Source: Caldicellulosiruptor acetigenus
GTDB taxonomy: Bacteria; Bacillota; Thermoanaerobacteria; Caldicellulosiruptorales; Caldicellulosiruptoraceae
DNA: 64,000 nt
Reading direction: 5' to 3'
Assembly (NCBI RefSeq): GCF_026914305.1
Contig: NZ_CP113866.1
Span: 2,049,501-2,113,500 of the forward strand
In this document: positions 1 to 64,000 of the stretch, one piece after another
Layout of the letters: each line of letters starts with the position of its first letter
Position numbering within the stretch: position 1 is the stretch's first letter
Translations under genes and position numbers: made by a program
The notes under the pieces: generated by a model
Database searches by the model: none
Seen by the model: only the letters and a program-made list of their open reading frames with translations
Told to the model about the DNA's origin: nothing

Positions 1-441
1 CTTTTCTATAAGGGTTTCAAGCTGAATGTCAAGACCTTCTGTGAGAAGAATGCAATCAAACTTCAAATCTGTGTACTTTTCAAAAAGGTTCTGGGCAGTT
101 AATATGAGAACATCAAAACCATCCTCAAAAATCTTTACAAACTGCTCTATCCTGGTAATTTCAGAATCCCTGCTCTTTGCAAAAGATGCAACATATGGAT
201 TTTCTCTTTCCTGCAGGCTCACTACACTACTAAAAAGGTTTTTAAACCTTCTTTCCCACTCAAGTTTTGCTCTTTGAGTTGTTATAAACAACGCCTTTTT
301 GTTAAATTTTTCACATAAAGACTTGACCACAAGTGCCTTCCCCATCTCACCAACGCCTGTGACAACAACAGGAAGGCTTTTTTTGGCAACAATCTCTTCA
401 AGAGTTTTAAAGCCATCAAGCCTTTCTAAAACCTTTAACAA
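1..441 (-). CDS. mfd: Transcription-repair coupling factor Mfd, N-terminal part (cut by window edge)
   Basis: The frame runs off the left edge, leaving about 147 N-terminal residues. Mfd is the large ATPase that removes RNA polymerase stalled at DNA lesions and recruits UvrA. The visible part resembles the UvrB-like damage-recognition module: it opens LLKVLERLDG, has a degenerate nucleotide-binding-type loop (VVTGVGEMGKALV), and continues into LFITTQRAKLEWERR. The helicase motifs lie outside the window. The likely start is TTG at 441, in the same frame as pth and one codon after the pth stop, so the two genes are almost certainly co-transcribed. The pth-mfd pair is a conserved order in Firmicutes, which is the main support for the name. 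Confidence 0.8.
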   Translation of the reverse strand, partial: MLKVLERLDGFKTLEEIVAKKSLPVVVTGVGEMGKALVVKSLCEKFNKKALFITTQRAKLEWERRFKNLFSSVVSLQERENPYVASFAKSRDSEITRIEQFVKIFEDGFDVLILTAQNLFEKYTDLKFDCILLTEGLDIQLETLIEK

Positions 442-444
442 AGC

Positions 445-1014
445 CTACACCACCACATCCCCGTTTATATAGTTCATTGCTCTGTCTATGTCACTTTCAA
501 GCAAGATTTTTATCCCGTTTGCTGCTTTTTCAATTGCTTTGAATATCTTTTCTTTTTCACCGTCTTCAAACTCAGATAAAACATATTTTACCATATCATA
601 CTTTGGAACACCAATACCTATTCTGATTCTGGGAAACTCTTCTGTCCCCAGGCGCTGTATTATTGATTTTACGCCATTGTGCCCTCCATCAGACCCTTTT
701 TTTCTCATCTTCACAACTCCAACATCAAATGCTATGTCGTCGTAAATCACAATGAGCTTTTCAGGTTTTATTTTATAAAAGTTCACAGCTTCTATGATAC
801 TATCACCACTTGCGTTCATATACGTCATTGGTTTTAAAAGCAAAACTTTTTTACCGGAATATTCAAAGCTGCCAACCAAACCTTTGAACTTTATTTTGTC
901 AACTTTGGTGTTAAAAAACTGTGCTAAATAGTCAATCGCTAAAAAACCTGCATTGTGTCTTGTAAATGTGTATCTCTCACCAGGATTACCAAGCCCTGCA
1001 ATGATATAGTCCAA
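445..1014 (-). CDS. pth: Peptidyl-tRNA hydrolase
   Basis: Cytosolic esterase that releases peptides from peptidyl-tRNA dropped by stalled ribosomes, recycling tRNA. The 189-residue product has the usual family length and signatures: AGLGNPGERYTFTRHNAGF near residues 7-25 (the His of the TRHN motif is catalytic), KPMTYMNASG around residue 62, and IYDDIAFDVG followed by GSDGGHNGVKSI. The start is TTG at 1014, preceded at about 10 bases by GGAG. It lies downstream of prs behind a terminator-like hairpin and directly upstream of mfd. Confidence 0.95.
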   Translation of the reverse strand: MDYIIAGLGNPGERYTFTRHNAGFLAIDYLAQFFNTKVDKIKFKGLVGSFEYSGKKVLLLKPMTYMNASGDSIIEAVNFYKIKPEKLIVIYDDIAFDVGVVKMRKKGSDGGHNGVKSIIQRLGTEEFPRIRIGIGVPKYDMVKYVLSEFEDGEKEKIFKAIEKAANGIKILLESDIDRAMNYINGDVVV

Positions 1015-1046
1015 CTTTTTCTCACTCCTTTTTTATTTACAAAAAC

Positions 1047-1080
1047 AGGCTGCCTTTTAAACCATGTCAAAAGACAGCCT
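1047..1080 (-). terminator. Intrinsic terminator downstream of prs
   Basis: A 12-bp inverted repeat with one mismatch, arms at 1047-1058 and 1069-1080 (AGGCTGCCTTTT type), is followed on the minus strand by GTTTTTG. It lies 26 bases past the prs stop and about 30 before pth, so it should end or attenuate the glmU-prs transcript. Confidence 0.75.
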
Positions 1081-1106
1081 TTATTTATCTTCTTTGAAAG
1101 CAATTT

Positions 1107-2084
1107 TTATCTGTTCCCTTTTGTGCTTATATATTCATCAAAAAGGGTAGAAATAGCCACATCCTCGTATATTCTTGTTATTGCTTCAGCAAAAAGGCTT
1201 GCAACAGACAACACCTTTATCTTATCTATCCTCTTTTCAGGCGGAAGAGGAATTGTATTTAGAACAACAAGCTCTTTTATTGGTGACTCTTTTATCCTCT
1301 CAACAGCAGGTCCGGATAAAACCGGGTGCGTACAGCACGCGTAAACTTCTTTTGCACCATAATCCATAAGAGCCTGAGCTGCAGCAACAATTGTACCTGC
1401 CGTATCTATCATGTCATCAACCATCAAACATGTCTTGTCTTTCACATCACCAATTATGTTCATAATCTCGGCAACATTTGCTTTGGGTCTTCTCTTGTCA
1501 ACTATGGCAAGCGGCAGGTCAAGCTTTGTTGCAAAGTTACGTGCACGTGTCACACTTCCAAGGTCTGGCGATACAACAACAGCATTCTCTAAGTTTACAT
1601 TTTCCATAAAATATTTTGCTAAAATTGGAACACCAATTAGATGGTCAAGTGGTATGTCAAAAAACCCTTGAATCTGAGGTGCATGAAGGTCCATTGTCAG
1701 GACTCTGTCTGCCCCTGCAGATGTTATCAAATTTGCAACAAGCTTTGCTGTGATTGGGTCGCGAGCCCGTGCTTTTCTGTCCTGTCTTGCATATCCATAG
1801 TATGGTATCACAGCTGTAATTCTTCCTGCCGAGGCTCTTTTGAAAGCGTCAATCATGATTAAAAGTTCCATCAGATTTTCATTTACAGGATGACAGGTAG
1901 ACTGGACCACAAAAACATCTGCACCGCGCACAGTTTCGTTTATTCTAACTGATATCTCACCGTCTGAAAACCTGCCAATCTCTGCATCACCAAGTTTTTT
2001 ACCAAGGTGACTGGCTATCTCTTCTGCAAGCTCCTTGTTTGAATTACCGGTAAATATTTTTATCTCTTTACCATGTGTTATCAC
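1107..2084 (-). CDS. prs: Ribose-phosphate pyrophosphokinase (PRPP synthase)
   Basis: Makes PRPP from ribose 5-phosphate and ATP for nucleotide, histidine and NAD synthesis. Family motifs are complete: [24 protein letters not shown], the flexible loop [27 protein letters not shown], and the PRPP-binding loop [11 protein letters not shown]. The frame stays open upstream to a TTG at 2135, but a TATAAT box at 2146-2141 would place the RNA start at about that TTG. I therefore prefer the GTG at 2084, which has GGGGG eight bases upstream and gives about 325 residues, close to the usual 315-320. It follows glmU by about 115 bases. Confidence 0.95.
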
Positions 2085-2140
2085 TTTTTTTACCCCCAGC
2101 ACAAAAGTTAATTTTTCTACCCTTTTCCCACGCAAACTAT

Positions 2141-2146
2141 ATTATA
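2141..2146 (-). promoter_or_regulatory. Candidate -10 box upstream of prs
   Basis: TATAAT is read on the minus strand from 2146 to 2141, with no good -35 hexamer 16-18 bases upstream. It may give prs a transcript independent of the murA-glmU run, and it argues against the most upstream in-frame TTG as the start codon. Confidence 0.4.
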
Positions 2147-2201
2147 ACACAAAATATTCAATAAATTTATCTTAAAATGTCTACAAAATCTATTCATTTT
2201 A

Positions 2202-3599
2202 TTATTTATTATTGTGGTTTTCATACATCTTCTTGCGCTTTAAAACCCAGCCTTCTTTTATAGTCTGCCTTTCACGGGCAATCGCAAGAGCATCTGCAGG
2301 AACATCATCTGTGATTGTAGAACCTGCCGCAATGTATGCATTCTTCCCTATCTTAACTGGCGCTACAAGGTTCGAGTTGCAGCCAATAAACGCGTTGTCT
2401 TCAACCACTGTTCTGTGCTTTTTATACCCATCATAGTTTACAAATATAGTACCACACCCCAAATTCACATTTTCACCAATGTCAGCATCTCCAATGTATG
2501 TAAGATGAGCTGACTTTGTATTTCTGCCCACCTTTGAGTTTTTCACTTCAACAAAGTTGCCAATCTTAACACCTTCTTCTAAGATGCTGTTTGGTCGCAA
2601 GTGTGCATAAGGTCCAACCTTTACATTGTCTTTTATCTCTGAATCCTCAATCACCGAAAACCATACATGGCACTTGTTACCTATTTTTGAATTTACAATG
2701 TATGAGTTTGGACCAATTACGCACTCTTCCCCTATTGTAGTGTTGCCAAGTATGAATGTGCCGGGATATATCACTGTGTCTTTGCCTATCTGCACATCTG
2801 GATGAATGTAGACAGAATACATATCTATCATTTGAACACCTTCTGCAAGGTGCTTTTTATTTATTCTTATTTTAAGCTCCTGCTCAGCCAAAAATAATTC
2901 ATACCTTGAGTTAATGCCCATGACCTCAAAATTATCATCACATAGGACTTTTACTACCTTCTTACCTTCTCTATTTAGTATCTCTATACTGTCTGTAAGA
3001 TAATACTCTTGCTGGCTGTTGTTATTGTCTATCTTTGTTAAAACACTTGCAAGCGCATTTCTTTCAAAACAATAAAATCCTGGATTTATTTCTTTTATTC
3101 GCCTTTGCTCATCTGTTGCATCTTTTTCCTCGACAATCTTTAACACATTGCCATTTTCATCAGAAATTATTCTCCCATACCCATACGGATTTTCAAAGAC
3201 AGCTGTTAAAAGACAGAGCGATGCTCCTTCCTCTTTTCTTTTTTCAGAAATTCTTTTTAGTGTATCAGCTTTAATAAAAGGTGCATCTGCGTAAAGCACA
3301 AACACATCTTCTGCTTCTTTTGATACCTTATCCATTGCACATATCACTGCATGTGCAGTCCCAAGCTGCTTTTCTTGATGAGCAAATTTTACATTTCTAC
3401 TTTCTAATGCCTTGTAAACATCCTCTTTTTTGTTGCCTACAACAACTATTATCTGGCTATCTTCAAAGTTTTTCTCAATTTCATCAATCAGGTAAAGTAT
3501 CATTGGCTTTCCCATTATCTTTTGTACAACCTTAGAATACTTTGACTTCATTCTTTTGCCTTCACCAGCAGCAAGCACAATAAACGTTTGCCTTTTCAT
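2202..3599 (-). CDS. glmU: Bifunctional N-acetylglucosamine-1-phosphate uridyltransferase / glucosamine-1-phosphate acetyltransferase
   Basis: Makes UDP-GlcNAc, the precursor of peptidoglycan. The 465-residue protein begins with the nucleotidyltransferase signature [15 protein letters not shown] (residues 9-23), followed by QLGTAHAV and YADAPF. From about residue 255 the protein becomes a hexapeptide-repeat left-handed beta helix with the acetyltransferase motifs [21 protein letters not shown] and [13 protein letters not shown]. Length and domain order match the family. The ATG at 3599 overlaps the stop of the deaminase gene (ATGA), so translation is probably coupled. The glmU-prs order is common in Firmicutes. 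Confidence 0.96.
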
Positions 3600-4060
3600 T
3601 TCAAATCACCTTCACCATTTTCTTCAAACTTTACAACCTCTATTCCCGCTTCCCTAAATATCTGCTGGCTCATCTCATCTGGATACGAACCTTTGTATAT
3701 AACCTTTTTTATCCCTGCGTTTACTATCATCTTTGCGCATATCACGCAAGGATATGTGGTTGTGTAAATTACACTTCCATCTATCACAACACCCATTTTT
3801 GCCGCCTGGATTATGGCGTTTTGTTCTGCATGAAGTCCTCTGCAAAGCTCATGTCTCTGCCCTGAAGGGACATTTAGCTTTTCTCTCAGACACCCAACCT
3901 CTTCACAGTGAGGAAGGCCTGTCGGTGCTCCATTGTACCCTGTTGCAAGAATCCTTTTGTCTTTTACAATCAAAGCTCCCACTTTTCGCCTCAAACAAGT
4001 TGACCGCTCTTTTACTATATCCACAATCTGCATAAAGTATTCGTCCCATGTAGGTCTCAT
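3596..4060 (-). CDS. Deoxycytidylate (dCMP) deaminase, ComEB type
   Basis: Converts dCMP to dUMP, feeding dTMP synthesis. The 154-residue protein has the zinc-dependent cytidine-deaminase core: LHAEQNAI (zinc His and catalytic Glu) and [16 protein letters not shown] (two zinc Cys). An additional Cys/His-rich loop between GYNGAP and the HAE motif (PHCEEVGC...HELCRG) is typical of dCMP deaminases rather than cytidine deaminases. The ATG start has GGAGG-like sequence upstream. It lies between upp and glmU and overlaps glmU by 4 bases. The competence name comEB is used for homologues, but a competence role is not implied. Confidence 0.9.
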
Positions 4061-4114
4061 CTCAAAAATCCTCCATCCAGCTTCTTTGAACTTGTGTTTG
4101 TAACTTATCCAATG

Positions 4115-4756
4115 CTACTTTGTACCAAACAGTCTGTCACCGGCATCACCAAGCCCGGGAACAATATAGCCATGGTCATTTAGCTTCTCATCCACTGCTG
4201 CACAATAAATCTCAACGTCAGGATGGTCTTGAGTCAACCTTTCAATCCCTTCTGGTGCTGCAATGAGGCACATGAGTTTTAAGCTCTGAGGATTGTATCT
4301 TTTTATATAGTCAAATGCAGCAGAGGCAGACCCACCTGTTGCAAGCATTGGGTCAAGCACAATTATGTCTCTTTCATGAACATCCTGTGGAAGTTTGCAG
4401 TAATACTCAACAGGCTTTAAAGTCTCAGGGTCTCTGTAAAGGCCAATATGCCCCACCTTTGCAGCAGGAATTAACTTTAAAAGTCCATCTACCATACCAA
4501 GCCCGGCGCGCAGAATAGGCACAATGGCAAGTTTTCTCCCAGAGATTACTTTGCACTTTGCAACTCCAACAGGTGTTTCAATTTCAACCTCTTTTAAAGG
4601 CAGATTTCTTGTAACCTCATACGCCATGAGCATTGCTATCTCTTCAACAAGCTCCCTGAACTCTTTGACACCGGTGTTTTTGTCACGAATTAAGGTCAGC
4701 TTGTGCTGAATCAAAGGATGGTCAAATACGTATACATTTTTCTTGTACTCTACCAT
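4115..4756 (-). CDS. upp: Uracil phosphoribosyltransferase
   Basis: Pyrimidine salvage enzyme that joins uracil to PRPP to give UMP. The 213-residue length is typical. Visible motifs are [13 protein letters not shown] at the N terminus, [12 protein letters not shown], the PRPP-binding loop [12 protein letters not shown], and the C-terminal uracil site [21 protein letters not shown]. The ATG at 4756 follows AAAGGAGT. It is 38 bases downstream of rpiB, and the rpiB-upp order is conserved in Firmicutes. Confidence 0.96.
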
Positions 4757-4794
4757 ACTCTTTACTCCTTTCTAAAAATTTGTGAGGATTTTTT

Positions 4795-5241
4795 CTATTT
4801 CTGCTCATCCTCTATAAGATGTATCTTATCAACTCTTCTCTGATGCCTTCCACCTTCAAAGTTTGATGCCAAAAATGCATCTACAATCTCACATGCAAGC
4901 CCTTCACCGATAACCCTTGCACCCATCGCAAGGATGTTTGCGTTGTTGTGAGCTCGTGCAGCCTTGGCAGAAAATGTGTCATGGCAAAGAGCAGCTCTAA
5001 TTCCTTTTACCTTATTTGCAGCAATAGAGATTCCAATGCCTGTCCCGCAAATGAGTATACCAAATGTAAACTCTCCGTTTTTTACTGCCAGCGCCACATC
5101 CTTTGCAATGTCCGGGTAGTCGCAAGACTCTTGAGAGTACGTCCCAAAGTCCTTGTACTCAAGCCCCTTTTTCTCAAGATGTTTCTTGACCGCCTCTTTC
5201 AAAGGAAATCCTGCATGGTCAGAACCTATTGCAATCTTCAC
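4795..5241 (-). CDS. rpiB: Ribose 5-phosphate isomerase B
   Basis: Interconverts ribose 5-phosphate and ribulose 5-phosphate in the pentose phosphate pathway. The protein opens KIAIGSDHAGFPLKE and carries DYPDIA, the catalytic-Cys region GILICGTGIGISIAANK, and HNNANILAMGARVIG. An in-frame ATG at 5286 would add 15 residues, but the GTG at 5241 has GGGGAG nine bases upstream and gives 148 residues, the usual size, with a homology-consistent N terminus. The enzyme connects xylose-derived pentose phosphates with PRPP synthesis further down the same run. Confidence 0.93.
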   Translation of the reverse strand: MKIAIGSDHAGFPLKEAVKKHLEKKGLEYKDFGTYSQESCDYPDIAKDVALAVKNGEFTFGILICGTGIGISIAANKVKGIRAALCHDTFSAKAARAHNNANILAMGARVIGEGLACEIVDAFLASNFEGGRHQRRVDKIHLIEDEQK

Positions 5242-5270
5242 TTCTAAATTCTCCCCTTTCAAAAAATTCT

Positions 5271-6068
5271 TTATAGTAAAGAGCAAAGTGATGGACTGTA
5301 CCTGTTTGCAATTTCAAGAGAAAAATTATAACTTTCAAATACACCGTGCTGCTTTAAAATTGAACTTACTGTCAAAAGCGCAACATCCGGGTGATTATTC
5401 TCCTCACTCAGATGTCCTAAATAAATCCTTTTTGTACGAGCAAGATTCAATTTCAATATCATCTTGGCTGCCTGCTCATTTGAAAGATGACCTTTGTCAC
5501 CTTTTATTCTCTGTTTAAGGTGATATGGGTAAGGCCCAAACATCAGCATCTCAACATCGTGGTTTGACTCAAGCAAAATAATATCTGAAAAATCTATCAT
5601 TGCTGCAACACTGTCACTTACATGTCCAACGTCTGTGCAAATTGAAACTTTTTTGTCTTTGACATAAAAGCAAAACCCCATCGGGTCAGATGCATCGTGA
5701 GGTATTGAAAATGTATCAATTCCAATGCTTCCTACCGAAAAGCTTGTCCCTGTATCAATTAATTTGACATAGCTTTCGTCAACTTTGCCAAGAGAGTTTT
5801 TTATACTTTCCCATGTTTTGTAATTTGTTATAATGGGAACATTGAGCTTTCTAAAGTAAACGCCCGCACATTTAACATGGTCGTAGTGGTCATGAGAAAG
5901 TAAAATTGCATCAATCTTTTTGTTAAACCCAATTTTTTCAAGCGCCTGTGCAAGTTTTTTAAAGCTTACACCAGCATCAACTATAATTGATGTATCTTTG
6001 TACGAAATTAAAATGCTATTTCCACTGCTCCCACTGTACAGCGGACAGAAAAGCATTTCATCTGACAT
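5271..6068 (-). CDS. walJ: Metallo-beta-lactamase-fold hydrolase, WalJ/YycJ type
   Basis: 265 residues. The metal-binding motif SHDHYDHVKCAG near residue 60 and the downstream CTDVGHVSD, LESNHD and HLSEENNHPD motifs place it in the WalJ (YycJ) branch of the metallo-beta-lactamase superfamily, whose members are linked to DNA replication and cell-wall homeostasis. The early SGSSGNSILI segment also fits. The usual walRK partners are absent; it lies between murA and rpiB. The ATG at 6068 has GGGGAAAG upstream. The biochemical substrate cannot be read from sequence, and probable nuclease activity is a family inference. Confidence 0.85.
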   Translation of the reverse strand: MSDEMLFCPLYSGSSGNSILISYKDTSIIVDAGVSFKKLAQALEKIGFNKKIDAILLSHDHYDHVKCAGVYFRKLNVPIITNYKTWESIKNSLGKVDESYVKLIDTGTSFSVGSIGIDTFSIPHDASDPMGFCFYVKDKKVSICTDVGHVSDSVAAMIDFSDIILLESNHDVEMLMFGPYPYHLKQRIKGDKGHLSNEQAAKMILKLNLARTKRIYLGHLSEENNHPDVALLTVSSILKQHGVFESYNFSLEIANRYSPSLCSLL

Positions 6069-6089
6069 TATTATCTTTCCCCTTTTGTC

Positions 6090-7358
6090 TTATCTTCTTG
6101 AAACCTTTGCACCAAGTTTTGAAAGCTTTGAATCTATGTTTTCATAACCTCTATCAACATTTTTGGCATTGTAAATCACAGTTTGCCCTTTGGCTGCAAG
6201 CCCTGCAACAATCAAAGCAGCACCTGCTCGAAGGTCCACAGCCACAACCTCTGCCCCCTGAAGACTTTCCACACCTTCAACAACAGCAACTCTTCCCTCA
6301 ACCTTAATGTTTGCTCCCATTTTTTTGAGTTCATCAACATACTGGTACCTATTTTCCCACACACCCTCTGTCACAACGCTTGTACCGTTACAGAGACTTA
6401 ACAGCACTGTCATCTGAGGCTGAAGGTCTGTAGGAAAACCTGGGTATGGCATTGTCTTTATGCTTGCGCTTCTGAGCCTCCCTCTGCAAATGACCTCAAT
6501 GCTGTCCTCATAAGTTATAATCTCTGCACCCATCTCAACAAGCTTTGCTGTAAGCGACTCTAAATGTTTAGGAATCACATTTTTTACAATTACATGCCCT
6601 TTTGTTGCACATGCAGCAATCATATATGTCCCTGCTTCTATCTGGTCAGGAATGATAGCATACTTTGTTGGATAAAGCTTATCGACTCCTTCAATTCTGA
6701 TAACGTCAGTACCTGCACCTTTGATTTTTGCTCCCATGCTGTTTAGAAAATTTGCAGTGTCAACAACATGCGGTTCTTTTGCTGCATTTTCTATTATTGT
6801 TGTACCTTTGGCTTTGACAGCAGCAAGCATGAGATTAATTGTTGCACCAACAGACACAACATCCAAATATATCTTTGTGCCAACAAGCCTGTCTGCATAT
6901 GCCTTTATCATACCGTTTTCTATTTTTACCTCTGCGCCAAGCGCCCTAAAACCTTTTATGTGCTGGTCAATCGGTCTTGAACCAAAATTACATCCGCCTG
7001 GCATGGCAACTTCTGCTCTGCCAAACCGTGTAAGAAGTGCTCCTATAAGGTAATATGACGCTCTTATCTTCTTGACACTTTCATATGGTGCTATGTAACT
7101 GTGCAAGTTCCTCGCATCTATTTTAAGAGAATGATTGTCATATTCTATCTTTGCTCCAAGCCTTAGCAAAATGTCATCCATTGCAAACACATCTTCAATT
7201 AAAGGAAGGTTTTCTATAACGCTTTCTCCGTCAGCCATTAAAGCTGCGGGAATTACAGCAACTGCAGCATTCTTTGCACCGTTTATTACAACCTCGCCTT
7301 CTAACGGGTAGCCACCTTCTATCACAAGTTTTTCATAAGCTTCTTTCAACTCTTGCAC
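6090..7358 (-). CDS. murA: UDP-N-acetylglucosamine 1-carboxyvinyltransferase
   Basis: First committed step of peptidoglycan synthesis: transfers enolpyruvate from PEP to UDP-GlcNAc; the target of fosfomycin. The fosfomycin-reactive Cys is present in [14 protein letters not shown] (Cys 123). Other family segments are [53 protein letters not shown] and [13 protein letters not shown]. The GTG at 7358 lies too close to GAGAGG; the TTG four codons later at 7346 has better spacing and is an alternative start. It probably heads the housekeeping run. Confidence 0.95.
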
Positions 7359-7402
7359 CCTCTCTTTTCAAAAAGCTTTTATTTATTTTCCCATTCTTTT
7401 AT

Positions 7403-7408
7403 ATTATA
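7403..7408 (-). promoter_or_regulatory. Candidate -10 box for the murA operon
   Basis: TATAAT is read on the minus strand at 7408-7403, about 45 bases upstream of the murA start. No clear -35 hexamer is visible. The 230-base region to the divergent amidohydrolase gene holds no other recognisable element apart from a short palindrome (ATGATATCAT, 7530-7539). Confidence 0.45.
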
Positions 7409-7596
7409 TTCTTTCTTGCGAAATCTGAAAAGAAGAATATTCTTTTCATGAAACCAATTAAGAGACCATTGTATTCAACAATCTTTTTAGTTTTTTAAAG
7501 AGATATTTGTAGACTGGGGGGTATTAGAAATGATATCATATTTAATAAATGGAGAGTATGCACTTTCCTATAAATCTTAAGAAAGGACTGATGTAT

Positions 7597-8313
7597 GTGA
7601 AAATAGGTATTGTCCAAATGAAAATTAGCAGTGTCTTAACAAAAAATTTAAACAGAATAATTCATTTTTTGAGCCTTGCTAATGCGGAAGATGTGGATAT
7701 TATATGCTTTCCTGAAATGGCTCTTACAGGTTATAACATTGAATTGTTGCAATCTCAAGAACTCAATGAAAGAGTGAATCAACTTTTGGGACAAATAATT
7801 GATAAGTGCAGAGAATATGGCATTGTTTGTATAATCGGTCATCCATATAAAGAGGAAAATAAATTATTCAACAGAGCCTCAGTCATACTACCTACAGGGA
7901 AAATTCTGCATTACGACAAACAATATCCAACAGAACTTGAAAAAAGGATTTTCTCCTCTGGAAACGACATCCTTGTTTTTGAACACGACCAAAAAAGGTT
8001 TGGTGTGGTAATCTGCAGAGATCAAAACTATTATGAAATATTCAAAAAATATAAAGATAACGACTGTGATGGTGTATTTATCTTAGCTGCTCACTTTTAC
8101 AACCCAAAAGAAGCAAGATGGAAGATTGATAAAAACAGAGCAATACCAATTGCAAGGGCTGTAGAAAATCAATACTACGTATTTCTGGCAAATGCAGTAG
8201 GGCCACATTTGAAGATGATAAGTTTAGGACACAGCCTCATTGTTGATGGTGATGGATGCGTTGTATGTGAAGCCGATGAAGCAAGTGAGTGTTTACTGAG
8301 TATAGAATTATAA
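7597..8313 (+). CDS. Carbon-nitrogen hydrolase (nitrilase superfamily amidohydrolase)
   Basis: About 239 residues with the superfamily catalytic triad in order: Glu in CFPEMALTGYN, Lys in HYDKQYPTE, and Cys in GVVICRDQNYYE. Members hydrolyse amides or nitriles, and some are N-carbamoyl-amine hydrolases or omega-amidases. The substrate cannot be assigned, and the family is only generically identified. AAGGA at 7583-7587 lies 9 bases before GTG 7597 and only 3 before ATG 7591, so GTG is preferred; an ATG at 7549 is unlikely. It is an isolated plus-strand gene between two minus-strand operons. Confidence 0.85.
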   Translation: MKIGIVQMKISSVLTKNLNRIIHFLSLANAEDVDIICFPEMALTGYNIELLQSQELNERVNQLLGQIIDKCREYGIVCIIGHPYKEENKLFNRASVILPTGKILHYDKQYPTELEKRIFSSGNDILVFEHDQKRFGVVICRDQNYYEIFKKYKDNDCDGVFILAAHFYNPKEARWKIDKNRAIPIARAVENQYYVFLANAVGPHLKMISLGHSLIVDGDGCVVCEADEASECLLSIEL

Positions 8314-8322
8314 ACCACAATT

Positions 8323-9015
8323 TCATACTAATCTATAACCAACGCCGGGTTCTGTAATCAAATGTCGAGGTCTTGATGGATCAATTTCTATTTTTTTCCG
8401 AATTTGACCTATATATATCCGCAAATAATGAACTTCATTTTCATACATAGGCCCCCATACTTCTTTTAATAATTGTTTGTGAGTTACAACCTTTCCTGTA
8501 TTTAGTGCTAAAATTTTCAATATTTCAAATTCAGTTGGAGTAAGTTTTACTTCTTTCCCTTCTACCGTCACCTTTCTGCTTGCTAAATCAATTTTCAAAT
8601 CGTCAAGTTCCACAGAAATTTGGGGAGAAACCAATGTCCTATGTCTCAATGCAGTCCTTATGCGTGCAAGCAGTTCTCCCATTCCAAAAGGTTTAGTAAC
8701 ATAGTCATCAGCTCCTGAGTCTAAAGCCATAATTTTATCATTCTCTCTTTCTCTTACTGATAAAACAATTATAGGAGTTGAACTCCATTCTCTTATTTTT
8801 TTAATTATCTCTATTCCATCTATATCAGGTAATCCTAAATCTAAAATAATTATGTCAGGTTTAAAATTCAAGGCATACTTTATTCCTTCTTCACCATTAG
8901 CAGCTTCTTTTACTTCATATCCATATCCGCTTAACGCCACTTTTAGAAGATTTCGTATTTGGACCTCGTCATCAATGACCAATACCTTTACGTTTTTATC
9001 GCTCACGCGCATCAC
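8323..9015 (-). CDS. kdpE: Response regulator KdpE
   Basis: OmpR/PhoB-family regulator of 230 residues. The receiver domain (about residues 10-120) has the acidic pocket VIDDE, the phospho-acceptor Asp 59 in IIILDLGLPDIDG and Lys in YVTKPFGMGEL. The C-terminal winged helix (about 135-230) has LTPTEFEILKIL and EVHYLRIYIGQIRKKIE, close to KdpE. The ATG overlaps the end of kdpD by 4 bases. It is predicted to activate kdpFABC when potassium is limiting. Confidence 0.93.
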   Translation of the reverse strand: MMRVSDKNVKVLVIDDEVQIRNLLKVALSGYGYEVKEAANGEEGIKYALNFKPDIIILDLGLPDIDGIEIIKKIREWSSTPIIVLSVRERENDKIMALDSGADDYVTKPFGMGELLARIRTALRHRTLVSPQISVELDDLKIDLASRKVTVEGKEVKLTPTEFEILKILALNTGKVVTHKQLLKEVWGPMYENEVHYLRIYIGQIRKKIEIDPSRPRHLITEPGVGYRLV

Positions 9016-11702
9016 CTCTTTTTTGCTGGTGGTATTTCTCCCACTTCTACATCAGGAAGAGGAAGAGTAAATGCTATTGTTAGTCCTTCCGAATGATTGT
9101 ATGCCCAGATTCTACCTTTATGTGCTTCAACTATTTCTTTACAAATGGTTAAGCCCAAGCCTGTACCTGTAATATCCGAAGAAGAAGGTACCCTATAAAA
9201 TTTGTCAAAAATCCTTTCCAAATCTTCTTCAGAAAGTTTGGGACCCTTGTTACTGATTGAAATTTCTATCCATTTGCTCATTAATTTAACTGTTAAAATT
9301 ATTTCACTATCCGGCTGAGAATACTTTGTTGCATTATCTAATAGATTTACAAATACTTGCTCTAACAAAATAAAATCGCCTTTCAACAATGGTAAATCAG
9401 GGGGTATATTCAAAATTAATGTCCTAGATTTTAAAGCATCTCCCAACCTTCTAATTGCTACGCCTATAACGTCTTGTATATCAATCCATTCCTCTTTTAG
9501 TTTTAATTCTCCACTTTCCAGGCGGGCTGCATTCAACAGGTTAGTTATAAATCTATTCATTCTTATAGCTTCCTGCTTAATAGTTCTTAACAATTCACGC
9601 TGGTGCGCTAAATCGAAACCTTTTTCATTATCTAGCAATGTAGTTACTGCTCCAATAATAGAGGATAGAGGAGTTCGCAAATCATGTGAAATAGAATTAA
9701 AAATAGCTGAACGGAGTTTTTCAGATTCAGCCAAAAATTTAGCCTCTTGAGCTTGTTTGTGGAGTTTTGCTCTGCTGATTGCCAATGCAACCAGCCCCGC
9801 AAAAGTTTCTGCCAATTGTAATTTTTCTTTCTCTATTTTATCAGCCGAGTAAATCCCCATTACTCCTTCGGTTCTCTCCCCTACCTGGAGAGGCAAATAG
9901 AATCCTTTTGCATTATTTAAAGTGTTTGTACACTTTCCTGCTTTTTCACCTTTCTTAAATACCCATGCAGCAATCCCTTTCTCACTCTCATCCCACAAAT
10001 TTTCATCCCAGTTTCTTGAATTTGCTCTAATTTGTAAAACTCCTCTTTCATTTGGTAATATTAAGGCAACAGGGCTTTGAAGAATTTCATACATCTTCTC
10101 TACAATTCTACTTAAAATCTCATCAAAATCAGCCAATGCTGCAATATCACGGCTCAGAGAATAGAGAGCTTCTAAATTATCTCCCCTTTCCCGCCATTTC
10201 TTCATTTCTATTTTTATTCGCTGAGATAAGTTGCCTGTAAAAAAAGCTACTAACAAGAAGATTATGAAAGTTATAATATACCTCAAATCAGTAACCGAAA
10301 AACTACCTGTGGGCGGAATAAAGAGAATATCAAACAAAATAATGCTTGTAACAGCTGCTACCATACCTGGCAATATTCCACCGCGTATAGAACTGATTAA
10401 AATAGGTATTAAAAATGACATTCCTATGTTTAATATACCAAGATTCTTCCTGAATAAGTAAGCAATGGTAGTTACTAACCCTTCTAATATTAATGATTCA
10501 ATATAATGGACATATGTTGAAATATTTGTTCTGAAATATAATATACTTTTTTTATCTGTATTGTATTTATCAGGAATAACATGTATAATAATCCCTTCAC
10601 TCTTCTTTATCACTTTGTTAACTACTGAGCCATGAAATAATTCATAGATTTTTGAACGCAGGGGTTTACCAATTATCAGATGGGTAACATTTTTCTTTTT
10701 TGCTAATTTTATTACTTCCTCTGCGATATCCTCCCCAGAAAGAGTTATAACCTCTGCGCCCAATTCACGAGCTAATTCAAGATTTCTATTTAACTGAGTT
10801 TTTTCCTCATTCCCACCAAATAATCGCTCAGGAGTTTCAACATAAACAGCTATCCAGTCTGTTCCAATCCCTTCCGCCAATCGTTTAGCCATTCTTATCA
10901 GGCGAGCAGAAAAAGGACTTGAACTTACACATACCATTACCCTATCAGAAACCTGCCATGGTCCTTCTATTTTGTGAACCCTCATATAACTTTCTAACTG
11001 AAAATCAACTCTTTTTGCAGCATAGCGCATAGCCAACTGTCTCAAAGCATTTATATTACCAGGTCTAAAAAAGTGTTTTAATGCTTCTTCGGCCTTTTCA
11101 GGTACATATACCTTTCCTTCCTTGAATCTCAATATCAATTCTTCAGGCGGTACATCTACTAATTGAATTTCTGCCATCTCTAACAATCTATCAGGAACTG
11201 TTTCTCTAACCTGCACCCCTGTAATTTGAGCAACTATATCATTTAAGCTCTCCACATGCTGAATATTCAATGTTGTATAAACATCAATTCCTTCATTTAT
11301 TATTTCTTCTACATCCTGGTATCTCTTTGCATGACGACTCCCTGGTACGTTTGTATGTGCCAGTTCATCTACTAATACCAAAGCAGGTCTTCTGGCTATG
11401 ATAGCATCTACGTTCATCTCCAAAAATTCTTTCCCTTTATACACAATACGAAGTGGTGGTATAATTGGCAATCCTTTTAAGAGTTCTTCTGTTTCTTTTC
11501 TGCCATGAGTTTCTACCCATCCAACTACTACATCTATACCTTCTTTTAGCCGTTCTTGGGCAGCTTCTAACATTGCGTATGTTTTCCCAACGCCTGCCGC
11601 TGCACCTAAAAAAACAGTAAGCTTGCCCTTTCTTTGCTGTTGAACTTCTCTCAACAATATCTCCGGATCTGGTCGAAAATCGTCACTTCTGCTCTGCATC
11701 AA
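9012..11702 (-). CDS. kdpD: Potassium-sensing histidine kinase KdpD
   Basis: 896 residues with full KdpD architecture: N-terminal KdpD domain with Walker A GAAAGVGKT (33-41) and VDELAHTNVPGSRH (111-124), a universal-stress-like domain (about 250-375) with IIGKPLRSK, a transmembrane block of hydrophobic helices (about 400-495), a GAF-like segment (about 515-640), and the kinase core with His 673 in SISHDLRTPLSS, an N box (NLLDNATKYS) and a G box (GTGLGLTICKEIVEAH). It is a complete membrane kinase, unlike the short KdpD forms seen in some clostridia. It starts immediately after the kdpC stop and overlaps kdpE. Confidence 0.95.
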   Translation of the reverse strand: MMQSRSDDFRPDPEILLREVQQQRKGKLTVFLGAAAGVGKTYAMLEAAQERLKEGIDVVVGWVETHGRKETEELLKGLPIIPPLRIVYKGKEFLEMNVDAIIARRPALVLVDELAHTNVPGSRHAKRYQDVEEIINEGIDVYTTLNIQHVESLNDIVAQITGVQVRETVPDRLLEMAEIQLVDVPPEELILRFKEGKVYVPEKAEEALKHFFRPGNINALRQLAMRYAAKRVDFQLESYMRVHKIEGPWQVSDRVMVCVSSSPFSARLIRMAKRLAEGIGTDWIAVYVETPERLFGGNEEKTQLNRNLELARELGAEVITLSGEDIAEEVIKLAKKKNVTHLIIGKPLRSKIYELFHGSVVNKVIKKSEGIIIHVIPDKYNTDKKSILYFRTNISTYVHYIESLILEGLVTTIAYLFRKNLGILNIGMSFLIPILISSIRGGILPGMVAAVTSIILFDILFIPPTGSFSVTDLRYIITFIIFLLVAFFTGNLSQRIKIEMKKWRERGDNLEALYSLSRDIAALADFDEILSRIVEKMYEILQSPVALILPNERGVLQIRANSRNWDENLWDESEKGIAAWVFKKGEKAGKCTNTLNNAKGFYLPLQVGERTEGVMGIYSADKIEKEKLQLAETFAGLVALAISRAKLHKQAQEAKFLAESEKLRSAIFNSISHDLRTPLSSIIGAVTTLLDNEKGFDLAHQRELLRTIKQEAIRMNRFITNLLNAARLESGELKLKEEWIDIQDVIGVAIRRLGDALKSRTLILNIPPDLPLLKGDFILLEQVFVNLLDNATKYSQPDSEIILTVKLMSKWIEISISNKGPKLSEEDLERIFDKFYRVPSSSDITGTGLGLTICKEIVEAHKGRIWAYNHSEGLTIAFTLPLPDVEVGEIPPAKKR

Positions 11703-12293
11703 CTATTCACCTTTCCCTGCCTGTAAATGGTCTAAGGCTAAATTGAGTTCCAAAACATTAACTCTACGAGCACCAAGAAAGCCCAATTGCCTTTCTTTAG
11801 TATACTTCTCTACCAACTTCACCAATGTTTCTTCCGAAATCCCTCGCAAACGAGCTATCCTGGGAACTTGCAATAATGCTGCCTCAGGTGTAATATCCGG
11901 GTCTAAGCCGCTTGCCGATGCAGTAACAATATCTGCAGGTATATATTGGTTAGCGGATAGTTGATTTTCCAATCTAAACTGTTGAGCTCTTTTTTTGACA
12001 AGCTCAATAAGTTTTTTATTGGTAGGTCCTAAATTGGATCCTCCAGATGAAGTTGCGTCATATCCCATCCCTGCCATTGAAGGTCTCCCATGAAAATAAC
12101 GAGGATCATCGAACTGCTGACCTATAAGTTTTGAACCTACTACTCTTCCTTCTTTGTAAATCAATGAACCTGATGCTTGATAAGGAAAAAGAAATTTTGC
12201 TATAGCCGTAATAATCAGCGGATAAATAAAACCCAACAATAGTGTCATCATTATTAGCATTAAAACAGAATTCAACAGACCTTTTTTTAGCAC
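11703..12293 (-). CDS. kdpC: Potassium-transporting ATPase KdpC subunit
   Basis: Small 196-residue subunit with one N-terminal membrane helix (about residues 8-30) and an extracytoplasmic domain that increases ATP affinity of the pump. Family segments are GSLIYKEGRVVGSKLIGQ, DPRYFHGRPS, YDATSSGGSNLGPTN, VTASASGLDPDITPEAAL and RVNVLELNLAL. It lies between kdpB and kdpD with virtually no gap on the kdpD side. Confidence 0.95.
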   Translation of the reverse strand: MLKKGLLNSVLMLIMMTLLLGFIYPLIITAIAKFLFPYQASGSLIYKEGRVVGSKLIGQQFDDPRYFHGRPSMAGMGYDATSSGGSNLGPTNKKLIELVKKRAQQFRLENQLSANQYIPADIVTASASGLDPDITPEAALLQVPRIARLRGISEETLVKLVEKYTKERQLGFLGARRVNVLELNLALDHLQAGKGE

Positions 12294-12310
12294 CTTTCAC
12301 TACCTCCTAC

Positions 12311-14392
12311 TTATTTCATACCAAGCAGTGTAGTTAATATAAAATCTATAATCTTAATGCCTAAAAAAGGAGTCAGCAAGCCTCCTACTCCATAAATAAG
12401 CAAGTTTCGTCTCAGTATCTGATTAGGATTTTGAGGTTTGTATTTTACACCTCTTAAAGCCAAAGGAATTAAAAAGACAATTATTAAAGCGTTAAAAATT
12501 ACTGCCGACAGAATTGCACTATTCGGACTACCCAATTTCATAATGTTCAGAACCTGTAATTCGGGATAAGATTTTGCAAACAAAGCTGGAATAATGGCAA
12601 AATATTTTGCAACATCATTTGCAATACTGAATGTAGTTAGGGCTCCTCTTGTTATAAGCAACTGCTTTCCAATTTCTATAATCTCTAATAATTTAGTTGG
12701 GTTACTATCCAAATCTATCATATTACCCGCTTCTTTTGCTGCTTGTGTACCGCTGTTCATTGCTACACCCACATCAGCTTGTGCTAAAGCAGGAGCATCA
12801 TTTGTTCCATCCCCAGTCATTGCCACCATATGTCCCTGCGCTTGATATTCTCGAATAAGATTTAGCTTTGTTTCAGGTTTAGCTTCTGCTACAAAATCAT
12901 CTACACCAGCTTCGGCAGCAATTGCCGCTGCAGTCAATGGATTGTCTCCAGTTATCATCACTGTTTTTATACCCATTTTCCTAAGCTGTGCAAACCTTTC
13001 TTTGATACCACCTTTTACTACATCTTTTAAATAGATAACACCTAATACCTTAGCATTTTCTGCTACTATCAAAGGCGTGCCGCCTTCCATCGCTATCTTT
13101 TCAGCAGTCAACTTTACTTCTGGAGGAATAATTCCTCCATTTTTTTGAACATAATCCTCAATTGCATCTATTGCACCTTTTCTTATTTCTCTACCTTCAA
13201 TATTTACACCACTCATTCGGGTATGAGCAGAAAAAGGTACAAACGTCATTTTCAAATTTTTCAATTCTCTCTCGCGGAGATTAAACTTTTTCTTGGCCAA
13301 TATAACAATACTTCTACCTTCAGGTGTCTCATCAGCTAACGACGCTAATTGTGCCGCATTAGCAAGTTCTTCCTCTGAAACTCCTGGTGCTGGAATAAAA
13401 GCAGTAGCCATTCTGTTACCTAAGGTAATAGTTCCTGTCTTGTCTAATAGCAGCACATCTACATCTCCTGCTGCCTCTACTGCTCGTCCAGATAATGCTA
13501 AAATATTATATTTTAGAAGCTTATCCATCCCTGCTATACCTATGGCACTCAAAAGTCCTCCAATTGTAGTAGGTATGAGGCATACCAACAGTGCTACTAA
13601 AACAGGAATAGGCACAATAGTGTTTGAGTAATGTGCAAAAGCTTCCAAGGTAGCTGTAGTAAGCAAAAATATTATACTTAAAGCTATCAAAAATATATTC
13701 AAAGCAATCTCATTAGGAGTCTTTTGTCTTTTTGCACCTTCTACTAAACTAATCATTTTTTCAAGGAAAGTTTCACCAGGGTTTGCAGTAATTTTTACTT
13801 TAATCCAATCAGAAAGAACTTTTGTACCACTCATAACAGAACTTCTATCACCGCCCGACTCTCTAATTACTGGTGCAGACTCACCTGTAATTGCACTCTC
13901 ATCCACAGTTGCAATCCCCTCTATTACTTCTCCATCTCCAGGAATTATATCCCCTGCTTCTACTAAAACAATATCTCCCTTTCGAAGTTCTGAAGCTGGT
14001 ACTCTCTCAATCCTATCATTGACCAATTTTTTTGCAATTATCTCTTTTTTGGTTTTTCGCAAACTCTCTGCTTGAGCTTTCCCACGACCTTCAGCCAAAG
14101 CTTCTGCAAAATTTGCAAAGATTACTGTTAACCATAACCAGATTCCTATTTGAAGATTTATGAATAAATTCTCTCTCTTGCCCCTCAAAAAATCGTAAAA
14201 AGTAAAAAAGGTGGTAAGCACAGCTCCTATCTCAACAATAAACATGACCGGACTTTTAGCTTGAATTATCGGATTAAGTTTTATGAACGCATTTTTAACA
14301 GCTGATAAAATCAACTTTTTATCATATTTAGTTTTTCTTTTCATATCCTGTTTTTTCTCATCCGAATTATTATTTTGAAAAGAATTATTCAT
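12311..14392 (-). CDS. kdpB: Potassium-transporting P-type ATPase KdpB subunit
   Basis: The 693-residue catalytic subunit hydrolyses ATP to drive K+ uptake through KdpA. P-type ATPase motifs are intact: actuator loop TGES (169-172), ion-binding region [15 protein letters not shown], phosphorylation motif DKTGT with Asp 317, the nucleotide domain with FSAHTRMSG, and hinge motif [17 protein letters not shown]. The N-terminal extension of about 25 residues is charged and longer than in E. coli. It is 31 bases downstream of kdpA. Confidence 0.96.
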
Positions 14393-14423
14393 AGCTATTA
14401 GCCCCAGCCTCCTTTCTATTTAC

Positions 14424-16127
14424 TCAGAAAAGCTTGTGAAGTAGCATCAAAAGATGTTCAAGAACAGGTCCTAATGCTATAGCCGGGAAAAAGGTTAACC
14501 CTCCTACAATGAGAATAACCAATCCAAGCAAAACTCCAAATATAGGTGTAGCACTCTGAAAAGTCCCTGCTGAAACAGGTATTCTTTTCTTGCTCGCCAG
14601 ACTGCCAGCTATAGCAAGTGAAGGAATAATAGTCCCAAATCGTCCAATGAGCATTACAATACCAAGCAGAATATTATAGTAAGCTGTATCAGCTTTCAAC
14701 CCAGCAAATGCACTCCCATTATTTCCACTTGCCGATGAAAAAGCATACAAAATTTCTGTCAATCCATGCGGTCCCGCATTCGAAATAGAACTCAGACCTT
14801 CTTTTATGCTAACTGATAAAGCACTTCCAAGTAAAATAGCTGCTGAAGGAATAATCACTGCTAAGGTAGCCATTTTTATTTCTTTAGCCTCTATTTTTTT
14901 GCCCAAATATTCCGGTGTGCGCCCTATCATAAGGCCAATAATAAAAACTGTAAAGATAGCAAATATAAGTATGCCACATAGTCCTACACCTATTCCTCCA
15001 AAAATAACTTCTCCAAGCATTATCTGTAGCAAAGCAATCATCCCTGCCAGAGGAGTTAAACTATCATGCATATTATTGACTGCACCACAGGCTACAGCAG
15101 TGGTAACAGATGTGAACAAAGCCGACCCACCAATCCCAAATCGCACTTCTTTCCCTTCCAGTGCAGCTGGTTGTGAAATTCCCAAGCTGTGAATTATTGG
15201 GTTTCCATAGTATTCACTCAAATAAATGATACTTGTATCTAATATAAACAGCACAAGCATTACATTCAGTATAATAATACCTTCTTTTTTATTCTTTATA
15301 AACCTGCCAAACGCAATAGGCATTGCTGCCGGAATAATCTGGATAGCTAACATTTCTATAAAGTTTGTAAGTGGAGAAGGATTTTCAAAAGGATGAGCTG
15401 AGTTAGCCCCAAAAAATCCTCCCCCATTTGTCCCTAAAAGTTTAATAGCTTCTTGCGATGCAACAGGTCCCATAGGTAATGTCTGGCTTTTTCCTTCTAA
15501 CGTAGCTATTTTTAAATATGGCGAAAAGTTTTGTATGACTCCCTGCGAAACTAACACTATTGCCAATACAAAAGATAAAGGAAGAAGTAACCATAGGACT
15601 GTGCGAGTCATATCAACCCAGAAATTGCCTATATATGGTGTCTCTTTTCTAATAAATCCGCGAATTAAAGCTAAAGCAACTGCCATTCCTGTTGCTGCCG
15701 AAAGGAAATTTTGTACAGTTAATCCGACCATTTGAGTAAAATAACTGAGTTGTCTTTCACCCACATAGCTCTGCCAATTTGTATTAGTGACAAAACTAAC
15801 AGCTGTGTTAAATGCTAAATCTGGGCGAACCGCTTTTAAATGCTGAGGATTAAAGGGCAAAATTCCTTGGATTCTTTGTAAAATATATAAAAATACTATG
15901 CCACAAATATTAAAAATAGTTAAAGAAAAAGCATATTCTTTCCATGTCATTTCTTTGGTAGGGTTAATTCTTGCAATTTTGTAGAAAAATTCTTCTATAG
16001 GATTCAAAACAGGATCTAAAAAGGTTTTTTCTCTGTTAAAGACTCTTGCAATATAATGTCCCACTGGAATAGCTAAAAGAATTAATAGTATAAGGTAAAT
16101 AAGTATCTGCAGAATATCAAACCACAA
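14424..16127 (-). CDS. kdpA: Potassium-transporting ATPase KdpA subunit (K+ channel-like)
   Basis: The 567-residue integral membrane subunit that selects K+. Four selectivity-filter-like loops are visible: TNTNWQSYVGE, LGTNGGGFFGANSAHPFENP, TAVACGAVNNMHDSL and SASGNNGSAFAGL, as in the KdpA/Trk/Ktr superfamily. About ten hydrophobic helices alternate with these loops. The gene follows kdpF and precedes kdpB, the canonical order. Confidence 0.96.
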   Translation of the reverse strand: MWFDILQILIYLILLILLAIPVGHYIARVFNREKTFLDPVLNPIEEFFYKIARINPTKEMTWKEYAFSLTIFNICGIVFLYILQRIQGILPFNPQHLKAVRPDLAFNTAVSFVTNTNWQSYVGERQLSYFTQMVGLTVQNFLSAATGMAVALALIRGFIRKETPYIGNFWVDMTRTVLWLLLPLSFVLAIVLVSQGVIQNFSPYLKIATLEGKSQTLPMGPVASQEAIKLLGTNGGGFFGANSAHPFENPSPLTNFIEMLAIQIIPAAMPIAFGRFIKNKKEGIIILNVMLVLFILDTSIIYLSEYYGNPIIHSLGISQPAALEGKEVRFGIGGSALFTSVTTAVACGAVNNMHDSLTPLAGMIALLQIMLGEVIFGGIGVGLCGILIFAIFTVFIIGLMIGRTPEYLGKKIEAKEIKMATLAVIIPSAAILLGSALSVSIKEGLSSISNAGPHGLTEILYAFSSASGNNGSAFAGLKADTAYYNILLGIVMLIGRFGTIIPSLAIAGSLASKKRIPVSAGTFQSATPIFGVLLGLVILIVGGLTFFPAIALGPVLEHLLMLLHKLF

Positions 16128-16147
16128 CCCATAAAACCTCCTTCATC

Positions 16148-16234
16148 TTATAATTTTTCTGCATTTAGCAAAGCATAAAATAAATAAATTAAAACTCCCA
16201 CAAAAGTTATCACACCTATTAAAAGCTCCAACAT
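16148..16234 (-). CDS. kdpF: KdpF, small membrane subunit of the Kdp complex
   Basis: A 28-residue frame starts at ATG 16234 behind GGGAGG and stops at 16148, 20 bases before kdpA. The product is one hydrophobic helix (LLIGVITFVGVLIYLFYALL) with the C terminus NAEKL, which resembles the conserved ALINAE-type ending of KdpF. KdpF is a small hydrophobic peptide that stabilises the KdpABC complex in E. coli. Position, ribosome site, size and C-terminal motif all agree. It is easily missed because of its length. Confidence 0.85.
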   Translation of the reverse strand: MLELLIGVITFVGVLIYLFYALLNAEKL

Positions 16235-16289
16235 TTCTTCTTTCCTCCCATAACCCAAAAATAGTGTTTTTCTCAGAATCACAAATAAA

Positions 16290-16295
16290 ATTATA
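16290..16295 (-). promoter_or_regulatory. Candidate -10 box for kdpFABCDE
   Basis: TATAAT is read on the minus strand at 16295-16290, about 55 bases upstream of kdpF. No -35 consensus lies 17 bases further up, which fits an activator-dependent (KdpE) promoter. Only about 105 bases separate kdpF from the upstream terminator, too little for a c-di-AMP riboswitch of the ydaO type. Confidence 0.4.
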
Positions 16296-16341
16296 GTTAC
16301 ATTTTTCATTTATGGAGAGTAAAAAAAATATAAAAAAAATA

Positions 16342-16378
16342 AAAAAGTCATCTGTTATTTTATGCCAGATGACTTTTT
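16342..16378 (-). terminator. Terminator downstream of the PRC-barrel gene
   Basis: A perfect 13-bp inverted repeat (AAAAAGTCATCTG arms at 16342-16354 and 16366-16378), beginning 2 bases past the stop at 16380 and followed on the minus strand by a long T-rich run. It insulates the kdp operon. Confidence 0.85.
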
Positions 16379-16379
16379 A

Positions 16380-16610
16380 TTAGATTTCAACCAAAATAAC
16401 ATCTTCACCAATCTTTTTTATCTTATCCCATGGAATTACATAGTCTTTTTCTTTAGAGAAGATGTTGCCCACAGAAAATGGTGCCGGGACAACTATTGCA
16501 TCTACTTTTCCAGTTTTGACATCAACCTCTAAATCGCAAACCTTGCCAAGCTTTTTACCATCAGAGATGTTTATTACATCCTTTTCTCTCAAATCTGAAG
16601 ACTTATACAT
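16380..16610 (-). CDS. PRC-barrel protein, YlmC/YmxH family
   Basis: 76 residues with the PRC-barrel beta pattern DLREKDVINISDGKKLGKV, DLEVDVKTGKVDAIVVP and KDYVIPWDKIKKIGEDVILVE. This is the YlmC/YmxH family conserved in spore-forming Firmicutes and their relatives; the molecular function is not established. It has its own terminator and probably stands alone. Confidence 0.8.
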   Translation of the reverse strand: MYKSSDLREKDVINISDGKKLGKVCDLEVDVKTGKVDAIVVPAPFSVGNIFSKEKDYVIPWDKIKKIGEDVILVEI

Positions 16611-16695
16611 CTTCTTTTTACCACTTTTTTAAGCGTTGTTGTCTTTTATTATTATATGCAAAAGTTTTTTTCATGTGAAAATTCCTCAGAACAGT

Positions 16696-16732
16696 AAGAC
16701 CGCAGGTACATCTCTCATTTACCTGCGGTCTT
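16696..16732 (-). terminator. Hairpin terminator after ribonuclease J gene
   Basis: A perfect 12-bp inverted repeat (AAGACCGCAGGT and its complement at 16696-16707 and 16721-16732), about 20 bases past the rnj stop. The T run is better on the plus strand (TTTT), so termination on the minus strand is less certain than the hairpin itself. Confidence 0.6.
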
Positions 16733-16752
16733 TTAAGTAGAAGCAAACATAT

Positions 16753-18420
16753 TTAAATCTCAGTTATGATTGGAATTATCATTGGATTTCTTCTTGTCTT
16801 TTCAAACAAGAAATTCCTTAGATTATCTTTTAAAATTACCTTTATTGCGTTAGGCTCAGTAATATCATTTTTGTTGCAAAAATAAAGAACATCCTTTATA
16901 ACTCTTTTTGCCTCTTCAATTAAAGGCTCAGATTCTCTTATATATATAAAACCTCTTGTGATTATATCAGGACCTGAGATGACATCTCTTGTTGACGAAT
17001 CAATTGTGAGCACAACAATGAAAAGCCCGTCCTGGGCAAGATGACGTCTGTCGCGCAAAACAACATTTCCTACATCTCCAACTCCAAGTCCGTCAACAAG
17101 AACATTGCCTGCCTGCACCATTCCAACAACCTTTGCACCGTCTTTTGTAATCTCCAAAACCTTCCCATTTTCTAATACAAATACGTTTTTTTCTCCAAGC
17201 TCCATTGCAAGCTTTGCATGGTGTATCAAGTGTTTGAACTCTCCATGCACAGGGATACTGTATTTTGGTCTTGTAAGATTGTGTATAAGCTTTATCTCTT
17301 CCTGGCAGGCATGACCTGACACATGAATATCATCAATGTCTTCATATATTACCTGCGCACCTTGCTTAAACAGGTCGTTTATCACCCTGTTTACAAACTT
17401 TTCATTTCCAGGGATGGGTGCTGCCGAGATTATAACAACATCGCCGGGTATAATCCCCACCTTCTTATGCTCGGCAGAAGCCATTCGTGAAAGTGCAGAC
17501 ATAGGCTCGCCCTGACTCCCTGTTGTTATCAACACAATCTTATTTGGAGGATAGTTGTCAAGCTCATCAACGTCTATTAGCATCCCATCTGGCATCTTTA
17601 AATACCCAAGTTCAAGTGCTTTGTTTACAACATTCACCATGCTTCTTCCCAAGACGCAAATCTTTCTTCCTTGCTTTTCAGCTGAGTTTATGACCTGCTG
17701 TACTCTGTGAATGTGCGAAGAAAATGTTGCAACAATAACTCTCCCTTGAGCCTGGGAAAATATCCTGTCAAATGTCGCACCAACAGTCTTTTCAGACAAA
17801 GTAAAACCTGGCCGCTCTGCGTTTGTTGAGTCACATAAAAGCGCAAGAACTCCCTGTTTGCCAAGCTCTGCAAATCTTATTAGGTCAATTGGTTCACCCT
17901 CAATTGGTGTGAAGTCCACCTTGAAATCGCCTGTGTGGACAATGGGACCAAGCGGTGTGTGTATCGCAACAGCAACAGAGTCAGCAATGGAATGTGTGGT
18001 CCTTATAAACTCAATGCGCATATTGTTAAAGCTAATTACATCCCCTGCCCTGACAGTGAACAGCTTTACAGAGTTCAAATCTATACCAAATTCTATAAGT
18101 TTTATCTCAACAAGCCCAAGTGTAAGTTTTGTTCCATAAATTGGAACATTTAAATCCCGCAGTACGTACGGTATAGCTCCAATATGGTCTTCATGACCGT
18201 GTGTGAGAATCAAAGCTCTTACTTTTTCCTTATTCTTGATAAGATATGATATGTCAGGTATTACAAGGTCAACGCCAAGCATCTCATCTTCTGGGAATGC
18301 AAGACCACAGTCAATGACAACTATCTCGTCGTTTACTTCAACAACAAGCATGTTCTTTCCAATTTCGTTAAGCCCACCAAGTGGTATGATTCTAATTCGA
18401 TGCTCTTGCTTTTTCTTCAT
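16753..18420 (-). CDS. rnj: Ribonuclease J
   Basis: Beta-CASP metallo-ribonuclease of mRNA turnover and rRNA maturation in Firmicutes. The 555-residue protein has RIIPLGGLNEIGKNM, the metal motif LTHGHEDHIGAIPY, HTGDFKVD, the beta-CASP segments (LLCDSTNAERPGFT, ATFSSHIHRVQQ, TTGSQGEPMSALSRMA), HVSGHACQEE, and the C-terminal HGEFKHL. I chose ATG 18420, which has GGAGG eight bases upstream, over an in-frame ATG at 18456. The name rnj is used without deciding between J1 and J2. Confidence 0.93.
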   Translation of the reverse strand: MKKKQEHRIRIIPLGGLNEIGKNMLVVEVNDEIVVIDCGLAFPEDEMLGVDLVIPDISYLIKNKEKVRALILTHGHEDHIGAIPYVLRDLNVPIYGTKLTLGLVEIKLIEFGIDLNSVKLFTVRAGDVISFNNMRIEFIRTTHSIADSVAVAIHTPLGPIVHTGDFKVDFTPIEGEPIDLIRFAELGKQGVLALLCDSTNAERPGFTLSEKTVGATFDRIFSQAQGRVIVATFSSHIHRVQQVINSAEKQGRKICVLGRSMVNVVNKALELGYLKMPDGMLIDVDELDNYPPNKIVLITTGSQGEPMSALSRMASAEHKKVGIIPGDVVIISAAPIPGNEKFVNRVINDLFKQGAQVIYEDIDDIHVSGHACQEEIKLIHNLTRPKYSIPVHGEFKHLIHHAKLAMELGEKNVFVLENGKVLEITKDGAKVVGMVQAGNVLVDGLGVGDVGNVVLRDRRHLAQDGLFIVVLTIDSSTRDVISGPDIITRGFIYIRESEPLIEEAKRVIKDVLYFCNKNDITEPNAIKVILKDNLRNFLFEKTRRNPMIIPIITEI

Positions 18421-18460
18421 AAAGAATTCCTCCAAAAAATCAAAATAAAAAGACATTTTA

Positions 18461-18499
18461 AAAAAGCCCTTACGAAAATGGCTTTCGCAAGAGCTTTTT
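18461..18499 (-). terminator. Terminator downstream of secDF
   Basis: Inverted repeat with arms at 18461-18477 and 18483-18499 (core AGCTCTTGCGAAA with G-T wobbles), followed on the minus strand by TTTTTT. It lies 40 bases past the secF stop. Confidence 0.85.
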
Positions 18500-18539
18500 T
18501 GAAGAATTTAAAAATAAGTCATAAATAACAGCTTTTCTT

Positions 18540-19472
18540 TTATGCTCTTTTCGGCTTTGCCTGAAGTTTCTTCTTTCTTGTACTGAGCTCCCAGTCAAAC
18601 CACAGTGCTGTTGCTATAAATATAGAAGAATAAGCACCAGATATAACACCAATCAAAAGTGGGAATGCAAATTCTTTAATTGACTGAACTCCCATTACAT
18701 ATAATACTATCAATACAATTACAACTGTTGTAATTGTTGAGATTGTTCTTCCTATTGTCTGGTTCATACTCAAGTTTACAAGTTCTTTGAGCTCCATTTT
18801 CCCCATTATTCTTCTATTTTCTCTTATCCTGTCAAATACTACTATAGTGTCATTTATAGAATATCCAAGGACAGTGAGTATTGCTGCAATAAAGCTTGAA
18901 TTCAAAGGAATCCTAAATAATGTATAGACAGTTAGCATTATTAATAAATCATGAATAATAGCTATAATTGCAGTTGTACCAAATCTAAATTCAAATCTTA
19001 TTGCTACATAAATCAACATCAAAATTGATGCAATCACAACCGCCCAAATTGCCTGAGATTTTAGCTCTGATGACACAACTGCACCTACATTCTGATAGGA
19101 AATTAAATCCTCTTTTTTAAGATTATACTTTTTAGCAATCTCACCAAAGAGCTTGTCTCTTGTCTCTTTTGAAAGCTCTGTCTTCTTTTTACCATGAACC
19201 TCATGTGCGTTTATCATTATCTTTTTACCATCTTCAACTTTTCTAACAATAGGTGTCTGAGTCCCTGTAATTTGCTTTGTCAGCTTTTCAAGCTCGGATA
19301 TCTCTTGAGCTGTCGGAACCTTATGAAGGTTTATCTCCAAAACTGTACCACCTGTAAAGTCTATGTCATAGTTAAAACCCTGTACAAAATACGAAATTAA
19401 GCCAATCACCATGATTAATATTGAGAGTATATAGAAATACTTTCTTTTCCCCATGAAATCAATCTTGGTCAT
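18540..19472 (-). CDS. secF: Protein translocase subunit SecF
   Basis: The 310-residue membrane subunit works with SecD to use the ion gradient for protein export through SecYEG. It has an N-terminal helix followed by the SecF signature YDIDFTGGTVLEI, a short extracytoplasmic domain, and a five-helix block with IAAILTVLGYSINDTIVVFDRIREN and NQTIGRTISTITTV. It begins immediately after the secD stop, with GGAGG inside the end of secD. Confidence 0.95.
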   Translation of the reverse strand: MTKIDFMGKRKYFYILSILIMVIGLISYFVQGFNYDIDFTGGTVLEINLHKVPTAQEISELEKLTKQITGTQTPIVRKVEDGKKIMINAHEVHGKKKTELSKETRDKLFGEIAKKYNLKKEDLISYQNVGAVVSSELKSQAIWAVVIASILMLIYVAIRFEFRFGTTAIIAIIHDLLIMLTVYTLFRIPLNSSFIAAILTVLGYSINDTIVVFDRIRENRRIMGKMELKELVNLSMNQTIGRTISTITTVVIVLIVLYVMGVQSIKEFAFPLLIGVISGAYSSIFIATALWFDWELSTRKKKLQAKPKRA

Positions 19473-20720
19473 TTAAGCATCCACCTCCCTGGTTTTCTTA
19501 CCGCCATACCATCTTATATCCTTGAATAACCCTGTATTTATAATTGAAGTAAGCAAAAATCTTGTAACAGTAATTGCTGTAAAGAATGATACCACAATAC
19601 CAATTGTGAGCGTCCATGCAAAACCTTTAATAGGACCTGTTCCTAAGAACAGAAGAACAATTCCTGCTATTATCGTTGTTACGTTAGAGTCAATAACAGC
19701 ATTTAGTGCCCGCCTAAAACCTGCATCCATAGCAGCCCTTAAAGTTTTTCCATTTCTGAGCTCTTCTTTTAGTCTAGCAAAAATTAGAATGTTTGCGTCA
19801 ACTGCCATTGCAGCCGACAAAACAATACCTGCTATACCAGGGAGGGTCAACGTAATCTTTGCATATCCCACAATTGCTACAAGTATAACAACATATGCCA
19901 CCAATGCTATATCAGCTATGAGCCCTGGCAATCTGTAAAATATAATCATGAACAGGAATACTAATATCAATCCTATTATGCAGGCTTTTAATGTGGTTTT
20001 ATAAGCTTCATTCCCAAGTGAAGGTCCAATCGCTTTGCTTTCAATTACTTTTAACGCAAATGGTAAAGCACCAGCTTTTATCTGCTGAGCAAGTGTTTTA
20101 GCCTCTTCCAAATCTTTCATGCCTTCAATTACAGCTTCACCATTGTCTATCTCTGCTCTAACAACAGGATTTGAAATGAGCTTGCCATCAAGATAAATTC
20201 CAATGTTCTGACCCAAATATTTTTTTGTCCCTTCTGCAAACTTTTTTGTTCCCTCTTTGTCAAACTTTAGTGCAACAACGTATCCTGATGCTGTCTGCTG
20301 CGCATATGCATCAACAACGTTTCTACCTGAAACAATCAAATCTCCAGAAGGTCCCTTGAACTCAATCAAAGCTGTTCTTCCTATATACTGTATAGCTTCA
20401 TCAGGGTCTTTGACACCTGGAATTTCTACCCTTATTCTCTTTGAGCCCTGGATTGTCGCCGTTGCATCATAAAAGTTTCTCATGTCAAGCCTTGTTCTGA
20501 TAAGCTGCAATGCTGACTCCATTTCTCTTCTTGTTGGGTTCTCTTTTGCTGCCTCATATACAATGTAAACGCCGCCTTTTAAGTCAAGACCATACCTTAT
20601 GACTTTTTGGACTGACGGGATGCTTGCTGTTCCAATTTCCAGCCCAAAAAACACTATGTAAAATGCAAAGGCTATTACCAAGCATCCAATCAGAAACTTT
20701 GCCAAGCTTTTATTTTGCAT
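19473..20720 (-). CDS. secD: Protein translocase subunit SecD
   Basis: The 415-residue membrane protein has an N-terminal helix, the signature IRYGLDLKGGVYIVYEA, a P1-type extracytoplasmic domain with RLDMRNFYDATATIQGSKRIRVEIPGV segments, and a C-terminal RND-like six-helix block with AAMAVDANILIFARLKEELRNG. Length is typical for Firmicutes with separate SecD and SecF. ATG 20720 follows AAGGAG. Confidence 0.95.
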   Translation of the reverse strand: MQNKSLAKFLIGCLVIAFAFYIVFFGLEIGTASIPSVQKVIRYGLDLKGGVYIVYEAAKENPTRREMESALQLIRTRLDMRNFYDATATIQGSKRIRVEIPGVKDPDEAIQYIGRTALIEFKGPSGDLIVSGRNVVDAYAQQTASGYVVALKFDKEGTKKFAEGTKKYLGQNIGIYLDGKLISNPVVRAEIDNGEAVIEGMKDLEEAKTLAQQIKAGALPFALKVIESKAIGPSLGNEAYKTTLKACIIGLILVFLFMIIFYRLPGLIADIALVAYVVILVAIVGYAKITLTLPGIAGIVLSAAMAVDANILIFARLKEELRNGKTLRAAMDAGFRRALNAVIDSNVTTIIAGIVLLFLGTGPIKGFAWTLTIGIVVSFFTAITVTRFLLTSIINTGLFKDIRWYGGKKTREVDA

Positions 20721-20844
20721 AACCCTTTCTCCTTTCTTTTTAGAAGGTTAGTAAAACATGTAGAAAGTTTAGTTGTTTTCACAGACAAATACTCATTCAG
20801 TAAAATTATAATCCTCTGCTTGATAAAAAGTCAACAAACAAAAT

Positions 20845-21360
20845 TTAATAATCTTTTATCTTTTTATACTCATTGCTAAGCTCTATATACTCCTTTGCAG
20901 AAATTGCAATCTTTTCAATCTCCTCTGGCGTGAGCTCTCTTATCACTTTAGCAGGTCTGCCAAACACAAGGGTATTTGGCGGGATGACCGTGTTTTGAGT
21001 TATAAGACTTCCTGCTCCAATCAAGCTATTATCACCTATTTTGCTTCCGTTCATTATAATACTTCCCATTCCAATTAAAACATTGTTGCCTATCTCACAA
21101 CCATGAAGAACAACATTGTGCCCAACTGTAACATTGTCGCCTATTATAACAGAGCAGCAGTGGTCTGTGTGTATTGTCGTAAGGTCTTGTATATTTGTAT
21201 TCTTTCCAATTATAATTCTATTCTCTTCACACCTTAAAACGCAGCCAAACCACACACTTGAATTTTCTCCAATCTCAACATCGCCTATTATAACTGCATT
21301 CTCTGCCACAAAGGCAGAAGGCGCAATTTTAGGTGTCTTGCCTTTATAAGTAACTATCAT
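20845..21360 (-). CDS. Gamma-carbonic-anhydrase-like hexapeptide-repeat protein
   Basis: About 171 residues built on hexapeptide repeats of a left-handed beta helix (VIIGDVEIGENSSVWFG, IGDNVTVGHNVVLHGCEIG, LIGMGSIIMNGSKIGDNSLIGAGSLITQ). His residues in TTIHTDH and TVGHNVVLHG match the metal ligands of the YrdA/CamH gamma-class proteins, so carbonic anhydrase activity is possible but many homologues are inactive or of unknown substrate. ATG 21360 begins one base after the SCIFF maturase stop. A TTG at 21372 is the alternative start. Co-transcription with the maturase is likely. Confidence 0.85.
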   Translation of the reverse strand: MIVTYKGKTPKIAPSAFVAENAVIIGDVEIGENSSVWFGCVLRCEENRIIIGKNTNIQDLTTIHTDHCCSVIIGDNVTVGHNVVLHGCEIGNNVLIGMGSIIMNGSKIGDNSLIGAGSLITQNTVIPPNTLVFGRPAKVIRELTPEEIEKIAISAKEYIELSNEYKKIKDY

Positions 21361-21361
21361 T

Positions 21362-22723
21362 TTAGCTTTCAATCCCCTTTTCCATAAGATAAAGCTTTAT
21401 GGCTATTGCATTTTCCACCCTCTTTCTTTCAAGTTCACAACCCACAATGTAAGATTTTTTAACATCACCGTTCATATTATAGTTTGCAGCAGCGCACCCG
21501 CCACTGCAGTAAAACCTCGCCCAGCACTGTGAACATTCATCTTTTTCATAAACAGTATTTTTCTTAAACTCCTCAACCAAATCAAACCTCTTTATACCTT
21601 CAAAGACGTTACCAAGTTTAAAATCTGGCTTGTCAACAAACTGGTGGCACGGGAAGATATTACCCTCAGGGTCAACTGCTACATACTCAAACCCGGCACC
21701 ACATCCTGAAAGTCTTTTTGAAACACATGGACCACCTGTAAGGTCTATATTGAAATGGAAGAAGTTAAAACCTTCTCCTTTAAGTTTTGCATTTATAAAC
21801 TCTTCTGCCAAAATATCATACTCTTCTTTTATCCTTTCGATGTGACTCTCACGTATTGCCCAGGGACTGCTTTTGTCCAGCACAACAGGTTCTATCGAAA
21901 TCTCTTTTATCCCAAGGCTGTATAGGTGCATAACATCCTTTGAAAAATCCAAGTTCTTTGCTGTAAATGTTCCTCTCACATAATAAGTTTTCCCATTTCT
22001 TTTCTGGATAAACCTCAAAATGTTGTCTGTGATTTTGCTATAAGTGCCATTGCCATTTCTGTCAATCCTCATAAAGTCATTAACTTCTGGTCTTCCATCA
22101 TGACTGAGTACAACATTTTCCATGTTCTGGTTCAGATATTTAATTATATCGTCTGAGAGGTTTGTTGCATTTGTTGTCAGTGTAAAAGATATTTTTTTGT
22201 TATACTTCTTTTCCTCTTGCCTTGCATACTCAACAATCTTTTTTACCACATCAAAATTCAAAAGTGGCTCTCCGCCAAAAAAATCAACCTCTAAGTTCTG
22301 TCTAGAACCAGAATTTTGAAGCAGAAAATCTATAGCTTTTTTGCCAACATCAAAGCTCATAAGTTTTCTTTCTTGTTTGAAACTGCCACTTGACGCAAAA
22401 CAGTATCTGCACCTCAGGTCACAGTCGTGGGCAACGTGAAGACACATTGCCTTTATGACCGGATTCCTCTTTTCAATCAAATTCATATCCTTATAAGTAT
22501 CCTCAGAAAACAAAACACCTTGTTCAATCAAACTTTTTACTTCAAAAACCGCCTCAGCTATCTGCTGTTTATCAAACTCAAGTGCATCTTCTACTCCATC
22601 AAAACTTCCATTTTCTTTGTAATACTTTATTACCTCATAAGCAACGCTATCAACTGTGAAAATTGAACCTGACGCCACATCTACCACAATTTTGAGTCCG
22701 AACTTCTCAAACGCATGAACCAT
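21362..22723 (-). CDS. Radical SAM thioether maturase for the SCIFF peptide
   Basis: 453 residues. The radical SAM motif CDLRCRYC (Cys 101, 105, 108) binds the catalytic 4Fe-4S cluster, GGEPLLNFDVV is the SAM-binding GGE region, and a C-terminal SPASM-type Cys-rich domain (CGAGFEYV, PEGNIFPC, CSQCWARFYCSGGCA) binds auxiliary clusters. A peptide-recognition-like N-terminal domain occupies residues 1-85. The assignment as SCIFF maturase, which links Cys side chains to peptide alpha carbons, rests on close family motifs and on the six-Cys peptide gene immediately upstream. Confidence 0.92.
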   Translation of the reverse strand: MVHAFEKFGLKIVVDVASGSIFTVDSVAYEVIKYYKENGSFDGVEDALEFDKQQIAEAVFEVKSLIEQGVLFSEDTYKDMNLIEKRNPVIKAMCLHVAHDCDLRCRYCFASSGSFKQERKLMSFDVGKKAIDFLLQNSGSRQNLEVDFFGGEPLLNFDVVKKIVEYARQEEKKYNKKISFTLTTNATNLSDDIIKYLNQNMENVVLSHDGRPEVNDFMRIDRNGNGTYSKITDNILRFIQKRNGKTYYVRGTFTAKNLDFSKDVMHLYSLGIKEISIEPVVLDKSSPWAIRESHIERIKEEYDILAEEFINAKLKGEGFNFFHFNIDLTGGPCVSKRLSGCGAGFEYVAVDPEGNIFPCHQFVDKPDFKLGNVFEGIKRFDLVEEFKKNTVYEKDECSQCWARFYCSGGCAAANYNMNGDVKKSYIVGCELERKRVENAIAIKLYLMEKGIES

Positions 22724-22782
22724 CTTTTCCTATTTGTCTTCCTCCTGCTTTATCACATTTTAAATTAAAAAAGTTTTGCACA

Positions 22783-22814
22783 GGGCTGCCCTCAAAAAAA
22801 TTTTTTGACAGCCC
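22783..22814 (-). terminator. Hairpin between SCIFF peptide and maturase genes
   Basis: Arms GGGCTG (22783-22788) and CAGCCC (22809-22814) enclose A7/T6 tracts, and a short T run follows on the minus strand. It may work as a partial terminator that makes peptide mRNA more abundant than maturase mRNA. Confidence 0.5.
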
Positions 22815-22826
22815 ACCTACATAAAA

Positions 22827-22970
22827 TTATTTTCTATTCTTGCAAATCTGGTTTCCAACAGTACAAGATGTCTTGCAAGCTGACTGGCAGGATGCCTGGC
22901 ACTCACCACAGCCGCCAGAGACAACTGTTTTTGAAAGAGCATTTTTTACAACAACCTTTATATGCTTCAT
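22827..22970 (-). CDS. SCIFF ribosomal peptide precursor (six-cysteine)
   Basis: A 47-residue frame starts at ATG 22970 behind AAGGAGG and ends at 22827. The leader reads MKHIKVVVKNALSKTVVSG and is followed by six Cys at 21, 24, 28, 32, 36 and 43, with the conserved core CQSACKTSCTVGNQ. This matches the clostridial SCIFF family (six cysteines in forty-five residues), a ribosomally made peptide cross-linked by the adjacent radical SAM enzyme. The gene is short enough to be missed by standard gene finding. The mature function of SCIFF is unknown; conservation across Clostridia suggests a housekeeping or signalling role. Confidence 0.93.
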   Translation of the reverse strand: MKHIKVVVKNALSKTVVSGGCGECQASCQSACKTSCTVGNQICKNRK

Positions 22971-23065
22971 AAAAACCTCAAACCTCCTTTTTAAAAGTTA
23001 GAAATTTTAAAACTTATTCTTTTCACGCATAAAATATTCTACTGAGCGCATAAACAACATATAGT

Positions 23066-23094
23066 ATTTTACCACAAACTATTTTACAATACAA
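23066..23094 (-). promoter_or_regulatory. Promoter of the SCIFF operon
   Basis: On the minus strand a -35 TTGTAT (23094-23089) and a -10 TAAAAT (23071-23066) are separated by 17 bases, about 95 bases upstream of the SCIFF start codon. Confidence 0.55.
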
Positions 23095-23108
23095 TTTTGT
23101 CAAAAGAA

Positions 23109-23136
23109 AAAGGGCAAGGTTTTTCCCCCGCCCTTT
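23109..23136 (-). terminator. Terminator downstream of aldolase gene
   Basis: Arms AAAGGGC (23109-23115) and GCCCTTT (23130-23136) lie 16 bases past the fba stop, and the minus strand continues TTTTTC. Confidence 0.7.
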
Positions 23137-23151
23137 ATTTGGCAGCATTTT

Positions 23152-24123
23152 TTAACCTCTGTTTTTCTTTATCTCCTCTAAAATTTCGGGAGCCTTGCCC
23201 GCACAGCCAAGAACATTTTTAAGCTTGTGTTTTACCATCTCTTTTATCGCATCTCTGCCATCTTTGAGATATTGTCTTGGGTCAAAATGGTCTGGATGTT
23301 CATATAGGTGTTTTCTGATAGCTGCGGTCATTGCAAGTCTCAAATCAGTATCAATGTTAATCTTTCGCACACCAAGCTCTGCTGCTTTTCTGAGCATATC
23401 TTCTGGTACACCTTTTGCACCTGGAATATTTCCTCCATACTTGTTGCACATCTCAACAAATTCAGGCAAAACTGTTGATGCACCATGAAGAACAATTGGA
23501 AAATCCTTTGGAAGTTTTTCAACAATCTTCTGAAGTCTCTCAAAATCAAGCCTTGGGTCGCCTTTGAATTTGTATGCCCCATGGCTTGTTCCAATTGCAA
23601 CAGCTAAAGAGTCAACACCTGTTCTTTCAACAAACTCTGCCGCCTGGTCAGGGTCTGTAAAAGCTGCTTCATGCTCTGCAACCTTTACGTTATCTTCAAT
23701 TCCGGCAAGCTTGCCAAGCTCTGCTTCTACAACAACACCACGTTCATGAGCATATTCAACAACCTTTTTTGTAAGAGCAATATTCTCCTCAAAAGGAAGC
23801 CTTGACCCGTCAATCATAACAGAAGTAAAACCGCCGTCAATACAAGCTTTGCAAATCTCAAAGTCCTCGCCATGGTCAAGATGAAGGGCAATTGGAAGGT
23901 CTCCTGAATCTTCAAGTGCTGCTTCAACAAGCTTGATAAGATAGATGTGCTTTGCATACTTTCTCGCACCTGCTGAAACCTGCAAAATAAGCGGTGCCTG
24001 TTCCTCCTTTGCAGCCTCAACAATTCCCTGGATAATTTCCATGTTGTTGACGTTAAATGCACCTATTGCGTACTTGCCTTCGGCCGCTTTTTTAAACATT
24101 TCTCTTGTGGTAACTAACGGCAT
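23152..24123 (-). CDS. fba: Class II fructose-1,6-bisphosphate aldolase
   Basis: Zinc-dependent glycolytic enzyme that cleaves fructose 1,6-bisphosphate to triose phosphates. The 323-residue protein shows the class II signatures AIGAFNVNNMEII, LHLDHGEDFE (zinc His and catalytic Asp), VEAELGKLAG, AIGTSHGAYKF, IVLHGAST and KINIDTDLRLA. The ATG at 24123 follows GAGGT. It is 28 bases downstream of the PHP gene, in a run with the sugar-phosphate isomerase. Confidence 0.95.
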   Translation of the reverse strand: MPLVTTREMFKKAAEGKYAIGAFNVNNMEIIQGIVEAAKEEQAPLILQVSAGARKYAKHIYLIKLVEAALEDSGDLPIALHLDHGEDFEICKACIDGGFTSVMIDGSRLPFEENIALTKKVVEYAHERGVVVEAELGKLAGIEDNVKVAEHEAAFTDPDQAAEFVERTGVDSLAVAIGTSHGAYKFKGDPRLDFERLQKIVEKLPKDFPIVLHGASTVLPEFVEMCNKYGGNIPGAKGVPEDMLRKAAELGVRKINIDTDLRLAMTAAIRKHLYEHPDHFDPRQYLKDGRDAIKEMVKHKLKNVLGCAGKAPEILEEIKKNRG

Positions 24124-24151
24124 TTTAAATTACCTCCTCAAAATTTTTGTT

Positions 24152-24892
24152 TTAAATCTCAATATCCTTTCCATGAAGCTTTAGAAAGCTTATAAAGCTT
24201 TCTAAGCTTTTGTTGACAATAAGCTCAGGCGGAAATTCATATTCACACACAAGTTTTTGAGTAATTTCGCATCTGCCGATGTCTGCTTTGTAGTGTGCAT
24301 CTGAGCCCATGGCAATATACACACCATGTTTTTTGCACAGCTTTAAAATCTCTATGCAATTTTCCTTGCTCTTTTCACGAACATAAAACGAAGAGTTGTT
24401 TATCTCAATTGCTTTTTTATATTCCTTTGCAGCAAGTACAACCTCTTCTTTGTCAATTTCATATAGTGGATTTCCCGGATGCCCTATACAGTGTATATAA
24501 GGATTTTTAATAGCACCTATCAGTGCCCTGGTATGGTCAGAAACTGTCCCACTCGGGATACAAACATCGTGCAGGCTTGCAATCACAAAATCAAGCTTTT
24601 TTAGCGCTGCTTCCGGAATGTCGATATTGCCTTCATAGTCAACTATATTTGCCTCGCACCCTCTAAATACCATTATACCATTAATTTTTCTCGGTACAAC
24701 AACCAGATTGTAAAAATATAAACTGCTACACGACCCTGGCATCTCAGGGCCGTGGTCTGTTATACATATCCCTTTTAAACCTTTTCTTTGTGCCTCAAGT
24801 ACCATCTCTTCCAAGGTATTGTAAGCATGACCGCTTGCAATGGTATGACAGTGCGTCTCCACTTCCAAAAACATCTTCATCTCAGCTCTCAT
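24152..24892 (-). CDS. PHP-domain phosphatase/hydrolase, YcdX type
   Basis: 246 residues of the polymerase-and-histidinol-phosphatase fold. Metal-binding segments are ETHCHTIASGHAYNTLEEM (residues 11-29), ITDHGPEMPG, RGCEANIVDYEGNID, ASLHDVCIP, CIGHPGNPLYEID, LEINNSSF-type AIEINNSSF and MGSDAHYKAD. This set matches the YcdX group, trinuclear-zinc phosphatases of uncertain substrate. Several Met codons lie near the start (24892, 24880, 24874); homology favours one of the last two. Its placement between two glycolytic genes suggests a sugar-phosphate-related job, which is inference. Confidence 0.85.
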   Translation of the reverse strand: MRAEMKMFLEVETHCHTIASGHAYNTLEEMVLEAQRKGLKGICITDHGPEMPGSCSSLYFYNLVVVPRKINGIMVFRGCEANIVDYEGNIDIPEAALKKLDFVIASLHDVCIPSGTVSDHTRALIGAIKNPYIHCIGHPGNPLYEIDKEEVVLAAKEYKKAIEINNSSFYVREKSKENCIEILKLCKKHGVYIAMGSDAHYKADIGRCEITQKLVCEYEFPPELIVNKSLESFISFLKLHGKDIEI

Positions 24893-24919
24893 CTAAAATT
24901 TTTATAGAAATTCAAAATC

Positions 24920-25984
24920 TTAGTCTTTAATCTCTGCAAGTTTGTTCTTCAAAATATCAATCTTTTTCACAGGAGTTGGGTCATTTTGGTAAAGTGTTGC
25001 GAGATAAAGTGATACATAGTCGCCTAAGTAGATTAGAGAAAACATTCTTGCAAGTCTTGAATTTCCGATTGAGTATATATCATTTACTCCAGACACAACA
25101 CCCTTTATAAGGTCTTTTGTAATATCCATTCTGATTGCATTTCTCTTGTGGTCTTCTGTGTCATGGAGCATTACAATTTCAAAAAGTCCAAGAATATGCT
25201 TTGGCGACTCAGTTCCAACTATCTCGTTGTGGTTGAGTTCTGAAAATACATTGAAATATGCTGGTGACTTTGAATTTTCACAAATCTGCCCCTTCCATCT
25301 CTCTGCAATGACCTCTGTGGTTCCACTAATTCCATATATGATTGGGAGCTTGTTCCAAAGTTTTAGTGTAAGTCTCTTTGCAAGGTTTTTCTCTTCAGGC
25401 ACTTCTGGTTTATATCTTTCTCTCAGGTCACTTAGAACCTTTACTGTTTCTTCTATCTGGTCATCAACAGGTTCAATCAGCCCAAGTTTAACAAACAGCA
25501 TCAAGAGTGGAATGAATGAGTATCCAAGTGCAGCTCTTGGCTGAAGTCCGCTTGGAATTGTGATTACATCAAATCCATCTTTTTCGGCAAACTCTTTTAA
25601 CTTTCCGCCTGTTGTGATTGCAATGATTTTTGCTCCTTTTGCCTTTGCATCCTGGTATGCAGAAAGTGTCTCTTCGGTGTTACCTGAGTAGCTGGACGCT
25701 ATGACAAGAGTTTTAGAGTCAACATAAGCTGGAAGTACATAGTCTCTGTTAACAATCACTGGAATTTTGCACTTGTCAAGGACAAATACTCTCAAAAGGT
25801 TCCCACCTATTGCTGAACCGCCAAGACCTGTAATCACAACCTTATCTATATCCTCTGCTTTTACATTCACGCTAATATTTTTGCCTATCTCGTACGCTTT
25901 TTGAATTTGCTCAGGAAGATTATACACTGCTTCAAACATACCGCTTGGGTCATTCTGTGCAATTGTCTCTAAATTATCAAGCAT
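24920..25984 (-). CDS. Bifunctional phosphoglucose/phosphomannose isomerase
   Basis: 354 residues with two SIS domains. The first has VVITGLGGSAIGGNLLR and ASSYSGNTEETLSAYQDAK, the second contains YGISGTTEVIAERWKGQICENSK and FSELNHNEIVG. These features match the PGI/PMI family first described in archaea, which interconverts glucose 6-phosphate, mannose 6-phosphate and fructose 6-phosphate and differs from the classical bacterial PGI. The ATG follows AAAGGAG. It probably heads the run with the PHP gene and fba. Confidence 0.92.
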   Translation of the reverse strand: MLDNLETIAQNDPSGMFEAVYNLPEQIQKAYEIGKNISVNVKAEDIDKVVITGLGGSAIGGNLLRVFVLDKCKIPVIVNRDYVLPAYVDSKTLVIASSYSGNTEETLSAYQDAKAKGAKIIAITTGGKLKEFAEKDGFDVITIPSGLQPRAALGYSFIPLLMLFVKLGLIEPVDDQIEETVKVLSDLRERYKPEVPEEKNLAKRLTLKLWNKLPIIYGISGTTEVIAERWKGQICENSKSPAYFNVFSELNHNEIVGTESPKHILGLFEIVMLHDTEDHKRNAIRMDITKDLIKGVVSGVNDIYSIGNSRLARMFSLIYLGDYVSLYLATLYQNDPTPVKKIDILKNKLAEIKD

Positions 25985-26070
25985 TTTCCCAGACTCCTTT
26001 CTTTAAAATTTTCTATTTCATAATATAACAATTTTTCAGTTTTTTCAACTTCAAAACCACACAAAAAATA

Positions 26071-26119
26071 GGAAAGCACCACTTCTAAAGAACTTTAAAA
26101 CCTTCTTGTGGTGCTTTCC
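26071..26119 (-). terminator. Terminator downstream of the GH10 xylanase gene
   Basis: A 12-bp perfect inverted repeat (GGAAAGCACCAC arms at 26071-26082 and 26108-26119), 16 bases past the xylanase stop, followed on the minus strand by TATTTTTTG. Confidence 0.85.
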
Positions 26120-26134
26120 CATTCTATCTGCTTT

Positions 26135-28204
26135 TTATTCCTCTGGCACAACTGATGGGTCTATTAAGCTCCAGAAAGCAAATTTGGGCTGATAGTCCTT
26201 GTCAAACAAAAGTGGAAAATCACCTTTCAGCCATGAATAGTCATCTTTAAGCCCCCAGAAAGAAACACTTGTCACCACATTTTTGTATTTTTTGAAAACT
26301 TCAAAAAGGTCTTTTAATTTTCTTGCCTGCTGAATCAAAAGATATCTCTTTGTTTCTTCATCTATATCTTCGCCAAATTCTTTTGCCACACTTATATCAA
26401 TTTCTGTGACATGTATCTTAATACCAGGAATGCTGCTAAAAAGTTTTATGGTTCTTTCAACCTCTTCAACGCTTGGCCAGCTCACAGAAATATGGCACTG
26501 AAGACCAACACCATGAATGGGTACTCCTTTTTCTTTTAGGTCTTTTATAAGCTTGTAAATGTATTCTCTCTTCACTGGATTTTCTGTGCTGTAGTCATTG
26601 TAAAAAAGCAAAGCGTTAGGGTCTGCCTGATGAGCGTATATGAACGCTTTTTCGATATACTCTGGACCTAATATATTGAACCAGTCGCTTCTTCTAAAAC
26701 CGTCAGGCTGGTTTTCGTCGATAGCTTCATTTACAACATCCCAGGCATAAATTCTGCCTTTGTATCTTGAAACAACTGTCTGAATATATTTTTTCAACCT
26801 CTCTAAAAGTATCTTCTTGTCTTTTTCACTGTTTGTCAGCTTCTCCCCCGTCTGAGGGTTTTCGAAAAACCAGCTTGGTGTTTGCTGATGCCACACAAGA
26901 GTGTGTCCACGAATAGCTATATTATTCTTCTTGCAAAAATCCAAATACTCATCAGCAATTGAAAAGTTAAAAGTCCCTTCATACGGCTCAAGTGCTTCTG
27001 GCTTCATCTCATTTTCTGCTGTAATGCTGTTAAAATGTCTCTTTATGAATGCAACATCAACAGGATTTGTCAAAGCCTTGTAGGGTACAGCAACACCAAC
27101 TTTAAAGTAGTCTTTATATTTCTCACTTAAAGAAGGCAAATCTAAATCAGGAACAGCTGAATACCACCCATCATCTGAAATTGTGAAGTTGTCAAGGTAA
27201 TAGTAAGAAACATCTGAAAGAGGCTTTATGAAAATCACAAAGTCTTTTACTTTTGAATCCAAAGAAGGTGTATAGCTTGCAAATGTTTCTGTCCACTTAT
27301 TCCTTGGAACAGTTACTTTTCCAAGCACAATCTCTTTCGTGTTCTTTCCATTTTCCAAAAACCTAACACCAATTGCCAAGTTTAAACTCTTTAAAATGGG
27401 CTGATATACATAAAAAGATATTGAATAGCTTTTACCCTTTTCAAATGTACCTTTCACCGGCAAAGTAACAGTTGTATTCTGCTTTTTGGCAGTCTGCTGA
27501 AGCTTTATGCTATATGTACCTTGATAAGCTTTTTCTTTTGAAACTGATAATTTACATTTTTTATCCTGAGGAATAAATCCTGCTATACTCTTGTCTTCAA
27601 AGCTTTCAAATTTTATGAGATGAGAGCTGTCGAAAACTTTGAGTGTAAAAAGGTCAATGTAAAAATTCGTGGTTGAGGTTGGTACATATATCTTTAGCCA
27701 AACTTTTTTAATTCCTTTTAGCTCAGTCAAATTTAAACTTGCATCAAGTTTTTTCCAGCTGTTTGGAATGACAACTTTTTCACACAGCAGTTTATTTTCC
27801 TTTCCGCTTTTTGTCTCAATTTCGCTACTCACAACAAAACGCTGCAGCTTGCTGGATTTGTGATAAACATATAGAGTAATTGTATATTCATTTGAATAAT
27901 CTATAAGATTGGTTACATCAAGCAAAACTCCATCATCTATTTGCTTCCTGCCACCTACAAGAAGCGAAAAGCTTCCTTCTGCTGCCGTTGTGCTATCAAT
28001 CTTTAAAACCATAGACTTGCCTGATGCTTTAAACGGAGTTGCCAATTTATTTTCAAAATTAAACTCCATAAAACTCTTTTTTGTTGCTCCGCTAACTTTA
28101 CTAACCTTAGCACTTCCTATGCCAATTAAAGTTGAAACCAAAAATAAAATTGCTAAAATCAATGCCGAAAACCTTTTCAATTTTCCATAAACACAACCTT
28201 TCAT
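26135..28204 (-). CDS. Secreted endo-1,4-beta-xylanase, CBM22-CBM22-GH10
   Basis: 689 residues. A signal peptide (basic KLKRF then [19 protein letters not shown]) precedes two CBM22-like beta-sandwich modules (about 45-190 and 197-345) that bind xylan, then a GH10 barrel (about 358-680). The acid/base is Glu 493 in WDVVNEAID and the nucleophile Glu 601 in HVTEIDIS; other GH10 landmarks are [25 protein letters not shown] and [10 protein letters not shown]. There is no SLH or dockerin module, so it is probably released. ATG 28204 has GGAGG upstream and lies 14 bases after the ROK gene, so both share a transcript. Confidence 0.94.
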
Positions 28205-28218
28205 CTAACACTTCCTCC

Positions 28219-29418
28219 TCATGCATACTCTGGAAAAGAAAGCATATCAGAGATTACCATTGCTATGCACCCCAAAACCACAGCTCTGTCCTTTAGCTTT
28301 GAAACTTCAATTTTAAGATTATAAAACTGGGCGATAAAGGATCTTTGGTTAACCACTTCCCTTAATTTTTCTATAAACAAATCACCAAAAAATGATGCCT
28401 TGTTACCTATAATTACTATTTCAGGATTAAAAATGTTTACAAGATTTGCCACGCCTATCCCCATCTTTTCAGCAACCTCAAGTACAGCCATCCTGCAAAC
28501 TCTGCTTCCATCCTTTGCTGCTTGTATTACCTGAGAAGGAGTGATTTCATCTACATTTTCACAGCTTATATACCTATCTTCTGCTCCTTCTTTTACAAGT
28601 TTTTTGATAACACTCAAAAGTGCCCTCTCAGATGCAAAGTTCTCAAGACAGCCGATGTTACCACAGCTACAAACATCGTCCTGAAAGTTGATAGTGGTGT
28701 GTCCAACCTCACCTGCAAATCCTGCAGCACCTCTGAAAAGTTTGTTGTCGATAATAATTCCCGCACCAAGTCCAATTCCAACACTCAAATAAATCAAATC
28801 AGTAACTTTTCCCCACTCTCCAAACCACTTTTCGCCCAGCGCTCCTGCATTTGCTTCGTTGTCAATATAAACAGGGAGGTTGAATCTTTGCTTAACTATG
28901 TCTTTTAAAGGTACATTGCTCCATTTAAGATTTGGTGCAACAAGTACAACTCCAGACTCTTTCTCTACAATTCCCGGTACTCCTATACCTATTCCAAGGA
29001 TGCCTTTTGGAGTCTCTGGGGCTTTGTCTATTGCCTTTTGTATTAAATCAAAGAAAATATTTAAAAATTTTTCATTATCCTCTTTAATCTTTAAATTTAC
29101 ATACTCTTCAAAAATAATCTCACCTATAAAATTAGAAAGTATTATATGAATGTAATCAACTCCTAAATCTATACCAATTATTGAACCAACATCCTTGTTA
29201 ACTTGTAAAAGTACTGGCCTTCTGCCACCTTTCGATTTTCCATAACCCTTTTCTATAACATAACCTTCCTTTATTAATTCATCAGTCAAATTAGAAACAG
29301 TAGCTTTATTTAAATCTACAAGTCTTGAAATTTTCGCACGTGAAATTACCCCTTTATCTAAAATTGTTTTCAGAATCAAAAGCTTATTTATCTGCTTTAT
29401 CAGCGAATGATTCCCCAT
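28219..29418 (-). CDS. ROK-family transcriptional repressor, XylR-like
   Basis: 399 residues. An N-terminal winged helix (about 1-75) has RAKISRLVDLNKATVSNLTDELI and KGGRRPVLLQV, followed by a ROK sugar-kinase-like domain with IIGIDLGVDYI, GIGIGVPGIV, YIDNEANAGALGEKWFG, LSVGIGLGAGII and the zinc-type motif HTTIN...CSCGNIGCLE. Such proteins repress sugar genes and are released by the sugar. Co-transcription with a xylanase, an adjacent importer, and Bacillus-type xyl operators in this window suggest xylose or a xylooligosaccharide as inducer. The gene has its own promoter. The regulator identity is inferred. Confidence 0.88.
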   Translation of the reverse strand: MGNHSLIKQINKLLILKTILDKGVISRAKISRLVDLNKATVSNLTDELIKEGYVIEKGYGKSKGGRRPVLLQVNKDVGSIIGIDLGVDYIHIILSNFIGEIIFEEYVNLKIKEDNEKFLNIFFDLIQKAIDKAPETPKGILGIGIGVPGIVEKESGVVLVAPNLKWSNVPLKDIVKQRFNLPVYIDNEANAGALGEKWFGEWGKVTDLIYLSVGIGLGAGIIIDNKLFRGAAGFAGEVGHTTINFQDDVCSCGNIGCLENFASERALLSVIKKLVKEGAEDRYISCENVDEITPSQVIQAAKDGSRVCRMAVLEVAEKMGIGVANLVNIFNPEIVIIGNKASFFGDLFIEKLREVVNQRSFIAQFYNLKIEVSKLKDRAVVLGCIAMVISDMLSFPEYA

Positions 29419-29456
29419 TTTGTCATTTTCCTTTACATAGTTTGAGTTTGCAAATT

Positions 29457-29486
29457 ATTATACAATAAAAAGATAGAAAGTGTCTA
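29457..29486 (-). promoter_or_regulatory. Promoter of the ROK-xylanase operon
   Basis: On the minus strand -35 TAGACA (29486-29481) and -10 TATAAT (29462-29457) are 18 bases apart, 39 bases or more upstream of the ROK start. A single TAGTTTG half-site (29438-29444) lies just after the predicted transcription start, possibly for autoregulation (weak). Confidence 0.55.
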
Positions 29487-29501
29487 TCACATAAATGCAA
29501 T

Positions 29502-30329
29502 TTAACCTTTCACTGCTCCAGCCATCATTCCTTTAATTATCTTATCCTGTCCCAAGATATAAGCAATTAACATTGGAAGTAAAGATAGTGTCAAAAATGC
29601 CATTATAGCTGGAATATCTGAACCATATCTTGCTTGGAAGTCCCAAATGCCAAGTGGTAATGTTCTCTTTTCAGGGGAACTTGTCAAAACAAGAGCAAAT
29701 ACAAACTCATTCCACAGATACGTTCCATTATATATTCCAACTGTAATCAATGCAGGTCTTGAAAGGGGAAGAATTATGTTATAATACAATCTAAACATAG
29801 AACATCCGTCTATTTTGGCAGCTTCCTCGAGTTCTATCGGAATCTCACGCATAAACTCTGTAAGAATAAATATTGACATCGGAAGACTTAGAGCCACATA
29901 TGGTCCAATCAATGCAAAAATTGTATCATAAAGTTTTATCTTGTTTGTAAGAATATATATCGGGATGAGAGTCACATGTATGGGAATTGCCATTCCTGCA
30001 ATTATAAGAGAATACAAGATATTATTTAAAGCAAACTTCATTCGTGCAAATATATATGCTGCCATAGATGATACAATCAAAATTAACACAACAGAAATTG
30101 AAACAGCAATAACACTATTTTTTAAGTAGTAAAAGAAACTTCCATGAAGAACAGTAGAATAATTTCCAATAGTAGGGTTTTTTGGAACCTGCCACGTATT
30201 CCCCATTAAGAGTTCCGTTTGAGTTTTTATAGACGTAAAAAGCATAAACAAAAAAGGTATATCTGCAATCAATGTCCAAACAGCTAAAAATATAAAATAC
30301 CACTTTTTTATTTCTTTTGCTGAACTCAT
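29502..30329 (-). CDS. Sugar ABC transporter permease, MalG type
   Basis: 275 residues, six predicted membrane helices, with the EAA loop EEAAKIDGCSMFRLYYNIILPLSRPA that docks the ATPase. C terminus GMMAGAVKG is typical of the carbohydrate CUT1 permeases. ATG 30329 follows AAGGAGG. It is the last gene of the importer, downstream of the MalF-type permease; no ATPase gene is adjacent, so a shared MsmK-type ATPase is expected elsewhere. Confidence 0.9.
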   Translation of the reverse strand: MSSAKEIKKWYFIFLAVWTLIADIPFLFMLFTSIKTQTELLMGNTWQVPKNPTIGNYSTVLHGSFFYYLKNSVIAVSISVVLILIVSSMAAYIFARMKFALNNILYSLIIAGMAIPIHVTLIPIYILTNKIKLYDTIFALIGPYVALSLPMSIFILTEFMREIPIELEEAAKIDGCSMFRLYYNIILPLSRPALITVGIYNGTYLWNEFVFALVLTSSPEKRTLPLGIWDFQARYGSDIPAIMAFLTLSLLPMLIAYILGQDKIIKGMMAGAVKG

Positions 30330-30362
30330 TGTTTTTGTTTACCTCCTTAGGTCTTAAAAATT

Positions 30363-31265
30363 CTATGCTTCTTTTTTCTTAGTTGCAAAATATGCCAAAA
30401 TACCTGCTGTTGTAATTATCATGAACATGGCAGATGCTATAGTGCTACCATATCCCATCTTAAATGAAGCGAATGCGTTTTTGTACATATAAGTTGCCAT
30501 AAGCTCTGTTGCATTTGATGGTCCACCCTCTGTCATCACGTAAATTAAATCAAAATATTTTAGTGATCCAATTAACGACAAGATGCAAGCCGTTTTAATA
30601 GAAGGTGATAAAAGCGGAAGTTCTATTCTCCAAAAATATTGTCCCTGTGTCGCTCCATCTATTTTTGCAGCTTCATAAAGTTCATGAGGAATATTTGATA
30701 AAGCTGCTATAAAGAATATCATATAAAACGGTATGTATTGCCAACATATAACAGCTACAACAGAATAAAATGCTATTTTGGGGTCACCTAACCAATCCTG
30801 AGTTAAAAAGTCGAGATGCAAAAAGCTTAAAATTCCACTCAAAAGACCAAATTGAGGATCGTAAATATACTTGAATAACACACCAATTGCAACAGATGAC
30901 ATCAACATTGGAAGATAAAAAAGTGATTTGAATGCATCAAATTTCTTTCCTCCTCTATCAAGCAAAACAGCCAGTAAAATAGCAATTGGCATCTCAATAA
31001 TTATTGACAAGAATATAAACTTCACATTGTTAAAAAAAGCATGCCAAAATATAGTGTCTTGTAAAAGATTTTTCCAGTTATTAAAACCCACATATATTTT
31101 TTGTGGTGAAATACCATCCCACTCAAACATACTTAGGTTAAATGACATAGCAATTGGCCAAATTATATAAATGCCAATAAGGACCAAAGCAGGGGTTAAA
31201 AATAATAATATGCCTATATTCTGCATTAATTTCGATGCCTTATCTTTTTGCAACTTTAACTTCAC
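30363..31265 (-). CDS. Sugar ABC transporter permease, MalF/UgpA type
   Basis: 300 residues of the CUT1 family. Six helices begin with ILLFLTPALVLIGIYIIWPI; the segment FNLSMFEWDGI and the EAA loop YEAAKIDGATQGQYFWRIELPLLSP are characteristic. The GTG at 31265 sits too close to GGGAG, and an in-frame TTG at 31253 is an alternative start. It is separated from the binding-protein gene by a strong stem-loop. The substrate is probably a xylose-containing sugar, judged from context. Confidence 0.88.
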   Translation of the reverse strand: MKLKLQKDKASKLMQNIGILLFLTPALVLIGIYIIWPIAMSFNLSMFEWDGISPQKIYVGFNNWKNLLQDTIFWHAFFNNVKFIFLSIIIEMPIAILLAVLLDRGGKKFDAFKSLFYLPMLMSSVAIGVLFKYIYDPQFGLLSGILSFLHLDFLTQDWLGDPKIAFYSVVAVICWQYIPFYMIFFIAALSNIPHELYEAAKIDGATQGQYFWRIELPLLSPSIKTACILSLIGSLKYFDLIYVMTEGGPSNATELMATYMYKNAFASFKMGYGSTIASAMFMIITTAGILAYFATKKKEA

Positions 31266-31312
31266 TCCCTATCATTAAATTTGTCTTTAAAATATTTCTG
31301 CAGAAAAGTGAA

Positions 31313-31351
31313 TTGGTATTAGCTGTGGAAAAATACCACAGCTAATACCAA
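31313..31351 (-). repeat. Strong stem-loop between binding-protein and permease genes
   Basis: A perfect 16-bp inverted repeat (31313-31328 and 31336-31351) with a 7-base loop and no long T run on the minus strand. It lies 30 bases past the binding-protein stop. Such elements commonly protect the abundant binding-protein mRNA and reduce readthrough to permeases. Confidence 0.8.
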
Positions 31352-31381
31352 TCCTATAATTAAAATGTTTGCTGTTCAGAA

Positions 31382-32689
31382 TTATTTCTTGAAATAATCC
31401 TTTGCTGCTTTTTCCATCTTTTCAGCAGCGGCCTTTGGTGTAATCGTCAAACCAAATAGGGACTGTACAATATCTTTATGAGTCTCTGCAAGTTGAGGTG
31501 GTAGATATTGATCCCACCAAAGTTGAACACTTTTTGCTTTTGCAATAATATTGTAAACTTTCTGCAGCATTGGATCAGTAAACTTCAATCCTTTTACAGG
31601 TGGTATCTGACCATAATTAATTCTCTCTTTAACTGCCTGATCATCAATCAAATACTGAATCATATTAAACGCTTCTTTTGGATACTTACATGTGGTTGTT
31701 ACTGCATAATAGTTTGAAGAAGCCATACCAATTAGGTTGCTTGGGTCACCTTTTCCACCTTTTATAGCTGGGAATGGGAAGAAATCAAGATTATTTTCAT
31801 AGAATTTTTTATTTTCTGCCTTCATAATAGGTATTTGCCATGTTCCCATTAATTCCATTGCAGCTTTGCCAGAATACAAGAGCATTCTTGATTGTCCTGT
31901 GTCCCAGTCAAGTCCATTAAATCCTTTTACAAATGCACCCATCTTGACCAAATCTTGCAGCATTTCTCCTGCTTTTATGAATGTTGGGTCAGCAAAACTT
32001 CCTCCAGTTCTTTCAGCTGCTTTTTCAAATACTGAAGGACCACCAAGTCTGTCAACTAAATACCAATACCATTCACACCCTGGCCATTTTGTTTTGTTTG
32101 CAAGCGTAATCGGTGTTATTCCTTTTGCTTTAAGTGTTTTTACAATATTCAAAAATTCATCATATGTTGTTGGAACTTTTAAATTATATTTTTTGAAAAT
32201 TTCTTTATTATACCAAATTAAAGCAACACCTGCACCTTCAACTGGAACAGCCCATATTTTGTTATTGTAAGTAATTGGACCAAATGCCGCATCAATAAAT
32301 CTGTTCTTATAACCTTTTTCGTTCATGTAAGCAGTGATATCTTTTACCTTACCAGCTCTTACATATTCAAAGAATGGTCCTCCACCCCATGTAACAAACA
32401 CGTCTGGTGCCTGGTTTGAACCCATAGCAATCTTAAGCTTTGTCTTAAAAGAGTCGTTCTGAAGAGGAACAACTTCAACCTTGAAACCAGGATTTGCCTT
32501 CATAAAGCGATTTACCTGGTTCTGAATCATCTGTTTACCGACAGCATCAGTTGTGATGTGCCAAAATACAATCTTCTTTGTGCTACCTGCTGAGCTGAAA
32601 GCCTTTTCAGATGGTGAGAAAACTAAAACTAAGCTCAACACGAAAACAACCAAAGTCACCACTGCCACAATTCTTCCAAACCTCTTCAC
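31382..32689 (-). CDS. Sugar-binding protein of the xylan/xylose-linked ABC importer
   Basis: 435 residues of the family 1 extracellular solute-binding proteins. The N terminus is MKRFGRIVAVVTLVVFVLSLVLVFS, a signal sequence without a lipobox Cys. Mature-fold landmarks are FWHITTDAVGKQM, PDVFVTWGGGPFFEYVRAG, WAVPVEGAGVALIWYNKEIF, YDEFLNIVKTLKAKGITP and AAMELMGTWQIPIM. ATG 32689 follows AAGGAG. It is the first gene of its operon, and a XylR-type operator covers the predicted transcription start, so induction by xylose or xylooligosaccharides is expected. Confidence 0.92.
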   Translation of the reverse strand: MKRFGRIVAVVTLVVFVLSLVLVFSPSEKAFSSAGSTKKIVFWHITTDAVGKQMIQNQVNRFMKANPGFKVEVVPLQNDSFKTKLKIAMGSNQAPDVFVTWGGGPFFEYVRAGKVKDITAYMNEKGYKNRFIDAAFGPITYNNKIWAVPVEGAGVALIWYNKEIFKKYNLKVPTTYDEFLNIVKTLKAKGITPITLANKTKWPGCEWYWYLVDRLGGPSVFEKAAERTGGSFADPTFIKAGEMLQDLVKMGAFVKGFNGLDWDTGQSRMLLYSGKAAMELMGTWQIPIMKAENKKFYENNLDFFPFPAIKGGKGDPSNLIGMASSNYYAVTTTCKYPKEAFNMIQYLIDDQAVKERINYGQIPPVKGLKFTDPMLQKVYNIIAKAKSVQLWWDQYLPPQLAETHKDIVQSLFGLTITPKAAAEKMEKAAKDYFKK

Positions 32690-32704
32690 ATTACACCACT
32701 CCTT

Positions 32705-32729
32705 TTTGTTTATTTATTAAACAAACTAT
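32705..32729 (-). promoter_or_regulatory. XylR-type operator upstream of the importer
   Basis: This 25-bp element matches the xylA operator of this window at 22 of 25 positions: 10 of 12 in the left half, the central base, and 11 of 12 in the right half (TAAACAAACTA). It abuts a -10-like TATAAA (minus strand 32734-32729) and overlaps the ribosome-binding site, so a bound repressor would block initiation. Confidence 0.75.
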
Positions 32730-32928
32730 TTATATATTTCGCTGCAAATTTTAAAATTCCTTCTTTGATTTTTTAATTTTTCGTGAAATATGTTGCAATT
32801 ATTAAGTGTATACATGTATATTTGATGCAATATTTGTTAGCTTTTATGCTGAATTTAGCACGTTCATTTTATTAAATATTGCCAGACAAGATAATATCTT
32901 TTGAGCTGATTTTTAAGCTGAAATGGTT

Positions 32929-32945
32929 TATAATCTAATTAGATT
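32929..32945 (+). promoter_or_regulatory. -10 box overlapping a 14-bp palindrome
   Basis: TATAAT at 32929-32934 overlaps the perfect palindrome AATCTAATTAGATT (32932-32945), about 45 bases upstream of the plus-strand gene at 32987. No good -35 is present. The palindrome is a candidate operator. The rest of the 297-base divergent spacer shows nothing else clear. Confidence 0.4.
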
Positions 32946-32986
32946 CCTTCTTAAATTATGAATTTTCATAAGGAGACTTTAGGACT

Positions 32987-33682
32987 ATGAACAAAACAAT
33001 AGTAAAACTTTTTACCATTCTTGCGTTTTTGCTTGTACCTATGTATATCATCACTACTATTGTTAACAACGTCAAGCTAAAAAATGAGGTTCAGCCTTCT
33101 TCTAACCGGCAATATTATATAACAGCTCCAGACAAAATTTCTGATAAGAGCTCACAACTTCCGGCTGCTGTGTACTCGAAGCCGTATGAAAGCCAACAGG
33201 TAAGTGAAAATCTTACCATCTCCGATGCCGTTTACACTCAAAAGGTTTCAGATTCTATATATATTGTAAGCAGTAAAAGCTCAAATGGAACCACAACTCA
33301 GAAAATTTATTATAAAAACAAGGTTTCTGCATCTGAAATGAAATATTATAATCCTGTTATAAGCTTTATCAAATCTCAAATATTGATGTCGAACGTGTTT
33401 GAAAGAGGAATTTACGATGTGTACATTGAAAAGATTGATGTTGCATCAAAGTACATAAATGCTGCTGTGATGTTTTATCCTTTAGAAAAGATTGAAAGCA
33501 GCAAAAATTCACTAATTGACGGTGAAATGATTGTCCTTACAGTCTTTGTTGACAGAAACAAAAAACCAGAGGAATACTCACTCTTATCTGTGATAAAAGA
33601 CCACAGCCCAAATGACTTTTTTAATGTGTTTTTAAAGTCGGTTTATAAATTTACTGTGATAAAGAAAGGAGAAGAGAATTAG
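32987..33682 (+). CDS. Unknown membrane-anchored exported protein
   Basis: 231 residues, not recognised. The N terminus has one hydrophobic helix (LFTILAFLLVPMYIITTIV, about 8-26), followed by a polar Ser/Thr/Tyr-rich region with few Cys and a C-terminal part rich in beta-type segments (VYIEKIDVASKYINAAVMFYPL, MIVLTVFVDRN). This suggests a protein held at the outer face of the membrane. ATG 32987 follows AAGGAG. It lies 9 bases upstream of the DNA glycosylase gene, so the two are probably co-transcribed, though no functional link is evident. Confidence 0.7.
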   Translation: MNKTIVKLFTILAFLLVPMYIITTIVNNVKLKNEVQPSSNRQYYITAPDKISDKSSQLPAAVYSKPYESQQVSENLTISDAVYTQKVSDSIYIVSSKSSNGTTTQKIYYKNKVSASEMKYYNPVISFIKSQILMSNVFERGIYDVYIEKIDVASKYINAAVMFYPLEKIESSKNSLIDGEMIVLTVFVDRNKKPEEYSLLSVIKDHSPNDFFNVFLKSVYKFTVIKKGEEN

Positions 33683-33691
33683 AAAAGCGCT

Positions 33692-34399
33692 ATGAAACAA
33701 GACATTACAAAATTAGCTTCCTCTAATGACATTTCGCAATTTCTTTACAATATTTATAACAAGCTTTATGAATTTTGGGGACCACAGCACTGGTGGCCTG
33801 CTGAAACCAAATTTGAGATGGTAATAGGCGCAATCTTAGCTCAAAATATCTCTTGGAACTCCGTGGAAAAGGCTATTTGTAATCTAAAAAGAGCAAATAT
33901 CCTGTCAATTGAAGGAATTTTGCAAACTTCTGATGAGAAGCTGGCTGAATTAATCAAACCTGCAGGGTATTATAACCAAAAAACCAAAAGGCTGAAGGAA
34001 TTTTGTAACTTTTTAAAAAGAGAATTTAACTCTGACTTAGAAAAATTGTTTGCTCTTGATATCTCAAGTTTGAGACAGGTTTTACTTTCTCAAAAAGGTA
34101 TAGGATTTGAAACAGCTGATAGCATAATTTTGTACGGTGCTGAAAAACCCATCTTTGTGGTAGACAGTTATACAAAAAGACTTTTTTATAGGCTGGGTTT
34201 AATAGAAAGTGAAAAAGCAAAATATGAAGATATACAAAACCTTGTTATGCAAAATCTAGAGTTAGATACATATATTTTTAATGAGTTTCATGCTTTAATT
34301 GTAAAACATTGTAAGGAGAGATGTAAATCCAAAAAACCGATGTGCAAGAATTGTTGCTTAAGCGCTTTTTGCATTTATTCTTCCCATGGTCAAAACTAA
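33692..34399 (+). CDS. Endonuclease III-family DNA glycosylase, MagIII-like
   Basis: 235 residues of the HhH-GPD superfamily. A helix-hairpin-helix (LLSQKGIGFETADSII, about 131-146) is followed by the catalytic Asp 158 in FVVDSYTKR. The C terminus has an intact 4Fe-4S signature CX6CX2CX5C. Endonuclease III has a catalytic Lys in its GVGRKTA loop; here the aligned residue is Glu (GIGFETA), which predicts a monofunctional glycosylase without AP-lyase activity, as in 3-methyladenine glycosylase MagIII. The lesion specificity is inferred. The ribosome-binding site is weak, suggesting coupling to the gene upstream. Confidence 0.85.
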   Translation: MKQDITKLASSNDISQFLYNIYNKLYEFWGPQHWWPAETKFEMVIGAILAQNISWNSVEKAICNLKRANILSIEGILQTSDEKLAELIKPAGYYNQKTKRLKEFCNFLKREFNSDLEKLFALDISSLRQVLLSQKGIGFETADSIILYGAEKPIFVVDSYTKRLFYRLGLIESEKAKYEDIQNLVMQNLELDTYIFNEFHALIVKHCKERCKSKKPMCKNCCLSAFCIYSSHGQN

Positions 34400-34427
34400 G
34401 AAAAGTTGAAAAGGGTTTATTTCTTTT

Positions 34428-34464
34428 AACCACCCTGCACTTACTTTTAAAGCGCAGGGTGGTT
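34428..34464. terminator. Bidirectional terminator between convergent genes
   Basis: A perfect 11-bp inverted repeat (AACCACCCTGC at 34428-34438, complement at 34454-34464) between the convergent glycosylase and pullulanase genes, with T-rich flanks on both sides. Confidence 0.8.
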
Positions 34465-34480
34465 TAGTAAACAGAGAGTT

Positions 34481-37400
34481 TTATTTATCAGCCCAATTTA
34501 AAATGGTATCATTTATGGTCATCTTGCCGCTTCCATCATCTTTGACTGTAAGTTTTCTATTCTCTATTTCTTCTTTATTCGCACCTTTTTCAACAGTTGA
34601 CCAGCTACCTCTTGTGTACTTGTATTCAAAAGTCTCACCACTATTGAGTTTTAGAGTGACAATGTATATTCCATCTTGTGTTTTTACAAGTTCAATTGCA
34701 CCATCTTTATCGCCTGGATTCCAATCAGAAAGTCCAGCTTTTCCAAACGAACCTGCCAAGTAGATAACATCATCATCTGTGCCAGCTGGAACTTTTACGT
34801 TGAATGTAACAGCCACATTGCCCGTTCCATAGACTTTTGGTGTTAAAACAGATTGCGCTGTTTCAAGTGAAACTGGGTCTTTGCCAACAACCTTCACAAA
34901 GCCCTTTGGGAATTCATCACTCTTGTATGCAACAAACATGGAAATTGGTGCAACCAATGCCTTGCCAGCAACAAAGTTTGTCAGATTCTTAATTGGTGTT
35001 GTGCCTACTTCATCACCATTTGCAACAACAACCCAGTTTCCTTCTGGCAGTGTCACCTCTTGAACCTTCTTTGTTGAGTTATAAACAACAATGATGTCAT
35101 TCCATGTATCTTTTGGATATGTGAGCCTAAATCCTAATGTTCCTTTCGGTGTTTGGATAAATGTCAAATACTTCTGAATATCCTCTGCTGTGGTCATCCT
35201 GAAAGCAGGATGAGCTTTTCTAAGTGCAATCAGACCCTGATAATACTTGAAAGTATTGTTCCACTTTACTTTCAAGTTCCAGTCATACTTGTTAATCTTG
35301 TCGCCTGCATTGTATGAGTTATGATTCATAAACTTTGTCCTGTTGAACTCAACACCACCATGTAAGAATGGTACACCCTGTGCTGTCAAAACAATCGCAT
35401 TTGCCAGTCTGCCCATTTTATCCTTGATATAATCTGGTTCATTTGGCACACTCTTCTGAAGTTTATCCCAAAGAGTCAAGTTATCATGTGCAGATACATA
35501 GTTTATACATTCATCCGGGTCTGTTGCAAAATCGCCAAGTCCACCCTGGATTCCTTTCTTTAGATCTTCAAGTCTGTAAGAATAATTTCCTTGCATAAAT
35601 CCTTTTGACTCATTATCAAGATTGCCCCTGATTGCTTCTCTAATCCTGTCATTAAAGAGCCCTATGTGAAGTCCTGCTTGGTTAAATGAACCTATCTCCA
35701 TCCTCAGGGACGGATCAAGCGGAGTTCCACCTGCCATCCAACCTTCGCCATAGATTACTGCTGATGGATTTATCTTCCTTATTTCTTCTTGTGCTTTTGC
35801 CATAGTAACCCTGTCTATTGCTGCCATTAAGTCAAATCTAAAACCGTCTATATGATACTCTTTTGTAAGGTATGTCAAAGTATCAATGATAAACTTTCTT
35901 ACCATTGGCTTTTCTGTTGCAATTTCGTTACCACAGCCTGATGCATTGGAGTAGTTACCATCTTTGTCTTTTCTATAAAAGTACCCAGGTACTATCTTGT
36001 CAAATATTGAAAATTTCGCATCGCCAATCTGGAATGTGTGATTAAAAACAACGTCCTGAATAATTCCTATGCCTGCCTTGTGCAGTGCCATGACCATCTT
36101 TTTGTATTCTTTTATCCTCGCAATTGTGTTTGGATTTGTAGCATAGGACCCTTCAACGTTTTGATATAAAACAGGGTCATATCCCCAGTTATAAGCTTTA
36201 TCAGGATTTGTCTCATCCACCGAACCAAAGTCATATGTTGGAAGCAAATGAACATGGGTTATGCCAAGCTCTTTCAAATGGTCAATGCCTGTTTTTACGC
36301 CATTCGGTCCTTTTGTTCCTGTCTGAGTAAATCCCAAGTACTTGCCTCTAAACTCTGGCCTTACTCCACTTGAAGCATCTATTGTAAAGTCTCTTACATG
36401 CGTTTCATAAATTATTGCATCCTCTTGATTCTTTAGCGTCACAAAAGTATCTTTTTCCCAGCCAACAGGATTTGTATCCTTAGGGTCAAAGATTAAAGTT
36501 CTTTCAGAATTTGCAGATGTTGCTCTTGAATATGGGTCTGGCACAACATATTTTCTGATTGTATCGTCAGTTATAGAGTTAGAAGCATGCCAAACTTCAT
36601 ATTGGTAGTATTTACCTTTCAAATCTCCATTTATCTTAAGATACCATGTTCCGTTTACCGACTGCTGCATCTCATACTCTTTATATTTTGTAGTCTCATA
36701 ATCGTCATAGAGTCTCAATATAACTCCAATTGCTGTTGGAGCCCAAAGTCTGAATGCTGAATATGCTTTTGTATATGTGCATCCCAAGTCATTGCCTTTA
36801 TAATAATACTTTGGATTGTCCAAAATATTTCTTGCCTGTGCAACTGTTGGTTTGAAGCCATCTTTTGACACAACATAAGGAACTTGTGGTTCTAACTCAT
36901 CCTCAGTTGTGATTTTAAAAGTGTCAACCTTTGTTATCTTCTCATTACCAGTGTAAAGCTCTTCAATAACCTTGTCATTTCCCATTCCATCTGGATACCA
37001 CTTTGCAGATGTCCCATCCCATGAAGTAAACTTGAACTTAGCACCAATTACAACACCGTCTTTGCCAAGCTCTTTTATAAGTTCATAGTAACCTTTCTGC
37101 GCATTCCATGTCATTTTCCATGCCGGAAGTGGTTTGTACTTTCCTTCAGAAGAAGCCGTTCCGCCCCAGTCGTTCATAGTTCCAGTGACATATACATCAA
37201 GCTTTCCAGATGTGTCTGTAAATTTAAAATCACCTGCACCAGGTTTTAATATAAATCTCACTTTTGTGCCGCCATCAATTAGCTCATACCCTGCATCTTC
37301 TGGTTTAAAATTCTTATTTATCTTTGGCAAAACCGGCTCAACTTTTTTGATAGGAATTTCATCGTAAAAAGCTGTCACTTTAAAACCTTGAGTTTTATTA

Positions 37401-37891
37401 TTCGAAAGAATGTCCGCTTTCTTTGCAAGCTTTACAACGATTGTATTAAGACCATCAAGAAAAGCTGTCATTTTTGGAGTTTTCTGAGGTTGAGATGTAT
37501 AGATTTGCTCTTCACCTTCTATCAGCCAAACCTCTTTTGACCCGTTGATTCCTGAGATGAATCTGTCAACAGCAACATCTTTCGCTTCCCAGTTACCTTT
37601 TCTAACTATGATACCTACTTTTGTTATTTTCCCAGGAAGTTCAACCACTGCTTTTACTCCAAAGTCATCTTTAGATGTAAACTCATAAGCTTTGCCTTCT
37701 GCACCAACTGGTTCAACAGGCCATATCCACAAATTCCAACCTTGATAGTCTTCATTGTACCTGTAGTAGTGAATGATGAGAGTTGTTTTTTCATCTGCCC
37801 CTAAAATAGAAATTGGAAAAATAAGAGTAGCAATAAATAAGAATGTCAACAAACCAGCTATAAAACGTTTGCTTTTGAAATAACTTAGCAT
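34481..37891 (-). CDS. Secreted type I pullulanase with CBM41 and C-terminal starch-binding-like module
   Basis: 1136 residues. A signal peptide ([25 protein letters not shown]) is followed by a CBM41 (about 35-130), a linker/inserted beta domains (135-345), a CBM48-type module (about 375-460), and a GH13 barrel (about 490-900). YNWGYDP (567-573) marks type I pullulanases; nucleophile Asp 687 is in DGFRFDLM, acid/base Glu 716 in YGEGWMAG, and Asp 803 in AHDN. The tail (1025-1115; [23 protein letters not shown]...EYKYTRGSW) looks like a CBM20/X25-type starch-binding sandwich. I chose ATG 37891 (GGGAGG upstream) over an in-frame ATG at 38044. It debranches alpha-1,6 bonds of starch or pullulan. 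Confidence 0.93.
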
Positions 37892-37923
37892 CTTTCTTAC
37901 CTCCCAGCTAAATTTAATAAGGA

Positions 37924-37964
37924 TTTTAAACAATTCAACAAATAATATACTTGATTGTTCAAAA
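37924..37964 (-). repeat. Inverted repeat in the pullulanase leader
   Basis: Arms at 37924-37934 and 37954-37964 (TTTTGAACAAT and ATTGTTTAAAA on the minus strand) pair over 11 bp with one G-T wobble. The element lies in the roughly 108-base leader between the predicted transcription start and the ribosome-binding site, and could be an operator or leader hairpin. Confidence 0.5.
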
Positions 37965-38005
37965 CACCTTTTATCAATGCAAATGTTTGCTTTAACTTTG
38001 TAATG

Positions 38006-38034
38006 ATTATATATCTTTTTATTAAAATTGTCAA
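38006..38034 (-). promoter_or_regulatory. Consensus promoter of the pullulanase gene
   Basis: On the minus strand TTGACA (38034-38029) and TATAAT (38011-38006) are exactly 17 bases apart, a full match to the vegetative sigma factor consensus, giving a leader of about 108 bases. Confidence 0.85.
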
Positions 38035-38085
38035 TATGCTGCAATTTGAATAAATTAAGACCAATAATTTATAAAAAATAAATAA

Positions 38086-38117
38086 AGGCAGCCTTCCTTT
38101 TACCAGGAAAACCGCCT
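38086..38117 (-). terminator. Terminator downstream of first LplA-type binding protein
   Basis: Arms AGGCAGCCTTCC (38086-38097) and GGAAAACCGCCT (38106-38117) pair imperfectly and are followed on the minus strand by TTTATTTATTTTTT, 35 bases past the stop at 38152. Confidence 0.7.
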
Positions 38118-38151
38118 GTCAATTTTAATTTTCCTCATGTATTTAGCTGGC

Positions 38152-39738
38152 TTACTGATTTCTCTCCTTGAAGTACTGTTCAAGCTGTCTTAGCGCCTCA
38201 GCTTTAACCTTGTCAACACCTGCTGCTTTGAGCTTCTTGTCAAGTGTTGCAAAAGCTTCATCCACGTTCTTTACCATACCCAAACATATTGGATTGTAAT
38301 ACTGTGTCATAACACTGTTGAGGTTTGCAATCTCTGTTTTTACCTTTGTCTGGTCAAGTGAGAATGAAGAAAGTGGTGAGCTTACAAGTGCTTTCTTGAT
38401 TGTGTTCCTCAGAGCAATGTAATTGTCATCCCAGCTTGCAAGTGGTAAGAACTGATCCTTGTTTGTGAACCAGAACCCTGCTGCATCTGGAGGATAAGTG
38501 TTGTTGTCGGCTGTAACACCTTTTGGCAAGTCAATTTTGTTGTTTTTGATTATATAGTTCTTGCCCTGAATTCCAAAATAAACAAGATAGTTGTAAGACT
38601 TTTCTTCCATAATTATGTCAAGTGCCATAAGTGTTCTCTCTGCGTTCTTTGTCTTTGCTACCAACGCAACACCATTATTTATATATGGGTCTGCTGGTCT
38701 GTGGCCTCTCTTGTCAAAGATTGGGATAATTTCAACCTTCCATCCTTTTGCTTTTGCATTTGCAAGATTAGATTGTATATCTTGGCTGTTTCCAAACGCA
38801 ACTGCTGACTTCCCTTGGTCAAACGCGTCTTTGCTTCTTACTTTGTTAGCATAAGCGTTTCTGTTGATGTATCCTTTGTCATACCATGACTTTACCTTCT
38901 TTGCTGCCTCTTTGAAAGCAGGAAGTATCTCTTTGTCCATTATATAGTAAACTTTTGGTTTGGTGTCGTATATGGTTGTGAAAAGTCCTGTACCGCCTGT
39001 TGATACTCTTGCAACATCTTCTAAATAATCTGTTTTTTCAACCAAAAGTCTCCACATAACTGAGTTCAAATCATACTGGTTGTCCAAGTTCATTGGCATC
39101 ATGCCTTTTTCATTTTTCTTTATTGCAGCAAGGAACGGTTCAATATCATTGTATTTTTTAATTGGTGGAACTTTGTATTTTTCTCTCAAATCGCCTCTTA
39201 AAATCACAACGTCAGCTTTTCTATCAGGTGTTGCAGTAGGAATCATGTAGATTTTCCCTTTTACCTTTGCTTCCTGCCATGCAACAGAAGGTGTTGCCTT
39301 GTAGTGTCTTGGCATGTATTTTTTTATCATATCCATTGTAAGTTCCTTAAATCCACCTTTCGCAGCTTCCTGGAAGTAGAAGCACCAGTTTGCTGCGTAC
39401 ATCCAGTCAACATTTTCACCTGATGCCAAAATAAGTGGATATTTGTAGTTCAAATCTCCCCATCCAATGTAGTTAATCTCCATTGTTGCGTTGATGTCTT
39501 TTTGAAGCTTTTTGTTGAGCTCTTTCATAACGTTTGGAAATTCAGCCGGTGCATCACCCAAAAGATAACCAACAATCTTGACAGGTTTTGACACATCAAT
39601 GCTTGGGTCAAAACCGGGTGCAGTTCTTTTCGCCTTTGTTTGCGCACCAAAACCGACAACAAACATTGAAACTAAAACGGTTGAAAGTACAAAACATACT
39701 GTCAAGATGAGCGCTAAAAGCCTGAAGTTCTTTTTCAT
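38152..39738 (-). CDS. LplA-type oligosaccharide-binding protein (importer 1)
   Basis: 528 residues of the large LplA/YtcQ group of extracellular solute-binding proteins, which usually serve oligosaccharide importers. The signal sequence (FRLLALILTVCFVLSTVLVSMFVVGFGA) has a Cys only in mid-helix, not in lipobox position. Landmarks are KIVGYLLGDAPAEFPNVMKELN, MEINYIGWGDLNYKYPLILASGE, YWV-type GFWFTNKDQFLPLASWDDNY and a C-terminal YFKERNQ. ATG 39738 follows GGGAGG. It is the last gene of the permease operon, set off from it by a hairpin. The sugar is unknown. Confidence 0.9.
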   Translation of the reverse strand: MKKNFRLLALILTVCFVLSTVLVSMFVVGFGAQTKAKRTAPGFDPSIDVSKPVKIVGYLLGDAPAEFPNVMKELNKKLQKDINATMEINYIGWGDLNYKYPLILASGENVDWMYAANWCFYFQEAAKGGFKELTMDMIKKYMPRHYKATPSVAWQEAKVKGKIYMIPTATPDRKADVVILRGDLREKYKVPPIKKYNDIEPFLAAIKKNEKGMMPMNLDNQYDLNSVMWRLLVEKTDYLEDVARVSTGGTGLFTTIYDTKPKVYYIMDKEILPAFKEAAKKVKSWYDKGYINRNAYANKVRSKDAFDQGKSAVAFGNSQDIQSNLANAKAKGWKVEIIPIFDKRGHRPADPYINNGVALVAKTKNAERTLMALDIIMEEKSYNYLVYFGIQGKNYIIKNNKIDLPKGVTADNNTYPPDAAGFWFTNKDQFLPLASWDDNYIALRNTIKKALVSSPLSSFSLDQTKVKTEIANLNSVMTQYYNPICLGMVKNVDEAFATLDKKLKAAGVDKVKAEALRQLEQYFKERNQ

Positions 39739-39775
39739 CTCACAATCAACCTCCCTGATTCATTTTAATCTATAC

Positions 39776-39802
39776 CAACAGGCATTATAAAAAGTACCTG
39801 TT
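39776..39802 (-). repeat. Stem-loop between permease and binding-protein genes (importer 1)
   Basis: CAACAGG (39776-39782) and CCTGTTG (39797-39803) form the core of a stem of about 10 pairs with a wobble. It precedes the binding-protein ribosome site and follows the permease stop. Confidence 0.6.
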
Positions 39803-39813
39803 GATACCATTTT

Positions 39814-40692
39814 TTAGCCTTTTACAGCACCAAGTGTAATGCCTCTGACAAAATACCTTTGAACAAACGGGTACAAGAAAATTATTGGACCAGTTGCAAC
39901 AACTGTCATTGCAAGCTTTAAACTTTCTTTTGGCATATCTATTCGCACAACATTTTGCAGAATATTTGCCGCAACATTGACACTTGACAAAATCAAATAT
40001 AGAGTATACTGCAAAGGATACAAGCTCTGTCTTTCAATAAACATCATCGGCGTCCACCAGTCGTTCCAGTAATTGAGAGCTATAAAAAGTCCAATAGATG
40101 CCAAAGCTGGTTTTGAAAGTGGCAAAACAATTCTCAAGAATATTGTAAAATCTCCTGCGCCGTCAATCTTTGCTGACTCTATCAAAGAGTCTGGAATAGA
40201 ACCTCTGATAAAGTTGCGCAAGATTAAAATGTAAAACACATTGAAAAGTGGCACAAGTATCAGAACAAGCACGTTGTTTTTCAAATGATAGTAATTTGCC
40301 AAGATTATATAGTACGGAGCAAGACCACCGTTAAAAAGTGTTGTGAAGTACAAGAAGAAAGCCAATGCATTTCTGTATTTTACATCTTTTCTGTACATCA
40401 CATACGCAGCCATTGTGGAAAGAAATAACGATAAACTTGTGCCAACGCTTGTTACTACAATGGTTACCAAGTAAGCTCTGAAAATTCTTTGAGGATTTTG
40501 GAAAATGAGCTTATATGCACTGAGTGAAAATTCTCGTGGAATTAGAGTGTAACCGTGGTTTATGATATAGTTTTCTGAAGCAAACGAACTTACCACAAGC
40601 ACAACAAAAGGTATGAAGGTAAATAGCCCGATTATTGTTATAAATATATATCCGATAATGTTAAAGAGGATATAATCCTTACCCTTTCTCAA
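39814..40692 (-). CDS. LplC/YtcP-type ABC permease (importer 1)
   Basis: 292 residues, six predicted helices, CUT1 family. The EAA loop is ESAKIDGAGDFTIFLRIVLPLSKPALASIG; ALNYWNDWWTPMMFI and the C-terminal YFVRGITLGAVKG are typical of the LplC group. The start is TTG 40692 with GGGGAGAG about 8 bases upstream. It is 26 bases after the LplB-type permease gene. Confidence 0.9.
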   Translation of the reverse strand: MRKGKDYILFNIIGYIFITIIGLFTFIPFVVLVVSSFASENYIINHGYTLIPREFSLSAYKLIFQNPQRIFRAYLVTIVVTSVGTSLSLFLSTMAAYVMYRKDVKYRNALAFFLYFTTLFNGGLAPYYIILANYYHLKNNVLVLILVPLFNVFYILILRNFIRGSIPDSLIESAKIDGAGDFTIFLRIVLPLSKPALASIGLFIALNYWNDWWTPMMFIERQSLYPLQYTLYLILSSVNVAANILQNVVRIDMPKESLKLAMTVVATGPIIFLYPFVQRYFVRGITLGAVKG

Positions 40693-40718
40693 TGTTCTCT
40701 CCCCTTTTAAGTCAAGAT

Positions 40719-41639
40719 TTAAAACAGTGCATAGTCTTTGTCATATCTTCTGACAAGCCAGTTGACAAGCATTATAATCACAAAGCACAGCACCGACTGG
40801 TAAGCACCTGCTGCTGACGCCATCCCAATATCCTGAACCTGCATAAGGCTTCTGAACACAAGGGTATCGATAATGTCTGTATAGTCAAGAAGAAGACCGT
40901 TATTACCTATTATCTGATAAAACATATCAAACTCGCCGCGCAAAATTCTTCCAAGTGCAAGCAAAATCAATATTATCATTGTCGGTTTTAACATCGGGAT
41001 TGTGATATAAAAGATTCTCTGGAAGATATTTGCACCATCAATTATTGCTGCCTCATAACACTCTTCGTCAAATCCCATTATAGCTGCAAGATATAAAACA
41101 CTTCCGTAACCTACCCATTTCCATACATATAACATTGGCAAAAGGAAATACCAGTAAGTAGGATTTGAGTAGATATCTATTGGCTCACCACCAAGGTTTT
41201 TTATCAATGTGTTAATAAGACCATAATCATAGTTAAAAAAGTTATACATCATAGCTGCTACAACAACCCATGATACAAAATACGGCAAAAACATAACTGA
41301 CTGGATGAACTTTTTAAATATCTTACCTGCAAGCTCGGCTATAAAAATTGCGCACGCAACTGAAAATACTGTGTATGCAGCCAAAAAAGCTAAATTGTAA
41401 AGAATAGTGTTTTTTGTGACAAGCCAAGCTCTGCCCGAAGCAAAGAAATACTCAAAGTTTTTAAAGCCGTTCCATGGACTGAAAAGTATTCCATCTCGAT
41501 AGTTGAACTCTTTAAAAGCAAGAACAATTCCACCCATCGGTATGTAGGCAAATAGAATGTAGTAGATTGCTACTGGTAAGAACATGGCATAAAGTACCTT
41601 GTTCTTTTTTATTTCATACCAAAAACCATTCTTTTTCAA
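40719..41639 (-). CDS. LplB-type ABC permease (importer 1)
   Basis: About 306 residues. The N-terminal helix reads YAMFLPVAIYYILFAYIPMGGIVLAFKEF, followed by the LplB hallmark SPWNGFKNFEYFFASG and the EAA loop YEAAIIDGANIFQRIFYITIPMLKPT; it ends YDKDYALF. The start is taken as TTG 41639 with AAAAGGAG 8 bases upstream, rather than ATG 41675. First gene of its operon; a -10 box without a -35 suggests activation, plausibly by the neighbouring YesN-type regulator. Confidence 0.88.
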   Translation of the reverse strand: MKKNGFWYEIKKNKVLYAMFLPVAIYYILFAYIPMGGIVLAFKEFNYRDGILFSPWNGFKNFEYFFASGRAWLVTKNTILYNLAFLAAYTVFSVACAIFIAELAGKIFKKFIQSVMFLPYFVSWVVVAAMMYNFFNYDYGLINTLIKNLGGEPIDIYSNPTYWYFLLPMLYVWKWVGYGSVLYLAAIMGFDEECYEAAIIDGANIFQRIFYITIPMLKPTMIILILLALGRILRGEFDMFYQIIGNNGLLLDYTDIIDTLVFRSLMQVQDIGMASAAGAYQSVLCFVIIMLVNWLVRRYDKDYALF

Positions 41640-41699
41640 TTCAGCCACTCCTTTTGTAGTGATTGAACAAATCATTTATTCTCGCTTCTTCTATTTCTT

Positions 41700-41705
41700 A
41701 TTATA
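41700..41705 (-). promoter_or_regulatory. Candidate -10 box of importer 1 operon
   Basis: TATAAT is read on the minus strand at 41705-41700, about 60 bases upstream of the LplB-type start, with no recognisable -35 hexamer. This is as expected for an activator-dependent promoter. Confidence 0.4.
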
Positions 41706-41785
41706 AAAGGTCAGTTAAAAATTCATATCAGACAAAATTAATATTTTCTTTGTAAAATTAAGATAATAAAAATTGCAAAAAAATA

Positions 41786-41811
41786 GAAGCTGGCCTTTCA
41801 AAACCAGCCTC
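41786..41811 (-). terminator. Terminator after the first sensor kinase gene
   Basis: Arms GAAGCTGG (41786-41793) and CCAGCCTC (41804-41811), with one G-T pair, are followed on the minus strand by TATTTTTTTG. It separates the two-component genes from importer 1. Confidence 0.75.
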
Positions 41812-41860
41812 CGCATTTTTTGAGTATTGAAAGGATAAAAATTTAACTACTGTTTTATCA

Positions 41861-43645
41861 CTATTCTTCCACAGGAAACAGAACTTTTGCAACTGTTTTC
41901 TCGTTTATTTTGCTCTCATAAAACAGTCCAGCTTCATTTCCAAAATAGATTTTTAATCTCTCGTTTATATTTTTTATACCAAAACCATGTCCTCTTGTAG
42001 TCTCAACCTCTCCCTTCTTTATCTTTTCAAGAACTTCTTCGCAGATTCCAACGCCATCATCAATAACATATATCGCAGCCATTTTGTCATCTATTATTTC
42101 GCCTTTTATGATTATAGTACCTTTCTGCTCATCTTTTTCCAAAATCCCATGGTGAATAGAATTTTCAACAAGCGGCTGAAGAGTCAGTTTTGGTATCCGC
42201 GCTTGTAGAAGTTTTTGTGGAACATCTATCTTAAGGTCAATGCAATTGTCAAACCTGTAATTTTGAATCATCACATACGCCTTCACATGTTCTATCTCAT
42301 TTTCCACTGTTACAACGTCTTCACCCTTGCTAAGACTCAATTTATAAAACTGAGAAAGAGAGGTTACAAGCCTTGAAATATCTTCATTTTTGTTTTTAAT
42401 TGCAATCCAGTTTATAAGGTCAAGGGTGTTGTACAGAAAATGAGGATTTATCTGTGATTGAAGAGCTTTGAGCTCCAAATTTTTCTTCTCCTTGCCAAGC
42501 TGGTACTGCTGATACAAAAGCTCTTTTATTTTTTTTAACATATAGTTAAAGGTATATATGAGCTGACCCACCTCATCTTGAGAGTGAGAGTCCAATTCTA
42601 TATTAAAATCACCTTTTTCAATAACCTTCTTCATATTATGAGTAAGCCTTTTAATTCTTGATGTACTTGATGTTGCTGCCCAGAAAGCAAATATCAATGT
42701 AAAAGGTGTAATCAAGAATATCATGAAAAAGACCTGTTTGATGGTTTTTATATTAAGCTCATGAATCTCTTTGTAAGGTGTAACCAGTACAAGATACCAA
42801 TCTGTATCACTAATACTCTTTGTGCGAACAAGAAGTTTCTCACCCCCTACCTCTATCTCAACAACATTTGCCTCTTGATATAATATATTCTTTTCTATCC
42901 CTTTTATCATCTCTCCAAGGGATAAGTTTGTCTTATTTAAAGAACGTGCAACCACTTCACCATTTGAATTGACAATAAAAGCAAGTGTTCTGCTTGTAAA
43001 CAAAGCCTGATTTAGAATTCTTTCAATTTCAGCAATCGAAATATCAGCTCTGAGCGCAGCTTTGTATTCACTAATATTCTTAGGGTCTGGAATCAGTCTT
43101 ATTAAAGACACAACATCTTTTCGTGCGATATTTAGCATTTTGGGAGTAACCCAAGCAAAAAGCTCTCCTTTTAAAACCATCTGGTGATACCATGGAAGCT
43201 TTTCAATCCGCTCAAAGAGAAAATAACTATCTGTTTCACTGAGCTTAGCCAATCCCTGTGTCATATAAATTGAGATGCTGAGTATGTCAAAATTCTGGCA
43301 TGTACTGTAAAAAAGCTTTGTAAATCTCTGAGAGTCTACAAGCCAGTTACCTATGTTTTCGTAGTAATAGTCATCAGGCCTGTTTACAAGCTCTTGCACG
43401 GTTGAATCAAGAGCTAAAATGTTCAGTACATTTTTGACTGATGACACCCTGTTTTCCAAGAAAGAAGCTGTCTGGTCCACAATCTTGCCAGAAGAATAAA
43501 TAGCCCGTTTTTCGACATCCCTTCCAACAATAACGTAGTTCATAAAAGAAAATATACCAAATGATATTAAAATCACAAACATATATGAAGCAAACAATTT
43601 GTATTTTATACTCATATTTGAAAAAGCGTTTACAATCCTCTTCAT
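41861..43645 (-). CDS. YesM-type sensor histidine kinase (importer 1)
   Basis: 594 residues. Helix at about 15-38, a large extracytoplasmic Cache-like sensor domain (about 40-300), a second helix (about 303-325), HAMP (about 326-380), and a His_kinase core with phospho-acceptor His in INPHFLYNTLDLINW (near residue 405), plus ATPase motifs LTLQPLVENSIHHG, DDGVGIC and GHGFGIKNINERL. This is the YesM/LytS class that senses extracellular sugars. It overlaps the regulator gene by 4 bases. Confidence 0.93.
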   Translation of the reverse strand: MKRIVNAFSNMSIKYKLFASYMFVILISFGIFSFMNYVIVGRDVEKRAIYSSGKIVDQTASFLENRVSSVKNVLNILALDSTVQELVNRPDDYYYENIGNWLVDSQRFTKLFYSTCQNFDILSISIYMTQGLAKLSETDSYFLFERIEKLPWYHQMVLKGELFAWVTPKMLNIARKDVVSLIRLIPDPKNISEYKAALRADISIAEIERILNQALFTSRTLAFIVNSNGEVVARSLNKTNLSLGEMIKGIEKNILYQEANVVEIEVGGEKLLVRTKSISDTDWYLVLVTPYKEIHELNIKTIKQVFFMIFLITPFTLIFAFWAATSSTSRIKRLTHNMKKVIEKGDFNIELDSHSQDEVGQLIYTFNYMLKKIKELLYQQYQLGKEKKNLELKALQSQINPHFLYNTLDLINWIAIKNKNEDISRLVTSLSQFYKLSLSKGEDVVTVENEIEHVKAYVMIQNYRFDNCIDLKIDVPQKLLQARIPKLTLQPLVENSIHHGILEKDEQKGTIIIKGEIIDDKMAAIYVIDDGVGICEEVLEKIKKGEVETTRGHGFGIKNINERLKIYFGNEAGLFYESKINEKTVAKVLFPVEE

Positions 43646-45204
43646 ACATAATACCTCTCTCTAAATTCAGATGGAGTCATTCCAACCTTCTTTTTGAACA
43701 GGGCTGAAAAATAATTCGGGTCTCCAAATCCAACTCTCTCTGCAATCTCATATAGCTTGATGCTATTATCTTTTAGAAGCTGCTTGGCTTTTTCAATTCT
43801 GACTTCAGTTATATAATCGTTGAGTGTCTTACCAGTTGCTTTTTTGAACATACTACACAAATAATTTGGACTGAAATAAAAATGGTTAGCTATCTTTTGA
43901 ACACTCAGGTGCTTGTCATAAAAGTTCTCCTCAATAAACCTCATTATCTGATATACCTTTCGATTTAAATTGCCACGTGTTGTAAATAACTCAAATATTC
44001 CATCAAGAGTTTCATAAATAACCTCTTTTAGCTGGTTTAAAGTAAGCTTTTGTTCTATTTCGCGCCATTTTTTTGCTCTCCCAGCTTCATCTAAAAGCTG
44101 TGTTATTTTTCTTTGTCTTCCTACTTGGTATGCAATTAAGAGCATCTCAAAAAATATATTTTTTACCTTTTCAATATCAATGCCTTGGTTTGACTTAAGC
44201 CAAAAATATAGCTTCTCTATCTCCTCTTTGGCCTTTTTTATATCATCCCTTTTTAGATATTCCTCAAATTTTTCAAAGTCAAAATTAATCTCCTGTTCAT
44301 TTCTCTCAACAACATTCTCATATGTATATAAACTGCCAAACCCATTATAGAATATATTCTTTTTGAGTATTCTGAGCATATTTTCAACGCTGTGTTTTAC
44401 CTGAGTTGCCTTAATTGAAGTTGCAACTATTGCCGAAATCTCTCCTTTTTGTGAAAAAACTTCTCTGAGTATATCTGCTGCCCTGTTTATCTCAACATCA
44501 TTTTTTTTACTGCAAACAAAAACAAAACTATTCTGTGACAAAAACGAAAATAGCAGAGTAAACTTAGAATCAAAATCTTTAGTCATAAATTGGTTATATA
44601 TTTCTTTTGACACCATCTCATTTAAATGGTCCTCTTCACCCTTCCAATCGACAAGTCCTACTATAATATCTAATGTCGATGTTAAAAAATCTTCAGCAGT
44701 ATACTTTTTGAAAATGCTATAATCGGGCTGATCCTTTAGAAGCTGTTGAACAAGCTGGTAAGCAGCGTAATATATACTCTCATTGTAATGTTCTTTCAGT
44801 CTCTCTCTTTCTTCCTCCTCTTTTCTTTCAAACTCTATAATCTCCACAACTTTTTTCATTGTGCTCTTAATCTTTTCTATATCGAGAGGTTTTTCAATGT
44901 AGTCAATTGCATTCAAACGGATGGCTGACAAAAGATACTCCTTTTCTGCATAGCCACTTATAAAGACTATTTTGCATTTTGGAAAAATGCTTTTTAACCT
45001 CTTTGAAAACTCTATACCATCCATCCGTGGCATTCTTACATCGCACAGCAGAATGTCGGGAATATAATTTTTTACAATCTCCAAGGCTTCCTGCCCATTT
45101 TTGGCACTCTTAATTTCCCCAATTCCAAATTCATTCCATGGTATCAATGTTTCAAGACTTTCTCGTGTTATCTTCTCATCTTCTACAATTAGAAGCTTAA
45201 ACAT
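43642..45204 (-). CDS. YesN-type response regulator, AraC DNA-binding domain (importer 1)
   Basis: 520 residues. An N-terminal receiver (about 1-120) with Asp 55 in LLCDVRMPRMDG and KPLDIEK is joined by a long, poorly conserved helical region (about 130-410) to a C-terminal AraC domain (about 420-518) with HLSVQKIANHFYFSPNYLCSMFKKATG and IAERVGFGDPNYFSALFKKKVGMTPSEFR. It is predicted to activate the importer operon directly downstream. ATG 45204 follows GGGAGG; gene order is regulator then kinase. Confidence 0.93.
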   Translation of the reverse strand: MFKLLIVEDEKITRESLETLIPWNEFGIGEIKSAKNGQEALEIVKNYIPDILLCDVRMPRMDGIEFSKRLKSIFPKCKIVFISGYAEKEYLLSAIRLNAIDYIEKPLDIEKIKSTMKKVVEIIEFERKEEEERERLKEHYNESIYYAAYQLVQQLLKDQPDYSIFKKYTAEDFLTSTLDIIVGLVDWKGEEDHLNEMVSKEIYNQFMTKDFDSKFTLLFSFLSQNSFVFVCSKKNDVEINRAADILREVFSQKGEISAIVATSIKATQVKHSVENMLRILKKNIFYNGFGSLYTYENVVERNEQEINFDFEKFEEYLKRDDIKKAKEEIEKLYFWLKSNQGIDIEKVKNIFFEMLLIAYQVGRQRKITQLLDEAGRAKKWREIEQKLTLNQLKEVIYETLDGIFELFTTRGNLNRKVYQIMRFIEENFYDKHLSVQKIANHFYFSPNYLCSMFKKATGKTLNDYITEVRIEKAKQLLKDNSIKLYEIAERVGFGDPNYFSALFKKKVGMTPSEFRERYYV

Positions 45205-45322
45205 TTTATTAGCTTTCCTCCCAACAGAGAAAAAAGATTAACTTGCACAACTTTTTGCAGGCTTTCTACTTGAATATTATACACCATATAAACTCTTTAA
45301 GTAGCTAAAAAAAATAAAAAAA

Positions 45323-45362
45323 GCCTGTCCATCTTTTTTAGCACCTTACAAAGTGGACAGGC
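45323..45362 (-). terminator. Terminator of the small winged-helix gene
   Basis: A 9-bp perfect stem (GCCTGTCCA at 45323-45331 and its complement at 45354-45362), followed on the minus strand by TTTTTTTATTTTTTT. Confidence 0.85.
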
Positions 45363-45380
45363 AACAAGTTTTTTAAGTGC

Positions 45381-45608
45381 TTATTTTGCCTTGTAAAAGC
45401 AGCGTTTTGGTGACTCTATCAGCCCTTCACTTTTTAGTTCCTTGATAGCCTTTTCAACTTCTTTTTTGTCAAGTCCTGTCTTTTGAACAATATCCTGAGT
45501 TTTCAACGGCTCTGGAGAACTCTTCAAAGCCTCTAACACCATCTCTTTTGGACTCACAAAATTCATCTCCCTTCCAACATTAATTTCTACAATATCTTCT
45601 GCTTTCAA
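45381..45608 (-). CDS. Small winged-helix-like protein of unknown function
   Basis: 75 residues. The part from residue 20 on looks like a winged helix: PKEMVLEALKSSPEPLKTQDIVQKTGLDKKEVEKAIKELKSEGLIESP, with a short basic tail ending CFYKAK. This could bind DNA or act as a small accessory domain. It is a stand-alone gene with its own terminator; I cannot assign a role, and it does not match a named family that I recognise. Confidence 0.7.
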   Translation of the reverse strand: MKAEDIVEINVGREMNFVSPKEMVLEALKSSPEPLKTQDIVQKTGLDKKEVEKAIKELKSEGLIESPKRCFYKAK

Positions 45609-45708
45609 TAAATTTTTATACCACCATTTTGCTTCTTTATAACAGCATCTTCACCTTAAAGTGATATAATTATATATGTAAACCCTGCAAAAGAAGGAGA
45701 TGATGAGC

Positions 45709-46416
45709 ATGAAAAGCTTATTATCTTCTTCATACATTTTGATGTTTGATGAGTATTATTCTTTTCAGCCAAGACTTAAAGAGATGTGCACTTGCATTGA
45801 ACTCAAAAATTTCTCCTCAACTAAATATATGTGTTCAAAAAAGATATTTGACTCAATATCAGAAAAAATAAAAAAAGTTGAAAATTCATTGTTCTTTCTT
45901 GGTGCTGGCGAATACCATCACATTACATATATGCTTTTAAAAAAATTTAATAAGACTCTTTCTTTAATAGTCATAGACAAACACGTTGACTATTCAGACA
46001 CTTATCCGGGATTTATAACATGTGGTTCGTGGTTAAAAGATGCAGCAGCCTTAAATCATGTTGCCGAAATCTTTGTTCTTTCAGAAGAAAAGAAAAATAT
46101 TTACAACAATAAAATCAAAATCTTTTCACCAGTTGAATACAAAAAGATAAAACCTCACCTACCGGTTTATATAAGTATTGACAAAGACATCTTGACAAAA
46201 TCTTCAATAAATACAACCTGGGACCAAGGACATTGTCTGCCCAAAACACTAATTGAAATAGTTTTATATCTCTCATCAGCTTTTGAGATAGTCGGAGCAG
46301 ACATTTGTGGTGAACCACCTGCACAGTTTTTCTCACCTGAGCATAAAAAAAGCGAAGATATAAATTTAAAACTCCTTCTACTGCTCACAGCAAAATCTCA
46401 AAGTATTGTCGCATGA
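45709..46416 (+). CDS. Divergent arginase/agmatinase-superfamily (ureohydrolase-fold) protein
   Basis: About 235 residues, shorter than ordinary arginases (near 300). Metal-ligand motifs are recognisable: FLGAGEYHHITYML (place of GGDHS), VIDKHVDYSD (the DxHxD motif), a SIDKDIL segment (the SxDxD motif), and GADICGEPP (place of the distal Glu). The ligands look intact, but spacing and the substrate loops differ from arginase, agmatinase and formimidoylglutamase, so the substrate is unknown. Three possible Met starts occur; 45709 has AAGGAG nine bases upstream. It stands alone and converges with xylA. Confidence 0.8.
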   Translation: MKSLLSSSYILMFDEYYSFQPRLKEMCTCIELKNFSSTKYMCSKKIFDSISEKIKKVENSLFFLGAGEYHHITYMLLKKFNKTLSLIVIDKHVDYSDTYPGFITCGSWLKDAAALNHVAEIFVLSEEKKNIYNNKIKIFSPVEYKKIKPHLPVYISIDKDILTKSSINTTWDQGHCLPKTLIEIVLYLSSAFEIVGADICGEPPAQFFSPEHKKSEDINLKLLLLLTAKSQSIVA

Positions 46417-46421
46417 AAAAA

Positions 46422-46444
46422 GCTGGAAGGAAGCTCCTTCCAGC
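46422..46444. terminator. Bidirectional terminator between ureohydrolase-like gene and xylA
   Basis: A perfect 10-bp stem with 3-base loop (GCTGGAAGGA at 46422-46431 and complement 46435-46444). On the minus strand it is followed by CTTTTTTC, so it should end xylA transcripts efficiently. Confidence 0.85.
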
Positions 46445-46465
46445 CTTCAGTTGGGAATGTCGGTT

Positions 46466-47782
46466 TTATTCACTGAACATATATTTGTTCAAAATCATCT
46501 CAAGAAGCTCTTGCTTGCCAGATTTGTTTTCTATCTTTGAAAGATTCAAAGCATATTCTTCTAACGTCTTAAAATCTGCCTGACCACTTACAATCTTAGC
46601 TCCAATCCCTTCTTTGTAGCTTCTATACCTTTCTTCAATAAACTTATCAAATACACCGTCTTTGACAAGCTTATATGCTATCTTAAATCCTTTTGCAAAA
46701 GCGTCCATCCCTGCAATGTGACCAATGACCAAGTCTTCAAGCTCAAAAGAACCTCTTCTTACCTTTGCGTCAAAGTTGAGTCCACCTTTGTCAAAACCAC
46801 CCATCTTGATAACTTCATACATAGCAAGCGTGGTAAGTCTTACATCTGTTGGGAACTGGTCTGTATCCCATCCTAAGAGCAGATCTCCCATGTTAGCATC
46901 AATTGAACCAAGCATATTGTTTATTCGCGCAAACCTCAGCTCATGGTGAAAATCATGTCCTGCCAAGGTTGCATGGTTTACCTCTATGTTGAGCTTGAAG
47001 TATTTGTCAAGGTCATACTTTTTCAAAAAACCATAAACATGCGCAGCATCAAAATCGTACTGATGTTTAGTCGGTTCTTTTGGTTTTGGCTCAATCAAAA
47101 ATTGACCGTCAAACCCTATCTCTTTTGCATAGTCAACTGCCATGTGCAAAAACCTTGCTAAGTTATCAAGCTCAAGCTCCATGTCGGTGTTCAAAAGCGT
47201 CTCATAACCTTCTCTTCCGCCCCAAAATACATAGTTTTCGCCGCCAAGCTCCTTTGTAACCTCTAATGCCTTTTTCACCTGCGCGGCTGCATATGCAAAA
47301 ACATCGGCATTGCAGGATGTTGCAGCACCATGCACATATCGTGGGTGCGAAAATAGGTTTGCTGTTCCCCACAGAACCTTTGTTTTGCTTGTTTTTAAGT
47401 ATTCTTTGATCATAGAAACTATCTCATCTAAGTTCTTGTTTGTTTCTCTTAAATTTTCTCCTTCAGGTGCAATGTCTCTGTCGTGGAAGCAGAAAAATGG
47501 AACATTTAGCTTTTCAAAAAATTCAAATGCAGCTTCAACTCTTGCTTTTGCATTGTCCATTGGGTTTGAGAACTTGTCCCATGGACGATTAATTGTAGGT
47601 TGTCCAAAAGGGTCGCTACCGGTTGCACAGAACGTGTGCCAGTAAGCAATTGCAAAACGAAGGTGGTCTTTTAAAGGCTTGCCATCAATAACCTCGTCAG
47701 GATTGTAATACTTGAAAGCAAATGGATTGTCTGACTGTGGTCCTTCATATTTTACTTCTGGAATGTCTTTGAAGTATTTCAT
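46466..47782 (-). CDS. xylA: Xylose isomerase
   Basis: 438 residues, converting xylose to xylulose (and glucose to fructose). Class II xylose isomerase motifs: catalytic His in [42 protein letters not shown] (metal Glu), [37 protein letters not shown], and [15 protein letters not shown] 47782 is homology-consistent; an in-frame GTG at 47794 sits too close to AAGGAG. A strong promoter and a perfect XylR-type operator precede it. No xylulokinase gene is in the window. Confidence 0.97.
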
Positions 47783-47858
47783 TTTATAACTCACTCTCCT
47801 TCTATAATGAAAAATTTTTTAAGCACATCTAAGTTTTAAACAAAATTCTTGTATACAA

Positions 47859-47883
47859 TTAGTTTGTTTATTAAACAAACTAA
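47859..47883 (-). promoter_or_regulatory. XylR-type operator of xylA
   Basis: A perfect 25-bp palindrome: left half TTAGTTTGTTTA mirrored around one central base. This resembles the xyl operator of Bacillus, to which the ROK protein XylR binds. It starts 4 bases after the -10 box and covers the predicted transcription start. Confidence 0.88.
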
Positions 47884-47887
47884 CATC

Positions 47888-47916
47888 ATTATAATATATA
47901 TTCTTCATTTTTTCAA
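47888..47916 (-). promoter_or_regulatory. xylA promoter
   Basis: On the minus strand -35 TTGAAA (47916-47911) and -10 TATAAT (47893-47888) are 17 bases apart. The transcription start would fall inside the operator, about 100 bases upstream of the xylA ATG. Confidence 0.8.
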
Positions 47917-47978
47917 AAAATCCTTCTTTTAAAGCAAAAAAATTTTTTCCAAAGAAAATAGCACGCCGTCAGTTCAAC

Positions 47979-48007
47979 TTGAATTTTAAATGTATTTTGT
48001 TTATAAT
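47979..48007 (+). promoter_or_regulatory. Promoter of the HTH-MFS gene pair
   Basis: TTGAAT (47979-47984), 17-base spacer, TATAAT (48002-48007); about 48 bases from the -10 to the start codon. Confidence 0.75.
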
Positions 48008-48054
48008 ATAACTATAATTTAAGTAGAACTTAGATGTACTATGAGGTGATACAG

Positions 48055-48483
48055 ATGGAAAAAGAGGTTTTAAACTTTGAAGAGGCGGCTGAGTTTCTGG
48101 AAATCTCTACAAAAACACTCAATCAAATTTTAAAAGACGAAGACATACCAGCAAGAAAGATAGGTAGAGAGTGGCGTTTTTCTAAACACGCTTTGCTTGA
48201 TTGGCTTGGAAGAGGTTCATCAAAAGATTATTTTAAAAATCAGACAATCTCTCGTTTTGAAGAGACAAGAAAAGGAAAGACTGAAAATCTCATTTCTCAT
48301 GCAAAAGAGATTCTTGACACAATCTCTCGCGAAAAGTCTATTACCATTGAAGACCGGAAGTTTGATTTTCCAGATAATGTGGAAATGGAAGTCAAAATCA
48401 AGAAAAGAAGCGACAGTATAAAGTTTGAGCTTGAATTTGAATGGCAAACTGATGAGAAAGGAGAGATTGAGAGTGAAGAATGA
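48055..48483 (+). CDS. Excisionase-type helix-turn-helix protein
   Basis: 142 residues. The first 55 or so form a MerR/excisionase-type winged HTH (LNFEEAAEFLEISTKTLNQILKDEDIPARKIGREWRFSKHALLDWL), as in many small DNA-binding proteins outside phage. The remainder is charged, mostly helical, with many Lys and Glu, and of unknown role. ATG 48055 follows GAGGTGAT; the ATG at 48034 is less likely. It overlaps the MFS gene by 11 bases, so it may regulate that gene. Confidence 0.8.
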   Translation: MEKEVLNFEEAAEFLEISTKTLNQILKDEDIPARKIGREWRFSKHALLDWLGRGSSKDYFKNQTISRFEETRKGKTENLISHAKEILDTISREKSITIEDRKFDFPDNVEMEVKIKKRSDSIKFELEFEWQTDEKGEIESEE

Positions 48484-49693
48484 AAAGAACAATCTTGAGG
48501 AAAAGAAGATTCTTGGCATACCTTGGAACGCTTTTATATTCGGTTTTGTAAGTTTTCTCAACGATTTTTCAAGCGAACTGACAATAAGAGCTCTTCCTCT
48601 TTTCTTGAAAAACGTTTTAAATGCAAAAACCTCTGTAATAGGTCTTATTGAAGGTGTGGCAGATTCAACCGCAACAATCCTAAAAATCTTTTCAGGGTAT
48701 CTTTCAGACAAGCTAAACCAACGAAAGTGGCTTGTAACCATTGGTTATGGCCTTTCGGCACTTTCAAAACCACTTTTATATTTTGCCAATAACTGGGTAT
48801 TTGTTTTGGTAATAAGGTTTTTGGACAGGGTTGGAAAAGGCATAAGGACCTCTCCTCGTGATGCCTTGATTGCCAACACAACCAAAAAAGAAGAACTTGG
48901 AAAGGCATTTGGTTTTAGCAGAGCAATGGACCCTGCAGGGGCAATTTTAGCTTTGATTGTGGGCAGTTTCATAATATACCATACATCAAAAAACACCTTA
49001 AAGCTCACTCAACACCTATTTCAGATTCTTGTTTTGGTGTCAATTCTTCCAGTCTTTATTGCGCTTTTTTTAATAATTGCATTTGCAGTAGATACTAAAA
49101 ACCAAAACCCCTCTGCAGCAAAGGTTAACCTATCATTGAAAGGATTTGATAAAAAGTTTAAACTATATCTTTTGACAATTTCAATCTTTACCCTTGGAAA
49201 TTCTTCAGATGCTTTTTTAATCCTGCAGGCTCAAAACAGAGGATTGACAGTTTTAGAGATATTTTTGATGCTGGCTGCCTTCAATTTGATAACAACTTTA
49301 AGCTCCTACCCCGCTGGAATTTTGTCAGATAAAATAAAACGTCAGTACCTGATTGTGGCAGGATGGATTGTATATGCCCTGATATACTTGGGTTTTGGAC
49401 TTGTCACAAAGACATATCAAATAGTTGCTCTTTACATTCTGTACGGTCTTTACTATGGACTTACAGAGGGTGTTGAAAAGGCACTTGTTGCAGATTTAGT
49501 TCCCCCTGAAAAAAGAGGTACAGCTTACGGTCTTTACAACGGCGCTGTTGGAATTTTCGCATTTCCAGCAAGTTTGGTTGCAGGATTTTTGTGGCAATAT
49601 ATAAGTCCTTCTGCACCTTTCATCTTCGGCGCCATCCTTGCTATTTTTGCCTCAGTGATGCTACTGAAGGTAGTGAACATGAAGCAAGAATAA
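48473..49693 (+). CDS. Major facilitator superfamily transporter
   Basis: 406 residues with about 12 hydrophobic helices. The start is GTG 48473, nine bases after AAAGGAG, inside the end of the HTH gene. The early loop RVGKGIRTSPRDALIANTT is the MFS signature region of the efflux-like branch (tetracycline/drug-type or YfkF-like), and GLYYGLTEGVEKALVADLVPPEKRGTAYGLYNG is the matching motif in the second half. The substrate is not predictable. Confidence 0.88.
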   Translation: MKNEKNNLEEKKILGIPWNAFIFGFVSFLNDFSSELTIRALPLFLKNVLNAKTSVIGLIEGVADSTATILKIFSGYLSDKLNQRKWLVTIGYGLSALSKPLLYFANNWVFVLVIRFLDRVGKGIRTSPRDALIANTTKKEELGKAFGFSRAMDPAGAILALIVGSFIIYHTSKNTLKLTQHLFQILVLVSILPVFIALFLIIAFAVDTKNQNPSAAKVNLSLKGFDKKFKLYLLTISIFTLGNSSDAFLILQAQNRGLTVLEIFLMLAAFNLITTLSSYPAGILSDKIKRQYLIVAGWIVYALIYLGFGLVTKTYQIVALYILYGLYYGLTEGVEKALVADLVPPEKRGTAYGLYNGAVGIFAFPASLVAGFLWQYISPSAPFIFGAILAIFASVMLLKVVNMKQE

Positions 49694-49711
49694 TTTTAAG
49701 CTCAAAAAATG

Positions 49712-49739
49712 AGAGGGGCTATTTCTTGCATGCCCCTCT
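49712..49739. terminator. Terminator between MFS and second regulator genes
   Basis: A perfect 8-bp stem (AGAGGGGC at 49712-49719, complement 49732-49739) followed by TTTTTATT on the plus strand; it lies 19 bases past the MFS stop and next to the converging regulator gene. Confidence 0.85.
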
Positions 49740-49741
49740 TT

Positions 49742-51382
49742 TTATTCGCTTACTTTTTCGCCTTTTAGTTTTGCACCTTCTTTGTATTCAGAAGGGCTGT
49801 AGCCAGTGTAGCGTTTAAAAAGTCTTGAAAAGTAGTGCGGGTCTGGAATACCAACCCTGTCTGCAACCTCGTATGTTTTAAGGTCGGTTGTGAGCAAAAG
49901 CTGCTTTGCCTTTTCTATTCTATACTCATTTATAAAGTCGGAAAGGTTTTTTCCTGTCTCTTTCTTGAACAGTCTGCTCAAATATGAAGGACTTACAAAA
50001 AATTTTTCTGAAATATCGCTGAGGGAAATCTCGCCTGAGTGGTAGTTTTCTTTTATGTAATCTATCACCTTTTTTATTAAACTGCCCATTTTGTTTAGGT
50101 TGTGTTTTTGGACTTCTTCAATTGTACGCTGGATAGATATTCGCAAGATGTTGCTGAGTTCTGACAAACTTTTGCATTTTATAATCTCATTAAAATAATC
50201 AATACTTTCAAACATCTCTTGATTATCAGGTTTATTTATGGTCGAAGAAAGCTGAGCTTTTATCATATTTATTTCAATGAGCAGAAGATAGTAAAAATTG
50301 AAGATGTACTGTTTATCTGCTTTTGACTTTTTCAAGGTCTCTTCGAGCTCAAGCAAGAGATTATTTATATTTGAATAATTTCCGTATCTGACACTCAACA
50401 AAACTTCATTTTTCAGATTTTTCAACTTTCTGTCATCCACGTACATGAAAAAGTGAGAAAGGTCCTTGTAATATATGATATCCTCTTCGTCAAAATAAAA
50501 TCTGTAATTTATCGCATCTATGCACTCCTTATATTTGTCTGGAAGCTGCACAATGCCCCTGCCCCACGTACTTACTGCAAGTGTCAAATCAATATTAAAA
50601 CACTCCACTGCTGCTTTTTTTAGCTGGCTCAAAAGCTCAAAAAACCTCTTCTCTTCTTCTTTTTCAAGTTCTTTCTTTGAGCTTACAATATACACTGCCT
50701 GAGAGTTGTTTAAATAAATAGTATAAATGGTAAAATCGTTGCTCAAAAAGTCATTTAGCATATTTGATATTCCCAAAAGGTACAAATGAGTATTCTGTCT
50801 TCCTCTTTCTTCTTTTGTACTGCACTCGGCTAATATCATCAAGAAACTGCCAATCTCAATTTCATAAAACGTTGCCATTTGAAGTATTTCATCTTCATTT
50901 GAAATCATCTCAAATATGACATTGAACAAAAAATTCTCTCTTAAGATGGGAAGTTTTTCTTTCAAAATGCTATTTATCTTTTCCAGCTCCTCAACTATTG
51001 TCTTTTCTTTCTTTATCTCGTTTATGGCTTTTTGCACTACATTTATTATATCTTCAACCTTCGTTGGTTTTAGAAGAAAATCAAAAGCACCGTATTTTAT
51101 AGCTCTCTGGGCATACTCGAACTCCCTGTAAGCTGTCAAAATCACAATCTTGCACTGGGGAATAATCTTTTTAATCCTATCAATGAGTTCAATTCCGTCC
51201 ATATTGGGCATTTTGATGTCTGTAATGACAATGTCAGGTTTTACCTCCTCGATTACCTTTAAAGCCTCATCTCCACTTGAAGCTTCAGCGCAAATTTCAC
51301 ACTCTAAATCTTTCCATCTTATAACATTTCTAATTCCTTTTCGAATAAGCATGTCATCGTCAACTATTACAATCTTATACAT
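49742..51382 (-). CDS. YesN-type response regulator, AraC DNA-binding domain (three-component system)
   Basis: 546 residues. The receiver has Asp 55 in IVITDIKMPNMDG and KPTKVEDI; a long central helical region follows; the C terminus is an AraC domain (about 435-540) with EISLSDISEKFFVSPSYLSRLFKKETG and VADRVGIPDPHYFSRLFKRYTGYSPSEYK. It is the last gene of the run, overlapping the kinase gene by 8 bases. The likely target is the LplABC operon upstream in the same cluster. Confidence 0.93.
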   Translation of the reverse strand: MYKIVIVDDDMLIRKGIRNVIRWKDLECEICAEASSGDEALKVIEEVKPDIVITDIKMPNMDGIELIDRIKKIIPQCKIVILTAYREFEYAQRAIKYGAFDFLLKPTKVEDIINVVQKAINEIKKEKTIVEELEKINSILKEKLPILRENFLFNVIFEMISNEDEILQMATFYEIEIGSFLMILAECSTKEERGRQNTHLYLLGISNMLNDFLSNDFTIYTIYLNNSQAVYIVSSKKELEKEEEKRFFELLSQLKKAAVECFNIDLTLAVSTWGRGIVQLPDKYKECIDAINYRFYFDEEDIIYYKDLSHFFMYVDDRKLKNLKNEVLLSVRYGNYSNINNLLLELEETLKKSKADKQYIFNFYYLLLIEINMIKAQLSSTINKPDNQEMFESIDYFNEIIKCKSLSELSNILRISIQRTIEEVQKHNLNKMGSLIKKVIDYIKENYHSGEISLSDISEKFFVSPSYLSRLFKKETGKNLSDFINEYRIEKAKQLLLTTDLKTYEVADRVGIPDPHYFSRLFKRYTGYSPSEYKEGAKLKGEKVSE

Positions 51383-53246
51383 CTTCCTCTTCCCCTTCGC
51401 CAGAAAATTCCTGTAAGCTTTCCTCTACCGCTCTGCTGAGCGCATCCAACAGAATTTCAATCTTTATAGTAGTGCCTCTCTGTGGCAGGCTTTCAATTGA
51501 AAAGCTTGCATCTCTGCCATAGATGAGCTTTAGTCTCTTTACCACATTTACAAGCCCTATTCTTGTATAGGACCTTTCCTCCTGTTCAAGGAAGACCTCA
51601 TTGTCACCTTCTAAATCTTGACGTATCCCCTTTAATTTTTCAGGTGGTATTCCCACACCATCATCTTTTACAATTATGGCAAGCTTATCGTTCCAAATAT
51701 AACCACCCACAAATATCTTGCCAAAACCTTTTGGGCGTATGCCGTGAAAGATAGAATTTTCTACAAGAGGTTGTATTAGCAGTTTAGGAATTCTAAGTTT
51801 TAAAGCTTTTCTGTCCACATCCACTTCAAGTTTTAAATTGTCTTCACCAAAGTTTATCTTCAAAATTGAAACATATGAGGTTATATATTTTATTTCTTCC
51901 TCTAAGGTTAAAAACTTCTCTTCTTTTAGATTCACCTCTAAAAGCTTTGAAAGCGCAATGACAACATCGCTTATTTGGGATACGCCATTTAGCTGTGCAA
52001 GCCAGTTAATCGATTCCAAAATATTAAACAAAAAATGGGGATTTAGCTGGGTTTGCAAAACTTTTAGTTCTGCCTCTTTTCGTGTTATCTGTTCCTTGTA
52101 AATTGAATTTATCAGATGATTTATTTTTACCACCATATTGTTAAAGTTATCAATAAGAATACCAAGTTCATCTTTTCTGTCAAGATTTTCTATTGTCTTG
52201 TATTCTCCTTTTCTAATTCTTTTTGTTGCTTCCACGATAGCATTAATTGGTTTTAAAAAGTCCATTGAAAGCATCAGCGACATTGCTGACGTTATCACAA
52301 ACGACAAAAAACACAAAACTATAAGCCACATCCTGAGTTTATCTATATCTCTGAACAATACTTTAACCGGGATAGAAGTCACTATGTACCAGTCTACTTG
52401 TTTTATTGGCAGAATATTGACAATGTATTCGTTAGAAGTATATGTAACAACACCGTTTTTATTTTTCACTTGAGACATAAACTTGAGGATTTTTTCTTCA
52501 TTCATCTCGCCCTTTGTTGAAATAAATATGTTATCTCCCACTACCGCAATTGCCTGACTTTTTTCTGCAACAAGTTCGGAAAATGTCTTGTCAAAAAGCT
52601 CTGTGTTTATCATAACAGCTAAAATTCCTTCAAACTTTAATGTCTGTGGATTATTTATGCACCTTGTTATCAAGACTGCCACTTTGCTGTCTTTGTCTCT
52701 TTTCAGTAAAGCTACACACCAAACAGGTTTCCCGTTTCCTTTTGCAGCAATGTCATACACTTTTTCTAAAGAGATTTGAGATGGTATTATCTCGTCAAGT
52801 CCTACTTCCTTTGAAGTGTTATCAACTATACACAGCTTTTTCTCTTTTGTGAATACCCCTATTGATTGCACATCAAGATGCCCTAAGATTATTTTTCGAA
52901 ACTTGTTTGTAAGTGAAGCAACATCATCGTAGTAATCCACATTTTTCATTGATTTGTCCAAAACATTGTATAGTTCTGTTTGATACAAAATATCCTGAGT
53001 TATGCTATTTATCTCATTTATCTTGTCAACAATTCGCAGCCTTGCTGTTTTTATAACATCAGAGGTGTAGCCCACATATTTTTTGAATATCAAATCTGAC
53101 GAAATTCTAAAGCTTATAACCCCAATGAGGATTATTGGAATAAATATTTGAATGTATGAAACTGCTAAAAATTTTTTGTCTATGGAAATGGTACGATAAT
53201 ATTTTATTAAGTTCCTAAAAATCATCTTTATTTTGAACATTCTCAT
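51375..53246 (-). CDS. YesM-type sensor histidine kinase (three-component system)
   Basis: 623 residues. N-terminal helix (about 28-45), large extracytoplasmic Cache-like domain (about 50-300), second helix (about 305-330), HAMP with LDRKDELGILIDNFNNMV, and a kinase core with phospho-acceptor His in LNPHFLFNILESINW (near 420), LLIQPLVENSIFHG and DDGVGIPPEKL. Its ATG overlaps the stop of the sugar-binding-protein gene by 4 bases, so the kinase is translated together with that protein and is probably its partner. Confidence 0.93.
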   Translation of the reverse strand: MRMFKIKMIFRNLIKYYRTISIDKKFLAVSYIQIFIPIILIGVISFRISSDLIFKKYVGYTSDVIKTARLRIVDKINEINSITQDILYQTELYNVLDKSMKNVDYYDDVASLTNKFRKIILGHLDVQSIGVFTKEKKLCIVDNTSKEVGLDEIIPSQISLEKVYDIAAKGNGKPVWCVALLKRDKDSKVAVLITRCINNPQTLKFEGILAVMINTELFDKTFSELVAEKSQAIAVVGDNIFISTKGEMNEEKILKFMSQVKNKNGVVTYTSNEYIVNILPIKQVDWYIVTSIPVKVLFRDIDKLRMWLIVLCFLSFVITSAMSLMLSMDFLKPINAIVEATKRIRKGEYKTIENLDRKDELGILIDNFNNMVVKINHLINSIYKEQITRKEAELKVLQTQLNPHFLFNILESINWLAQLNGVSQISDVVIALSKLLEVNLKEEKFLTLEEEIKYITSYVSILKINFGEDNLKLEVDVDRKALKLRIPKLLIQPLVENSIFHGIRPKGFGKIFVGGYIWNDKLAIIVKDDGVGIPPEKLKGIRQDLEGDNEVFLEQEERSYTRIGLVNVVKRLKLIYGRDASFSIESLPQRGTTIKIEILLDALSRAVEESLQEFSGEGEEEDV

Positions 53247-54583
53247 TCACCCAATTTTTCCATATTCTCTTCCCACGCTTTGATTGCTCTTTCCCAAAAT
53301 AACTTTGAAGAAATTGTGCCCTGTAGATAATAAGGAATATTTTTAGTTATAACCTCTTCCCAAACCATTCTGTCAACAAAATGGTCAGGCGGTGCAACAA
53401 GCACATCGGCTTCTTTTATAAGCCCTTCCACTTTTGAACGCAGAGGATTTTTGACATTGGGCGGGTTTTCTATTTTCACATTTGAAATTAGTCCCGTTCT
53501 TTCAACAAATATTCTTGCAACCTTTTCGGAGGTCAAAAATTTTAAAAGTTTTATCGCCCAGCTTCTCTTTGTTCTATCTTGCCAGGCTTGACTGCTGACA
53601 TAAAATGTCCCGCCACCAAGACCGTAAATCAAATGCTTTTTCCCTGTATTGTTTACCTGAGGGAAAAAATATATGTCAACTGTCTGTGGGTCACACTTTG
53701 GAATGAACCATGAACCCTGGACAATCATTGCTGCCTTCTTTGTCAAAAACAAATCATTTCGTTGTTTGCTGGTAAGTGAATAGTAGTTTGCTGGAAAGGC
53801 ACCTGCCTTGTAAAGAGCTTTTAAATAGTCAAGAGCTTTTATGTAAGGTGATGAAAATTCACCGCTCTTGAGCGGATTTTCTACATCATGCTTTGTTCCT
53901 ATCGAAACAATAATGTTCTGGTATATGTATGTCCCCTCTGGCTGGGCATTGAAAGCAATTGGAATAATTCCTTTGCTCTTCAGTATTTTTGAAACATTTA
54001 TCAGCTCATCAAATGTCTGAGGAACTTTTAGATTGTACTTCTCAAAAATATCCTTGTTGACAAAAAGGCACTCAACTATTGTTTCAAGCGGAACACCATA
54101 AATTTTCCCATTGAAAGTCACATACTTCCACATGTTAGTATAAAAACTTTGATACCACTTTACATCTTTTTTAAACACATCTGTTAAATCAGCTATTTGG
54201 TGTCTTTGGATTAGGATGTCTCGAACAGAACCTGGAAAAAGACCAAAAACATCTGGAGGGTTGCCAGATGCAAAGTCTGTCTGAAGTTTTATCAAAAAAT
54301 CATCACCAAACAGAGATTCATTGACAATGGTTATGCCGGCATTTTCTTCTTGAAACTTTTGAAGTACAAACGAGAGTGTGTCGGCATAAGGGTCACTTCC
54401 ACCCCACGGGCTTAAAAATCTTATCTTTGTGGTGATCTCTGTTTCTTCATTTTCAATAGTTACACTTTCTTCCACTGTTTTCTGTGTATTTAATATGAGT
54501 ACAATTACGAGTGCAAGAGTAGTTATAAGAGGTATAAAGAAACTTACTGACAGTATGTGCCTCTTATTAAATGAATCTTTCAT
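53243..54583 (-). CDS. Membrane-anchored sugar-binding protein of a three-component sensor
   Basis: About 446 residues of the extracellular solute-binding family 1. A hydrophobic helix near residues 12-30 (VSFFIPLITTLALVIVLIL) has no lipobox Cys and no clear cleavage site, so it looks like an uncleaved anchor. Binding-fold landmarks are IRFLSPWGGSDPYADTL, PPDVFGLFPGSV, IYGVPLETIVECLFVNKDIF and MIVQGSWFIPKC. No permease gene belongs to it, and its gene overlaps the kinase gene, so a role as ligand-sensing partner of the kinase is more likely than transport. Start ATG 54583 is preferred to GTG 54592. Confidence 0.85.
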   Translation of the reverse strand: MKDSFNKRHILSVSFFIPLITTLALVIVLILNTQKTVEESVTIENEETEITTKIRFLSPWGGSDPYADTLSFVLQKFQEENAGITIVNESLFGDDFLIKLQTDFASGNPPDVFGLFPGSVRDILIQRHQIADLTDVFKKDVKWYQSFYTNMWKYVTFNGKIYGVPLETIVECLFVNKDIFEKYNLKVPQTFDELINVSKILKSKGIIPIAFNAQPEGTYIYQNIIVSIGTKHDVENPLKSGEFSSPYIKALDYLKALYKAGAFPANYYSLTSKQRNDLFLTKKAAMIVQGSWFIPKCDPQTVDIYFFPQVNNTGKKHLIYGLGGGTFYVSSQAWQDRTKRSWAIKLLKFLTSEKVARIFVERTGLISNVKIENPPNVKNPLRSKVEGLIKEADVLVAPPDHFVDRMVWEEVITKNIPYYLQGTISSKLFWERAIKAWEENMEKLGE

Positions 54584-54631
54584 AAAAATCACAACCCTGA
54601 ATTTTTTGAAGTATAAACGTTTTTACTTTTA

Positions 54632-54654
54632 TTTTATCTTATATTGAGATAAAA
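54632..54654 (-). promoter_or_regulatory. Candidate promoter with inverted repeat before the three-component genes
   Basis: An 8-bp inverted repeat (TTTTATCT at 54632-54639, AGATAAAA at 54647-54654) lies within a region with a possible -35 TTGTGA and -10 TAAAAT on the minus strand. It would let the sensor genes be expressed independently of the importer operon. Confidence 0.4.
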
Positions 54655-54688
54655 TCACAATCTATTTCTTTTCAAATATTAGCAACAA

Positions 54689-54727
54689 ACGGGATACCAG
54701 TGCATAAATCTTGCACCAGTATCCCGT
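54689..54727 (-). terminator. Hairpin between importer 2 and the three-component genes
   Basis: Arms ACGGGATAC (54689-54697) and GTATCCCGT (54719-54727) extend inward with two mismatches to about 16 pairs. It is 19 bases past the binding-protein stop, with a modest T-rich tail on the minus strand. Confidence 0.7.
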
Positions 54728-54745
54728 CTGTAATTTTTCTTTTAA

Positions 54746-56248
54746 TTATTTCTTTCTTCCTGTTTTCTTAAGGAACTCATCATACTGCTTCTGTGCTTCT
54801 TTTATAATAATGTCAACACCTGCTTTTTTGAACTTGTCAATAGCCTCTGGAATGTATCTGTCTGGATCAACACTGCCGGTCTCAAGCAGCGGAATATACT
54901 GCTTCCATACGTTTTTGCATGCTGCAACCTGTGTTTTTACTTTTGAATCATCAAAGTTGAATCCAAGGCTCAGAAGCGGCAGTGCTTTTTTGTTATACTC
55001 TTCAAAGTTCTTCCACTTGTTCGGGTCTTCATTCTCATAGATATAGTTTATAAACTGATTTCCAAACATCCAGCCAAGACCAGGGCTGTAGTCTTTTGCT
55101 TTTGGTCCAGGAGCAATGATGCCTTTTGCCTTGTCTTTAAATACATAGTGTTGACCTTCAATACCGAAGTTTACAAGGTTGTTAAGATATTTGTCTGTGT
55201 TGAAAAGCTCAAGGAACATCAAAGCTCTTTCTGGATTCTTGGACTTTGCATTGATGGCCTGCATAGAACCAATAGCTTCTCTTGTTGACATAACAGGTGG
55301 TGTGATGTCTATCTGTTTCCACTGATACCCTGTTGAGATTGACATCTCAGCATCTTTGCCAGGCTTTAGCGATTGTGGCATTACAAAAACTTTACCTGCT
55401 TTCAAATCAGACATCCAGTCTGTTACACTTGCTGCATCTTTTCTGATGTAACCAGCCAAGTAATATTTTCTGACTGTCTTAAAGAGAGCTTTTGTATTTG
55501 GTTGCTCAAGCTCATTGACAATTTTTGTACTCTTATTATTTGGATAGAGCGAAACAGGAACATCATCGTCTACAACTTTGTCCCAATCCAAAAGGAATCT
55601 TGGCGACTCACCAGCATATGCTCCAAGCGGATATACACCTGGCTCTTTTTGTTTGATTATTTTGAGGTATGGCTCTAAATCTTCTAATTTCTTGACCTTT
55701 TTAAACATGTCATCTAATTTATACTTCTTTACCAAGTCCATTCTTACGATGAATCCCCAGTGGTGTGCTTTTTCCTTGTTTGCTGGAATCGCATATAAGA
55801 TGCCATTGATGGACGCACCTCTTATAAAGTCATCGCCAAGCATCTTTTTTGTCTTTGGTGCATACTTTGAAAGAAGGTCATTTCCTGGTTTGTTGAGTGG
55901 TAAGAACGCTCCTTTTGCCACGTTTGTTCTATAGTTGTTTGTCCAGATTGCAGTAAAACAGATGTCAAACGGCTCACCAGCTGCAATCTTTGTCTGCATC
56001 TTGTCATTGTACTCGCCCCAGTCAAACATTGTCATTTTGATTTCAGCATTGAGCTTTGGTTTGATGTACTCATTAACCTTTTGATTGATTAAATCCCAGT
56101 CTTTTTGTGGAGTTCCGATGACATACCATGTAAGCTTAACGTAAGGAAGTTTTGAAGAAGATGCACCAAAACCGGTCACAACGCCAATCACACTTGTGAG
56201 CACAAAAGCCACAACAAGCATCACTACAAAAAATTTCTTCAGCTTCAC
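54746..56248 (-). CDS. LplA-type oligosaccharide-binding protein (importer 2)
   Basis: About 500 residues; signal sequence KFFVVMLVVAFVLTSVIGVVTGFGA without a lipobox Cys. Landmarks are LTWYVIGTPQKDWDLIN, IKMTMFDWGEYNDKMQTKIAAGEPFDICFTA, FVMPQSLKPGKDAE and a Lys-rich C terminus (YDEFLKKTGRKK). GTG 56248 is preferred to TTG 56251 and has GGGAGG about 10 bases upstream. It is set apart from the permease genes by a strong stem-loop. The sugar is unknown; the neighbouring GH5 gene suggests beta-glucan or mannan oligosaccharides. Confidence 0.9.
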   Translation of the reverse strand: MKLKKFFVVMLVVAFVLTSVIGVVTGFGASSSKLPYVKLTWYVIGTPQKDWDLINQKVNEYIKPKLNAEIKMTMFDWGEYNDKMQTKIAAGEPFDICFTAIWTNNYRTNVAKGAFLPLNKPGNDLLSKYAPKTKKMLGDDFIRGASINGILYAIPANKEKAHHWGFIVRMDLVKKYKLDDMFKKVKKLEDLEPYLKIIKQKEPGVYPLGAYAGESPRFLLDWDKVVDDDVPVSLYPNNKSTKIVNELEQPNTKALFKTVRKYYLAGYIRKDAASVTDWMSDLKAGKVFVMPQSLKPGKDAEMSISTGYQWKQIDITPPVMSTREAIGSMQAINAKSKNPERALMFLELFNTDKYLNNLVNFGIEGQHYVFKDKAKGIIAPGPKAKDYSPGLGWMFGNQFINYIYENEDPNKWKNFEEYNKKALPLLSLGFNFDDSKVKTQVAACKNVWKQYIPLLETGSVDPDRYIPEAIDKFKKAGVDIIIKEAQKQYDEFLKKTGRKK

Positions 56249-56282
56249 CAAAAATCAACCTCCCGCTTTTTATTTTTTTGTA

Positions 56283-56330
56283 TATAAGCTTCAGGTTGCT
56301 GCAAACAAAACTGCAGCTCTGAAGCTTATA
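56283..56330 (-). repeat. Strong stem-loop between permease and binding-protein genes (importer 2)
   Basis: A perfect 12-bp outer stem (TATAAGCTTCAG at 56283-56294 and complement at 56319-56330), extended by inner pairs, lies 22 bases past the permease stop and upstream of the binding-protein gene. Confidence 0.75.
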
Positions 56331-56352
56331 CCCGCTTTAATACCATTACATA

Positions 56353-57261
56353 TCAGCCTTTGATAGCACCGATGGTAAGACCTTTTACAAAATAACGCTG
56401 GAAGAACGGATAAGCTAAAACTATTGGTCCCATACCTAAAACTGCCATTGCCATTCGTGCAGATTCTGCTGGCAAATCTTTTAACGGACTCTCGCTTACA
56501 AGACTAATTTTTGAAGCTATCTCAGCCAAGTATTGAATCTTTTGTTGAACCCTGTACATTAGGTATTGAAGATTATATAATTTTTCACTTTCTACTAACA
56601 TAAAGGGCAGCCACCAGTCGTTCCAGTATGTGATTGCCGCAAAGAGAGCAATTGTTGCAAGTCCAGGCTTTACAAGCGGCACAACAATTCTGAAAAATGT
56701 TGTAAACTCCCCTGCACCGTCAATTTTTGCAGACTCTATGATAGAATCAGGTAAAGACATCGAAAGATACGTCCTAAAAATCAGTACATACCACATGTTC
56801 ATTACATAAGGTAAAATTAGTGCGTATATTGTATCTTTTAAGCGAAGAACATTTACGCACACAATATACCAGGGAACAAGCCCGGCATTGATTAGCATTG
56901 TGAAAAATCCAAAGAATGTGAAAAACTTTCTGTACTTGAAATCTTTTCTGAATAGGATATATGCGTACATAGAAACCACAAGCACACTTAGTATTGTCCC
57001 TACAATTGTCACAAAAATAGTTAAACCATATGCATGAACAATAGCTGCTCCTTGAGCCAATACAAACTCGTATGATTTTAAGCTCAATTTAACAGGCCAA
57101 AGTCTATACCCTATCTGTCTGATCTTATTGTCATCACTCAGAGAAATTGATATCACAGCCCAGAGTGGAACCAAACACGCAAGAGCAACTATACCAAAGA
57201 TGATATGCAAAATAATCTCTGATGCAGTAGATATCTGCAAAAACCTGCTCTTTGACTGCAT
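56353..57261 (-). CDS. LplC/YtcP-type ABC permease (importer 2)
   Basis: 302 residues, six helices. EAA loop ESAKIDGAGEFTTFFRIVVPLVKPGLATIA, segment AITYWNDWWLPFMLV, and C terminus YFVKGLTIGAIKG match the LplC group and closely resemble the importer 1 homologue. ATG 57261 follows AGGTGATG. It is 53 bases after the LplB-type gene. Confidence 0.9.
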   Translation of the reverse strand: MQSKSRFLQISTASEIILHIIFGIVALACLVPLWAVISISLSDDNKIRQIGYRLWPVKLSLKSYEFVLAQGAAIVHAYGLTIFVTIVGTILSVLVVSMYAYILFRKDFKYRKFFTFFGFFTMLINAGLVPWYIVCVNVLRLKDTIYALILPYVMNMWYVLIFRTYLSMSLPDSIIESAKIDGAGEFTTFFRIVVPLVKPGLATIALFAAITYWNDWWLPFMLVESEKLYNLQYLMYRVQQKIQYLAEIASKISLVSESPLKDLPAESARMAMAVLGMGPIVLAYPFFQRYFVKGLTIGAIKG

Positions 57262-57314
57262 ATTTTATCATCACCTTTCCATGCTGTTTGTTTGCACACA
57301 AAATTCTTTTATTA

Positions 57315-58256
57315 TTAAAACAGCGCTTTTTCTGGGTCAAGTCTGCGAACGATGAGATTGGATGTGAGCACTAGAATAAATCCCATTATTGATTGATAAA
57401 AGCTTGCGGCAGATGCCATTCCTATATCGTTCATGCCCATGAGAGTCCTATAGACATATGTATCAATAACATTTGTTACATCAAAAAGAGCACCGCTGTT
57501 CATTGGAAGCTGATAAAAAAGTCCAAAGTCTGCATAAAAGATTCTGCCTATTCCAAGCAGAACAAGCACAACAACAAGTGGCGACAAAAGCGGAATTGTT
57601 ATGTGTCTTATCTGCTGCCATTTTGACGCACCATCAATCAAAGCTGCCTCATAATATTCAGGGTCAATTCCTGTAATTGCTGCTAAATATATGACTGCAT
57701 TGTAACCTGTATATTTCCACAGATTTGCAAGTATCAATATAACAGGCCAAGGTTTTGTCTCAAAATACCATGCAATTGGCTGCAAGCCCAGCTTCGGAAG
57801 AATCATTGTGTTGAGAATCCCCAAGTCTATACTTAAAAATGCAAATGCCATATAAGCAACAACAACCCATGACAAAAAGTATGGTAAAAACATTACTGAC
57901 TGGTAAAACTTTGCCATAAATCTTGCTCTCATTTCACTCAGTGCAATGGCCGTTGCAATTGCCGCCAAGTTCCCAAAGACTATAAATGCAAAGTTGTAAA
58001 GAAGGGTGTTCCTTGTGATAATAAACGCATCAGGTGTTTTGAAAAGAAACTCAAAATTCTTAAAACCCACCCACGGACTTTTCAGTATACCCAAATCATA
58101 GTGCACATCTTTGAAAGCAATGATAAGTCCAAACAGAGGTAAGTAAGAAAATGCTATCAAAAGAACAACCCCCGGCAGTGCCATTAAAAACAGAGGAAAG
58201 TTCTTGTTAAGTTCTCTCAAAAATCCGCTTCGATATGTGCGCTGACCGTTTGCCAT
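57315..58256 (-). CDS. LplB-type ABC permease (importer 2)
   Basis: 313 residues from ATG 58256, which has AAAGGAG upstream; a TTG at 58280 is an alternative start. Landmarks are LFLMALPGVVLLIAFSYLPLFGLIIAFKDV, SPWVGFKNFEFLF, the EAA loop YEAALIDGASKWQQIRHITIPLLSP and C-terminal LDPEKALF. First gene of the importer 2 operon. A pair of 15-base direct repeats lies just upstream. Confidence 0.9.
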   Translation of the reverse strand: MANGQRTYRSGFLRELNKNFPLFLMALPGVVLLIAFSYLPLFGLIIAFKDVHYDLGILKSPWVGFKNFEFLFKTPDAFIITRNTLLYNFAFIVFGNLAAIATAIALSEMRARFMAKFYQSVMFLPYFLSWVVVAYMAFAFLSIDLGILNTMILPKLGLQPIAWYFETKPWPVILILANLWKYTGYNAVIYLAAITGIDPEYYEAALIDGASKWQQIRHITIPLLSPLVVVLVLLGIGRIFYADFGLFYQLPMNSGALFDVTNVIDTYVYRTLMGMNDIGMASAASFYQSIMGFILVLTSNLIVRRLDPEKALF

Positions 58257-58288
58257 TTTTGATGCCGTCTCCTTTCTCAAGTTGTTTA

Positions 58289-58324
58289 TTGAAACTTTCG
58301 ATTTACTTGTTGAACTTTTCGATT
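58289..58324 (-). promoter_or_regulatory. Pair of direct repeats, 21-bp period, upstream of importer 2
   Basis: TTGAAACTTTCGATT (58289-58303) and TTGAACTTTTCGATT (58310-58324) match at 13 of 15 positions and repeat every 21 bases, two helical turns. This is the layout expected of an AraC-type regulator site. It overlaps the -10 box TATAAT (minus strand 58327-58322; possible -35 TTGAAA about 16 bases further up). Confidence 0.6.
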
Positions 58325-58443
58325 ATAGTTTACATCCTATTTTTTTCAAAATGAATTGATAAAATTGCAGTTTTTTTGTGAATTGTTGATATTAAAATGT
58401 GCAATATTTTGTCATATTGAATGGTCAAAATAATATAAAAATA

Positions 58444-58466
58444 GCTGCCGGCATTTAGCCAGCAGC
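58444..58466 (-). terminator. Terminator of the GH5 gene
   Basis: A nine-pair stem with one wobble (GCTGCCGGC at 58444-58452, GCCAGCAGC at 58458-58466), 5-base loop, followed on the minus strand by TATTTTTAT. Confidence 0.8.
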
Positions 58467-58497
58467 CTTTCGTTAAAAATTTTTTCAATTTCATGTA

Positions 58498-60765
58498 TCA
58501 TAGTTTGCCTGCTAAGTTCAAGAGGTTATAGAAAATTGTTGCCGCCTCCCCTCTTGAAACGCTCTTACCTGGAGCAAAGGTTCCATCTGAATAAAGCTCA
58601 AAAATACCAAGCTTGACAGCTAACTTTACGCTTTCTCTGTATTGAGGATTTATAAGCCCTTCATCGGCAATTTGAATATCGTCTGTGCTAACTTCTATTT
58701 TTCCTGTCAATCTTTTGTATACTTCAATTGCCAAAGCTGCTACTTCTTCTCTTTTCATAATCCTTTCAGGGAAGAATCTATTTTCCTCCTGTCCAAACAA
58801 ACCGTTTTTATACGCAGTATAGACCACATCTGAATACCAGTCGCTACTTTTTACATCAGAAAATCTGCCATCATACTTTTCAATTTTCAGGTTCAATGCC
58901 CTGACACAAAGTGCAGCAAATTCAGCCCTTGTGATTCTTCTATCTGGCAAGTACTTAAAAGCTGAAGCTCCTTTTATGACTCCTTTTGAATAAAGCTTGG
59001 AGACAGCATCATAAAGGCTACTCTCAAAGCTGATGTCTTCAAAAAGGATGTTAGTGAATCTAACATTGTCTATAAACATTTTTCCCTTAAAATCGCTATT
59101 ACCATCTGCTATGACTATTATTATATCTCTCAAGAGCGTGTCTGGGCTCAGCACTTTACCATCCTGTATTTTGTCTAAGTCAAAAAATACATTGAATTTG
59201 TAAAGCCCCTCTTCTGTCTTTTTTGCACTTGAAAGCTTTAAAAGGTCAATATTAAAACTGTCTTGTACTTGAGCCCAGTAACCTAAAGAAGGTGGTGAAA
59301 AAGCTAAAAATATCTGAATCATACCTTTTGATGCTCTTTCTGGTTTTATATAAAAGTCAAATGCAAGATACTTATTGTCTTCTCTCTTTGCATTTATTTC
59401 CTTAAGTATAAGTCTTGCAGCAGTTGCCCAGCCATCTTGCGGTTTTTTCTCTGGATACTCCACCTCAAAAGATAGCGCCTTTGAACCATTTACACTTTCT
59501 ATGGTAATAGGTCCTTTAACACCAGACGGACCGTCCCAGTCCCAACCCTGGCGCGTGTCATCCTCAAACGTGGATGGCAAAACCTTTTCTCCCAAAGGTG
59601 CACTTTGTCCTCCTTTTATTTGGCTATTTCTCTCAATTGGCTTATATGCAATTCCTTTTATCCTTGCCCTAACATACTCTCCAGATATACTCAGCTCTTT
59701 TATATCCCACACCTTATCATCGCCCGGGTCAAGTGATGTTGCATCATGCATGCCACTAACATATGGAACAAAAGCAGCTGATGTTTCATTCTTATTAGAC
59801 AGTGACCAGTTCACCCAGCTAATATAGTTTGCATTTAAATACTCAAGCCACTTATCCGCCTCATCAAGATATGGTCCACCATCACCGCTTGCCAAACTTG
59901 TTCCCCATTCACTCACAAAAATTGGCACACCATTTTCAAATGCCTTTTTCATGTTTTCAAAAACATACCCATCAACCTTGTGAGTTCCAGAATAAAAATG
60001 AACTGAATACATCACATTTTTATCATTTATAGGGTCTTGAATCGCAAAGTCAGGTCTTTGACTCCAATTTGGAGAGCCTACAATTATAATGTTCTGATTC
60101 CCCAAACTTCTGAGCATCTTTATGATAGGTTCAGCATAAGCTTTTACCTTTTTCCAACCATCCAAGCTATTTTCTACTCCCGGTTCATTCGGATTCGGTT
60201 CATTGCAAAGTTCATATATTATATGATAGTCATTGGGAAAACTTGTAGCTATTTCTTTGAAAAAGTCTTTTGCCCCTTTATAAATTTCAGCATTCGGGTC
60301 GCCAGGATTTAACACATGCCAGTCAACAATCACATACATATCATTTTCAATAGCAAGCTTGATACCTTCTATAACTTTTTCTTTGAGGCTTGGATTTGAA
60401 GCATAGCCACCTTCACCTACATACATCGCAAGCCTTACAACATTACACTCCCAATCTTTTGAAAGAGCTTCAAACGCATTTTTGTTTATAACTTCTGGAT
60501 ACCACTGAAGTCCATGCGTGCTCATACCCCGAAGTTGGATTATTTCACCTTTCTGGTCAGCTAAATACTTTTTCCCATCCTTTTCAATAATTTGCAGTCT
60601 GCCAGCAACCGAGGGTTTTTTGACTGCCTGATTGCCAAGAAGGTGTGGATATTTTTCATTTTCATATGGTGTGTTCTGGGCAAACACAGTTAAAATTTGC
60701 AAAATAGAAATAATCAAAATAACTACCATCAAGAGTGCACCAGACTTTAAAATAATTCCTCTCAT
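58498..60765 (-). CDS. S-layer-anchored GH5 cellulase/mannanase-type enzyme, GH5-CBM28-SLH
   Basis: 755 residues from ATG 60765 (GGGAGGG upstream; an ATG at 60783 is an alternative). A signal peptide precedes a GH5 barrel (about 50-375) with acid/base Glu 189 in YELCNEPN and nucleophile Glu 296 in FVSEWGTS, as in GH5 subfamily 2 endoglucanases. A CBM28-like domain (about 390-570; [30 protein letters not shown]) is followed by three SLH repeats (about 580-755; [57 protein letters not shown]). It should sit on the cell surface and cleave beta-glucan. A cre-like site lies upstream. The same architecture is known in Caldicellulosiruptor. Confidence 0.93.
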
Positions 60766-60782
60766 AATGTGAATCCCTCCCA

Positions 60783-60796
60783 TGTAATCGTTATCA
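60783..60796 (-). promoter_or_regulatory. cre-like site upstream of the GH5 gene
   Basis: The 14-mer TGATAACGATTACA, read on the minus strand, matches every defined position of the catabolite-responsive element consensus TGWNANCGNTNWCA. It lies just upstream of the GGGAGG ribosome site and downstream of -10-like TTATAA/TATATT sequences, where CcpA binding would repress. Confidence 0.65.
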
Positions 60797-60929
60797 TTTT
60801 GTTATAAGATTAATATAATCCATGCTTAGGAAGTTTTAAATTAAAAAAATTTCATATCTGTTTTAAATTTTTGACCTGATATTTGTAGCATCTTGCTCTA
60901 ATACAAGGTAAAAATTTTGCAAAAAATAA

Positions 60930-60979
60930 GGCTCCTGTCCCATTAAGAAAATCTACCACTATTTTAGGGACATGGAGCC
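60930..60979 (-). terminator. Terminator of aspS
   Basis: Arms GGCTCCTGTCCC (60930-60941) and GGGACATGGAGCC (60967-60979), with a one-base bulge, followed on the minus strand by TTATTTTTTG; 16 bases past the aspS stop. Confidence 0.85.
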
Positions 60980-60994
60980 GCGAAAAATTCTTTG

Positions 60995-62779
60995 TTATTT
61001 TACAACATCAACCTTGATGTGAAGTTCTCGAAGCTGTTTTGGTTCAACCTCTGATGGAGCGTCAGTCAGCGGGCACGACGAATCTTTTACCTTCGGGAAC
61101 GCAATTGTATCTCTGATAGAATCCAAACCCAAGAGTAGCATACACAACCTGTCAAATCCATAAGCAATTCCACCATGCGGTGGTGTGCCGTACTTGAAAG
61201 CTTCCAGCAAAAAGCCAAATCTATCTTGTGCCCTTTCCTCGGTAAATCCAAGGGCTTTGAACATTCTCTTTTGAATCTCAGGTGAGTGAATTCTGATAGA
61301 ACCACCGCCAATTTCTGTACCGTTTAACACAATATCATAAGCCTTTGACCTTACCCTTGCTGGGTCAGTTTCTAAATATTCTAAATCTTCATCCATTGGC
61401 GATGTAAACGGATGGTGTTTTGCAACAAACCTGCCCTCTTCTTCTGAATATTCAAAAAGCGGAAACTCTACCACCCATAAAAGATTAAACTTTGACTTGT
61501 CAAGAAGGTTTAGCTTTCTTGCTATCTCAAGCCTCAAGTTCCCAAGAACATCAAAGACAATTTCATCCTTGTCCGCAGAAAATAGCAGCAAATCTCCAAC
61601 CTCTGCACCAAGTCTCTTTAGAATTTCATTTATCTCCTCTTCTTTTAAAAACTTGACAATGGGAGATTTCAGACCATCACTTTCAACTGCAATCCATGCA
61701 AGACCTTTTGCTTTAAAGTTCTTTGCAAACTCAACAAGCGCATCAATCTCACGCCTTGAAAATGTGGCTGCACAACCCTTTGCATTGATGGCTCTTACCG
61801 ACCCACCCTTGTTTGCTGCATCAGAAAATACTTTAAACTCGCAGTTTTTCACAATGTCAGTAATATCAACAAGTTCCATTCCAAAACGAGTATCTGGTTT
61901 GTCTGATCCAAACCTTTCCATTGCTTCCTTGTAGGTAAGTCTTGGAAGAGGAAGTTTTAAGTCTATCCCAAGCATCTCTCCAAAAATGGTCTGGAGCAGT
62001 TTTTCATTTATTTCAATAACATCATCAACATCAACAAACGACATCTCAATGTCTATCTGGGTAAACTCAGGTTGTCTGTCTGCTCGCAGGTCTTCATCTC
62101 TAAAACACTTTACAATCTGAAAATATCTGTCAAACCCTGCAACCATCAAAAGCTGTTTAAAAAGCTGCGGTGACTGTGGCAGCGCAAAAAATTTTCCCGG
62201 AAATATTCTGCTGGGAACTAAATAGTCTCTTGCACCTTCTGGAGTCGATTTTGTGAGCATGGGTGTTTCTATCTCTATAAACCCATTTTGAGAAAGAAAA
62301 TTTCGCACAACCTGATAGAGTTTGTGTCTGAACATCAAATTCCTCTGCATATCAGGTCTTCTCAAATCTAGATACCTGTATTTTAGCCTTACTGCCTCAT
62401 TTACATTTATTCCCTCTTCAATTGGGAAAGGAGGCGTCTCAGACTTGTTAAAAATCCTCAGTTCTGTTGCTCTTACTTCTACTTCGCCTGTTTTTATCTT
62501 TGGATTTACTGTCTCAGGTGGCCTTTTCTCCACAATGCCTCTAACACCGATACAGTATTCGGATCTTAATGAGTCAGCCTTGTCTAAAAGTTCTTCCCCC
62601 ATCTTCTCATCAAACACAACCTGTACAATGCCTGTTCTGTCTCTCAAATCAACGAAGATTATCCCGCCAAGGTCACGTCTTGTATCAACCCAACCTGTTA
62701 GCACAACCTCTTTCCCAACATCCTCAAGTGATACCTCTCCACAGTATTTTGTTCTTTTAAACCCCTTAATACCTTCCAC
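60995..62779 (-). CDS. aspS: Aspartyl-tRNA synthetase
   Basis: About 594 residues, bacterial type. An N-terminal OB-fold (RRDLGGIIFVDLRDRTGIVQVVF) is followed by class II motifs: RYLDLRRPDMQRN, FIEIETPMLTKSTPEGARDYLVPS, QSPQLFKQLLMVAGFDRYFQIVKCFRDEDLRADRQPEFTQID, a bacterial insertion domain, and motif 3 GGIAYGFDRLCMLL. A GTG at 62788 and another at 62779 are possible; AAGGTGAT spacing favours 62779. It is about 47 bases downstream of hisS, a conserved hisS-aspS pair, and any T-box leader would lie beyond the window. Confidence 0.95.
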   Translation of the reverse strand: MEGIKGFKRTKYCGEVSLEDVGKEVVLTGWVDTRRDLGGIIFVDLRDRTGIVQVVFDEKMGEELLDKADSLRSEYCIGVRGIVEKRPPETVNPKIKTGEVEVRATELRIFNKSETPPFPIEEGINVNEAVRLKYRYLDLRRPDMQRNLMFRHKLYQVVRNFLSQNGFIEIETPMLTKSTPEGARDYLVPSRIFPGKFFALPQSPQLFKQLLMVAGFDRYFQIVKCFRDEDLRADRQPEFTQIDIEMSFVDVDDVIEINEKLLQTIFGEMLGIDLKLPLPRLTYKEAMERFGSDKPDTRFGMELVDITDIVKNCEFKVFSDAANKGGSVRAINAKGCAATFSRREIDALVEFAKNFKAKGLAWIAVESDGLKSPIVKFLKEEEINEILKRLGAEVGDLLLFSADKDEIVFDVLGNLRLEIARKLNLLDKSKFNLLWVVEFPLFEYSEEEGRFVAKHHPFTSPMDEDLEYLETDPARVRSKAYDIVLNGTEIGGGSIRIHSPEIQKRMFKALGFTEERAQDRFGFLLEAFKYGTPPHGGIAYGFDRLCMLLLGLDSIRDTIAFPKVKDSSCPLTDAPSEVEPKQLRELHIKVDVVK

Positions 62780-62826
62780 ACCTATCACCTTCTTTGAAAA
62801 TTTTTAAAGTTACAAAAACATCCTTG

Positions 62827-64000
62827 TTATTTTTGAAGTTTTTCTTTTAAATACTGACAAATATTTACTATTTCTACTATTTCCTCTGAAGATGTCTTCA
62901 TATTTCTAACTTTGCAAACACCCTTTGCGATTTCGTCATCTCCAATGATTATAGAAAACTGACAGCCAATCTTGTCAGCATATTTCATCTGGGATTTTAA
63001 GCTTCTTCCCATCTCTTCAATTACGGTTGAAATTCCTTCAAACCTGAGCATCCTTGCAATCTCAAAAGCTTTCTTGAGGCTATTTTCTCCTACTGTTGCC
63101 ACAAACACTTCTGGTATCTGCGGTCTTGCGGGAAGAAGACCATTTTGCTCAAGCAGCATCAAAAGTCTTTCAACACCAATTGCCAAACCAATTCCTGGAA
63201 TAGAATTCCCACCTATCTGTTCGATTAAATTGTCGTACCTTCCACCGCCACAGATTGCAAGCTCTTTATCGGAAACAGGCGCCACAATCTCAAAAACTGT
63301 CTTTGTGTAGTAGTCCAAGCCGCGAACAATAAAAGGGTCAACCTTGTATAAAACCTTTGCTGAATCTAAATAAGTTTTCACACTTCCAAAATGGCTTTTA
63401 CAATCATCACAGAGATAATCTATTGGTTTTGGTGCATCTTTTGCAATCAGCTTGCAACCCTCTTCTTTGCAGTCCAAAATTCTCATAGGATTTTTGTCAA
63501 GCCTCTGGTGGCATGTATGGCAGAGCTTTTGAGAATTTGCCGAAAAATACTCTTTTAAATTTTTTACATACTCTTTTCTGCACACAGGACATCCTATGCT
63601 GTTAATATTCACAGTAATATTGTCAAGCCCAATGCTTGTAAAAAAATTGTAAGCAAGTGAAATTACCTCAGCATCTGTCACAGGCGAAAAAGAACCAAAA
63701 TTCTCAATTCCAAACTGGTGAAACTCTCTGAACCTACCACCTTGTGTGTTTTCATACCTGAAAGCTGAAATAATGTAGTAAAACCTCTGCGGCATCGGAC
63801 GTGACGCAAAACCATGCTCGATGAACAATCTTGCTGTGGATGCTGTCCCTTCTGGCCTTAAAGTGATGCTCCTTCCACCCTTGTCCAAAAAGGTATACAT
63901 CTCTTTTTGGACAATATCAGTGGTCTCGCCCACTCCTCTTTGGAAAAGTTCTGTGTACTCAAATGTAGGAAACCTAACTTCCTGATATCCATAAAGCTTG
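62827..64000 (-). CDS. hisS: Histidyl-tRNA synthetase (N terminus beyond window edge)
   Basis: The frame continues past the right edge (its last visible upstream residues are KLYGYQEVRFPTFEYTELF), so 391 C-terminal codons are visible. Class II motifs: YTFLDKGGRSITLRPEGTAS, QRFYYIISAFRYENTQGGRFREFHQFGIENFG, and the HisRS motifs LVRGLDYYTKTVFE-type IVRGLDYYTKTVFE and CGGGRYDNLIEQIGG. Cys pairs in SIGCPVCRKEY and CHTCHQRL form the zinc-like site seen in some homologues. Joined with aspS in one transcript. Confidence 0.95.
   Translation of the reverse strand, partial: KLYGYQEVRFPTFEYTELFQRGVGETTDIVQKEMYTFLDKGGRSITLRPEGTASTARLFIEHGFASRPMPQRFYYIISAFRYENTQGGRFREFHQFGIENFGSFSPVTDAEVISLAYNFFTSIGLDNITVNINSIGCPVCRKEYVKNLKEYFSANSQKLCHTCHQRLDKNPMRILDCKEEGCKLIAKDAPKPIDYLCDDCKSHFGSVKTYLDSAKVLYKVDPFIVRGLDYYTKTVFEIVAPVSDKELAICGGGRYDNLIEQIGGNSIPGIGLAIGVERLLMLLEQNGLLPARPQIPEVFVATVGENSLKKAFEIARMLRFEGISTVIEEMGRSLKSQMKYADKIGCQFSIIIGDDEIAKGVCKVRNMKTSSEEIVEIVNICQYLKEKLQK

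Follow-up and report, generated by a model that had tools for sequence, protein, structure and literature searches.

The avi gene trio of Caldicellulosiruptor acetigenus probably encodes a three-component cellobiose sensor orthologous to CuaDSR

Genes for a solute-binding protein, a histidine kinase and a response regulator lie together at the avi locus of Caldicellulosiruptor acetigenus. The window analyzed was a stretch of 64,000 nucleotides from the 2.74 Mb genome, which is a single contig. In this window, aviD lies directly upstream of aviS and aviR on the same strand (Table 1), and the three genes encode proteins of 446 (from ATG), 623 and 546 amino acids. Pfam domains were SBP_bac_1 (SBP_bac_1/SBP_bac_8) in AviD, HAMP, His_kinase and HATPase_c in AviS, and Response_reg with an AraC-type HTH in AviR. 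The catalytic residues His404 of AviS, within an NPHFLFN motif, and Asp55 of AviR are intact. The gene order celD-permeases-SBP-SBP-kinase-regulator (SBP, solute-binding protein) is that known from the avi locus of C. bescii (Athe_0594 to Athe_0600 by position; celD, aviABCD, aviRS), and AviD, AviS and AviR are 89, 92 and 94% identical to the proteins of genome L083, which we take to be C. bescii. The same locus was present in 11 other genomes of the genus.

Table 1 Features of the avi locus, with positions in the window
Feature	Position	Strand	Basis
aviD, solute-binding protein (SBP_bac_1), predicted cellobiose-specific sensor subunit	53243..54583	(-)	Pfam, orthology to Athe_0598 (PMC12838199)
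aviS, YesM-type histidine kinase: predicted dCache-fold sensor between two membrane helices, HAMP, His404, HATPase	51375..53246	(-)	
aviR, YesN-type response regulator: receiver (Asp55) and AraC HTH	49742..51382	(-)	
aviC, transport SBP of LplABC-type importer (DUF3502); Athe_0597 orthologue by position	54746..56251	(-)	
Importer permease	56353..57261	(-)	
Importer permease, first gene of aviABC unit	57315..58280	(-)	
celD, GH5-CBM28-SLH cell-surface cellulase; predicted AviR co-target in C. bescii (PMC8579813)	58498..60783	(-)	
Hairpin between aviC and aviD, 20-bp stem; terminator or 3'-end element	54685..54731	(-)	-33 kcal/mol, z -8.8
Promoter-like TTGTGA-18-TAAAAT before trio	54631..54660	(-)	Consensus match only
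aviA promoter-like TTGAAA-16-TATAAT	58322..58349	(-)	
32-bp block ACAAAAAnACTGCAATTTTnTCAATTCATTTT directly upstream of aviA -35; candidate AviR site	58348..58379	(-)	Aligned in 12/12 genus genomes

The initial annotation had described these three genes, their overlaps of 4 bases (aviD/aviS) and 8 bases (aviS/aviR), and an upstream LplABC importer with its own binding protein. The coordinates match exactly, and the importer's binding protein is the DUF3502 SBP encoded by aviC, so that a separate transport SBP and two permeases lie near the trio, as they do near CuaDSR-type sensors. The same annotation regarded the trio as fused by its overlaps, a description that did not hold up. Spacing was +2 and +17 in three genomes of the genus and ranged from -112 to +142 in distant loci, where start calls are automatic. 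Since the overlaps are ordinary and are not conserved, the genes should not be called fused, and we rejected the overlaps as meaningful in themselves because their lengths vary among relatives.

A hairpin separates the importer from the trio and has been kept across the genus with compensatory changes, four pairs being altered on both sides. Given this conserved element and the promoter-like site that follows it, the trio is probably transcribed separately, and probably at a lower level. The cuaDSR genes of Ruminiclostridium cellulolyticum have likewise been described as a separate operon (PMC10384115). In C. bescii, aviABC and celD are predicted targets of AviRS, and growth on cellulose, cellobiose and xylan raised the expression of both 10-15-fold (PMC8579813). 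The response of aviABC to xylan, and also to xylose, counts against reading the trio as a cellobiose sensor. In the window, a position matrix made from the block at the aviA promoter gave no clear further match ahead of celD, and only in two C. saccharolyticus-like genomes did it give a modest second match near celD. This counts against co-regulation of celD by AviR, the case for which thus comes from the literature.

AviD is the orthologue of Athe_0598 (89% identity), and all 14 of the published cellobiose-contact residues of that protein are identical in AviD, at the same residue numbers. The nearest AviD paralogue in the same genome keeps seven of the 14. Among 38 distant AviD homologues, the contact sites match AviD at a mean of 73%, compared to a background of 44%. 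In vitro, Athe_0598 binds only cellobiose (G2), and not G3-G5 or glucose (Tjo et al., PMC12838199). Its Kd for cellobiose was 2.84 uM at 25 C, some 50 degrees cooler than the growth temperature and with a stoichiometry of n = 2.1, compared to 0.23 uM for the transport SBP Athe_0597, which binds G2-G5 (PMC12838199). Judged from these contact residues, and from binding measured for the orthologue (PMC12838199), AviD is predicted to be specific for cellobiose.

The AviD structure model (pLDDT 94) is that of a standard family-1 SBP. AviD has no Cys near its N-terminal helix, which bears out an earlier remark that it has no lipobox, and no obvious AxA cleavage site, and it is therefore predicted to be anchored through an uncleaved N-terminal helix. 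The missing lipobox is nothing special here: this genome encodes Lgt and LspA, yet only two of its 14 inspected transport-type SBPs have a lipobox. What stands out in AviD is the missing cleavage site. Most transport SBPs of this genome have no lipobox and carry apparently cleavable signals (L089-L098; window 38152-39738 and 54746-56251). Among AviD-type SBPs, 30 carry a lipobox at the N-terminus and 25 a Cys-less hydrophobic helix, with no third type, and the SBP tree calls for four or more switches of anchor type. All AviD-type SBPs are thus predicted to be membrane-anchored, by lipid or by an N-terminal helix.

The region of AviS between the membrane helices was characterized from an AlphaFold model, because sequence searches gave only weak dCache matches. 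Pfam returned no Cache match for the AviS sensor, a PDB sequence search with AviS matched the cytoplasmic domain only, and a sensor profile gave just weak dCache matches. The model (residues 26-338, mean pLDDT 87) matched dCache sensors of kinases and chemoreceptors in Foldseek. The extracytoplasmic domain is thus predicted to have a dCache fold between two membrane helices, in line with the Cache-like sensor proposed at the outset.

The closest described system is that of R. cellulolyticum, in which CuaD, CuaS and CuaR form a three-component cellobiose system, as determined by genetics and two-hybrid assays (Fosses et al., PMC10384115). In the two-hybrid assay CuaS is bound by CuaD and not by CuaA, the transport SBP. 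No affinity for cellobiose could be measured for the sensor domain of CuaS on its own, and growth was restored better by cuaDSR than by cuaSR (PMC10384115). Some induction remained with CuaSR in the absence of CuaD (PMC10384115), which counts against the need for a CuaD-type SBP. Our identification of this locus in the R. cellulolyticum genome is secure, because the kinase (627 amino acids), the regulator (538 amino acids) and the mature SBP following the lipobox (410 amino acids) all have the published lengths (PMC10384115). The avi proteins matched those of this locus one-to-one and over near full length, with identities of 43% for AviD/CuaD, 34% for AviS/CuaS and 37% for AviR/CuaR, and AviD had no match to CuaA at E<=1e-3. 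From these matches and the SBP tree, the trio is orthologous to CuaDSR gene by gene.

Pairing of the SBP with the kinase was constant across relatives. A kinase gene followed the gene for the AviD-type SBP on the same strand in all 12 genomes of the genus and in all 37 distant loci with downstream DNA; in three of the distant loci there is a small ORF in between or the SBP gene is split. One split gene is that of Cellulosilyticum ruminicola (L033:158-1509), where the sensor SBP gene is divided into two ORFs and the kinase, regulator and importer are intact. In the opposite direction, a profile of the AviS sensor domain run against 291 genomes recovered 14 kinases above a gap from 297 to 135 bits, and in 14/14 the AviD-type SBP was encoded immediately upstream; some genomes are common to this set and the 37 distant loci. 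The initial annotation had paired a binding protein lacking permeases of its own with the kinase. The arrangement of the trio was conserved in every genome examined across Clostridia, and homologues were not invariably accompanied by permeases of their own.

The importer next to the trio was less constant. Most relatives have an LplABC-type importer there, but the R. cellulolyticum/papyrosolvens group and L005 carry MalEFG-like CuaABC genes, with a GH94 phosphorylase gene after them. The LplABC SBP was not found in G041 and G045, two searched genomes with a CuaABC-type importer. The SBP tree requires at least two changes between LplABC and MalEFG/CuaABC importers, through which the trio was retained. 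If an SBP belonged to a single permease, it would not be expected to outlast the replacement of that permease, so importer replacement favors the kinase as partner. The constant SBP-kinase pairing, the replacement of the importer and the unfailing presence of one or other predicted anchor on the SBP all point to the kinase rather than a permease as the conserved partner of AviD, contrary to its listing in AviABCD. Directly downstream of the trio in R. hungatei (L022:12938-13830) are two short ORFs with matches to CuaA-type transport SBPs. They look like fragments of a second, decayed importer, and the same contig carries a gene for an LplABC-type SBP some 15 kb further along.

Taken together, AviD-AviS-AviR is most likely a three-component cellobiose sensor orthologous to CuaDSR that would activate aviABC and celD, with AviC as the importer's own SBP, and it very probably switches on the neighboring cellulose-sugar importer. 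In the mechanism we propose, AviD would be held on the outer membrane face by its uncleaved N-terminal helix and would bind cellobiose, as its orthologue Athe_0598 does in vitro. The loaded protein would then act on the dCache sensor of the AviS dimer, as suggested by the two-hybrid result for CuaD and CuaS, and AviS would autophosphorylate at His404 and pass the phosphate to Asp55 of AviR, as its intact motifs and those of AviR suggest. AviR may then activate the promoter of the aviABC importer, where the promoter block is conserved, together with celD, consistent with the published prediction and expression data. AviC rather than AviD would serve as the binding protein of the importer. The core of the initial annotation, in which the kinase receives the sugar from the SBP and the importer is controlled by the regulator, is supported by the orthology to CuaDSR and the co-occurrence of SBP and kinase, and it further agrees with the replacement of the importer around an unchanged trio and with the dCache fold predicted for AviS. 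We also think it reasonably probable that AviD/CuaD-type proteins are pure sensor subunits of a portable module kept through Clostridia, whose importer gave way to an unrelated one at least twice and whose SBP tether changed four or more times between lipid and protein helix.

A dual role, in which AviD delivers cellobiose to AviAB and also signals via AviS, would have precedents in the single SBPs of citrate and chitin systems (cited in PMC10384115) and would fit the position of aviD beside the importer throughout the genus. It is nevertheless very unlikely, because the locus has separate genes for two SBPs, like the cua system with its divided sensing and uptake, and conservation tracks the kinase and not the permease. 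We consider it equally improbable that AviD is simply a second substrate-binding subunit of AviAB, feeding cellobiose to the permeases while AviS senses the sugar directly. Published assignments take this form, with the name AviABCD and a "transporter with two SBPs" (PMC8579813, PMC12838199), and the partial response of CuaSR alone to cellobiose would be in keeping with direct sensing. However, the SBP stayed with the kinase while the importer type was replaced, close homologues of the kinase were not found without an AviD-type SBP in the 291 genomes, AviC already binds G2-G5, a hairpin lies between aviC and aviD, and the sensor domain of CuaS has no measurable cellobiose affinity. A chance neighborhood of overlapping but functionally unrelated genes is scarcely credible, for although short overlaps are common and other kinase/regulator pairs here also overlap by 4 bases, the trio has kept its layout in all the clostridial genomes examined.

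The reading of AviD-AviS-AviR as a sensor differs from the C. bescii literature, in which AviD is listed as a transporter subunit (PMC8579813, PMC12838199). The 2025 study did not mention the kinase and regulator; it brought up regulation only through a comparison with CuaD, which the affinity order led its authors to question (PMC12838199). This order does count against AviD as a sensor, since Athe_0598, unlike CuaD, has a lower affinity for cellobiose than the transport SBP has. Three-component cellobiose sensing was already known in another bacterium, and the avi trio would be the counterpart of CuaDSR. The new elements are the comparative argument, in which the importer is replaced around a constant sensor trio as a natural experiment on the true partner of the SBP, and the correction of the AviD assignment. 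In a major biomass-degrading thermophile, AviD would thus be reassigned from a transporter of cellulose sugars to the sensor that switches this transporter on. The sole A. bescii mutant lacks the two permeases together with the two SBPs; we predict that deleting aviD alone would act through expression rather than uptake. The trio also offers thermostable parts for structural study of SBP-to-kinase signaling.

Two more SBP-kinase-regulator trios were found in this genome (L091:7537-8511 and L091:16650-17627, both (-); G000:C1 165.5-166.5 and 174.6-175.6 kb). Both have Peripla_BP_4 (CUT2-type) SBPs with Cys-less N-terminal helices, and in each case a separate CUT2 SBP with a stronger score is encoded nearby, a layout like that of XylFII-LytS. 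When CUT2-type SBPs of this genome were used as PDB queries, XylFII was not among the matches, and one query gave mostly short low-complexity matches. Together with the avi trio, this means that a dedicated SBP seems to accompany three of the genome's 14 YesM-type kinases. Importer 1 (38152-45204) has a regulator, a kinase, two permeases and one SBP; as noted initially, it has no partner SBP, and no second one was found in 38.1-45.2 kb. A large pullulanase gene follows (34481-38044), which suggests an alpha-glucan substrate.

The avi trio shares features with known systems to differing degrees. In the XylFII-LytS xylose sensor of Clostridium beijerinckii, an SBP acts via the sensor domain of a YesM/LytS-type kinase and a separate SBP serves transport. 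XylFII is a CUT2-type (Peripla_BP) protein, whereas AviD belongs to SBP_bac_1/SBP_bac_8, a different SBP family, so CuaDSR replaces the XylFII-LytS precedent invoked at first as the best one. The C. bescii avi locus is the same arrangement in a close relative. CuaDSR has the gene order of the avi trio, a cellobiose-specific SBP, a separate transport SBP and an adjacent importer. However, CuaD is a lipoprotein, in contrast to AviD with its Cys-less N-terminal helix. The cua system has a MalEFG-like CuaABC importer with cbpA, and the avi locus an LplABC-like AviABC with celD. The reported affinity order of sensor and transport SBP is also reversed, CuaD having an affinity of 20 nM. The lipoprotein anchor is not truly defining for the CuaDSR type, as the anchor varies among orthologues and a predicted anchor of one kind or the other is common to all.
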